From positions 1-40,186 of the forward strand of contig JANQKE010000123.1 of NCBI GenBank assembly GCA_028281265.1: DNA of 40,186 nucleotides, given 5' to 3'. Numbering within the stretch: the first letter of the stretch is position 1; every line of letters begins with the position of its first letter. The stretch comes from Alphaproteobacteria bacterium (GTDB taxonomy: Bacteria > Pseudomonadota > Alphaproteobacteria > DSM-16000 > Inquilinaceae). A program made the translations under genes and the position numbers. A model generated the notes under the pieces. The model had not been told where the DNA came from. It ran no database searches and worked only from the letters and a program-made list of their open reading frames with translations. Of the stretch, positions 1-40,186 are shown piece by piece.

Positions 1-97
1 GCGTTCAGATGGACTCATCCGAACGCAGATAAGATGATCTAGTTTAAAGAGTTAGAGCATCTTATCTGCGTCCGTTCGGACGCAGGATGCTCTAGAT
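1..97. repeat. Two-hairpin dispersed repeat, copy A
   Basis: The first hairpin has arms at 1-10 and 17-26 (GCGTTCAGAT / ATCCGAACGC, one A-C mismatch) around GGACTC. After an AT-richer linker, the outer stem TAGAGCATC (53-61) / GATGCTCTA (86-94) encloses an inner perfect stem CTGCGTCCG (66-74) / CGGACGCAG (77-85). The same architecture recurs at 102-171, 31581-31674 and 36481-36562. The copy probably starts just outside the window, since the other copies carry extra paired bases before GCGTTC. No coding potential was seen. It resembles the intergenic palindromic repeats common in alphaproteobacterial genomes; its function is unknown. Confidence 0.8.
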
Positions 98-101
98 CAC
101 C

Positions 102-171
102 CTGCGTTCGGACGGACTCATCTGAACGCAGGTTGATCTCCTTCAAAGAGTTGGAGCATCTCATCTTGCTC
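102..171. repeat. Two-hairpin dispersed repeat, copy B
   Basis: This is a tandem partner of copy A in the same orientation. The first hairpin has an 11-bp stem with one G-T wobble (102-112 with 121-131: CTGCGTTCGGA / TCTGAACGCAG) around CGGACTCA. The linker keeps the TCAAAGAGTT and GGAGCATC blocks, but the second hairpin is degenerate, leaving only GAGCA (154-158) / TGCTC (167-171). Confidence 0.75.
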
Positions 172-215
172 TATCGGACGGTGGAGCGCTTCCGCCACCC
201 CGATCGCAGGTATCG

Positions 216-392
216 ATGCTGGAAACCTACGAGATCCTTCTCGCCCTGATGATGGGCCTGCTGGCCGTCATGATCTTCATCCGCGGCCGGGCGAGCGGCC
301 GACTCCGGTTCCGCTTGAGCTACATAGTGATCTGGCTGGCGATCATCGTGCTGCTGGCGATCGGCTATCGCTGGTTCAGCGAGGTCCTGTAA
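216..392 (+). CDS. Small two-helix membrane protein (58 aa)
   Basis: A 58-residue frame starts at ATG 216 and stops at TAA 390. Two hydrophobic segments, about residues 7-22 and 35-50, are separated by a very basic loop (RGRASGRLRFR), which predicts a hairpin membrane protein with the loop in the cytoplasm. It lies just downstream of repeat copies A and B and converges with the ABC permease gene. No family is firmly recognised. The second helix followed by YRW loosely recalls the membrane anchor of alphaproteobacterial retropepsin-like proteases, so a truncated remnant is possible. Codon use is GC-rich like the neighbours. Whether it is expressed is uncertain. Confidence 0.45.
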   Translation: MLETYEILLALMMGLLAVMIFIRGRASGRLRFRLSYIVIWLAIIVLLAIGYRWFSEVL

Positions 393-436
393 CCTGCCGG
401 GGCTCGGCTGCCGGCAGGCGGTGCGGCCGCGCCGCT

Positions 437-1288
437 TCAGACCCGCCAGCGCAGGACACGCCGTTCGACCTGGCCGAGCAGGAAGCTGACCGTCACGCCG
501 AGGACCGACAGGATGGTCACCCCGGCGAACAGCCGTTCCAGGTCGAACAGATATCCGGCCTCGACGATATAGGCACCGACGCCGTAATTGGCGCCCAGCA
601 TCTCGGCGGCCACCAGCAGGATGATGCCGATCGCCAGGCTCACGCGCAGGCCGGACAGGATCCCCGGCATCGCGCCCGGCAGGACGATCTTGCGGACGAT
701 CGACGCCCAGGTGAGGTTGAAGCTCTGCCCCATGCGGATCAGCGTGCGGTCCACATTGTCGACCGCGCCATAGGTGGCGACCACCATCGGGGTGAAGGTG
801 CCCAGGGCGATGAGCGCGTATTTCGAGCCCTCATCGATCCCGAACCAGATCACGAACAGGGGCAGAAGCGCGATCTTGGGGATCGGGAAGATCGCCGCCA
901 CCACCGGCACCAGGCCCGCGCGGACATAGGTGAACAGGCCGATCGCGATCCCGACCATCACCCCGGCGGTGCAGCCCATCGCCGAGCCGACGGCGAAGCG
1001 GGTCAGCGACGGGACCAGGTGGTCCCACAACAGCCCCGTCTCCCACAGCCGGACGAAGGTCGCCAGCACGTCCGACGGGCGCGGCAGGGTAAGGGCGGAG
1101 ATCACACCGGCCCGGGTCCCCCATTCCAGCAGGGCGATGATCACGACGAAGACGATCGGGCCAAGCCAGAACTTGGTCTTCGGCACGAACCCGCCGCCGC
1201 GGAACGGCACCGGCCGCCCGCCCGCCGCCGGTTCCTCCGCCGTCGCGGTCTCGGTCACCGGCGCACCCGGCAGGGCCTGGTCAGACAT
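437..1288 (-). CDS. ABC transporter permease, SsuC/TauC type
   Basis: This is the membrane subunit of an importer of the nitrate/sulfonate/taurine class. The 283-residue protein has a Pro/Ala-rich N-terminal tail of about 35 residues and then about six hydrophobic segments. The cytoplasmic EAA-like loop that docks with the ATPase is visible as IVRKIVLPGAMPGILSGLR in the second half. Its ATG at 1288 overlaps the 3' end of the ATPase gene by 8 nt, so the two are probably translationally coupled. It is the last gene of a four-gene minus-strand operon (SDR, binding protein, ATPase, permease). Family membership is clear; the substrate cannot be read from the sequence. Confidence 0.92.
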   Translation of the reverse strand: MSDQALPGAPVTETATAEEPAAGGRPVPFRGGGFVPKTKFWLGPIVFVVIIALLEWGTRAGVISALTLPRPSDVLATFVRLWETGLLWDHLVPSLTRFAVGSAMGCTAGVMVGIAIGLFTYVRAGLVPVVAAIFPIPKIALLPLFVIWFGIDEGSKYALIALGTFTPMVVATYGAVDNVDRTLIRMGQSFNLTWASIVRKIVLPGAMPGILSGLRVSLAIGIILLVAAEMLGANYGVGAYIVEAGYLFDLERLFAGVTILSVLGVTVSFLLGQVERRVLRWRV

Positions 1289-2048
1289 CCACCAGCTCCT
1301 GGTCGGCGGCCATCGCCTCCTCCCGCATCAGCGACCACAGGTGCCGCTGGATGGCGTCGAGATCCGGGTCGGCGAAGCCGCGTTCGCCCAGCGGCTTGTC
1401 GATCGTCACCTGTTCCCGCACCTGGCCGGGGCGCCGCGACAGGACGACGATGCGGTGGCCCAGCCGCACCGCCTCGGCCAGGTTGTGGGTGACGTAGACG
1501 GCCGTGAACGGGGCCCGGGTCCACAGGCCGATCAGGTCGTCCATCAGCAGCTCGCGGGTCTGGCTGTCGAGTGCGGACAGCGGCTCGTCCATCAGCATCA
1601 CCGCCGGGTTGACCGCCAGCGCCCGGGCGATCGCCACCCGCTGCTTCATCCCGCCGGAGAGTTGCTTGGGCAGGGCCGTGCGGAAGTCCGCGAGCTTGGT
1701 GCGGGCGAGCACGTCGGCGACGATCGCCTCGGCCCTGTCGCCGCCGATCCCGTGATCCTCCAGCACCAGGCTGATATTGCCTTCCACCGTCCGCCAGGGC
1801 AGCAGCGCGAAGTCCTGGAAGATGTAGGTCAGCGGGTTGAGGCTGTCCGAAGGCGGGGTGCCGAGCTGCAGCACCCGGCCGGCGCCCGGCCGCTCCAGCC
1901 CGCCCAGAAAGCGCAGCAGCGTCGATTTCCCGCAGCCCGACGGCCCGATGATGCAGACGATCCGGCCCGACGGCACGTCGAAGGTGATGTCGCGCATCAC
2001 CTCGACGGCCCCGTAGCGGTGGCTGACGGCGTCGAGAGCCAGATCCAT
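1281..2048 (-). CDS. ABC transporter ATP-binding protein, SsuB/TauB type
   Basis: This is the cytoplasmic ATPase that drives the permease encoded directly downstream. The 255-residue protein carries Walker A GPSGCGKS (35-42), a Q-loop around FQDFALLPW, the ABC signature LSGGMKQ (130-136), Walker B VMLMDEP (150-156) and a switch histidine in YVTHNLAEA. Length and motif spacing are normal for the nitrate/sulfonate/taurine subfamily. It lies 71 nt after the binding-protein gene and overlaps the permease gene by 8 nt. Function is certain at family level; the ligand is unknown. Confidence 0.95.
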   Translation of the reverse strand: MDLALDAVSHRYGAVEVMRDITFDVPSGRIVCIIGPSGCGKSTLLRFLGGLERPGAGRVLQLGTPPSDSLNPLTYIFQDFALLPWRTVEGNISLVLEDHGIGGDRAEAIVADVLARTKLADFRTALPKQLSGGMKQRVAIARALAVNPAVMLMDEPLSALDSQTRELLMDDLIGLWTRAPFTAVYVTHNLAEAVRLGHRIVVLSRRPGQVREQVTIDKPLGERGFADPDLDAIQRHLWSLMREEAMAADQELVDV

Positions 2049-2119
2049 GGGCGGTTGCGGGCAGAAGGGACGGGAAGGGTAGGGAGGAGGCCGGCAGCCT
2101 GCCTACGAAACCGAGCCGG

Positions 2120-3136
2120 TTAGCCGATGATCTCGACGTAGCTCGGGTCGACCAGCGTGTCGAAGGTCACGTCCGGGTCGACCAGGTCTTCCGCCTTGAA
2201 CCAGTCGATCTGGTCGCGCACCGATGCGGCGTTGAGGGCCGCGCCGTCGTTGATCCGCATCGCGCCGTTGACGATCGCCGGCCGCGCGCGGTCGTATTCC
2301 CGGTCGGTGTAGACGTATTTGTGGATCAGGCGGACCATCTCCTCCATCCCGTCCTCACCCTGGGTGCGGTCGACCAGTGCTGCGTTGAAGTCCGCCGCCC
2401 CGCGGGAGAAGGCGGTCAGGAAGCTTTGCGTCTTCTCCCGCTCTCTGTCCGCATTGGCGGTGGAGGTGAACACGGTGGTCACCTGATAGTCCGGGATGTA
2501 GTCGGCGACGTCGCCGATGATGTGCACGGCCCCGGCCCCCGCCAGGGGCTTGGCGATGTGCGGGACGATCGACCAGGCGTCGATCTGGCTGGATCTCAGC
2601 GCGCCGATGATGTTGCCGACCGATTGCAGCGGCTGGAAGTCGACCGCCACCCCTTCGGCCGCGGCGATCTTCGAGCCCATATAGTGGAACGACGACCCCG
2701 CCGTGGTCACGCCGAACCGGGCGCCGTCCAGCGCCGCCGGCGCGGTCAGCCCGCCCGCATAGGCTTCGGGGGAGGCGAGGATCTTCTGCCCGTCGATGCC
2801 CGGCTCCTCGGACAGCGCGCCGGCGATCACCCTGGCGGCCCCCCGTTGCGCCAGCGAAATGAGCGCGCCGGAGATGGCGGTGACGGAATAGTCGGTGTCG
2901 CGACTGGCGATCGAGACCGCCATCGGCTGGGCGGCCTGGAAGAACCGCAGCTCGACGTTCAGCCCCGCCTCGGCGAAGTAGCCGCGCTCATAGGCGACGA
3001 AGCTGGCGGCATGGCTGGTGAAGCGCAGCGCGCCGACGACGATGCTCTCTTGCGCGATCGCCGGCTTGGCGATCAGCGGGGCGGCCGCGGCGGCGCCCAG
3101 CACGCCCAGGGTCCGGCGGCGGTTCAGGGTGGTCAT
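2120..3136 (-). CDS. ABC transporter substrate-binding protein, NMT1/SsuA-like
   Basis: This is the periplasmic ligand-binding subunit of the ABC system. The 338-residue protein starts at ATG 3136, chosen because GGGAGGAGAG lies just upstream and an export signal begins at once: residues 1-29 carry an Arg run (NRRRTLG, possibly Tat type), a hydrophobic stretch and an AQ cleavage site. The mature part has the NMT1/ABC-type aliphatic sulfonate fold: YERGYFAEAGLNVEL near the N terminus, then an SGALISLAQRG block. The open frame continues far upstream but overlaps the SDR gene and is not credible there. The substrate is unknown. Confidence 0.9.
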   Translation of the reverse strand: MTTLNRRRTLGVLGAAAAAPLIAKPAIAQESIVVGALRFTSHAASFVAYERGYFAEAGLNVELRFFQAAQPMAVSIASRDTDYSVTAISGALISLAQRGAARVIAGALSEEPGIDGQKILASPEAYAGGLTAPAALDGARFGVTTAGSSFHYMGSKIAAAEGVAVDFQPLQSVGNIIGALRSSQIDAWSIVPHIAKPLAGAGAVHIIGDVADYIPDYQVTTVFTSTANADREREKTQSFLTAFSRGAADFNAALVDRTQGEDGMEEMVRLIHKYVYTDREYDRARPAIVNGAMRINDGAALNAASVRDQIDWFKAEDLVDPDVTFDTLVDPSYVEIIG

Positions 3137-3243
3137 GATCTCTCCTCCCTTGCGGTTCTTGTCGGTCGGGACCGGCCGGCAGCACGGTACCGTTTGCCAC
3201 GACAACCATAGCGGCCCGGGCCCGACAGGCCAGCCCGCTCGCG

Positions 3244-4062
<819 letters not shown>

Positions 4063-4225
4063 GGGGGCTTCCTTCCCTTGGATGGTTGCTTGTCGGCCGA
4101 GGATCGCCTCGACCGGTTTGCCACGCATGAAGCACGCGGCCCGCGTCCGGGGCAAGGCGGCAGGCCGGCCGCCGGTGCTTCCCCCCTTCCGCTCGGTCTG
4201 CGCACCGGCTAGACAGCAGCCGCCA

Positions 4226-4244
4226 GGCCACCGGTTCGGTGGCC
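4226..4244. promoter_or_regulatory. 8-bp inverted repeat between divergent operons
   Basis: GGCCACCG / CGGTGGCC around a GTT centre lies between the start of the minus-strand SDR/ABC operon (4062) and dctQ (4281). The position suits an operator shared by the divergent units or a leader hairpin of dctQ. It covers the alternative GTG start of dctQ at 4239, which favours ATG 4281. No regulator gene is adjacent. Confidence 0.35.
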
Positions 4245-4280
4245 GAACCATCCGTCCCCGCCGCACCATCAAGGCCGGCC

Positions 4281-4865
4281 ATGACACGCAGCGCTGCCTC
4301 ACCCGACCATGCGTTCGACCGGGTCGAACGTGGGCTGCTGGTCGTCACCGGTGCGGTGGCGATCGGGGGCGGGCTGGTGCTGACGGCGATCCTGGTCATG
4401 GTGGTCGGCAGCATCACCGGCCGGGAGCTCGGTGGCCTGTCCTGGATCCGGGGCATCGACGCGCTGGACTGGATCGGCCCGGTGCGCGGCGATTTCGAGC
4501 TGGTCGAGGTCGGCTGCGCGATCGCGGTCTTCAGCTTCCTGCCCTATTGCCAGATGGTCCGTGGCAACGTGACCGTGGACTTCTTCGTCCACAACGCTCC
4601 GCCCCGGGTGAAGGCCGCCTTGGCGGCACTGGGCAATCTCGCCTTCACCGCGGTGGCGCTGCTGATCGCCTGGCAGCTCACCAACGCGCTGGTCGAGAAG
4701 TCGACCGCCAGTTGGGTCGAGACCTCGATGATCCTGCAGATGCCGGTGTGGTGGGGCTATGTGCCGGCGGTGGCGAGCCTGGCGCTGCTGGTGGCGGTGT
4801 GCGCGTTCACCGTCGTCCGCTCGGTCCGCGAAGCCCTCGGCCCCGGTGAGCCGAGCCTGTCGTGA
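4281..4865 (+). CDS. dctQ: TRAP transporter small permease (DctQ)
   Basis: This is the small membrane subunit of a tripartite ATP-independent periplasmic transporter, which uses an ion gradient to import carboxylates or related solutes. The 194-residue protein has four hydrophobic segments, and the second half keeps the DctQ pattern GNVTVDFF...PPRVKAAL. ATG 4281 is preferred; a GTG at 4239 would add 14 residues but lies inside an inverted repeat. dctM follows after 52 nt. No dctP lies in this part of the window, so the partner binding protein must be encoded elsewhere. Confidence 0.85.
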   Translation: MTRSAASPDHAFDRVERGLLVVTGAVAIGGGLVLTAILVMVVGSITGRELGGLSWIRGIDALDWIGPVRGDFELVEVGCAIAVFSFLPYCQMVRGNVTVDFFVHNAPPRVKAALAALGNLAFTAVALLIAWQLTNALVEKSTASWVETSMILQMPVWWGYVPAVASLALLVAVCAFTVVRSVREALGPGEPSLS

Positions 4866-4917
4866 CTCCACCCATGTGCGTTCCCGCCGATCGCCCGTCC
4901 GATCGAGGATCTTGCCG

Positions 4918-6237
4918 ATGACCGGCATCGAGATGGGCCTGGTCGCGTTCGCGGTTCTCCTGGTCCTGCTGGCCATCCGCATCCCCATCGGGGTGGCGAT
5001 GCTGCTGGTCGGGATCGGCGGCTATGTGGTGATCCGGGATTGGACGCCGCTGTTGTTCTATCTGAAGAACAACACGTTCAGCCAGTTCTCCAGCTACTCG
5101 CTGTCGATCATCCCGCTGTTCCTGCTGATGGGGCAGTTCGCCACCAAGGCCGGGTTGTCGCGCGCCCTGTTCCAGGCGGCGGCGGCCTTTCTCGGCCACC
5201 GCCGCGGCGGGGTGGCGATGGCTTCGGTCGGGGCCTGTGCGGGCTTCGGGGCGATCTGCGGGTCGTCCCTGGCGACGGCCGCCACCATGGCCCAGGTGGC
5301 GTTGCCGGAGATGCGGCGGCTCAACTATTCCGGGGCGCTGTCGACGGGATCGCTGGCCGCCGGCGGGACCTTGGGCATTCTCATCCCGCCCTCGGTCATC
5401 CTGGTGATCTACGCCATTCTGACCGAGCAGAACATCGCCAAGATGTTCGTGGCCGCCTTCATCCCCGGCATCCTGGCGGCGATCGGCTACATGGTCGCGA
5501 TCGCGATCTACGTCCGGGTGAAGCCCGGGGCCGGCCCCGCCGCCGACCGCACCGGCTGGGCGGAGCGCTGGCAGGCCGTCCTCGGCGTCTGGCCGGTGCT
5601 GCTGATCTTCGCGCTTGTGATCGGCGGCATCTATGCCGGCTGGTTCACCCCGACCGAGGGCGCGGCGGTGGGCGCGTTCGGCACCGGCATCCTGGCGGTG
5701 ACCAAGGGCGGCATGCGCTGGAGGGGCTTCGTCGAGTGCCTCAAAGGGACCGCCGAGGCGACGGCGATGATCTTCCTGATCGTCCTGGGTGCTGCGATGT
5801 TCAACAGCTTCCTCGCCCTGACCCAGCTCCCCCAGCTCGCCGCCACCGCGATCGGGGAGAGCGGCTGGCCGCCCTATATGGTGCTGGCGGTGATGCTGCT
5901 GGCCTATCTGATCCTGGGCTGCGTGATGGATTCGCTCAGCATGATCCTGTTGACGATCCCGATCTTCTTCCCGGTGGTCATGGCGCTCGATTTCGGCCTG
6001 TCGCCGGAGGAAACGGCGATCTGGTTCGGCATCATCGCGCTGATCGTGGTCGAGGTCGGGCTGATCACCCCGCCCGTCGGCATGAACGTCTTCATCATCA
6101 ACTCGATGGCCCGCACGGTGCCGATGCTGGAGAGCTTCAAGGGCGTGCTGCCGTTCCTGGCCACCGACATCGTCCGGGTGGTGATCCTGATCGCGTTTCC
6201 GGTGATCACCTTGGGGCTGGTGCGGCTGCTCTACTGA
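4918..6237 (+). CDS. dctM: TRAP transporter large permease (DctM)
   Basis: This is the ion-coupled transport subunit that pairs with the preceding DctQ. The 439-residue protein has about 12 to 13 hydrophobic segments and typical family blocks: MLLVGIGGYVVI, SIIPLFLLMGQFATKAGLS, a GSSLATAATMAQVALPEM loop, GTLGILIPPSV, and a C-terminal GLITPPVGMNVFIINS. ATG 4918 begins the family-type N terminus and has GAGG about 10 nt upstream; the open frame continues upstream only into dctQ. A GC-rich hairpin follows the stop codon. Confidence 0.93.
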   Translation: MTGIEMGLVAFAVLLVLLAIRIPIGVAMLLVGIGGYVVIRDWTPLLFYLKNNTFSQFSSYSLSIIPLFLLMGQFATKAGLSRALFQAAAAFLGHRRGGVAMASVGACAGFGAICGSSLATAATMAQVALPEMRRLNYSGALSTGSLAAGGTLGILIPPSVILVIYAILTEQNIAKMFVAAFIPGILAAIGYMVAIAIYVRVKPGAGPAADRTGWAERWQAVLGVWPVLLIFALVIGGIYAGWFTPTEGAAVGAFGTGILAVTKGGMRWRGFVECLKGTAEATAMIFLIVLGAAMFNSFLALTQLPQLAATAIGESGWPPYMVLAVMLLAYLILGCVMDSLSMILLTIPIFFPVVMALDFGLSPEETAIWFGIIALIVVEVGLITPPVGMNVFIINSMARTVPMLESFKGVLPFLATDIVRVVILIAFPVITLGLVRLLY

Positions 6238-6243
6238 GGCATC

Positions 6244-6263
6244 GCCGCCCGGGCTCGGGCGGC
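6244..6263 (+). terminator. GC-rich hairpin after dctM
   Basis: A perfect 8-bp stem GCCGCCCG / CGGGCGGC with a 4-nt loop starts 7 nt after the dctM stop. It has no T run, so it may act only as an mRNA 3' stabiliser or weak terminator. Confidence 0.4.
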
Positions 6264-6288
6264 GGACGCCACCGCCCCCCCGACGACG

Positions 6289-6318
6289 AAAAAGGGCCGA
6301 TGGCGGTGCCATCGGCCC
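6289..6318 (-). terminator. Intrinsic terminator of secB
   Basis: A perfect 11-bp stem GGGCCGATGGC / GCCATCGGCCC (6294-6304 and 6308-6318) with a 3-nt loop. Read on the minus strand it is followed at once by TTTTTCGTCG, a classic Rho-independent terminator placed 66 nt after the secB stop. On the plus strand it could also help end dctQM transcription, but no T run follows there. Confidence 0.8.
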
Positions 6319-6383
6319 TGATTGCGGCGGTGAGCCCGCAGCCGGTCCGCGGCCGGAGAGCGCGGCCGGCCCGGCTCGGGGCC

Positions 6384-6926
6384 TCAGGCGGTGCCGGCCG
6401 CCGGGGCGTCGACGGTGCCGGCTTGCGCCTGCTGCCGTTCGCGGATGGCGGTCAACTGCCGCCGGAACATGTCGGCGAAGTCGATCGGCTGGACCAGCAG
6501 CGGCGGATAGCCGCCGTTGCGGGTCGCCTCGGCGATCACCGCCCGGGCGAACGGGAACATCAGCCGCGGTGCTTCGATCAGCAGCAGCGGGCCGACCGCT
6601 TGCTGCGGGGTGTTCTCGCCCAGTTGGACCAGGCCGCCATAGCTCAGCTCGAACAGGAAGTTCACCTTGTCGTCCGCGCCCTTGGCCTCCCCCTTGACGG
6701 TCAGGATGACCTCGTAGGTGCGGTCGTCGATCTTGTTGGTCCGCACGTCGACATTGACCTGCACCTTCGGTGCGGCCGCCCCGCCGCGCAGGCTTTCCGG
6801 CGCGTTCGGGTTCTCGAACGACAGATCCTTGACGTATTGGGCGATGATGTTGATCGGCGGGATCGGCTGTCGAGCGGCGGCGGCGGCATCGCCGCCCGGC
6901 ATCGGGGTGTTGGCGTTATCGGACAT
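6384..6926 (-). CDS. secB: Protein-export chaperone SecB
   Basis: A cytosolic tetrameric chaperone that keeps precursors unfolded and delivers them to SecA. The 180-residue protein has the SecB core (about 20-160): PPINIIAQYVKDLSFENPNA, a TYEVILTVKGEA strand, the FELSYGGLVQL block and EAPRLMFPFAR, which includes the SecA-contact region. The N-terminal 20 and C-terminal 20 residues are Ala/Pro-rich and variable. A strong terminator follows. fxsA lies upstream on the same strand after 261 nt, so secB probably has its own promoter. Confidence 0.97.
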   Translation of the reverse strand: MSDNANTPMPGGDAAAAARQPIPPINIIAQYVKDLSFENPNAPESLRGGAAAPKVQVNVDVRTNKIDDRTYEVILTVKGEAKGADDKVNFLFELSYGGLVQLGENTPQQAVGPLLLIEAPRLMFPFARAVIAEATRNGGYPPLLVQPIDFADMFRRQLTAIRERQQAQAGTVDAPAAGTA

Positions 6927-7187
6927 CTACAGGATGACTCCCAAAGGACTACCATTGGCGGAGCGACGCCAGGTGGCGGTCGCCCCCGGGCCGGCTGAAC
7001 AACGGACGCGGTCGGGCGGCGGCCGAGACGGCGCCGACGGCCTGCGCTCGGCGACGGGTACAAGCGGGTGCGGTCGCGACGCGCCCGGGCGGTCGGATCG
7101 TCGAGCCGCTGGCTAGCACAGGCCCAAGGGCCGAACAACCTGCCGTCGCACCGGTCGGGTGTGGTGCGGATCGGTGGTGCGCAACCG

Positions 7188-7784
7188 TCAGGTCCGTCCG
7201 GGGCTGTCGCCGGCGCCCGAGCCCGGCCGACGGCCCCAGCGGGACTCGTCCACGGGCGGTGTGTCGGGGTCGATCGCCGGCGGCTCCCCCTCCCCGCCCC
7301 GACCGGGCCGATCCTCGGCGACCGTATAGTCTGCGTCGATGGTGTCGCCGGGCGTCCCCGTCCGGCCGCCCGGCCCCGGGGATCCCGGGCCGCCTCGGAA
7401 GGACGCGCCCATGCTCATCCGGACGGTGCCGCGGCGCTTGAGATATTCCCAGCCGTGGAAGCCGATCCATCCCCGCACCGGCGGGATCAGCAGCAAGAAC
7501 CCGATCGCATCGGTCAGGAATCCCGGGGTCATCAGCAGGGCCCCGGCGATCACCAGGCAGATCCCGTCGAACAGTTGCCGGACCGGCGGTTGGTTGCGGG
7601 CCATGGCGGCACGGGTCTCGCTGATCACCTGCAGGCCCTGGATGCGGATGACCACCGCGCCGATCGCCGCCGTCGCGACGATCCCGAACAGGGTCCAGGC
7701 CAGGCCGATCAGCCCGCCGAGCTGGATGAAGATCACGATCTCCAGGATCGGGATCACGATCAGCATCAGAAACAAGACGCCCAT
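7188..7784 (-). CDS. fxsA: FxsA family membrane protein
   Basis: An inner-membrane protein of the FxsA (suppressor of F exclusion of phage T7) family, biochemical role not known. The 198-residue protein has three to four hydrophobic helices in the first 115 residues with the family core PILEIVIFIQLGGLIGLAWTL, the GAVVIRIQGL block and LMTPGFLTDAIGFLLLIPPVR. After the last helix comes a Gly/Asp-rich cytoplasmic tail of about 70 residues that is not conserved. It is transcribed divergently from the Tim44-domain gene; the secB, fxsA and Tim44 neighbourhood is common in Alphaproteobacteria. Confidence 0.9.
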   Translation of the reverse strand: MGVLFLMLIVIPILEIVIFIQLGGLIGLAWTLFGIVATAAIGAVVIRIQGLQVISETRAAMARNQPPVRQLFDGICLVIAGALLMTPGFLTDAIGFLLLIPPVRGWIGFHGWEYLKRRGTVRMSMGASFRGGPGSPGPGGRTGTPGDTIDADYTVAEDRPGRGGEGEPPAIDPDTPPVDESRWGRRPGSGAGDSPGRT

Positions 7785-7977
7785 GGGGTTTTCCTTGCCG
7801 TTGCGCCGGGCTTTGCCTATCTAGCTCCCCAGGACCGGTCCTTAGACCGGCCTCCCCATTCGGGACGGGACTGCCGACCGCCGATGGTCGTGCACAGCTC
7901 CGCCCCGGCGGGATCCGGTCCGGCCCACCGGTGCGGGCAGTCCCCTTCCGAGGGGCCGGGCACTTACCACCTGCGTG

Positions 7978-8706
7978 ATGGGCGGTGTTTTGCAAGGCAT
8001 CTTCGACATTCTCATTCTGGCGGTGATCGCCGCGTTCCTCGCTTACCGTCTGTATTCGACCCTCGGCAAGCGCACCGGACACGAGCCGCCGCCCAACAGC
8101 TACCGGCAGGGGGAGACCGCTTCGCAGGACGGCGAGCCCGCGCCGGACAATGTGGTCACCCTGCCGCACAGCGATCGCCGTGGCCAGGAGCTGCCGCAAT
8201 CCTCCCTGTCGGCGGGTCTCACCCAGGTCAAGGTGGCCGATCCTTCGTTCGACCAGCGGGGGTTCCTGCAGGGTGCGCAAGGCGCTTTCGGCATGATCGT
8301 CGACGCCTTCGCCCGGGGCGATACCGCAGCGCTGCGACCGCTGCTGAGCGATGAGCTGTACGACGAGTTCTCCTCGGCGATCCGGGAGCGGATGGACGCC
8401 GGCGAGGTGTTCGAGCACGTCATCGAGGATATGCGCGACGTCCGCCTCACGGACGCCAGGATGGACGGCCGCACGGCGATCGTGACGGTGCGGTTCACGT
8501 CGGCCCAGCGGATGTCGACCCGGGACAGCGCGGGCGATCTGCTCGACGGTGATCCCGGTGAGGTGATGGAGGTCGTCGACCTGTGGACCTTCGCCCGCAA
8601 CACCCGGTCGGCCGACCCGACCTGGACGCTTGTGGCGACCGACACGCCGGACGGCGATGACGCCGACGCCGACGGGCGCGATGACAGCGCGCCTACGGTG
8701 CACTGA
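7978..8706 (+). CDS. Tim44/TimA-domain putative adaptor protein
   Basis: A bacterial relative of mitochondrial Tim44, 242 residues from ATG 7978 (a GTG at 7975 would add one). It has a single N-terminal hydrophobic segment (about 6-22, FDILILAVIAAFLAYRLY), a flexible Pro/Asp-rich linker, and a C-terminal Tim44-like domain from about residue 85: FLQGAQGAFGMIVDAFARGDTAALRPLLSDELYDEF, ending with the VVDLWTFAR block. A membrane-anchored adaptor role is inferred from homology. It is divergent from fxsA and 216 nt ahead of miaB. Confidence 0.88.
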   Translation: MGGVLQGIFDILILAVIAAFLAYRLYSTLGKRTGHEPPPNSYRQGETASQDGEPAPDNVVTLPHSDRRGQELPQSSLSAGLTQVKVADPSFDQRGFLQGAQGAFGMIVDAFARGDTAALRPLLSDELYDEFSSAIRERMDAGEVFEHVIEDMRDVRLTDARMDGRTAIVTVRFTSAQRMSTRDSAGDLLDGDPGEVMEVVDLWTFARNTRSADPTWTLVATDTPDGDDADADGRDDSAPTVH

Positions 8707-8922
8707 CCGGCGGCGGCGCCCCCTCGTGACCGATGCCATGACCGACGCCATGATCGGCCTGTGCGTGGTGCCGGGGATCGGCGCCGGCCCGGCTGCCCGG
8801 ACGGCCGGTCGATCCCGACCGGCAGCCCGAGCGTTCGTTCGGCCGACGCGCTTTCCGACCGGCCCGGCCGGTCTTGTGGCGGGCCGCCCCGGCCCGGCCC
8901 TGGTCCCCGATAGAGGCATCCG

Positions 8923-10334
<1,412 letters not shown>

Positions 10335-10338
<4 letters not shown>

Positions 10339-11333
10339 CCACCGACAGTCTGGCCCGGCGCACCCGCAGTTTCGAGGACAACCGTCTGGTGCCGGTGCTG
10401 TTCGGCCCGCACAACAGCCATCTGGCACGGATCGAGGCGCAGCTCGGCGTAAGGCTGGCCGCGGTCGGCAACGAGGTGACGGCGACCGGCTCCGACGTGG
10501 CCACCGATCAGGCGATCACCGCCCTGGACCGGCTGTGGGCGCATGTGCGGACCGTGGGCGATGTCGGCCCGGCCGATGTCGATGCCGAGATCCGCTTCGC
10601 CCAGCATCCCGCAGCCCCCGCCGGGTCGGTCGACGACCTGCAGGAACCGGCGCTCCCCGGCTTTGCGCCGCCCGGTTGGCGTGATCGCAGCATCCCGACC
10701 CCGAAGCGGGCGATCCGCCCCCGCACGCCCAATCAGGGCCGCTACATCGACGCCCTCGCCCGCACCGACATGGTGTTCGGATTGGGCCCGGCCGGCACCG
10801 GCAAGACCTATCTGGCGGTGGCCCAGGCGGTGGCGATGTTCACGGCCGGCCGGGTCGACCGGATCATCCTGTCCCGTCCGGCGGTCGAGGCCGGGGAGCG
10901 GCTGGGCTTCCTGCCCGGCGACATGAAGGAGAAGGTCGACCCGTATCTGCGCCCGCTCTACGATGCCCTGTACGACATGATGCCCGGTGAGCGGGTGGCC
11001 AAGCTGATCGAGACCGGCGTGATCGAGATCGCCCCCTTGGCGTTCATGCGCGGTCGGACGCTCGCGCACGCCTACGCGATCCTGGACGAGGCGCAGAACA
11101 CCACCGAGATGCAGATGAAGATGTTCCTGACCCGGATGGGTGAGGGCTCGCGGATGGCGATCACCGGCGACCCCTCGCAGGTCGACCTGCCGCGGGGTAC
11201 CCGGTCCGGGCTGGTGCAGGCGATCGGCCTGCTGGAGGGGGTGGACGGGGTCACGATGACCCGCTTCGCCGAGATCGACGTGGTCCGGCATCCGCTGGTC
11301 GCCCGAATCGTCCGCGCCTACGAGGGAACGTGA
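10335..11333 (+). CDS. PhoH-like ATPase (PhoL/YbeZ)
   Basis: A P-loop ATPase of the PhoH family, linked with the RNase YbeY in RNA metabolism. Of 332 residues, an N-terminal KH-like region precedes the PhoH domain with Walker A GPAGTGKT (151-158), Walker B-like [10 protein letters not shown] (DEAQ at 251-254) and a C-terminal [11 protein letters not shown] block. Its ATG overlaps the miaB stop (ATGA), and ybeY follows after 14 nt. The pairing phoH-ybeY is widely conserved in bacteria. Confidence 0.95.
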
Positions 11334-11347
11334 GGGGAGGGGCCGGC

Positions 11348-11908
11348 ATGAACGCCGCGATGCATCGGCTGGATGTGGACGTGATCGTCGACGATCCGCG
11401 CTGGGTCGATGCGGTCGACGAAACCCTCGAGGACACGCTGCCGACGGTGGTGATGGCCGCCATCGCCGGGGGCGGTCCGCCGGCCGGTCCGGCCGCGCTG
11501 AGCCTCCTGCTGGCCGATGACGCGCGCCTGCAGGATCTCAACGGACGCTATCGCGGCAAGGACGCCCCGACCAACGTGCTCTCCTTCGCCCTGGCGGCGG
11601 ACGACACGGACGGCCTCGGTCCGGTACCGGGGGAGCCGATCGCGCTGGGGGATGTCGCGATCGCCTACGAGACCGTGGTCGGAGAAGCCCGGACGGAGGG
11701 CAAGTCGCTCCGCGATCATCTCTACCATCTCGTCGTCCATGGCACTTTGCATTTGCTCGGCCATGACCATATCGATGATACCGGTACCGCCGCGATGGAA
11801 CGGCTGGAAGCCGGTATTCTTGCCACCTTGGGGATCGCCGACCCCTATGCCGTCCCGGCCGACACGGCCGCAGACCGGCTGGCGCCCCTATCGCCCGAAG
11901 CGTCATGA
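11348..11908 (+). CDS. ybeY: Endoribonuclease YbeY
   Basis: A zinc-dependent single-strand endoribonuclease needed for 16S rRNA 3'-end maturation and ribosome quality control. The 186-residue protein has the H-x3-H-x5-H zinc motif at His131, His135 and His141 (HGTLHLLGHDH) and the upstream RGKDAPTNVLSF block. The start at ATG 11348 is chosen over an in-frame GTG at 11330 because a strong AGGGGAGG lies at 11333-11340. It ends in an ATGA overlap with corC. Confidence 0.96.
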   Translation: MNAAMHRLDVDVIVDDPRWVDAVDETLEDTLPTVVMAAIAGGGPPAGPAALSLLLADDARLQDLNGRYRGKDAPTNVLSFALAADDTDGLGPVPGEPIALGDVAIAYETVVGEARTEGKSLRDHLYHLVVHGTLHLLGHDHIDDTGTAAMERLEAGILATLGIADPYAVPADTAADRLAPLSPEAS

Positions 11909-12879
11909 GCGACATCCCGTCCAGTACCGAGCCCCGTTCAGGCGGGGCGATCACCCTCCCGACCGTCCCCGGCAGCCTGGAGCGCGGGCCGGCGAACGGT
12001 TCCCCCGGCGGCCTGTCGGCGCTGCTGCGGACCTGGCTGCGGGGTAGTCTGGGCAGCAAGCCGGACAGCGACTGGCGGGAAACCATCGAAGAACTGATCG
12101 AGGAGCCCGGCGGGCCGGAAGCCCTGGCGGCGGCCGACCAGGAACGGGTGATGCTGGGCAACATCCTGCGCCTGCGCGATCGCACGGTCTACGATGTGAT
12201 GATCCCGCGGGTGGATATCGTGGCCTTGGATATCGAGACCCCGGCCGGTGAGGCGGTGGCCAAGATCGCCGAGCACGCCCACAGCCGCATCCCGGTGTTC
12301 CGCGGCAGCCTCGACGATGTGTTGGGCATGGTCCATCTCAAGGACCTGTTCAGCCATCTCGCCCGCAAGACCGGCTTCACGCTGGAAAGCCTGGTGCGGC
12401 CGGTGACGGTGATCGCGCCGTCGATGCCGGTGATCGACCTGTTGCTGCAGATGCGGGCCGACCGGCAGCACCTCGCCCTGGTGGTCGACGAGTATGGCGG
12501 GATCGACGGGTTGGTCACGATCGAAGACCTGGTCGAGGAAATCGTCGGGGAAATCGAGGACGAGCATGAGAACGGCCGCGATCCGGAACTGGTCGCCCGT
12601 CCCGACGGCACCTACATGGTCGACGCCCGCTATCCGCTGGAAGATTTCGAGAAGCTGTTCGGCGCCATCGACCGGGCGGAGATCGGCGAGGATGTCGATA
12701 CGATCGGCGGTCTGGTGTTCTCCCTCACCGGTCGGGTGCCGGCCCGCGGGGAGATCGTCCGCTGCGATCCCCTGGTCGAGTTCGAAGTCGTCGACGGGGA
12801 CCCCCGGCGGATCCGCCGGCTGCGCCTGCGCCGGCTGTCGGCCGAAGAGGTCGAGGCCCTGGGCGGCGGCGAAGGCTGA
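11905..12879 (+). CDS. corC: CorC/HlyC-type CBS-domain protein
   Basis: A soluble CBS-pair protein of the CorC/HlyC family, associated with Mg/Co efflux and membrane function. The 324-residue protein has an N-terminal variable tail, two CBS domains from about residue 90 (TVYDVMIPRVDIVALD and VVDEYGGIDGLVTIEDLVEEIVGEI), and a C-terminal transporter-associated domain (YMVDARYPLEDF to about 310). It lacks the DUF21 membrane domain of CNNM-type proteins, so it should be cytosolic. Overlapping stop/start with ybeY and a short gap to lnt indicate co-transcription. Confidence 0.93.
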   Translation: MSDIPSSTEPRSGGAITLPTVPGSLERGPANGSPGGLSALLRTWLRGSLGSKPDSDWRETIEELIEEPGGPEALAAADQERVMLGNILRLRDRTVYDVMIPRVDIVALDIETPAGEAVAKIAEHAHSRIPVFRGSLDDVLGMVHLKDLFSHLARKTGFTLESLVRPVTVIAPSMPVIDLLLQMRADRQHLALVVDEYGGIDGLVTIEDLVEEIVGEIEDEHENGRDPELVARPDGTYMVDARYPLEDFEKLFGAIDRAEIGEDVDTIGGLVFSLTGRVPARGEIVRCDPLVEFEVVDGDPRRIRRLRLRRLSAEEVEALGGGEG

Positions 12880-12933
12880 TCGGCCCGGCTCGGCCCCGAC
12901 CCGCGGGCCGGCCTTCGACCGGCCCCGTCGGGC

Positions 12934-14511
12934 ATGACGGATCGGCTCGCCCGGTGGCGACGCGGGCAGCGCTTCGCCCTGGTCGCCGCGGCGGGGGCGC
13001 TGTCGGCCCTCGCCATGCCGCCCGCGCATGCGATCCCGGTTCTGCTGGTGACCTGGCCGCTCCTGCTGCTGGCCCTGGACCGCAGCCGCAGCCGGGGGGA
13101 GGCGTTCCTGATCGGCTGGGGCTTCGGCTTCGGCTTCCTGGTGGTCGGGCTCTACTGGATCAGCGCGTCGCTGTTCGTCGACATCGCCTTCTACTGGTGG
13201 GCCCTGCCGCTGGCGGCGATGGGCCTTCCGGCCGGCCTCGCCCTGTTCATGGGGCTGGTCGGTCTGGGCTACCGGATGATCCTGGAGCGGTGGACGGTCG
13301 GCCCGCTGGGCCGGGTGGTCCTGCTGGCGCTGCTGTGGTCGGTCGCGGAATGGCTGCGCGGCCATGTGCTGACCGGCTTCCCGTGGCATCTGATGGGCTA
13401 TGCCTGGGTGCCGCTGCTGCCGGTGATGCAGGCGGTCTCCGTGGTCGGCATCTACGGGCTGAGCCTGGTCACCGTGCTGCTGGCGGGGCTGCCGACCCTC
13501 CTGCTGACCGCCCCGCGGCGGGTCGCGGTCGGTGCCGCGGCGGCCGGGGTGGTGGCATTGGCGGCGCTGGCCGGCTGGGGCGGCTGGCGGATGGCCGAGG
13601 CGCCGCCGGCCTATCGCGACGGGGTCAGTCTCCGGCTGGTGCAGCCGAACACGTCACAAGCCGCCGGCCGGTTGCGCCAGGATTTTCTGAGCGATCTCGA
13701 CGGGCTGCGCGCGGCCAGTCTGCCCGCAGCGGGGGAGCCGATCCCCAGCGCGGTGGTGTGGCCCGAGACGGCCGTGCCGTTCCTGATCGGCACCCGCGGT
13801 TTCGTCGACCTGGTGGCCGAGGTCGCCCCGCCGGGCGGCAGCGTGCTGTTCGGCGCCCCGCGCGGCGTGCCCGACGACGGCGATCCGGCCGGCCTCACCT
13901 TCCGCAACGCGCTGCATGCGGTCGGCCGGGACGGGCTCGAAGGCTCCTACGACAAGGTGCATCTGGTCCCGTTCGGGGAGTATGTGCCGTTCTCCGACCT
14001 GATCCCGCTGCCCGCGGTCGCCACCGGCCTGGCCGACTACCGGCCGGGGCCCTGGCGGACGACCATGACGGCCCCGGGCGTGCCTTCGTTCTCCCCGTTG
14101 ATCTGCTACGAGGCGATCTTCCCCGGGGCCGTGACCGGTCCCGGCCCGCGGCCGGACTGGCTGCTCAACATCACCAACGATGCGTGGTTCGGCCGTACCG
14201 CCGGTCCGCACCAGCACTTCGCCATCGCCCGCACGCGCGCGATCGAGGAGGGGCTGCCGCTGATCCGGGTCGCCACCTCCGGCCTCAGCGGGTCGGTCGA
14301 TCCCCTGGGCCGGGTTCTGGCGCGCACCGACCTGGACGAAGCCCGGGTCCTGACCGTGCGCCTGCCCCAGCCGCTGCCACCGACGCTCTACGCCCGGTTC
14401 GGGGACGGGGGCTACGCGGCGCTGCTCCTGCTCACCGCGCTCGCCCTCGGCCTGCTCCGCCGGGGAATGGGGGTAAGTGGGGCCCCGCCCGGGCGGCGAG
14501 CCGCACGCTGA
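12934..14511 (+). CDS. lnt: Apolipoprotein N-acyltransferase
   Basis: An inner-membrane enzyme that adds the third acyl chain to the N-terminal cysteine of lipoproteins. Of 525 residues, about seven hydrophobic helices (to about 215) precede a periplasmic nitrilase-type domain whose triad is visible: Glu278 (WPETA), Lys341 (YDKVHLVPFGEY) and Cys391 (LICYEAIFP). A final helix (about 485-505) follows. The last residues, after LLRRGMGV, are unusual: this stretch overlaps, in another frame, the remnant of an MFS gene, so the natural C-terminal tail may have been replaced. The catalytic parts are intact. Confidence 0.96.
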   Translation: MTDRLARWRRGQRFALVAAAGALSALAMPPAHAIPVLLVTWPLLLLALDRSRSRGEAFLIGWGFGFGFLVVGLYWISASLFVDIAFYWWALPLAAMGLPAGLALFMGLVGLGYRMILERWTVGPLGRVVLLALLWSVAEWLRGHVLTGFPWHLMGYAWVPLLPVMQAVSVVGIYGLSLVTVLLAGLPTLLLTAPRRVAVGAAAAGVVALAALAGWGGWRMAEAPPAYRDGVSLRLVQPNTSQAAGRLRQDFLSDLDGLRAASLPAAGEPIPSAVVWPETAVPFLIGTRGFVDLVAEVAPPGGSVLFGAPRGVPDDGDPAGLTFRNALHAVGRDGLEGSYDKVHLVPFGEYVPFSDLIPLPAVATGLADYRPGPWRTTMTAPGVPSFSPLICYEAIFPGAVTGPGPRPDWLLNITNDAWFGRTAGPHQHFAIARTRAIEEGLPLIRVATSGLSGSVDPLGRVLARTDLDEARVLTVRLPQPLPPTLYARFGDGGYAALLLLTALALGLLRRGMGVSGAPPGRRAAR

Positions 14512-14729
14512 TGGCCCGCCTCTCCCCCCAAGCCTTGCAGACCGAGTTCTTCGGTCTGTACGCCTTGACCGGCAAGGCGGTGGCCTTCCTCGGCCCCACG
14601 GCCTTCGCCCTGGTCACCCCCACCTTCGACAGCCACCGCGCCGGCATGGCCACCATCCTGGTGCTCTGGGCCCTCGGCGCCGCGGTGCTGCTGACGGTGC
14701 GGGAGCCGGCGCGGGGTAGGGACGCTTAG
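14490..14729 (+). pseudogene. C-terminal remnant of a UMF1/Atg22-like MFS transporter
   Basis: Only the last 72-80 residues of a transporter are present. The frame reads RAASRTLMARLSP then TEFFGLYALTGKAVAFLGP, followed by a last hydrophobic helix and VREPARG. This matches the conserved end of UMF1-family MFS proteins (QALSRSL.ARL.P...EFFGLYALSGKA..FLGP), normally about 430-470 residues long. It begins inside the 3' end of lnt in a different frame, and an ATG at 14511 overlaps the lnt TGA. Its TAG (14727-14729) overlaps the convergent NACHT stop. The best reading is a deletion remnant; translation as a small membrane peptide coupled to lnt cannot be excluded. Confidence 0.65.
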
Positions 14730-17700
14730 TCTGTTCGGCTGTCACCGTCCCTCAGCCATGCCTCGGGCACGCCAACCGCCCCGTCCAAGTTGATCCCCTT
14801 GGGCCTATATGAGTCGACTTTGGCCCCCGTCAGGACCGCATCGCGCAGATCAGCTTGCTCGAGCTTCGCACGCTTCAAGCTTGCACCCATCAAGTTTGAC
14901 TCTCTTAAGTTTGCTTTGCGGAGATCGGAACCATCAAGGATAGCTCGATCAAGACTGGCTGCATGAAAGTTCGCGCCTTGAAGTAAAGCGTCTTGAATGA
15001 TCGCTCCTTGAAGAACCGAGTTCCGAAGAATGGCATTTGAGAAATCAGCATTGCAGAGATTTGCATTGCTGAAAATTGAACTATTCAGCCTTGAATTACA
15101 GAATTTAGCTCTGGAGAGCAAAGCATTTCGAAAATTACATTCCTCGCAATTGGTGTTTTGAAGGAGCGCGCCCTCAAGATGCGCAGAGCGAAGAACAGCG
15201 TTTCTCAGTCGAGCGCCTTCAAGAACAGCATCCCTAAGCACCGCGTTCTGAAGATTTGCGGAATCGAGATTTGCACCACGCAAGTTTGCGCCCTCGAGAT
15301 TCGCACTCTGAAGAGATGTATTCTGAAGAAACGCGTCCTTCAGATCAGCGCTGGATAGATCTGAGTTCATCAGGCTGGAACCCTGAAGCTCTGAACCAGC
15401 TAGACAAGCATCACGAATATTTGAATTCTGAATGTTAGCGTTTCGGATGTCTGTGCCTCTAAAGCAAGAAAAGCTGAGGTTGGAGCCTTCAAGTGTTGCT
15501 CCTCGCATGACAGTCCCACTAAGATCTGCATTCTCAAGATCAGTACCGTAGAGGTTTGCGTCAACAAGGTCCAACGCGGAAAGATCGGCATTACTCAGAT
15601 CCCAGCCTGCCAAATGAAATGAGATAGCTGGACAACTCTTGCCGACCGCGCCATTGAAGTGCGGCACTTGTGATTTAGATATAGCACCATCGAGCACAGC
15701 AACCGCGTATCGCATCAGCATGGTTTCCTGATGACGTGTCCGTGCCCGCAGCCGACATAACAGGCGGAACAGGGGATCGTCCGTTGCGCCCTCCTTCGAC
15801 GAACCGGTCAAGGACGGCAACCGACACAGGTAATCGGCATCCTGATCCGCTTGGATGGTCTCACGGTCGCCTTCGCCCGTTGGGGAATCAGATCGGCCGT
15901 GGCCCACCACCCTCGCCTTCAAGACACCATGGCAAGCCCCGAGCGTTGCCATGAACGCCGCTTCGGTGTTTGCACTCTGCTCCAACAATGTGGGGGCACG
16001 GGTTAGCCGATCGGTGATGGGCAAGCCTGCCTGCAGCACATGGTCGAAAACCTTGCACAGCGTGTCCTTGGCGTGGACGAGGCCGTTGCGGTCCTGGGCT
16101 TCCCAAATCCGGATCTCGTCCACGAAGAAGCCTTGCAGATCGAGATCCCAAGCGGCGGCTGCCGTGGCCGCCCTCCACTCGTCGGCTGCATTATCCAGAC
16201 CATAGCCCTGCCGGTGTAGAGCGGGCTGGTCGAGTTGATGAGTGATGTTCTCGATCAGGCCGCGAAGAAGCCGGGCCGTCAAATACTCTCGAAAGCTCTT
16301 GTGGGTGAAATCGTAAGCATCCGGTTGATCGGCTCGCCGCGCCTCGACGAAAAAAGAGTTCAGGATCGTGCCAAGACCCGACCCGACCTCACTGATCTTG
16401 TCCTTGAGATCCTCTCGCCCGAGCCGCACGAGGCTGCTCTCGATATCCTCTTTCCGCACCGTTCGGTCACCATGGTGCCAAGCCGCGACCGCGATGTGCT
16501 GCAAGACCTCTTGAAAGACCTCCCGATCCAGTCCGACCAAGGCTTCCGATTTGGGAGGCCGGCCTTGATAGTCCCCTGTTCCGGTTTCCCGGGCAAAGAG
16601 GTTGTCGAACAGCCGACGATAGAGATCGTTGGCCGAAGTTGCCTCGTCCCCCTGGGGGACGATCGCGACCAGGAAGTTCAGCAGGGGCTGCGCCAGCAGA
16701 TCTCGAATGGCCCGGGGGACATGGTGCCCTTGCCATCGCTCCGGAATGCCAGTGGGGTTGTGCCGGGTGGCGTGCTGGTACCCGCGCCACCATTGCTCCG
16801 CCTGATCGGCCGTCAGCGCGTCTTCCCCATCTTCGGGCTCGTATCGTGCGGTGATGGAGGGCTCTCGTGCCCCTCTCAGCCGACGCGCACTGTCTTCTTC
16901 GATCTTCAGCGCCGTCTCTTCAAGTTCGGCCTCCGGATCGTACCGGAAGCGGACGACATGCAACCGGTTCCCCGGCTGGCGAACCTGGGTCACGTCCCGG
17001 ACCGCGAGCGGCCGGCCGACGAACAGCGCGCGAACCCGTAGTCTACCGTCGTTCAGCGTCTGGATCAGGCGGCAGAGCTCGGCCACGAACTCCCGCGCCG
17101 ATCGGGCCGCCGAGCCTTCCAGCGTGGTCAACTCATCCAGCCCATCGAAGATCAGGAGGAGCGGCCCCAGCCCTTTACCCGGATCATAGTCCCGGATGAC
17201 CTCGGGGGTCAGCAGGTCGTGGCCCAGCCGGTCCGGGTGTTCGGTGTACGCCCCGACATCCCGAAGGGTATCGCCGGTTCGACGGCCGAGTCGGTGCAAC
17301 GGGACCAGGAGGACCGGCTTGTTGGCCCGCGCGAGATCCGCCGCCAGCATGCGGGCAAAGGAGCTCTTGCCGCAGCCCATTTCACCGCTGATCAGCCGGA
17401 ACGGGTCCGTCTTGTCCTCGGCCGCCAGCCAGTCCTTGATCGGCGTGTCGAGCCAGGTGAACACCCGTTCGGTGACCGGCTCCCCCTCCTCCTCCTCGCC
17501 TGGCCGGTCGAACCAGCAGCGCAAGGGGACATAGACCTGCTCCAGCGACACGGCGTGGGGGTCGTCGAGGTCGAAGTTCAGCAGCGGGCGGCGGATGTCG
17601 GTGATCAAGCTGTTCCAATAGCGTTGCCAGTTGCGGGTACGGCCCGCCGCGTCGCCTGCCGGGGTGGGCGCGAAGTAGCTGTCGATCAGGTCATAGCGGT

Positions 17701-18166
17701 CTCGGTTGGTCCGGAACTCACCATCCAGCGCGATGGTGAAGGCCTGAGTCAGTGCCCGGTCGTAGCGATCAAGATCATCCGGCGTTACCCCGCAGGCTCT
17801 AAGCGCGATGTGAAAGGTCGGGCGGATCCCCTTCAAGATCGCGACAGGCGCCTGATCGCGGAAGTAGTCCGGGCCGATCGAAAGATCCTCCGGCAGTGCC
17901 GCGACCACGCGGTCTCGGGCCGATTGAAGGGCCTCCGGACCGACGCCCGCCGGGGTGTCCTCCAGCGTTCGGACCAAGGCGTCGGCCAGGGCAGCGACCA
18001 AGAGGTCCTGGGTCTGGTCTTCCGTGGTCCGCGGGGCGTCGACGCGCTGGTACCCGAACGCCTCTCGCAGATCGTTGATGTCGTTGAGCAGGGTCGAGCC
18101 CGCTCGCCGCGCGATGATCTTGATCAGGGCGTCCGCGAACTTCGCCTTGTCGAACCGGATCGCCAT
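14726..18166 (-). CDS. NACHT-type STAND NTPase with C-terminal pentapeptide repeats
   Basis: A 1146-residue protein of NLR-like design. Residues 1-250 are a helical N-terminal region of unknown type. The NACHT ATPase follows, with Walker A GEMGCGKSS (261-269) and Walker B LLLIFDGLDELT (336-347). The helical/winged-helix part keeps FTHKSFREYLTA (620-631), a hallmark of this class. From about 858 to 1120 there are about 50 pentapeptides of A(N/D)LXX type, expected to form a quadrilateral beta-helix. ATG 18166 has GGGGGAAGG directly upstream and is preferred to a GTG at 18193. The repeat-coding part (about 14800-15700) is visibly AT-richer than all neighbours, a sign of transfer or domain shuffling. 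Bacterial NACHT proteins include antiphage sensors; that role here is inference. Confidence 0.85.
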   Translation of the reverse strand: MAIRFDKAKFADALIKIIARRAGSTLLNDINDLREAFGYQRVDAPRTTEDQTQDLLVAALADALVRTLEDTPAGVGPEALQSARDRVVAALPEDLSIGPDYFRDQAPVAILKGIRPTFHIALRACGVTPDDLDRYDRALTQAFTIALDGEFRTNRDRYDLIDSYFAPTPAGDAAGRTRNWQRYWNSLITDIRRPLLNFDLDDPHAVSLEQVYVPLRCWFDRPGEEEEGEPVTERVFTWLDTPIKDWLAAEDKTDPFRLISGEMGCGKSSFARMLAADLARANKPVLLVPLHRLGRRTGDTLRDVGAYTEHPDRLGHDLLTPEVIRDYDPGKGLGPLLLIFDGLDELTTLEGSAARSAREFVAELCRLIQTLNDGRLRVRALFVGRPLAVRDVTQVRQPGNRLHVVRFRYDPEAELEETALKIEEDSARRLRGAREPSITARYEPEDGEDALTADQAEQWWRGYQHATRHNPTGIPERWQGHHVPRAIRDLLAQPLLNFLVAIVPQGDEATSANDLYRRLFDNLFARETGTGDYQGRPPKSEALVGLDREVFQEVLQHIAVAAWHHGDRTVRKEDIESSLVRLGREDLKDKISEVGSGLGTILNSFFVEARRADQPDAYDFTHKSFREYLTARLLRGLIENITHQLDQPALHRQGYGLDNAADEWRAATAAAAWDLDLQGFFVDEIRIWEAQDRNGLVHAKDTLCKVFDHVLQAGLPITDRLTRAPTLLEQSANTEAAFMATLGACHGVLKARVVGHGRSDSPTGEGDRETIQADQDADYLCRLPSLTGSSKEGATDDPLFRLLCRLRARTRHQETMLMRYAVAVLDGAISKSQVPHFNGAVGKSCPAISFHLAGWDLSNADLSALDLVDANLYGTDLENADLSGTVMRGATLEGSNLSFSCFRGTDIRNANIQNSNIRDACLAGSELQGSSLMNSDLSSADLKDAFLQNTSLQSANLEGANLRGANLDSANLQNAVLRDAVLEGARLRNAVLRSAHLEGALLQNTNCEECNFRNALLSRAKFCNSRLNSSIFSNANLCNADFSNAILRNSVLQGAIIQDALLQGANFHAASLDRAILDGSDLRKANLRESNLMGASLKRAKLEQADLRDAVLTGAKVDSYRPKGINLDGAVGVPEAWLRDGDSRTD

Positions 18167-18360
18167 CCTTCCCCCAACGCCGGTTGCGAGCACTTTGGGA
18201 GCGTACGATTGGTCAGAATCTCAATCAATGCAACGCGAATGGCGCTCGTTTCTTTAGGCAAGCCGACGTCGCTGTCGCGAGCCGGAATCGCTTTCGCACT
18301 CCCTTGGTGCCCTTCGTGGCTTGGTGGTGAGCTCTCGCCGCCCACCCCACCCCGCAACCG

Positions 18361-19347
18361 CTACTCCGCCGCTGCCGGCGCGCGTTTGGACCGGTCGGCT
18401 TGCACCAGCACCGCCGAGCGTTCCGGGAACAGCCCGCCAGGGAAGCGCTGCAGGACGATCTGCAGCAGCAGGCCGATCAGGAAGATGCGGATGTAGGATG
18501 CGCGCACCGCCCATTCCGGCGGCAGGCCCGAGGTCATGATCTCGGTCAGTGACCAGATCGCCCAGATGCCGACCGCACCGATGATCGCGCCGCGGTTGTT
18601 GCCGGAGCCGCCGGCGATCAGCATCACCCAGACCAGGAAGGTGGTCATCAGGGGCTCGGTCGCCTCCGGCCCGATGAACTTGAACGAATGGGCCATCAGC
18701 GCCCCGCCCAGGCCCATGATCATGGCGCCGAGCACGAACGCCTCCAGCCGGCGGCGCTCGATGTTCTTGCCCATGGCGGCGGCGGCGCGCTCGTTCTCCC
18801 GGATCGCCTTCATCATCCGGCCCCAGGGCGAGTTGAGCGCGCGTTCCAGCGCCACGTAGAGCACCGCGACGATGACGATCACCAGCGCCAGGAAGGCGAG
18901 CTGCTCCCATGGCTGGGGCAGGTGCTCGAACGGCTTGGGCAGCTGCGGGATGCCGCGGGCGCCGTTGCTGACCGCCGCCTCGTTCTTGAAGAACAGCCGC
19001 AGGATCTCGGCGATGCCGATGGTGCCGATGGCCAGATAGTCCGAGCGCAGGCGCAAGCAGATCTTGCCGATGCCGACCGCGATCAGCCCGGACGTCAGCA
19101 TGGCCAGCAGCCAGGCCAGCGGCAGCGGCAGTTCCGCCCCGAACACCCGGTCGGAATGGTCGGCCGGCAGGGTGGTCAGGATCGCCGAGGTGTAGGCGCC
19201 GATGGCGAAGAACCCGGCGATGCCGGCGTTGAACAGCCCGGTGAAGCCCCATTGCACGTTCAGGCCCAGGGCCAGCACCGCGTAGATGCCGCCCATGGTC
19301 AACAGGGCGACGACGTAGAGCAGCAGGCCCAGCGCCACCGTCTCCAT
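18361..19347 (-). CDS. livM: Branched-chain amino acid-type ABC permease LivM
   Basis: The second membrane subunit of a HAAT/Liv-type ABC importer. The 328-residue protein has eight or more hydrophobic segments and the family blocks GIYAVLALGLNVQWGFTGLFNAGIAG (shortened here by family variation), LRLRSDYLAIGTIGIAEI and the ERAAAAMGKN loop that docks with the ATPases. The start at ATG 19347 has AGGGGAGGG upstream and overlaps the livH TGA by one base. No livG, livF or binding-protein gene follows; the next minus-strand gene is the NACHT gene. The substrate is not predictable. Confidence 0.93.
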   Translation of the reverse strand: METVALGLLLYVVALLTMGGIYAVLALGLNVQWGFTGLFNAGIAGFFAIGAYTSAILTTLPADHSDRVFGAELPLPLAWLLAMLTSGLIAVGIGKICLRLRSDYLAIGTIGIAEILRLFFKNEAAVSNGARGIPQLPKPFEHLPQPWEQLAFLALVIVIVAVLYVALERALNSPWGRMMKAIRENERAAAAMGKNIERRRLEAFVLGAMIMGLGGALMAHSFKFIGPEATEPLMTTFLVWVMLIAGGSGNNRGAIIGAVGIWAIWSLTEIMTSGLPPEWAVRASYIRIFLIGLLLQIVLQRFPGGLFPERSAVLVQADRSKRAPAAAE

Positions 19348-20240
19348 CAGAACACCCTCCCCTTGAACAGGCCGGTGGGCCGCCAGATCAGCATGATCAC
19401 CAGGATGGCGAAGGCGACGGCGGATTTGTAGCTGGGTTCGAGCAGCGGGCCGTCCCCCAGCCAGGGATAGGTCGCCAGCTCCTCCGCACAGCCGATGACC
19501 AGGCCACCGACCACCGCCCCGAAGGGCTTGCCGATCCCGCCCAGGATGGCCGCGGCGAACATCGGCAGCAGCAGGTTCCAGCCCATCATCGGGGTCAACT
19601 GGGTGTCGATGCCCAGGAACACCCCGCCGGCCGCGGCCAGCCCGCCGCCGATGATCCAGGTATAGACGACGACCCGGCCGGTATCGATCCCGGTCGCCCG
19701 GGCGAGCTCGGGGTCGTCGGACATCGCCCGCATCGCCTTGCCCATCTTGGTGCGGGTCAGGAACAAGTGCAGGGCCAGCATCAGCCCGGCGGTGACCGCC
19801 ATGATCGTCAGGTGCCGCGGCAGGATGCGGATCGACCCGTCGAACAGGAAGACCGGCCGCTGGAAGCCGGGCTGGTAGCTCTCGACATCGACCCCGAAGA
19901 CGACCTGGATGACCGAGCGGATCATCAGCGCCACCCCGAAACTGGCGATGACGACGACGATGGTCGGACCGCTGCGCAGGGGCTTGTAGAACAGCCTGTC
20001 GATGCCGACGGCCAGGCCCGCGGCCAGCACCATGGCGATCGGCAGCGCCCACATCGCCGGCAGACCGAACGCCAGCACCACCGCCAGCGCCACATAGGCG
20101 CCCATGGTCATCATGTCGCCATGGCCGAAATGGGCGAAGCGCAGGATGCCGAACAGCATGGTAATGCCGATCGCCCCCAGCGCGTAGATGCTGCCCAGCA
20201 CCAGGCCCGGGATCAGATAGAAATTGACGAATTCGAGCAC
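19347..20240 (-). CDS. livH: Branched-chain amino acid-type ABC permease LivH
   Basis: The first membrane subunit of the same Liv-type importer. The 297-residue protein starts at GTG 20240 and has eight hydrophobic segments. Typical blocks are ALGAIGITMLFGILRFAHFGHGDMM, the cytoplasmic TKMGKAMRAMSDDPELARATGI loop for ATPase contact, and AAILGGIGKPFGAVVGG. The gene pair livH-livM is translationally coupled. The usual ATPase and binding-protein genes are absent from the whole window, so the transporter needs components encoded elsewhere. Confidence 0.94.
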   Translation of the reverse strand: MLEFVNFYLIPGLVLGSIYALGAIGITMLFGILRFAHFGHGDMMTMGAYVALAVVLAFGLPAMWALPIAMVLAAGLAVGIDRLFYKPLRSGPTIVVVIASFGVALMIRSVIQVVFGVDVESYQPGFQRPVFLFDGSIRILPRHLTIMAVTAGLMLALHLFLTRTKMGKAMRAMSDDPELARATGIDTGRVVVYTWIIGGGLAAAGGVFLGIDTQLTPMMGWNLLLPMFAAAILGGIGKPFGAVVGGLVIGCAEELATYPWLGDGPLLEPSYKSAVAFAILVIMLIWRPTGLFKGRVF

Positions 20241-20429
20241 CGGCTCGCCACCTCACCTGGTCGCCCGCATGCCCACGGGCGGGGCGGGTGTCGCTTGGGA
20301 TCGGAATTGGTATGGGACAATCGGGCGGCGGCACGCAACGCTTAGCTCCGCCCCTCCGGTGACCGGACCAGGGAAACGGCGTCTCGAAACCGCTCGGGGG
20401 CGGGCGGGTCGGCCGGCCCCAACCGTGGA

Positions 20430-21092
20430 TCAGGCCGCGGCCGCGAGGGTCGCCGCGACCTTGAACGGGGCTTCGGTCTTCGCCTTGACCTCGTCGACGG
20501 TGACGCCGTCGGCCAACTCGATCAGGGTCAGCCCGTCGGCATCGCCGCGCGCCAGGCGGAACACGGCGAGGTCGGTGATCAGAAGGTCGACCACGCCGGC
20601 CCCGGTCAGCGGCAGGGTGCAGGCGTTGAGGATCTTGGCCGCGTCGCCCTTGGCGACATGTTCCATCACCACGACGACCTTCTTCACCCCGGCGACCAGG
20701 TCCATCGCCCCGCCCATGCCCTTGACCATCTTGCCCGGGATCATCCAGTTGGCGAGGTCGCCATTGGCCGCGACCTGCATGGCGCCGAGGATCGACAGGT
20801 CGATATGCCCGCCGCGGATCATCCCGAAGCTGTCGGCCGAGGAGAAGTAGGAGGAGTGCGGCAGCTCGGTGATGGTCTGCTTGCCGGCGTTGATCAGGTC
20901 CGGATCGGCCTCGCCCTCATACGGGAACGGGCCCATGCCGAGCATCCCGTTCTCCGACTGCAGGGTCACGTGCACGCCGTCGGGGATGTAGTTCGCCACC
21001 AGGGTCGGGATGCCGATGCCGAGATTGACGTAGAAGCCGTCTTCCAGCTCCTGCGCCGCGCGGGCGGCCATCTGTTCGCGGGTCCAGGCCAT
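20430..21092 (-). CDS. scoB: 3-oxoacid CoA-transferase subunit B
   Basis: The catalytic beta subunit of a class I CoA-transferase that moves CoA from succinyl-CoA (or a similar donor) to acetoacetate or another 3-oxoacid. The 220-residue protein carries the active-site glutamate in [10 protein letters not shown] (Glu47), which forms the glutamyl-CoA thioester, and the [14 protein letters not shown] and [18 protein letters not shown] blocks. It lies 67 nt after subunit A. Succinyl-CoA:3-ketoacid transferase is the best guess; AtoA-type or 3-oxoadipate transferases are close relatives. Confidence 0.93.
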
Positions 21093-21159
21093 GGGTTGCG
21101 TCTCCGATGTCTCGCGGTTGCGGGGGGCCGGCGGGCCGGGCGCCCGTGGAGCGGGGGTG

Positions 21160-21870
21160 TCAGGCGGCCGCGGCGCGCGGCCGCGTGGTCAGCTTCTCGA
21201 TCGGCTTTTCGAGGGTCGCGCCCTGGATCAGCCGCTGCACGAAGATGCCGGGGGTGTGGATGTGGTCGGCGTCGATGCTGCCGGTCGGCACGATCGCTTC
21301 GACCTCGGCGACGGTGGCCTTGCCCGCCGTCGCCATCATCGGGTTGAAGTTGCGCGCGGTCTTCCGGTAGACGAGGTTGCCTTCGGCGTCGCCCCGATAG
21401 GCCTTGACGATCGACAGGTCCGCGACCAGGCCGCGCTCCATCACATAGGTCTCGCCGTCGAACTCCTTGAGCTCCTTGCCGTCGGCGACGACGGTGCCGA
21501 CCCCGGTCCTGGTGTAGAAGGCGGGGATGCCCGCCCCGCCGGCGCGGATGCGTTCGGCCAGGGTGCCTTGCGGGTTGAACTCCAACTCCAGCTTGCCGGA
21601 CATGAACAGCTCGGCGAACAGCCTGTTCTCCCCGACGTAAGAGCTGATCATCTTCTTGATCTGCCCCTTCTCCAGAAGCTTGCCCAGGCCGACGCCGTCG
21701 ATCCCGCAATTGTTGGAGATCACCGTCAGGCCCTGAACGCCGCTGTCGGCGATCACGTCGATCAGGGTCTCCGGGATGCCGCACAGCCCGAAGCCGCCGG
21801 CCATGATCACCATCTCGTCCTCGAGCAGCCCGTCCAGCGCCTCGGCGGCGGAGCTGTAGACCTTGTTCAT
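21160..21870 (-). CDS. scoA: 3-oxoacid CoA-transferase subunit A
   Basis: The alpha subunit of the heteromeric CoA-transferase. The 236-residue protein has the CoA-binding glycine motif [10 protein letters not shown] near residue 26, [24 protein letters not shown] and [15 protein letters not shown], all characteristic of this subunit. The start at ATG 21870 has ACAGGGACG upstream. It is the first gene of the scoA-scoB pair. It could activate acetoacetate made by the HMG-CoA-lyase-like enzyme encoded at 34123-35103, but the genes are 13 kb apart. Confidence 0.93.
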
Positions 21871-22321
21871 CGTCCCTGTGGTCCCCTCATCCCCTGAGAG
21901 GCGCGGGCGCCGGCGACACGGAGCGCCGCGCGGTTGGGCGCGCGCAGGTGCCGTGCCGGCCGGTCGGACCCGCACCGGATCGTCGCTATGCTGCCCCGGA
22001 CGGCCGGTCCGAGACAATGCCGGCGGTGTTAGCATCGCAGATGTCGCCATGCACCCCGGATTCCGCAACCGCCGGAGCGAGATGAGAGTCAGGGCGCGAC
22101 CCGCGTGCCCGGGCTTGTGCGAGGCTAGCCTCACGGGGCGTTTGAACGCGAGACCGCCGCGAGGCGAGGGCGCTTCGGCGCCTGTCGGTATAAGGCGGTG
22201 GGGGTGCGGCACGGCTGGTTCTTCCGCCGGTCCAGGTTCGGATCCGTAAGCGACCCGAGGGGACCTGAACGCGAAGCCCGGCATACGACCGACACCGGAT
22301 CTGCGGCCGCGGATCCAAGAT
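21871..22321. other. Gene-free stretch with a 12-bp palindrome
   Basis: This divergent region between scoA and the ATPase gene has no convincing gene. It contains a perfect palindrome GAGGCTAGCCTC at 22121-22132 and a near-palindrome around GGATCTGCGGCCGCGGATCC at 22297-22316 (one mismatch). Promoters for scoAB should lie near its left end, but none is clear. Confidence 0.4.
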
Positions 22322-22362
22322 ATCCTTGCAAATCGTCTGTTACCTGGACAATTTGCAAGGAT
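22322..22362. promoter_or_regulatory. 12-bp inverted repeat at the ATPase start
   Basis: ATCCTTGCAAAT (22322-22333) and ATTTGCAAGGAT (22351-22362) form a perfect inverted repeat with a 17-nt spacer, ending one base before ATG 22364. The right arm contains the AAGGAT ribosome-binding site. It could be a protein operator, or a hairpin that sequesters the ribosome-binding site. Confidence 0.55.
22325..22338. repeat. 14-nt direct repeat, left copy
   Basis: CTTGCAAATCGTCT recurs exactly at 24309-24322. The two copies bracket the ATPase and higBA genes. The left copy shares its first bases with the inverted repeat in front of the ATPase. Confidence 0.35.
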
Positions 22363-22363
22363 T

Positions 22364-23548
22364 ATGCCCGCCATCACCCTTCCGCGCCGCCGCGCTTCGG
22401 CCATTCTGGCCGCGCTCGACCGCCAGGCGGCAACGGCGTTGCTGGGGCCCCGGCAGGTCGGCAAGACCACCCTGGCGCTGGCGATCGGGACCTCCCGCCC
22501 TGCCATATATCTCGATCTCGAATCCCCCGTGGATCGCGCCCGGCTGGCCGATCCGGGGCTATTCTTCGACAGCGTGGCCGATCGGCTGGTGATCCTCGAC
22601 GAAATCCACCGGATGCCGGAGATCTTCGCCCTCCTGCGCGGGGTCATCGACCGGGGCCGGCGCGAAGGCCGGCGCACCGGCCGGTTCCTGATCCTCGGCT
22701 CTGCCGGGGTCGATCTCCTGCGCCAATCAGGCGAGACCCTGGCCGGGCGCATCGCGTTTGTCGATCTGGGGCCGTTTTCGGTCTTGGAGATCGCGGGCGA
22801 GCGGCCGAGCCGAGAGCGGCTGTGGGTGCGGGGCGGTTTCCCGGACAGCTACCTCGCCGCTTCCGACGCGGACAGTTTCGCCTGGCGATTGGATTTCATC
22901 CGCACCTATCTGGAACGAGACGTGCCGCTGTTCGGCGCCCGTGTCCCGGCCGAGACATTGGGACGGCTCTGGACCATGCTGGCGCATCGGCAGGGCGGCT
23001 TCCTCAACGCCTCCGACCTGGCCCGGGCATTGGAGGTCAGCCACCAGAGCGTTACCCGCTACATCGACCTGCTCTGCGACCTGTTGCTGGTCCGCCGGCT
23101 GCCACCGTACAGTGCCAATATCGGCAAGCGGATGGTCAGATCACCCAAGGTGTATGTCCGCGACAGCGGTCTGGTGCACGCCCTCCTCGGCCTCGATGGG
23201 CTGCACGCGATCAGCGGCCACCCGGTCGCCGGGGCGAGTTGGGAAGGCTTTGCGATCGAAACGCTGGTGGCGGAACTGCCGCCGCGATCCCGGGCGTACA
23301 CGTTTCGCACCGCGGGCGGGGCCGAGATCGACCTGCTGATCGAATGGGCGGACGGCCGCTTGTGGGCGGTCGAGATCAAGCGGAGCCTGGCGCCGCGGGT
23401 CCGTCGCGGCTTCCGCCAGGCCTGCGCCGATCTGGCACCGGCCCGGGCCTTCATCGTCCATGCCGGCGACGACCGCTATCCGCTTGGCCCCGGTCTCGAG
23501 GCGATCGACCTCCGGACATTGGCTGCTGAACTCGCAGCGGCGACGTAG
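22364..23548 (+). CDS. ATP-binding protein, AAA_14/DUF4143 type
   Basis: A P-loop ATPase of 394 residues. The N-terminal AAA_14 domain has Walker A GPRQVGKT (28-35) and Walker B LVILDEIHRMP near 75-85. The C-terminal DUF4143 part includes the WRLDFIRTYLERDVP block, a winged-helix-like segment with VSHQSVTRYIDLL, and an end resembling a nuclease fold (GAEIDLLIEW...WAVEIKRS), close to the PD-(D/E)xK pattern D-x-E-x-K. Such genes are common in accessory DNA but their function is not established. It converges on higBA. The start is fixed by the inverted repeat and AAGGATT just upstream. Confidence 0.85.
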   Translation: MPAITLPRRRASAILAALDRQAATALLGPRQVGKTTLALAIGTSRPAIYLDLESPVDRARLADPGLFFDSVADRLVILDEIHRMPEIFALLRGVIDRGRREGRRTGRFLILGSAGVDLLRQSGETLAGRIAFVDLGPFSVLEIAGERPSRERLWVRGGFPDSYLAASDADSFAWRLDFIRTYLERDVPLFGARVPAETLGRLWTMLAHRQGGFLNASDLARALEVSHQSVTRYIDLLCDLLLVRRLPPYSANIGKRMVRSPKVYVRDSGLVHALLGLDGLHAISGHPVAGASWEGFAIETLVAELPPRSRAYTFRTAGGAEIDLLIEWADGRLWAVEIKRSLAPRVRRGFRQACADLAPARAFIVHAGDDRYPLGPGLEAIDLRTLAAELAAAT

Positions 23549-23619
23549 CCGTGGCATGTCGACGATCAAGCGTCCACTCCCGGTCACGGCCAGGGCGGCC
23601 TTGCCGACGCCGGTGCCGA

Positions 23620-23910
23620 TCATGCTGCGGAGTCGGGGTCAAACCGTTGAACGGTGATCTCCGCCTTGCGTTCTTTCGCGCGCCAGAGGTCGTGGGCCAT
23701 CTGCATCTTCAGCCATGTCTCGGGGCTGCCGCCGAAGGCCTTGGATAGGCGCAAAGCCATCTCGGCCGAGATGCCGAGACGCCCGTTGATCAGCATTGAC
23801 AGCGTGTTCCTGCTTACGCCCAGCCCCTTGGCGGCGGCCGTCACCGTCAGGCCCAAGGGTTGGAGGCATTGTCGCCTGATCACGCTTCCGGGATGCGGTG
23901 GATCGTGCAT
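23620..23910 (-). CDS. higA: HigA-type antitoxin (XRE HTH)
   Basis: A DNA-binding antitoxin of 96 residues from ATG 23910. The helix-turn-helix lies at about 28-60 (VTAAAKGLGVSRNTLSMLINGRLGISAEMALRLS in short blocks), followed by the VapI/HigA-type GGSPETWLKMQMAHDLWRA. It follows higB by 20 nt, the toxin-first order usual for higBA. It should neutralise the toxin and repress the pair's promoter. The open frame extends upstream but lacks homology there. Confidence 0.9.
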   Translation of the reverse strand: MHDPPHPGSVIRRQCLQPLGLTVTAAAKGLGVSRNTLSMLINGRLGISAEMALRLSKAFGGSPETWLKMQMAHDLWRAKERKAEITVQRFDPDSAA

Positions 23911-23930
23911 CGGCACGTGCGTTCTCCCCG

Positions 23931-24209
23931 TCAATGATAGTCGAGATAGTCGACATCGACCGCATCGCCGTCCACGAACCGGAAGACAACGCGCCAGTTC
24001 GCCCGGACCGTGATCGCCCACATCCCCGCCAGATCGCCTTTGAGCGGATGCAGGCGAAACCCTGGCAGATCGAGATCAGACGGCTCGGAGGCCCCATCGA
24101 GGACGGCCAGAATGTCCCGAAGCTTCTCTCGGTGCTCGGCCTTGACGTGGGATGCATCGTCGCGATCGAACAGGCGTTGAAGCGGTTTGCTCCGGAACCT
24201 CCTGATCAT
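23931..24209 (-). CDS. higB: HigB-type toxin (RelE superfamily)
   Basis: A predicted ribosome-dependent mRNA interferase of 92 residues. The family signature is complete: LPGFRLHPLKGDLAGMW, then WRVVFRF and the C-terminal VDYLDYH. Start at ATG 24209, with no strong Shine-Dalgarno sequence. It is the first gene of the higBA operon. The toxin looks full-length and intact. Confidence 0.9.
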   Translation of the reverse strand: MIRRFRSKPLQRLFDRDDASHVKAEHREKLRDILAVLDGASEPSDLDLPGFRLHPLKGDLAGMWAITVRANWRVVFRFVDGDAVDVDYLDYH

Positions 24210-24214
24210 GGCTG

Positions 24215-24243
24215 ACTGAAGACCGTAATAGGTCGCTTGTCAA
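24215..24243 (-). promoter_or_regulatory. Candidate higBA promoter and operator
   Basis: On the minus strand a perfect -35 hexamer TTGACA (24243-24238) is followed 17 nt later by a poor -10 (TTCAGT). Between them lies a short palindrome GACC-GTAATA-GGTC (24221-24234), well placed for HigA binding. The weak -10 keeps this tentative. Confidence 0.35.
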
Positions 24244-24308
24244 CATGGGCGGATCGGCGCGGGGCGTCGTGTGATGCGGGGAGGGGCGAAAGCGATCACG
24301 GTGCCAAG

Positions 24309-24322
24309 CTTGCAAATCGTCT
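24309..24322. repeat. 14-nt direct repeat, right copy
   Basis: CTTGCAAATCGTCT, identical to 22325-22338, located between higB and the acyl-CoA ligase gene. Together the two copies bracket about 2 kb of accessory genes. Confidence 0.35.
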
Positions 24323-24427
24323 TCTGACGGCAGCGCACGCTTGCCGGCCGGACCGGCATGGCCGCAGTGTCGGGGGAGGCGATGCGCCCGGGGCCGACCG
24401 ACCAAGAACACGACGGGAGAGAACGCG

Positions 24428-26068
24428 ATGCTTACCGGCCAAATGATGGACTGGCCCCTGCTGGTCTCGGCGATCCTGGAGCACGGGGCCGGCACCTTCG
24501 GCGATCGTCCGATCACCACCCGCAGCGTGGAAGGACCGGTCGTCAGCCAGACCATCGCCCGGACGGCCGTCCGGGCCCGGCGCCTGGCCAACGTCTTGCG
24601 GGTGCTCGGGGTGGAACGGGCCGACCGGGTGGCGACCCTGGCCTGGAATACCCATCGGCATGTCGAGCTGTACTACGCGATCTCCGGCGCCGGCGCGGTC
24701 TGCCACACGATGAACCCGCGACTGCATCCCAGCCAGTTCGCCTACATCCTCAACCATGCCGAGGACGGCGTCCTGTTCACCGACCTCACCTTCCTCAAGC
24801 TGATCGCCGCCGTCGCCCCCCAGCTCGAGCATCTGCGCCATGTGGTCGTGCTGACCGATCCCGCGCACATGCCCGATCCGTCCGAACTCGGGGAGCTGAG
24901 GGCGCAGGTGCACTGCTACGAGGCGCTGCTGGCGGCCGAAAGCGATCGCTACGTTTGGCCGGACCTGGATGAGCGGGCGGCCTGTGCGCTGTGCTACACC
25001 TCCGGCACCACCGGCCATCCCAAGGGGGTGCTGTACTCGCACCGCTCGACGGTGCTGCATGCGATGGGCTTCTCCCTGCCCGGTGCTGTGCCCCTGGCGG
25101 AAAGCGACGTCATCCTGCCGGTGGTCCCGCAGTTCCACGTCTTGGCCTGGGGCATCCCCTACGCCGCGGTGATGAACGGGGCCGGCATGGCGCTGCCCGG
25201 CCCGGGGCTCGACGGGGCGAGCCTGACCGCCCTGATGAACCAGACCGGTACTTCCGTCGCCGCCGGGGTGCCGACGGTCTGGCACGGTCTGATGGCCCAT
25301 TGGCAGCAGACCGGCGAGCGGGTGCCGAGCCTCGAGCGCATCGTCATCGGCGGCTCGGCCGCGCCGCGGGCGATGCTGCAGGGCTTCGAGGAGACCTACG
25401 GCATCCGAGCGATCCATGCCTGGGGCATGACCGAGACCAGCCCCTTGGGCACGGTCTCGACGCTGAAGCCCTCGCTGGCCGGGGTGGACGCCGAGACCCG
25501 CTACGCCAAGCTGCAGAAGCAGGGCCGGCCGGTGTTCGGGGTCGAACTCCGCCTCGCCGGCGGGGATGGCGCCGCTCTGCCCCATGACGGCAAGGCCGTG
25601 GGGGAGCTGATGGTGCGCGGGCCGTGGATCGCCGCCGGCTATTTCAAGCAGCCCGGCTCGCCGCTGCAGGATGGCTGGTTTCCCACCGGCGACGTCGCCC
25701 ATATCGACCCCGATCGGTACATGGCCATCGTCGACCGCACCAAGGATCTGATCAAGTCGGGCGGCGAGTGGATCAGCTCGATCGACGTCGAGAACCTGGC
25801 GATGGCGCATCCCCAGGTGGCGATGGCGGCGGTGATCGGCGTGCCGGACGACAAATGGGGCGAGCGCCCGGTGCTGTATGTCGTCCCGTCGGTAGAGCGG
25901 GACGCCGATCCCGACACCCTGCGCGCCTTTCTGGCGGAGAACCTGGCGCGCTGGCAGGTGCCGGACCGCATCGTCCTGGTCGACGCCCTGCCCCTGGGCG
26001 CCACCGGCAAGGTCAAGAAGTCGGCCTTGCGCGAGCAGTGGGCGGCCGGGCATCACGCCACCGGGTAG
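24428..26068 (+). CDS. Fatty acyl-CoA ligase (AMP-forming)
   Basis: An acyl-adenylate-forming enzyme that activates a fatty acid with ATP and CoA. Of 546 residues, the P-loop-like motif YTSGTTGHPKG lies near 197-207, followed by VPQFHVLAWG, the AWGMTETSPLG adenylate-binding motif, the GWFPTGDVA hinge region and the catalytic lysine in ATGKVKK near the end. The block pattern is that of medium/long-chain acyl-CoA synthetases (AlkK-like). ATG 24428 is taken because the family-like N terminus starts here and GGGAGA lies upstream. It converges with the epimerase gene with a 16-nt overlap. Confidence 0.9.
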   Translation: MLTGQMMDWPLLVSAILEHGAGTFGDRPITTRSVEGPVVSQTIARTAVRARRLANVLRVLGVERADRVATLAWNTHRHVELYYAISGAGAVCHTMNPRLHPSQFAYILNHAEDGVLFTDLTFLKLIAAVAPQLEHLRHVVVLTDPAHMPDPSELGELRAQVHCYEALLAAESDRYVWPDLDERAACALCYTSGTTGHPKGVLYSHRSTVLHAMGFSLPGAVPLAESDVILPVVPQFHVLAWGIPYAAVMNGAGMALPGPGLDGASLTALMNQTGTSVAAGVPTVWHGLMAHWQQTGERVPSLERIVIGGSAAPRAMLQGFEETYGIRAIHAWGMTETSPLGTVSTLKPSLAGVDAETRYAKLQKQGRPVFGVELRLAGGDGAALPHDGKAVGELMVRGPWIAAGYFKQPGSPLQDGWFPTGDVAHIDPDRYMAIVDRTKDLIKSGGEWISSIDVENLAMAHPQVAMAAVIGVPDDKWGERPVLYVVPSVERDADPDTLRAFLAENLARWQVPDRIVLVDALPLGATGKVKKSALREQWAAGHHATG

Positions 26069-27036
26069 AGCCCGTCGGCATAGGCGTCGCCGTGATAGCC
26101 CTTGATGCCGATCGACCGGGCCAGGGGGCTGCCGATCGGCTCGCCGTGCCCGAGCTGTCCGAGGACCCGGGCGAAATCGTATTCTGGGGTCCAGCCCAGC
26201 TCCCGCCTGGCCTTGGCGTTGTCGTAGATCCGGTCCAGCCGGGGGAACATCCGGTAGCCCCGGGTCCGATAGACCGCCTCGGCCTGCGGCACCCGGTCGT
26301 AGAGCACGGCCGCGGCATCGCGGCCCAGCGCCGCCCGGTCGTCCCGGCAGAAGGGGGTCGTGGCGCTGACGACATAGCGGGCGAAGCCGATCCGCGGGGC
26401 CGCCGCGAGCGCCAGCAGATGCGCCCGCGCCGCATCCTCGATGTCGACCCGCCGGTACAGGAACTCGTTGGCCTTGGCGTTCTCATCCGCGAAACCGTCC
26501 CGGATCTCCCGGCTGTCATCCGCCTCGGGGAAGAAGCGGGAGGTACGCAGCACCAGGCACGGCAATCCGTGCAGCCGGTGCATGAGCTGGCAGAGATCCT
26601 CGGCCGCGGTCTTGGTGACGCCGTAGATGTTGCGCGGCACGGAGGCCACGGTCTCGTCGATCCAGCCGGCCGGCTCACCCGGGGCGCGGGTGAGGGCCGC
26701 ACCGAAGGCGCTGGTGGTGCTGGTGAACACGAACGCGTCGACCCCGGCGGAGACGGCCGCCTCCAACAGGGTCAGCGTGCCGGTGACGTTGGTGTCGACG
26801 AACGCCTGCCGGGCATGGGTGGCCACGTGCGGCTTATGCAGGGTTGCGGCATGGATCACCGTGTCGGCCCGCTTGACGGCCCGGGCGACCCGTGCGGGAT
26901 CGGTGATCGTGCCGGTCAGATCGGTCATCGGACCCGGCACCAGATCGAACCCGATCGCGTCCCGCCCCTCGGCGCGCAAGAGCCGCATGACGGCTTCGCC
27001 GAGATGGCCGGAACTCCCGGTTACGAGGACGGTCAC
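26053..27036 (-). CDS. NAD-dependent epimerase/dehydratase family protein
   Basis: An extended SDR of 327 residues. The NAD-binding motif TGSSGHLG is at 6-13, the active-site Ser/Thr region is FTSTTSAFG, and the catalytic Tyr/Lys lie in YGVTKTAAE. A nucleotide-sugar epimerase or dehydratase, or a related reductase, are all possible. No sugar-biosynthesis neighbours are present. It is a single minus-strand gene, converging with the acyl-CoA ligase and separated from folB by 135 nt. Confidence 0.85.
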   Translation of the reverse strand: MTVLVTGSSGHLGEAVMRLLRAEGRDAIGFDLVPGPMTDLTGTITDPARVARAVKRADTVIHAATLHKPHVATHARQAFVDTNVTGTLTLLEAAVSAGVDAFVFTSTTSAFGAALTRAPGEPAGWIDETVASVPRNIYGVTKTAAEDLCQLMHRLHGLPCLVLRTSRFFPEADDSREIRDGFADENAKANEFLYRRVDIEDAARAHLLALAAAPRIGFARYVVSATTPFCRDDRAALGRDAAAVLYDRVPQAEAVYRTRGYRMFPRLDRIYDNAKARRELGWTPEYDFARVLGQLGHGEPIGSPLARSIGIKGYHGDAYADGLYPVA

Positions 27037-27171
27037 TTCTGGTCTCTCTCTCCCTGGCTTGCGTCTCGAGCGGAGCCAGCCTACGGAACGGCACCGATGG
27101 TGGAACCGCCGATCGCCGCATGGCTGCCGCGTCGCCTGCGAGGATCGAGGTGGCGGCGCCGGAACCGGTAG

Positions 27172-27630
27172 ATGGAGCAGCCGTTAGGACCGCATGAGAC
27201 CGCTGCCGTGACCCAGCAACCGCCCCCCGCGCCGGCCGGCGCCGAAACGCCGGAACCCGATCGCATCCACCTGATCGATCTGCGGTTCGCCGCCCGGATC
27301 GGCGTCCACGACCATGAGCAGGGGCGACAGCAGGCCATGGCGGTGGATATCGAGATCGAGCTGCCGCCGCGGACCCGGATTGACGACCGGATCACCTCGG
27401 TCGTCGACTACGACCGGTTCCGGCAGGCCGTGCTGCACCTCGCCGCATCCCGCCACTTCAACCTGCTCGAGACCCTGACCGAGGAGATCGCACGGGCCTG
27501 CCTCACCCCCGTCCCGGTGGGTCGCGTGCGGGTGCGCTGCCGCAAGCTGCACGTCTTTCCCGATGCCGGCGGCGTCGCCTACGAGGTCGTCCGGTCCAAG
27601 CCGGACCGTCAGGCCGCGGCGGCCCCCTGA
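27172..27630 (+). CDS. folB: Dihydroneopterin aldolase
   Basis: The folate-pathway enzyme that cleaves 7,8-dihydroneopterin to 6-hydroxymethyl-dihydropterin and glycolaldehyde. The 152-residue protein has a variable 30-residue tail and then the FolB core: DLRFAARIGVHDHEQ near 36-50, TSVVDYDRF, and NLLETLTEEIA with the conserved ETL. The C-terminal catalytic Lys region reads VRVRCRKLHVFPDAGGVAYE. A GTG at 27208 is an alternative start that would trim 12 non-conserved residues. No other folate genes lie nearby. It overlaps the convergent MFS gene by 22 nt. Confidence 0.92.
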   Translation: MEQPLGPHETAAVTQQPPPAPAGAETPEPDRIHLIDLRFAARIGVHDHEQGRQQAMAVDIEIELPPRTRIDDRITSVVDYDRFRQAVLHLAASRHFNLLETLTEEIARACLTPVPVGRVRVRCRKLHVFPDAGGVAYEVVRSKPDRQAAAAP

Positions 27631-28823
27631 CGGGCACAGCGCCCTGCCGCCAGGGCACCCAGGGCCGCCGGGACGGCAAGGGCGGCATAGGCGGCGCCGT
27701 AGCCGCCGAGCAGCCCGTAGAGCAGGACGAAGCCGGGCGGGCCGGCCATCACCCCGGCGAAGGTGGCCGCGGTGGCGATGCCGGTGGCGGCACCGATCCG
27801 GCCCGGCGGCACGTGACGGACGACCTCGGCCATGTAGACCCCGTTCCAGCCGACGGCCGTGGCGCCGAACAGGCTGGCCAGGCCGAACACCATCACCGGC
27901 GGCGTGTCGGCGGCGAGCAGCGCCACGCCGAGACAGCACAGCAGCGTCAGCCCGCCGATCGCGGTCAGCACCAGCCCGTTCCGGCCCAGCCGGTCGGCCA
28001 GCCATCCCCACCAGATCCGCCCGACCACCCCGGCGACCTGGACGGTGGCGAGCAGCGTGCCGGCGGCGACGATGCCGAAGCCCAGCTCCGTCACCGCCAG
28101 GGTGACGATGAACGCCATCAGGCAAAGCTGGATACCGGCATAGAAGAAACCGCACAGGCACAGCCAGCGGAGCGTAGGGTGCCGGACCATCATGCCGAGA
28201 TCGGCTCCCAGGGTGCGGCCGATCGGCGCCCGGGGCGTCCGATCGTGATCCCAGTCCGGCCGCAGCGGTGCGATGGCGAGCGCCAGCCCCAGGGCGATCG
28301 GCGCGATCAGTGCGATCGCCGCCTGCCAGCCGAAGGCCACCGCCACCCACGGGGTGACCAGGCCGGCCGCCACCCCGCCCAGCGGCACCCCGGTCTGCTT
28401 GAGCGAGAAGACCAGGCTGCGGTTGCGGGGGCCCGCGTGCCGGGCCAGCAGGTGGGAGGCCGAGGGGTTGGTCAGCCCGTAGGCGAAGCCGATCGTCAGG
28501 CTCGCCAGAGCGATCGCCGGCAAGGTGGGCAGGCTGGCGATGCCGACGCCCAGAGCCAGGGCCAGGAGACTGAGCTGGCTGACCCGGGCCGCCCCGAACC
28601 GGGTGATCAGCCCGCCGGCCAGCACCGACAGGATCGTCGCCACCGTGTAGATCAGCCCGATCTGGTAGCCGATCAGCACCGGCGGCAGATCGAAGCTGGC
28701 GGCCACGGCCGGGGCCACCGCCGCCAGGCCCAGGGCCGACCAGGAGGCCATCACCTGGGTCAGCAGGGTGGCGGACAGCGCCGCCGGCAGCCCGCCCGCC
28801 CGGCCGGGGGAAGTCTCGCGCAT
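27609..28823 (-). CDS. MFS transporter
   Basis: A major facilitator superfamily permease of 404 residues with about 12 hydrophobic helices. The loop between helices 2 and 3 reads GGLITRFGAARV, and helix 5 has the SLKQTGVPLGG pattern seen in metabolite MFS carriers; the symmetric loop GWLADRLGRNG opens the second half. The start at ATG 28823 is 8 nt after the SDR stop, which places it as the last gene of the TRAP/SDR operon. The substrate is unknown; a carboxylate related to the TRAP substrate would suit the context. Confidence 0.9.
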   Translation of the reverse strand: MRETSPGRAGGLPAALSATLLTQVMASWSALGLAAVAPAVAASFDLPPVLIGYQIGLIYTVATILSVLAGGLITRFGAARVSQLSLLALALGVGIASLPTLPAIALASLTIGFAYGLTNPSASHLLARHAGPRNRSLVFSLKQTGVPLGGVAAGLVTPWVAVAFGWQAAIALIAPIALGLALAIAPLRPDWDHDRTPRAPIGRTLGADLGMMVRHPTLRWLCLCGFFYAGIQLCLMAFIVTLAVTELGFGIVAAGTLLATVQVAGVVGRIWWGWLADRLGRNGLVLTAIGGLTLLCCLGVALLAADTPPVMVFGLASLFGATAVGWNGVYMAEVVRHVPPGRIGAATGIATAATFAGVMAGPPGFVLLYGLLGGYGAAYAALAVPAALGALAAGRCARQGAAAA

Positions 28824-28831
28824 GGGCCGGA

Positions 28832-29593
28832 TCAGAACGCCGTCGACAGGCCCCCGTCCACGGTCAGCACATGGCCGTTGACGTAGCCGGCGGCGTCGGA
28901 GGCCAAGAAGACGGCCGCGCCGGCGATCTCCTCCGGCCGGCCCCAGCGGGCCAGCGGGATGCGGGTGCGGACATAGTCGGTGACGGCTGCATCGGCGACC
29001 ATGGCCGCGTTGGTTTCGGTGGCGAAATAGCCCGGGGCGATGCCGTTGCTGGTGATGCCATGCCGGCCGAACTCCGTCGCCAGCGCCCGGGTCAGGGCGG
29101 CGAGCCCGCCCTTGGCGGCGGTATAGGCGGCGTCGTTGGCCCGGCCTTGCGGCCCCGCGATCGAGCACAGGGTGATCAGCCGGCCCCAGCCGCGGTCGAC
29201 CATACCCGACAGCACCGCCCGGGCCAGCGCGTAAGGGGCGGCGAGGTTGGTGTCGAGCATGGCCAGAAAGGCGTCCGGCGGACAATCGGCCACCGGCCCG
29301 CGGCGGCGGGTGCCGACATTGTTGACCAGGATGTCGAGGCCGAGATCGGCGACCGCCCGGTCGCGGCCGGCCGGATCGGCGATGTCGAACGCTAGGGCCC
29401 GGGCGGTGCCGCCCGCCCGGCCGATGGCCGTGACCGCCCGGGCCAGCCGCCCGGCGTCCCGGCCGTTGATCCAGACCGTCGCCCCGGCATGGGCGAGCGC
29501 CCGGGCGATCTCGAAACCCAGGCCGCGGCCGCCGCCGGTCACCAGCGCCGTGCGGCCGGTCAGATCGAACGGATGGGGCACGGGGCGGGTCAT
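28832..29593 (-). CDS. SDR oxidoreductase, gluconate 5-dehydrogenase-like
   Basis: An NAD(P)-dependent short-chain dehydrogenase of 253 residues. The cofactor motif TGGGRGLG lies at 19-26, NNVG at 91-94, and the catalytic residues are Ser144, Tyr157 and Lys161 (YTAAKGG). The N-terminal pattern FDLTGRTALVTGG and WINGRD recalls the gluconate 5-dehydrogenase group, though 3-oxoacyl reductases are close. Its ATG overlaps the dctM stop (ATGA), so it is coupled to the TRAP genes and probably oxidises or reduces the imported hydroxy- or oxo-acid. Confidence 0.88.
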   Translation of the reverse strand: MTRPVPHPFDLTGRTALVTGGGRGLGFEIARALAHAGATVWINGRDAGRLARAVTAIGRAGGTARALAFDIADPAGRDRAVADLGLDILVNNVGTRRRGPVADCPPDAFLAMLDTNLAAPYALARAVLSGMVDRGWGRLITLCSIAGPQGRANDAAYTAAKGGLAALTRALATEFGRHGITSNGIAPGYFATETNAAMVADAAVTDYVRTRIPLARWGRPEEIAGAAVFLASDAAGYVNGHVLTVDGGLSTAF

Positions 29594-30879
29594 GACATCG
29601 CGTCGGGCAGGAAGGTCACCAGGTCCGGGACCAGGATCAGCAGCACGATCACGCACAGGATCGGGATCAGGAACGGCGCGACCGCTTCGACCACCCGTTC
29701 GAACGGCATCCCGGCGATCTCGGTCAGCACGAACAGCACGTTGCCGAAGGGCGGCGTGATCACCCCGACCGACAGGGTCAGCACCATCAGCACCCCGAAG
29801 AACACCGGATCGATGCCGAGGAGCTGGATCGTCAGCATGAAGATCGGGGTGAAGATCAGCACCGCCTCCACCACGCTCATGAAGCAGCCGATGATCAGGA
29901 AGAACAGCGCGATCGCGAACAGGATGGTGGTCACCCCGACATCGAGGCTGGTCAGCATCATCGCCAGCTCCTGCGGGATGCGTAAGCGCACCAGCAGCCA
30001 GCCGTAGAAGGTGGCGATCGCGATGATGAACAGGATGATCGAGGTGAAGCGCACGGTCCGGGCCAGCACCTCGATCAGCTCCTTCACGCCGACGTCGCGG
30101 AACACCACCACGCCCAGGAACAGCGCGTAGACGCACGCGATCGCGCCCGCCTCGGTCGGGGTGAAAATGCCCGACCAGATGCCGCCGACGATGATCAGCG
30201 GTGTCAGAAGCGGCGGTAGCGCCCGCCAGAACAGCCGCGCCAGCTCCATCAGCCGGGGCCGCGGGCTGCGCGGCAGATCGATCCAGAACGACACGATGAA
30301 GCAGGTCGTCATCAGGGTCAGGCCCAGGATGATCCCGGGGATCAAACCGGCGACGAACAACGCGGCGATCGACGTCTCCGACAGCCAGCCATAGACGACC
30401 ATGGCGACCGAGGGCGGGATGATCGGGCTGATGATCGAGGCCGCACCGGTGATCCCGACGGCGAACCGCTTGGGATAGCCGCGCTCCTTCATCGCCTTGA
30501 GCTCGAGCTGGCCGATGCCGGCGACATCGGCCACGGCCGTCGCCGACATGCCGGCGAAGATCATGCTGGCCATCACGTTCACATGGCCGAGCCCGCCGCG
30601 GATGAAGCCGACCAGGGCATTGGCGAAGTCGAAGATCCGGGCGTTGACGGAGCCGACATTCATCAGGCTGGCGGCCAGGATGAAGAACGGGATCGCCAGG
30701 ATCGGGAAGCTGTTCAGCCCCCGCATCATCTGCAGGGCGAACAGCTCCGGCCGCAGGGCACCCAGGCCGCCATCGATCACCACGACGGCAAGGCAGGTCA
30801 GGCCGATCGACACCGCGATCGGCACGCCGACCGCGAACAGCACGACCATCAGGCCTAGGAAGATGACGAGATAGTCCAT
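29590..30879 (-). CDS. dctM: TRAP transporter large permease (DctM)
   Basis: The transport subunit of the second, complete TRAP system. The 429-residue protein has about 12 hydrophobic segments and the family blocks GVPIAVSIGLTCL, ILAIPFFILAASLMN, SIISPIIPPSVAMVVYGW, FTPTEAGAIACVYALFLG and VGVITPPFGNVLFV. Its start overlaps the end of dctQ by 25 nt, and its stop overlaps the SDR start. The gene order dctP-dctQ-dctM-SDR-MFS suggests one transcription unit. Confidence 0.94.
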   Translation of the reverse strand: MDYLVIFLGLMVVLFAVGVPIAVSIGLTCLAVVVIDGGLGALRPELFALQMMRGLNSFPILAIPFFILAASLMNVGSVNARIFDFANALVGFIRGGLGHVNVMASMIFAGMSATAVADVAGIGQLELKAMKERGYPKRFAVGITGAASIISPIIPPSVAMVVYGWLSETSIAALFVAGLIPGIILGLTLMTTCFIVSFWIDLPRSPRPRLMELARLFWRALPPLLTPLIIVGGIWSGIFTPTEAGAIACVYALFLGVVVFRDVGVKELIEVLARTVRFTSIILFIIAIATFYGWLLVRLRIPQELAMMLTSLDVGVTTILFAIALFFLIIGCFMSVVEAVLIFTPIFMLTIQLLGIDPVFFGVLMVLTLSVGVITPPFGNVLFVLTEIAGMPFERVVEAVAPFLIPILCVIVLLILVPDLVTFLPDAMS

Positions 30880-31394
30880 TCATCCTCCAACCGATCGAGG
30901 GCCACCATCGCGGGGCCGCGCACGACCAGGCGCAGCAGGTGGAAGCTGCTGAACAGCAGCATCGCGCCCAGGCTGACCGCGATCGCCAGATAGAGATAGG
31001 TGAAGCTGATCCCCAGCGCGGTGGTCGAGTTGTTGGCGCTGACGCTCATCATCTCCACCCCGCCGACGAAGATCAGCGCGAACAGCAACATCGATCCCAG
31101 CTCGATCGCGATCGACAGGGCGTAACGGGCCTTCAGGCCGACCCGGCGCAGCAGGACGTCGATCGCGATGTGGCGACGCTTGGACCAGGTGGCCGCGGCC
31201 CCGAGCAGGATCATCCACATCAGCAGGGCCGTCGCCACCTCCTCGGACCAGGCGACCGACAGCTTGAGCACCTGCCGGCCGAACACCGAATAGGCGATCA
31301 CCGCCACCAAGACGGCCATCAAGACGACGGCGACCGCTTCGAGGATCCGGGCGACCCCGGTTTCCAGCCGATCGAGCGCGTGCATGGGACGCAT
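30855..31394 (-). CDS. dctQ: TRAP transporter small permease (DctQ)
   Basis: The small membrane subunit of the complete TRAP system, 179 residues with four hydrophobic segments. The family core reads FGRQVLKLSVAWSEEVATALLMWMI (split by a helix boundary) followed by RRHIAIDVLLRRV. ATG 31394 is chosen; a second ATG at 31385 would remove three residues. The open frame runs further upstream but into the repeat-bearing intercistronic region. It is separated from dctP by 276 nt that hold repeat copy C. Confidence 0.88.
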   Translation of the reverse strand: MRPMHALDRLETGVARILEAVAVVLMAVLVAVIAYSVFGRQVLKLSVAWSEEVATALLMWMILLGAAATWSKRRHIAIDVLLRRVGLKARYALSIAIELGSMLLFALIFVGGVEMMSVSANNSTTALGISFTYLYLAIAVSLGAMLLFSSFHLLRLVVRGPAMVALDRLEDEWTISSSS

Positions 31395-31580
31395 CGCTTC
31401 GGATCCCGCAACTCGGCCGACCGGCAGCCCTTCGGGGGGGAGGGGCTGCCGGTGCGGACCGCAGGCCTGGATCATCCCGTGCTCCGAGAGATTCCCTCGA
31501 AGCCCGGAAGAGATGATCGGTTCCAAAAAGGTGAGAGCACCTTACCGACACCGTTTCCGGCGCAGGTCGCTCCAGATCAA

Positions 31581-31674
31581 CCCGCATTCAGAGGGACTCA
31601 TCTGAATGCGGGCACGTCGATCGACTGCAAAGAGCTAGAGCATTCTGCGCCCGTCCGGACGGAGGGTGCTCTAG
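31581..31674. repeat. Two-hairpin dispersed repeat, copy C (dctP-dctQ intergenic)
   Basis: The first hairpin is a perfect 12-bp stem CCCGCATTCAGA (31581-31592) / TCTGAATGCGGG (31601-31612) around GGGACTCA. The second part has outer stem TAGAGCA (31636-31642) / TGCTCTA (31667-31673) enclosing the palindrome CCGTCCGGACGG (31651-31662). Compared with copies B and D, two base pairs of the first stem have changed on both sides. The CTA at 31671-31673 is the complement of the dctP stop codon TAG. In the minus-strand mRNA it would form strong hairpins right after dctP. Confidence 0.8.
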
Positions 31675-32675
31675 TTGCCGGTGGCGGCGATGGCGGCGTC
31701 GATGTCCGCCTGCACGCCATCGGCCATCTCCGCCAGGGCACGCTCGACGGCCGGGGCCGCGGCGTCCCGGAAGGGCGCCTGGTCGACGTCGACGAACGTC
31801 ATCCCCCGTTCGATCAGTTGCTCACGATAATAGGCGTCCCGCTCCAGCTCGGTCCGGATGCCGTACTGCCGGGCTTCTGCGACCGCGTCGAGGATCATCG
31901 CGCGCTGGTCGTCGGTCAGCCCGTCCCACCAGGGGGCGGAGGCCACCCAGTGCCAGGGGAAGGACAGGTGGGCGGTGGTGATGATGTAGTCCTGCACCTC
32001 CCATAGCTGCCGGGTGTAGGGTGAGGCGAGGCTGTTCTCATGAGCCTCCACCTGGCCGGTGCGCATGGCGAGGTAGATGTCGGAAGCCGGGATGACCACG
32101 GCCTGGACGCCCAGCTCCTCCCACACGTCGACCCAGACCGGGATCTGCGGCAGGCGCATCGGCAGGCCGTCGAGATCGGCCGGCCCGTTGATCTCGCGGT
32201 TGGAGGTCATGTGCCGGAAGGCGCGCATCTGCGGGCCGAGATAGACGAGGTTGCCGCGCTCCCGGGCTTGGGCCTGCATCGCCCGGCCGGAGTCGGTTTC
32301 CATCAGATAGGTCTCGACCGCCTCGAAGTTCGGGAACACGAACGGCACCGAGACGGCGTTGTATTCCGGCGCGTACTGGCCCATGAACGCGCCGCCGGTC
32401 AGCGACATCTGGGTCAGGCCCAGGTTCAGCAGCTCCAGCACCTCGGATTCATCGCCGAGCTGGCTCGACAGGTAGACGTTGACCTCGAACGCTCCGTCCG
32501 AGCGTTCCGCCATGATCTCGGCGAAGCGCTGCAGGGCCGCTTCCTCCGACCCGCCGGGGTTCATGGTGTTGTGGATCTCGATGGTGCCCTGGGCCTGGGC
32601 GGCGCCGACGGTCAGGGCGGCGGCGGTCACGGCGATCGCAGCCGTCCCGCCGAGCGTGGCGATAAATCGGGTCAT
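31671..32675 (-). CDS. dctP: TRAP transporter substrate-binding protein (DctP)
   Basis: The periplasmic receptor of the TRAP system, 334 residues. Residues 1-29 are a Sec signal peptide ending in GAAQAQ. The mature protein has the DctP pattern: FAEIMAERSDGAFEVNVYLSSQLGDESEV, LGLTQMSLTG, an LDGLPMRLPQIPVWVDVW segment with the conserved arginine that contacts substrate carboxylates, and QVEAHENSLASPY. The start at ATG 32675 has GGGAGGAG upstream. The TAG stop is formed by the end of repeat copy C. It is the first of the TRAP genes, 266 nt after the CoA-transferase gene. Confidence 0.93.
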   Translation of the reverse strand: MTRFIATLGGTAAIAVTAAALTVGAAQAQGTIEIHNTMNPGGSEEAALQRFAEIMAERSDGAFEVNVYLSSQLGDESEVLELLNLGLTQMSLTGGAFMGQYAPEYNAVSVPFVFPNFEAVETYLMETDSGRAMQAQARERGNLVYLGPQMRAFRHMTSNREINGPADLDGLPMRLPQIPVWVDVWEELGVQAVVIPASDIYLAMRTGQVEAHENSLASPYTRQLWEVQDYIITTAHLSFPWHWVASAPWWDGLTDDQRAMILDAVAEARQYGIRTELERDAYYREQLIERGMTFVDVDQAPFRDAAAPAVERALAEMADGVQADIDAAIAATGN

Positions 32676-32941
32676 GGTGGTGTCGTCTCCTCCCTCAGGA
32701 CATGATTTGGGGCCGGCGGTGTCGGGGCCGCCGGCCGGGTCGGCCGGTGGGGATGGGTCCCCGTTTCTCGCCCGCGGATCGGGGCCGACGGTCCGATCCG
32801 AAAGCGTCCCCGCCTGGAGCAGGATGACATGAGGGTAAGTCACCTCCATGTCTCGATCTCGCTCTCGAAGCCGAGAGGCGGAGCGGGGGGTCGGACGTCA
32901 GGCCCGATCGCACACGCGATCGCACCCAACGCCGTCCCGCT

Positions 32942-34126
32942 CTAGGCGGTGGACGATGCCGGTCCGCCGGCCTGCAGCGGACCAAGGATCTCCTCATTGT
33001 GTGCGCCCAGCTCGGGGGCCGGCATCCGGACCCGGCAGGGCGTCTCCTTCAGTTTGACCGGAAAGCCGAGCATCCGCACCGTGCCGTGACCGGGATGATC
33101 GACGTCGAGCACCATCTCCTGGGCTTCGGTCTGCGGGTCGGCCAGCACCTCGGCCAGGTTCTGGACCTTGCCGCTGGGCACCCCGGCGGCGTTCAGCCGG
33201 TCGATCCAGACGGCCTGCGGCTCGTGCCGCATCCGCTGGTTGATCAGCGCGTTGATCTCGTCCCGCCGGGCGAAGCGCTTGCCGTTGCTGTCGAAGCGCG
33301 GATCGTCCAACAGCGCTTCGAGGTCGAGCACGCGCAAGAACCGGCGGACGATGGTGTCGTTGCTGGCGGCGACCGCGACTTCCCCGTCGGCGGCCTTGAA
33401 CAGGCCGTAGGGAGCGACCAGCGGATGGTCGTTGCCGGTGCGGGCCGGCAGCGCCCCGGTCATGAAGTACTCGGACGCGAAATAGGCCATGAACGACAGG
33501 ATGCCGTTCGTGAGCGCACTTTCGACCTTCTGTCCCCGTCCGCCGTTGAGGTCCCGCGCCCGGAGCGCATTGACCACGCCGAAGGCGGCATAGAGGCCGG
33601 CGACCAGATCGGTCACCGGCTGGCCGCTGCGCAACGGGTCCTCACCTTCCTTGCCGTTGACCGACATGAAGCCGCTCATCGCCTGGGCGATGAAGTCGAA
33701 GGCCGGCCGGTCGACGTAAGGCCCGGTGGAGCCGTAGCCGTTGACGCTGCACGTCACCAGACCCGGGTTGAGGGCTGCCAGCCGCGTGTCGTCGAAGCCC
33801 ATTCTGGCCAGCACGCCGGGGCGGTAGTTCTCCACCAGCACGTCGGCGGTCTTGATCAGCGCCGCCAGCATCGCCTTGCCCTCGTCGGTGTAGAGATCGA
33901 GGGTGACCGACTTCTTGTTCCGATTGAACATGGCGAAGTACCAGCCGAAGCCGTCCCGCAAGGTGCCCTGCCGGCGCACCGGGTCGCCCTTGCCCGGGGC
34001 CTCGATCTTGATGACCTCGGCCCCCATGTCACCCAGCAGCATGGTGCAGAACGGCCCGGCCAGCACCCGGGTGAGGTCGACCACCCGGATGCCGTCGAGC
34101 GGCGGTCGGAACGGGATGTCGCTCAT
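32942..34126 (-). CDS. CaiB/BaiF-type (class III) CoA-transferase
   Basis: A family III CoA-transferase of 394 residues that moves CoA between carboxylic acids through an aspartyl intermediate. The catalytic aspartate is Asp173 (SGQPVTDLVAGLYA). Other hallmarks are RVVDLTRVLAGPFCTMLLGDMGAEVIKIE near the N terminus (given in blocks), GDPVRRQ, FAMFNRNKKSVTLDL and VLVENYRPGV. The start overlaps the stop of the lyase gene (ATGA). A succinate-hydroxymethylglutarate-type transferase is an attractive guess because of this partner, but formyl-CoA, mesaconyl-CoA and other specificities share the fold. Confidence 0.92.
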   Translation of the reverse strand: MSDIPFRPPLDGIRVVDLTRVLAGPFCTMLLGDMGAEVIKIEAPGKGDPVRRQGTLRDGFGWYFAMFNRNKKSVTLDLYTDEGKAMLAALIKTADVLVENYRPGVLARMGFDDTRLAALNPGLVTCSVNGYGSTGPYVDRPAFDFIAQAMSGFMSVNGKEGEDPLRSGQPVTDLVAGLYAAFGVVNALRARDLNGGRGQKVESALTNGILSFMAYFASEYFMTGALPARTGNDHPLVAPYGLFKAADGEVAVAASNDTIVRRFLRVLDLEALLDDPRFDSNGKRFARRDEINALINQRMRHEPQAVWIDRLNAAGVPSGKVQNLAEVLADPQTEAQEMVLDVDHPGHGTVRMLGFPVKLKETPCRVRMPAPELGAHNEEILGPLQAGGPASSTA

Positions 34127-35103
34127 CCGCAGGCCGTCGCGACGGCGTCGAGCGGGCTGGTCGCCAGCCGCGGGCCGGCCTTCATCACCTGGCCCGGCAG
34201 CGTCCGGCCGATCAGGGTCTCCACGTCGCGGGCGATCCCGATCAGCGCGTCGAGATCGATCCCGGTCTCCACCCCGCATGCGTCCAGCAGATAGACCAGA
34301 TCCTCGGTGCAGATATTGCCGGTCGCCCCCGGGGCGAAGGGGCAGCCGCCCAGGCCGCCGACCGCGCTCTCGAACGTGGTGATGCCTTCGGTAAGGCCGG
34401 CATAGACGTTGACCAGGCCGACACCGCGGGTGTTGTGGAAGTGCAGGCTGATCTCGAGATCCGGGACGGCCGCCTTGAGCGCCCGGCAGCGATCGGTGAC
34501 CAGCGGCGGGGTCGCCATGCCGGTGGTGTCCCCCAGGGTGACGCCGATCATGCCGAGCCGGGCGAAGGTGCCGGCGATCTCGACCACCGCCTCGGTCGCC
34601 ACATCGGCTTCGAAGGGGCAGCCAAAGGCCGTGGCGATGGCGCCGTGCACCGGAATACCCGCCTCCCGGGCGATGGCGCAGACGGTCTCGAACCCGTCGA
34701 GGCTATCGGCCCGGCTGCGGTTGACGTTCTTCAGATTGTGGCTTTCCGAGGCGGAGACGAAGACGACCATCGCGTCGACCCGGGCGGCGGCGGCGGCCTC
34801 GGCGCCCCGGGCGTTCGGCACCAGGGCGGTCAATCGCGCACCGCGCGACCGGTCGGCCCCGGCCATCACCTCGGCGGCGTCGCGCAGTTGCGGCACCGCC
34901 CGGGGCGAGACGAACGACGTCACCTCAAGCTGCGGGACGCCGGCGCCGATCAGCCGGTTGACGATCGCGGTCTTGCGGGCGGTCGGGATCCACCCGGCCT
35001 CGGCCTGAAAGCCGTCCCGCGGGCCGACCTCGATCACCCGGACCCGGTCCGGGAACCCGGTGGGCCGATACCGGCCGATGGTTGCGGCTGCGCCGTCGTG
35101 CAT
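34123..35103 (-). CDS. Hydroxymethylglutaryl-CoA lyase-like enzyme
   Basis: A DRE-TIM metallolyase that cleaves 3-hydroxyacyl-CoAs; HMG-CoA would give acetyl-CoA and acetoacetate. The 326-residue protein keeps the catalytic Arg29-Asp30 (EVGPRDGFQ), the metal ligands His221 and His223 (LHFHNTRG) and the active-site Cys254 in GGLGGCPFAPGATGN. The start at ATG 35103 is directly preceded by AAGGGGGGGGGAC, whereas two upstream ATG codons have no ribosome-binding site. It is the first gene of a minus-strand cluster with the CoA-transferase and TRAP transporter. Related lyases for citramalyl-type CoA esters cannot be excluded. Confidence 0.92.
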   Translation of the reverse strand: MHDGAAATIGRYRPTGFPDRVRVIEVGPRDGFQAEAGWIPTARKTAIVNRLIGAGVPQLEVTSFVSPRAVPQLRDAAEVMAGADRSRGARLTALVPNARGAEAAAAARVDAMVVFVSASESHNLKNVNRSRADSLDGFETVCAIAREAGIPVHGAIATAFGCPFEADVATEAVVEIAGTFARLGMIGVTLGDTTGMATPPLVTDRCRALKAAVPDLEISLHFHNTRGVGLVNVYAGLTEGITTFESAVGGLGGCPFAPGATGNICTEDLVYLLDACGVETGIDLDALIGIARDVETLIGRTLPGQVMKAGPRLATSPLDAVATACG

Positions 35104-35452
35104 GTCCCCCCCCCTTATCGTCGGCATCATCATATCGTTGTCGTGCCAACTACTTAGCTATACTGATCCGGCAGCGGGCTGAAAAGGCATCGCTGTTATG
35201 TGAGGACATGCCGGGTGCATCGGCAAGGGTACGGACCGGCCGCCGCCCCGGGCCCATGTCCGCGGAAGACAGGACCCGGACTGCGGCATTTTCGCCACAA
35301 CGAACCGGTCGTGAACCCGGATGCCAGGACCTGACCGACCCGTCAAACAAGGCCGCGAGAGTCCCGGAATCATGCGGGCAATCGCTGCTCAAGCATTTGA
35401 ATGTGTTGAGACAAATGGCCCCGATGGCGGCTGCCTGTCACAGAATCATCTC

Positions 35453-35480
35453 TGGACGCGCGAAACAGCTGTGCGATACT
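35453..35480 (+). promoter_or_regulatory. Candidate promoter of the cold-shock gene
   Basis: TGGACG (35453-35458) and GATACT (35475-35480) match the sigma-70 boxes 4/6 each, with a 16-nt spacer. If used, the mRNA leader would be about 170 nt, the long-leader layout known from cspA-type genes. The match is weak. Confidence 0.25.
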
Positions 35481-35519
35481 GGACCTTGCGCGACAGGGGG
35501 TAACCATGCCCTTGGACGC

Positions 35520-35539
35520 GCGGGGCCATGATGCCCCGC
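35520..35539 (+). promoter_or_regulatory. Leader hairpin 1 of the cold-shock gene
   Basis: Perfect 7-bp stem GCGGGGC / GCCCCGC with a 6-nt loop (CATGAT), 120 nt before the start codon. A structural role in the leader RNA is inference. Confidence 0.4.
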
Positions 35540-35611
35540 CTGGTGCCGGATGACCCGGCATCGAATGGTATGCCCCCGGCCGGTCAGGTTTGACCGCCGA
35601 TGGGGCTTGGC

Positions 35612-35630
35612 GGCGCCGATGGTCGGCGCC
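35612..35630 (+). promoter_or_regulatory. Leader hairpin 2 of the cold-shock gene
   Basis: Perfect 8-bp stem GGCGCCGA / TCGGCGCC with a 3-nt loop (TGG), 29 nt upstream of ATG 35660 and close to the AGGA ribosome-binding site at about 35649. It is not followed by a T run, so a leader structure is more likely than a terminator. Confidence 0.45.
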
Positions 35631-35659
35631 CCAGCAGAAAAGGCAGTTAGGATACATCG

Positions 35660-36382
<723 letters not shown>

Positions 36383-36396
36383 GACCGGTTCGCGCC

Positions 36397-36412
36397 GAGG
36401 TGACGTCACCTC
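36397..36412. promoter_or_regulatory. Perfect 16-bp palindrome after the cold-shock gene
   Basis: GAGGTGACGTCACCTC is fully self-complementary and begins 14 nt after the stop codon. It could form part of a 3' hairpin or be a protein-binding site with a TGACGTCA core. Confidence 0.4.
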
Positions 36413-36430
36413 ACGCCGTCCGCGCGCCCC

Positions 36431-36447
36431 GCGAGGCCTGGCCTCGC
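36431..36447 (+). terminator. GC-rich hairpin after the cold-shock gene
   Basis: Perfect stem GCGAGGC / GCCTCGC with a CTG loop, 49 nt after the stop. No T run follows, so termination efficiency is doubtful; it may stabilise the 3' end. Confidence 0.35.
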
Positions 36448-36480
36448 ACAAGCTCGGGTGCGCGGCCGCGCTGGATCGAC

Positions 36481-36562
36481 CTGCGTTCGGATGGACTCAT
36501 CTGAACGCAGGTCGAGGTGATCGACGTCAAAAGGTGAGGGCATCCTGCGTCCGAACGGACGC
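36481..36562. repeat. Two-hairpin dispersed repeat, copy D
   Basis: The first hairpin is a 12-bp stem with one G-T wobble (36481-36492 with 36499-36510; CTGCGTTCGGAT / ATCTGAACGCAG) around GGACTC. The linker keeps TGATCGACGTCAAAA and GGGCATC blocks, and the second hairpin is a perfect 7-bp stem GCGTCCG (36547-36553) / CGGACGC (36556-36562) with an AA loop. The outer stem is lost. It lies between the convergent cold-shock and pagL-like genes, in a 376-base region with no gene. Confidence 0.8.
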
Positions 36563-36753
36563 GGTATAAGCCGGCTCATGGGCGCCGGTGACGGCGTATC
36601 GGGCCGGTGCCGCCGGGCGCTCGATCAACGGGTGGTGCGCGACGGCGGTCGTCGCGCGGCAAGCCGGACCACCGGACGATCAGAAGGACGGGCGGCCGGC
36701 CTCCCGGATCCGACCGGTCTCATTCTCATACCGGCGGTCGCCCGGCACGGCGA

Positions 36754-36770
36754 TACCCCTACAAGGGGTA
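36754..36770 (-). terminator. Small hairpin over the pagL-like stop codon
   Basis: TACCCCT / AGGGGTA with an ACA loop is a perfect 7-bp inverted repeat that spans the stop codon at 36759-36761. It may mark the 3' end of the icd-pagL transcript, though no T run follows. Confidence 0.3.
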
Positions 36771-37367
36771 GCCGATCCGCAGGCCCACATAGTCGTAACC
36801 GTCGTTCTGATCGGCAAGACCGGCATTCGACACGTGCGAGGCGAACACGCTGATCGCGTAGCTGTCGAAGTCCCAGCCGATATCGATGCCCTCGCGGAAA
36901 ACGACCCGGCTGCCGAGATTCGGGGAGCCGTGAATGATGAAGAACCCGGCCGGGGTCGTTTCGTACTTCAGGCGCCCGTCGTGGATCGCGCCGCCGAACG
37001 AGATGTCGAAGAACAGGCCCATATCGAACCGGTGTCCCCAGGACAGCCCAGCATAGGCGAAATGGTAGCCGCTTTCCAGGCTGACCACGCCTCCCAGATG
37101 CGCCCGGGGCTGCAGGAGGAAGCGGGTGAAGCTGCCATCCGCGGGGATGACGGTCAGCGGGTCCGACAGCACTTCCAGCCCGATGGCGGCCGTACCCGTA
37201 TCCGAATCCTTCAGATCGTTGGGCCGCCACGGATCCGCGATCAGGCCGGCGATCCGGACCTCGCTGACATAGGGCAGGGTGTCCTGCTGCGCCTCGGCCT
37301 CCCTCGGTATCAGCGCAGCCAGGCAGACCAGAACCGCGCCGAGGGCGCCAAGACGTTGCATAATCAT
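36759..37367 (-). CDS. Acyloxyacyl hydrolase, PagL-type lipid A 3-O-deacylase
   Basis: An outer-membrane beta-barrel enzyme that removes the 3-O-linked acyl chain of lipid A. The 202-residue protein has a signal peptide (1-26, ending AEAQ) and alternating strands typical of an eight-stranded barrel, with a terminal LRIGYPL. The family signature is in HVSNAGLADQNDGYDYVG: His178 and Ser180 match the catalytic pair, and Asp192 sits 14 residues after the histidine, where PagL has glutamate. ATG 37367 follows the icd stop by one base, implying tight translational coupling to a central metabolic gene. Outer-membrane location is predicted, activity inferred. Confidence 0.8.
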   Translation of the reverse strand: MIMQRLGALGAVLVCLAALIPREAEAQQDTLPYVSEVRIAGLIADPWRPNDLKDSDTGTAAIGLEVLSDPLTVIPADGSFTRFLLQPRAHLGGVVSLESGYHFAYAGLSWGHRFDMGLFFDISFGGAIHDGRLKYETTPAGFFIIHGSPNLGSRVVFREGIDIGWDFDSYAISVFASHVSNAGLADQNDGYDYVGLRIGYPL

Positions 37368-37368
37368 G

Positions 37369-38589
37369 TCACACGCTCGCCATTGCCTTTTGTAGACCCT
37401 GGTCCAGCCTGTCCAAGAACTGCCGGGTCGTGAGCCACTTCTGGTCAGGTCCGATGAGAATGGCAAGGTCCTTGGTCATCTGGCCACTCTCGACCGTCTT
37501 GACGCAGACCCGTTCCAGGGTCTCGGCGAAGGTGCCGACATCCGGGGTATCGTCGAACCGGGCCCGGTACTGCAGCCCGCGGGTCCAGGCGAAGATCGAC
37601 GCGATCGGGTTGGTCGAGGTCTCTTCCCCGCGCTGATGCTGGCGATAGTGCCGGGTGACCGTGCCGTGTGCCGCCTCGGCTTCCACGCAGTCGCCGTCCG
37701 GGGTCAGCAGCACCGAGGTCATCAGGCCGAGGGAGCCGAAGCCCTGGGCGACCGTGTCGGACTGGACGTCGCCGTCATAGTTCTTGCACGCCCAGACGAA
37801 GCCCCCTTCCCATTTGAGCGCCGACGCCACCATGTCGTCGATCAGCCGGTGTTCGTAGGTCAGGCCCGCCTGCTCGAACCGCTCGGCGAACTCGGCGTCG
37901 AACACCTCCTGGAAGAGATCCTTGAAGCGGCCGTCATAGGCCTTGAGGATCGTGTTCTTGGTGGAGAGATAGACCGGGTACTTCCGCAGCAGACCGTAGT
38001 TGAACGAGGCGCGGGCGAAGCCCCGGATCGACTCGTCCAGATTGTACATGCCCATGGCGACGCCGGCGTCCGGGAACCGGTAGATCTCGACGGTCTGCGG
38101 ATCGCCGCCGGCGTCCGGGGTGAACGTCATGGTCAGCGTGCCGGCCCCGGGGATCTTGACGTCCGTGGCCCGGTACTGATCGCCGAACGCGTGCCGGCCG
38201 ATCACGATCGGCTTCACCCAGCCCGGCACGTAGCGCGGGACGTTCGAGCAGATGATCGGCTCCCGGAACACGGTCCCGCCCAGGATGTTCCGGATGGTGC
38301 CGTTGGGAGACCGCCACATCTGCTTGAGGCCGAACTCCTCCACCCGGGCCTCGTCCGGCGTGATGGTCGCGCATTTGACGCCCACACCGTACCGCTTGAT
38401 CGCGGTGGCGGCGTCGACGGTGATCCGATCGTCGGTCCGGTCCCGTTCTTCGATCCCGAGATCGTAGTATTTCAGGTCGATATCGAGATAGGGCAGAATG
38501 AGCTTGTCTTTGATGAACTGCCAGATGATGCGGGTCATCTCGTCCCCGTCGAGTTCGACGACGGGGTTCTTGACGGGAATCTTGGCCAT
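37369..38589 (-). CDS. icd: NADP-dependent isocitrate dehydrogenase
   Basis: A TCA-cycle enzyme converting isocitrate to 2-oxoglutarate and CO2. The 406-residue protein is the dimeric, eukaryotic-like type common in Alphaproteobacteria: [13 protein letters not shown] at the N terminus, the substrate-loop [29 protein letters not shown] with metal-binding aspartates, and [23 protein letters not shown] for NADP binding (given in blocks). The start at ATG 38589 has AGGAG about 14 nt upstream. The downstream pagL-like gene begins one base after its stop. Confidence 0.97.
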
Positions 38590-38791
38590 GGGGGGTGTAC
38601 GCTCCTGGGGACCGGAGACCGGAAACGACGGGCGGCCGCGCAAGGTGTCGAGACGCCTTGGTGAGCGGCCGGCCGGGTCGAAAGACGAGGCCGATTACCG
38701 CACCGCCTTCACGGCCGGCAACCCCGACCTCCGACCTAACCGACGCGCAGCCGACGCAACCTTCGCCGAGGATGGCCGGTGATCGCCCGGC

Positions 38792-39376
38792 TCACGCCCA
38801 TTTGGAGATCGGCGTGAACAGGGGCGGCGGGGCCTGTCGCATCGCCTCCAGCGCGGCCTCGTAGCTGTCGGCGACGGTGAACAGGTCGCGGTGTTCGGGC
38901 CGGGCGAAGCCGGCGGCGATCTGGGCCTCGACCATCGCGATCAGCGGCCGCCAATAGCCTTGGACATCGAGCAGGACGACCGGCTTGCGGTGCAGGCCGA
39001 GCTGCTTCCAGGTCAGCACTTCCATCATCTCGTCCAGCGTGCCCAGCCCGCCGGGCAGCACCAGGAACCCGTCCGACCGCTCGAACATGCCCATCTTGCG
39101 GGTGTGCATGCCGTCGACGACATGCAGTTCGGTCAGCCCGGTATGGGCCGCCTCCAGCTCGTACAGATGCTCGGGGATGAAGCCGACCACCTGCCCGCCG
39201 GCCGCGAGCGCACCATCGGCGACCTCGCCCATCAACCCGACCCGGCCTCCGCCATAGACCAAGGTGATCCCGTCGGCCGCCAACCGCCTGCCGATCGCCC
39301 CGGCAGACCGACGGAACGCGGGCGCCACCCGCTGGGACGAGCCGCAATACACGCAGACCGATCCAATCGCCGTCAT
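38792..39376 (-). CDS. LOG-family nucleotide 5'-monophosphate phosphoribohydrolase
   Basis: A Rossmann-fold hydrolase of the TIGR00730/LOG (lonely guy) family that releases the base from nucleoside monophosphates; in plants and some microbes this yields cytokinins. The 194-residue protein carries the signature PGGLGTLDE at 108-116, the preceding MHTRKMGMFERSD block and the N-terminal VYCGSS...YGGGRVGLMG. The start at ATG 39376 has AGAGGGA upstream. In bacteria it is often a general nucleotide salvage or toxicity-control enzyme; a cytokinin role here is not implied. Confidence 0.93.
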   Translation of the reverse strand: MTAIGSVCVYCGSSQRVAPAFRRSAGAIGRRLAADGITLVYGGGRVGLMGEVADGALAAGGQVVGFIPEHLYELEAAHTGLTELHVVDGMHTRKMGMFERSDGFLVLPGGLGTLDEMMEVLTWKQLGLHRKPVVLLDVQGYWRPLIAMVEAQIAAGFARPEHRDLFTVADSYEAALEAMRQAPPPLFTPISKWA

Positions 39377-39637
39377 CGAGTGATCCCTCTTGATTTGCCG
39401 CCGTGATGGATACACGAGGGGCCCGGTCGGCACCACGCGCCCGCAAGCTCAACAGATCTGCGGCCGCAATCGCATCGATGCGTCCGCGACCGGACCGGAG
39501 CGACGGGTGCGGCATCGTGGCCGCCGCATCGCAACCACTTGCAAACGCTTGATTGCTGCGCTGCGATGCCAATTTGTTGCCATATTGTGTCAGACGGCCC
39601 TAATGTCGGGAGCGTGTATGGTGGGTGAGGTGAGCCG

Positions 39638-40186
39638 TTGAATCGTCTGTGGTGGGTGCTCGGCCTGATCGGCGTTGCGGCCGTGGCAGCCTTCGGGGTG
39701 GCGCGATTCCTCGGCGACACCACGGTCCCTTCCGACCCGCCGGCCGCCGTCGCCCCGCCGGCGCCAGCGCCGGCGGCTGAGGATCCGTCGGCACCGGCCG
39801 TCCGAGACATCCCGGTTCCGGCGCCGCAAGAGGACGATTCGACAACGGCACCGGCCGTGCGGCCTGAAACGGCCATCCAGCCGACCACGCCCGATGACGG
39901 CGCCGTCGCCCCGCCCACGATCGAATCGGTGGTTTCCCCGGAGACCGCACCCCGGCCCGAACCGACGCCGCCGACCGCCCTTGCGGCACCGCGGCTACCG
40001 GCCGCGCCGGAGCAACCAAGCGATGGCGAGGATCCGGATCAGGGCGCCCTCACCGGCACGGCAGACCCCGTCGTGCCGCCGGTCTTCCTGACCCCGGCCC
40101 CGGATCTGGCCCTGCCGACGGCCCCCGTGCCGGCACCGGCCGACTCCGCCGCCGCGGCCGAGACAGCGCCGCCGGCCCGGACGGCC
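39638..40186 (+). CDS. Membrane-anchored Pro/Ala-rich protein, C terminus beyond the window
   Basis: An open frame from TTG 39638 runs to the window end (183 codons, incomplete). It starts with one hydrophobic helix (WWVLGLIGVAAVAAFGVA) and continues as a long disordered Pro/Ala/Thr-rich acidic region. TTG is chosen because an in-frame stop lies at 39626-39628 and GTGAGG precedes it; GTG 39656 is a weaker alternative. In related bacteria such a layout often leads to a periplasmic C-terminal domain such as LysM, which cannot be seen here. The base composition matches the rest of the genome. Confidence 0.6.
   Translation, partial: MNRLWWVLGLIGVAAVAAFGVARFLGDTTVPSDPPAAVAPPAPAPAAEDPSAPAVRDIPVPAPQEDDSTTAPAVRPETAIQPTTPDDGAVAPPTIESVVSPETAPRPEPTPPTALAAPRLPAAPEQPSDGEDPDQGALTGTADPVVPPVFLTPAPDLALPTAPVPAPADSAAAAETAPPARTA

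Follow-up and report, generated by a model that had tools for sequence, protein, structure and literature searches.

A conserved pair of HMG-CoA-lyase-fold enzyme and class III CoA-transferase with a TRAP importer in an Inquilinaceae bacterium: a candidate route for a branched hydroxydicarboxylate

The itaconate cluster of Pseudomonas aeruginosa (PA0878-PA0886, encoding Ict, Ich, Ccl and IctPQM) is a TRAP-fed route in which the importer, a class III CoA-transferase and an acyl-CoA lyase are clustered with a hydratase, and it accepts (S)-citramalate, not (R)-citramalate. Its lyase Ccl is presumably of the CitE type, and Rv2498c, which is similar to Ccl, has no sequence similarity to the TIM-barrel HMG-CoA lyases according to its authors. 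In Chloroflexus aurantiacus, a class III transferase is reportedly co-transcribed with a lyase of the HMG-CoA lyase family, and we take this adjacency to be the defining arrangement of its (R)-citramalate pair. The role of the Chloroflexus enzymes is to assimilate glyoxylate when the cells grow autotrophically, rather than to use imported acids, and we know of no importer belonging to the pair. (R)-Citramalyl-CoA lyase (EC 4.1.3.46) and succinyl-CoA:(R)-citramalate CoA-transferase (EC 2.8.3.20) are established activities (PMC8307300), and SUGCT, a mitochondrial enzyme, is described as converting glutarate to glutaryl-CoA (PMC7426296). A class III transferase of Haloarcula did not accept citramalate.

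The window analyzed here is a stretch of 40,186 nt from an alphaproteobacterium of the Inquilinaceae (GCA_028281265.1, contig JANQKE010000123.1). By analogy, its operon appears to parallel both the Pseudomonas cluster for itaconate and (S)-citramalate and the Chloroflexus enzyme pair, which has the same two folds. The view that a TRAP-fed route of this kind is little described in bacteria could not be kept, given the P. aeruginosa cluster. In the open-access literature, to which the search was confined, nothing was found that joined the lyase and the CoA-transferase with the importer or with 3-hydroxy-3-methylglutarate (HMG), and a term search of PMC12290011 returned nothing on HMG.

Organization of the operon

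Seven genes follow one another on the minus strand from 35103 to 27609, and two further genes of the window are listed after them:

34123..35103, minus strand: lyase of the HMG-CoA-lyase fold, 326 aa with its ATG start at 35103 (PRK05692, Pfam HMGL-like)
32942..34126, minus strand: class III (CaiB/BaiF) CoA-transferase, 394 aa (CoA_transf_3), in ATGA overlap with the lyase gene
31671..32675, minus strand: DctP, solute-binding protein of the TRAP importer, 334 aa counted from MTRF (PF03480)
30855..31385, minus strand: DctQ, TRAP small membrane subunit (PF04290)
29590..30879, minus strand: DctM, TRAP large membrane subunit, 429 aa (PF06808)
28832..29593, minus strand: SDR, gluconate-5-dehydrogenase-like, 253 aa (PRK06124)
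27609..28823, minus strand: MFS permease, 404 aa (MFS_1)
20430-21092: 3-oxoacid CoA-transferase gene 1, profile-tested
21160-21870: 3-oxoacid CoA-transferase gene 2, assigned from translation only

The strand and families in the original prediction were borne out for all seven genes by the sequence and by profile scores. The ATGA overlap of lyase and CoA-transferase (CaiB) was read directly at 34126-34123. The dctP gene is flanked by gaps of 266 and 285 nt, whereas the SDR gene shares 4 nt with dctM and is separated from the MFS gene by 8 nt. The TRAP importer is complete and of the DctP type, as DctP, DctQ and DctM occur together, each above its Pfam cut-off (203.3, 87.7 and 354.4 bits, respectively). 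The SDR scored 342.1 against a cut-off of 303, and the MFS permease 134.2 against 33.4. The Ict-Ich-Ccl arrangement of itaconate degradation was not found, as none of the seven genes encodes a hydratase and the lyase is of the HMGL type, unlike Ccl.

The SDR, earlier counted in the pathway unit, was rejected as a core member because no homologue was detected in three other operons with lyase, CaiB and DctPQM. No MFS homologue was present in the 80 ortholog loci, and the gene was at first read as noise; this reading was revised because homologues lie downstream of DctM in the genome G173 (59%), which carries one of those three operons, and downstream of TctA in Skermanella mucosa (43%), and the MFS gene is regarded as accessory. 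The 3-oxoacid CoA-transferase predicted for the window is present but stands outside the operon, about 6 kb beyond the MFS gene, with opposite-strand genes (22364-23548 and 24443-26068) among those between. Acetoacetate use through these scoAB genes was held to be weak for this distance.

Active site of the lyase and identity of the CoA-transferase

The lyase belongs to the HMG-CoA lyase family (343.9 bits on PRK05692, whose cut-off is 246, and 150.9 on PF00682, whose cut-off is 29) and shares metal and acid-base residues with the leucine-pathway (S)-HMG-CoA lyases of known structure (human 2cw6, 2ftp and 1ydo). All eight residues that we take to be catalytic (human positions 41, 42, 72, 204, 233, 235, 266 and 275) were kept. 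The pocket differed: Ala, Thr and Asn occupy the positions where HMG-CoA lyases carry Tyr167, Ile206 and Asp236, and these three residues were missing from all 80 orthologs. In the tree, the subfamily branched outside the human, 2ftp and YngG lyases. The structure 2ftp, presumably PA2011, keeps Tyr167, and PA2011 was (S)-HMG-CoA-specific by experiment.

In the reference set, Tyr167 was kept by 22 of the 23 lyases adjoining an MccA-like carboxylase subunit (the exception, L012, has Ser) and by none of the three CaiB-linked lyases, the window included. Loss of Tyr167 was wider than the CaiB-linked group, extending to 6nds and to three lyases with neither CaiB nor carboxylase nearby (L003, L007 and L034); Asn236 recurred in 6nds, L003 and L007. 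The other CaiB-linked lyases, L002 and L010, retain Ile206, and L002 also retains Asp236. Asn236 is common to the window lyase and 2-isopropylmalate synthase, an enzyme that uses a 2-oxoacid, which may be a weak hint of 2-oxoacid chemistry.

The genomic partners also differ from those of leucine catabolism. The window lyase adjoins no methylcrotonyl-CoA carboxylase; this context belongs to another lyase of the same genome (L117), which lies beside a methylcrotonyl-CoA-type carboxylase subunit and serves leucine. The window enzyme is predicted to cleave a tertiary 3-hydroxyacyl-CoA in a retro-Claisen reaction and not to be of the leucine-pathway type. In the annotated plasmid records examined, genes of the subfamily are labelled hydroxymethylglutaryl-CoA lyase.

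CaiB matched PF02515 (CoA_transf_3) with 439 bits over residues 10-377 and is a full-length class III enzyme. The Asp of its motif VTDLVAG, presumably the catalytic Asp of this class, aligned with an Asp in both YfdE and SUGCT. Among solved structures, CaiB was equally close to YfdE (268.3 bits) and, nearly full length, to its second-best relative 9br7 (265.8 bits), which we take to be human SUGCT. It scored 326.1 on the succinate-glutarate transferase model NF052585, far under the cut-off of 750, and so is not SUGCT-like by that model.

Conservation of the pair and exchange of importers

Co-occurrence was counted by tblastn over 80 orthologous lyase loci of other genomes, the L059 lyase included. 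CaiB with at least 45% identity was encoded at the same locus in 74 of them, within 300 nt in 72, and a close CaiB was absent from six. Over 50 non-redundant loci, lyase and CaiB distances were correlated with r of 0.81, a value raised by shared species history; none of 2000 permutations exceeded 0.13. Chance adjacency is excluded because the pair is conserved across loci, and the lyase-CaiB core is a real, conserved unit. Among the 80 loci retained, the subfamily occurred in alpha-, beta- and gammaproteobacteria (marine SAR116 among them), and there was one case each in Desulfobacterales and Actinomycetota.

The exact order lyase-CaiB-DctPQM recurred in three other genomes. The order CaiB-DctPQM was found in L035 and L036, to which the lyase led, as well as in G173 and G008, to which DctP led, each gene being 51-84% identical to its counterpart in the window. 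G008 belongs to the same family as the window genome, and its CaiB-DctPQM genes are not accompanied by the lyase. The four lyases of the complete order form one clade (93/93) nested in a clade of 19 sequences (96/95), in which TctCBA lies beside 13 of the 15 remaining members.

Carboxylate importers near the pair varied, being TctCBA, DctP-TRAP, TAXI-TRAP or an ABC binding protein. With permease matches merged so that each gene counted once, 48 of 81 loci together had 50 genes for large permeases within 4 kb of the pair, and two lay at 4-8 kb, in searched flanks of 595 and 511 kb. A recognized nearby importer was absent at 18 of the 81 loci, some loci being cut by contig ends. Importer type changed state at least nine times on the tree, with a TctC-alone locus treated as its own state and importer-less loci excluded. 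Window-type DctP was encoded in three of 385 genomes of the class (window counted), adjoined by CaiB in all three and by the lyase in two. TctCBA and DctP-TRAP appear to serve one substrate class, because their lyases share a clade and because 38 pocket and neighbouring residues of the window lyase are identical to those of six TctCBA-linked lyases. The co-occurrence anticipated across genomes was thus found, and the conserved pair and its linkage to importers support the original prediction of one import-activate-cleave route for a dicarboxylate-like substrate.

The AlphaFold model of DctP was middling (pLDDT 70). With VIA-align, SiaP and binders of sugar acids and of dicarboxylates, including IctP, ranked together at Z 18 to 22, and the best solved relatives included presumed sugar-acid and sialic-acid binders. 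Owing to the middling model and these mixed binders, assignment of a ligand class from structure was dropped. Nor did a ligand class emerge from the solved structures related to a DctP of Herbaspirillum and a TctC of Halomonas. At least four other DctP genes are carried by the window genome.

Candidate substrates

In the proposed scheme, DctPQM would take up a small branched hydroxydicarboxylate, the class III CoA-transferase would place CoA, probably from succinyl-CoA, on the CH2-COOH arm of the acid, and the HMG-CoA-lyase-fold enzyme would break the bond beside the tertiary hydroxyl to yield acetyl-CoA and a keto acid. We infer the order of reactions, the CoA donor and the substrate; with the substrate left unnamed, this scheme is very probably correct. 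(R)-Citramalate would be the likeliest substrate, giving pyruvate and acetyl-CoA, which both enter central metabolism with no further enzymes. The operon has a class III transferase adjoining an HMGL-family lyase, as expected of an (R)-citramalate route. By CIP rules, we derived that (S)-HMG-CoA and (R)-citramalyl-CoA have an equal spatial arrangement; the published mirror case is Rv2498c, which cleaves (S)-citramalyl-CoA and (R)-HMG-CoA. In engineered P. putida, a transferase and a lyase alone were enough for (S)-citramalate. The loss of Tyr167 beyond the CaiB-linked lyases, the Haloarcula transferase, the SGL and SAR116 accessory genes considered below, the G008 operon without a lyase, the six orthologs lacking a close CaiB, the importer-less loci and the ambiguous DctP count against (R)-citramalate, and we hold it, or a close 2-alkylmalate, as a tentative assignment with somewhat less than an even chance.

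HMG itself had been the preferred substrate: imported by DctPQM, it would be converted to HMG-CoA by a SUGCT-like CaiB and cleaved to acetoacetate and acetyl-CoA. The family score and the intact catalytic positions of the lyase, the rank of SUGCT among CaiB's solved relatives and the 3-oxoacid CoA-transferase in the window are consistent with this route, but active-site residues and phylogeny largely set the lyase apart, the genome has a separate carboxylase-linked lyase, CaiB falls far short of the succinate-glutarate transferase model, and just one of 80 ortholog loci yielded a scoB homologue, which lay some 4 kb away from the pair. HMG is therefore considered an unlikely substrate. Somewhat less doubtful, though still rather improbable, is a tertiary hydroxy acid that is larger or forms a lactone (for example homocitrate, itatartarate or another 2-alkylmalate), whose ring a lactonase would open in some relatives and whose subsequent activation and cleavage would give acetyl-CoA and a 2-oxoacid; citramalate, to our knowledge, forms no stable lactone. 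Seven of 80 loci, at scattered positions in the tree, have an SGL lactonase-like gene close to the lyase, accompanied in one (L058) by monooxygenase-like and thiolase-like genes, and the Pseudomonas itaconate cluster includes a 2-hydroxyparaconate lactonase. SAR116 loci additionally carry an enoyl-CoA hydratase, a dehydrogenase of the isocitrate/homoisocitrate type and a 4-oxalomesaconate tautomerase; dehydrogenases of the homoisocitrate type are a recurring feature of SAR116 and G008. Such accessory genes, however, occupy a minority of loci, and neither the surroundings of the window lyase nor the three other operons with lyase, CaiB and DctPQM yielded an SGL homologue. The SAR116 substrate may not match that of the window because the SAR116 pocket differs, with Asp at position 167; together with the SAR116 accessory genes, this residue suggests that the subfamily may hold several specificities.

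That the TRAP importer, SDR and MFS serve a sugar acid and merely follow an unrelated lyase-CaiB pair by chance is very improbable. The best solved relative of DctP, 4pc9, is presumably a sugar-acid binder, the SDR is gluconate-5-dehydrogenase-like and the other operons have no SDR; against this stand the repeated CaiB-DctPQM order with every gene conserved and the concentration of importers no more than 4 kb away from the pair throughout the loci compared.

Returning to (R)-citramalate, the subfamily may represent a widespread, uncharacterized bacterial route, a portable lyase and CaiB cassette for this acid or a close 2-alkylmalate whose importer was swapped repeatedly, although we put this broader reading at somewhat under even odds. 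Genes of the subfamily are easily mistaken for leucine catabolism, and their context and pocket data indicate otherwise. If (R)-citramalate is the true substrate, the route would supply the missing enantiomer beside the known (S)-citramalate/itaconate route, and (R)-citramalate would be a candidate ligand for the TRAP and TctCBA binding proteins.

The window operon and its lyase-CaiB pair

Family searches bore out the identity of each of the seven operon genes, and the following features were located in the window.

27609-35103, minus strand: seven consecutive genes in the order HMG-CoA-lyase-fold lyase (34123-35103), CaiB-type class III CoA-transferase (32942-34126), DctP, DctQ, DctM, SDR and MFS
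35660-36382, plus strand: gene divergent from and upstream of the lyase, with two cold-shock-like halves and a glycine-rich linker, judged from the translation alone
4281-6237, plus strand: another TRAP membrane pair, made up of a DctM-like gene which clusters with DctM and a likely DctQ before it; no adjoining DctP was noticed
14726-18166, minus strand: pentapeptide-repeat protein of 1146 aa in a G+C dip (0.605-0.647 vs about 0.68)

The stop codon of the lyase gene overlapped the start codon of the CaiB gene in ATGA, the intergenic gaps flanking dctP were 266 and 285 nt, and since the other gaps were small or overlapping, a single seven-gene transcript is plausible. A scoAB pair was located about 6 kb beyond the operon, with opposite-strand genes intervening.

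One scan of 84,980 species genomes gave 589 lyase relatives, the best 80 of which (54-72% identity) were adopted as the ortholog set. A CaiB at least 45% identical to that of the window was present in 74 of these 80 loci and at most 300 nt away in 72, while a binding protein (L055) or a lactonase-TRAP cassette (L085) lay between the genes in the remaining two. The adjoining CaiB of L074 and L077 was only 31% identical, and no close CaiB was found in four further loci of the 80. The orders lyase-CaiB, CaiB-lyase and divergent all occurred, so the pair is not one inherited block. The lyase and CaiB distances were correlated (r 0.81, 50 loci; maximum of 2000 permutations 0.13), partly due to shared species history. 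The operon was rightly observed in the original prediction, and is more solid than could be known at that time.

The importers around the pair were diverse. In the window and the best 80 of 589 relatives (81 loci), TctCBA was found in 27, TctC alone in 14, TAXI-TRAP in 13, DctP-TRAP in 8, an ABC-type binding protein in 1 and none in 18, with representative genes confirmed by Pfam. The importer state changed at least nine times on the lyase tree, importer-free loci being left out of the count. After merging of split matches, 50 large permease genes, spread over 48 loci, were located no more than 4 kb from the pair (595 kb of flank searched), compared with 2 at 4-8 kb (511 kb) and 5 beyond (187 kb). 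In L085 of Achromobacter sp. RTa (9995-16131), a lactonase-DctPQM cassette was located between lyase and CaiB, which are adjacent in its sister L076; this appears to be a visible importer insertion or loss.

Separation from leucine-type HMG-CoA lyases

In the tree, a starred branch (99) divided the lyase subfamily from the human and 2ftp-type lyases, and the comparison lyase YngG was set apart by further branches (90; 95 starred). The subfamily node had a support of 88, and the distant lyases L003 and 6nds adjoined it; long branches were noted in this tree. The eight positions which we take to be catalytic in HMG-CoA lyase were all retained in the window lyase, and Glu72 was changed to Gln in 12 of the 80 orthologs (best 80 of 589). 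Tyr167, Ile206, Asp236 and Tyr238 (human numbering) were replaced in all 80; position 238 is already Arg in YngG. Among 33 reference loci, window included and with flanks of about 1.5 kb, Tyr167 was present in 22 of 23 lyases adjoining a carboxylase subunit, in none of three adjoining CaiB, and in four of seven with neither neighbour. Tyr167 thus goes with the leucine context, its absence not being unique to CaiB-linked lyases. Ile206 was retained in the CaiB-linked L002 and L010. According to PMC6689899, PA2011 is (S)-HMG-CoA-specific by experiment. 3-Hydroxy-3-methylglutarate, which had been proposed as the substrate, is probably wrong.

The window genome (4.33 Mb, 99.4% complete) contained four lyases, the window lyase and three paralogues of 40-42% identity; an additional remote match was 2-isopropylmalate synthase. 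One paralogue was in the leucine context: the adjoining gene was that of the alpha subunit of a carboxylase of the methylcrotonyl-CoA type, and the row also included an enoyl-CoA hydratase. A second, L115 (contig C140, 735-9081; Thr at position 167), was divergent from another CaiB gene, forming a second CaiB and HMGL-fold lyase module, next to which were a TRAP of the TAXI type, an SDR and a gene resembling arylmalonate decarboxylase. Because the genome held 8 CaiB-family and 19 DctP-family matches, a single adjacency by itself is weak evidence. No lyase above 45% identity to that of the window was found in 16 other genomes of the same family.

(R)-Citramalate as the lead candidate substrate

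HMGL-fold enzymes cleave tertiary 3-hydroxyacyl-CoA to acetyl-CoA and a ketone, and citramalyl-CoA has the same centre as HMG-CoA, with COOH replacing CH2COOH. This exchange swaps the CIP priorities, so by our derivation (S)-HMG-CoA is the spatial counterpart of (R)-citramalyl-CoA. With moderate confidence, (R)-citramalate is put forward as the lead substrate, which would be imported by TRAP, activated by the class III CoA-transferase and cleaved by the acyl-CoA lyase. The operon is very probably a variation of this known import-activate-cleave scheme. The Chloroflexus lyase reportedly belongs to the HMG-CoA lyase family and is co-transcribed with its class III transferase.

The mirror case is Rv2498c, which accepts (S)-citramalyl-CoA and (R)-HMG-CoA (PMC6689899). 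In other published work, EC 2.8.3.20 and EC 4.1.3.46 are existing activities (PMC8307300), the TRAP importer of the Pseudomonas itaconate cluster is IctPQM (PMC12599236), and transferase and lyase suffice for (S)-citramalate in engineered P. putida, (R)-citramalate being unused (PMC9875883). The Haloarcula class III transferase is described as inactive on (S)- and (R)-citramalate in PMC5592240, which counts against easy transfer of the precedent. In the window lyase, position 236 was Asn, as in the 2-isopropylmalate synthase of the genome, a 2-oxoacid enzyme; this may hint at citramalate, weakly, because L003, L007 and 6nds also have Asn236. A homologue of scoB, the one acetoacetate enzyme searched, occurred in just 1 of 80 loci (best 80 of 589), as expected if acetoacetate is not produced.

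Importer exchange and substrate range of the subfamily

The order lyase-CaiB-DctP-DctQ-DctM was also found in Pararhodobacter oceanensis (L035), a Geminicoccaceae MAG (L036) and the genome G173. In G173, DctM is succeeded by an MFS homologue (59%), and upstream there is a divergent GntR gene. The DctP search of 385 class genomes gave three matches (window, G173 and G008), and CaiB adjoined DctP in all three; in G008, CaiB-DctPQM occurred without the lyase. The four TRAP-linked lyases formed one clade (93/93), nested in a starred 19-row clade (96/95) whose other 15 rows had TctCBA in 13 and no recognised importer in L074 and L077. L035 and G173 have kept a homologue of this clade's GntR gene, and the 38 residues compared in the window lyase matched those of six TctCBA-linked lyases exactly. 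On Skermanella plasmids, a lone DctP accompanied TctCBA, GntR, lyase and CaiB. These data are most simply read as TctCBA and DctPQM standing in for one another, with an identical or similar substrate.

On these plasmids (L118, 12543-18087; L120, 12527-18071) there then followed GntR, a second CaiB, an iron alcohol dehydrogenase, a second lyase and an aldehyde dehydrogenase, which looks like oxidation of an alcohol, e.g. a mevalonate-like compound, to an acid that would be activated and cleaved. In G008 (L131, 5602-10889), the CaiB-DctPQM orthologues were followed by MeaB, a methylmalonyl-CoA mutase chaperone, in the lyase's stead, which suggests a different fate of the CoA ester.

An SGL lactonase-like gene was near the lyase in seven loci (best 80 of 589). 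In the marine MAG loci L058 (7401-14100) and L053, thiolase-like and flavin-monooxygenase-like genes flanked the pair; an SGL lactonase lay between in L058, so a lactone intermediate is conceivable. L047 (1804-16165) and 13 similar SAR116-type loci carried lyase, CaiB, hydratase, isocitrate/homoisocitrate-type dehydrogenase, 4-oxalomesaconate tautomerase and an AbrB-type membrane protein, the gene families being those determined on L047. Position 167 was Asp in all fourteen, and a TAXI TRAP was near 13; these loci may represent a fuller branched-acid pathway. The SGL loci, the SAR116-type operons and the lyase-free G008 argue against a single substrate, and the lyase subfamily may have diversified in substrate.
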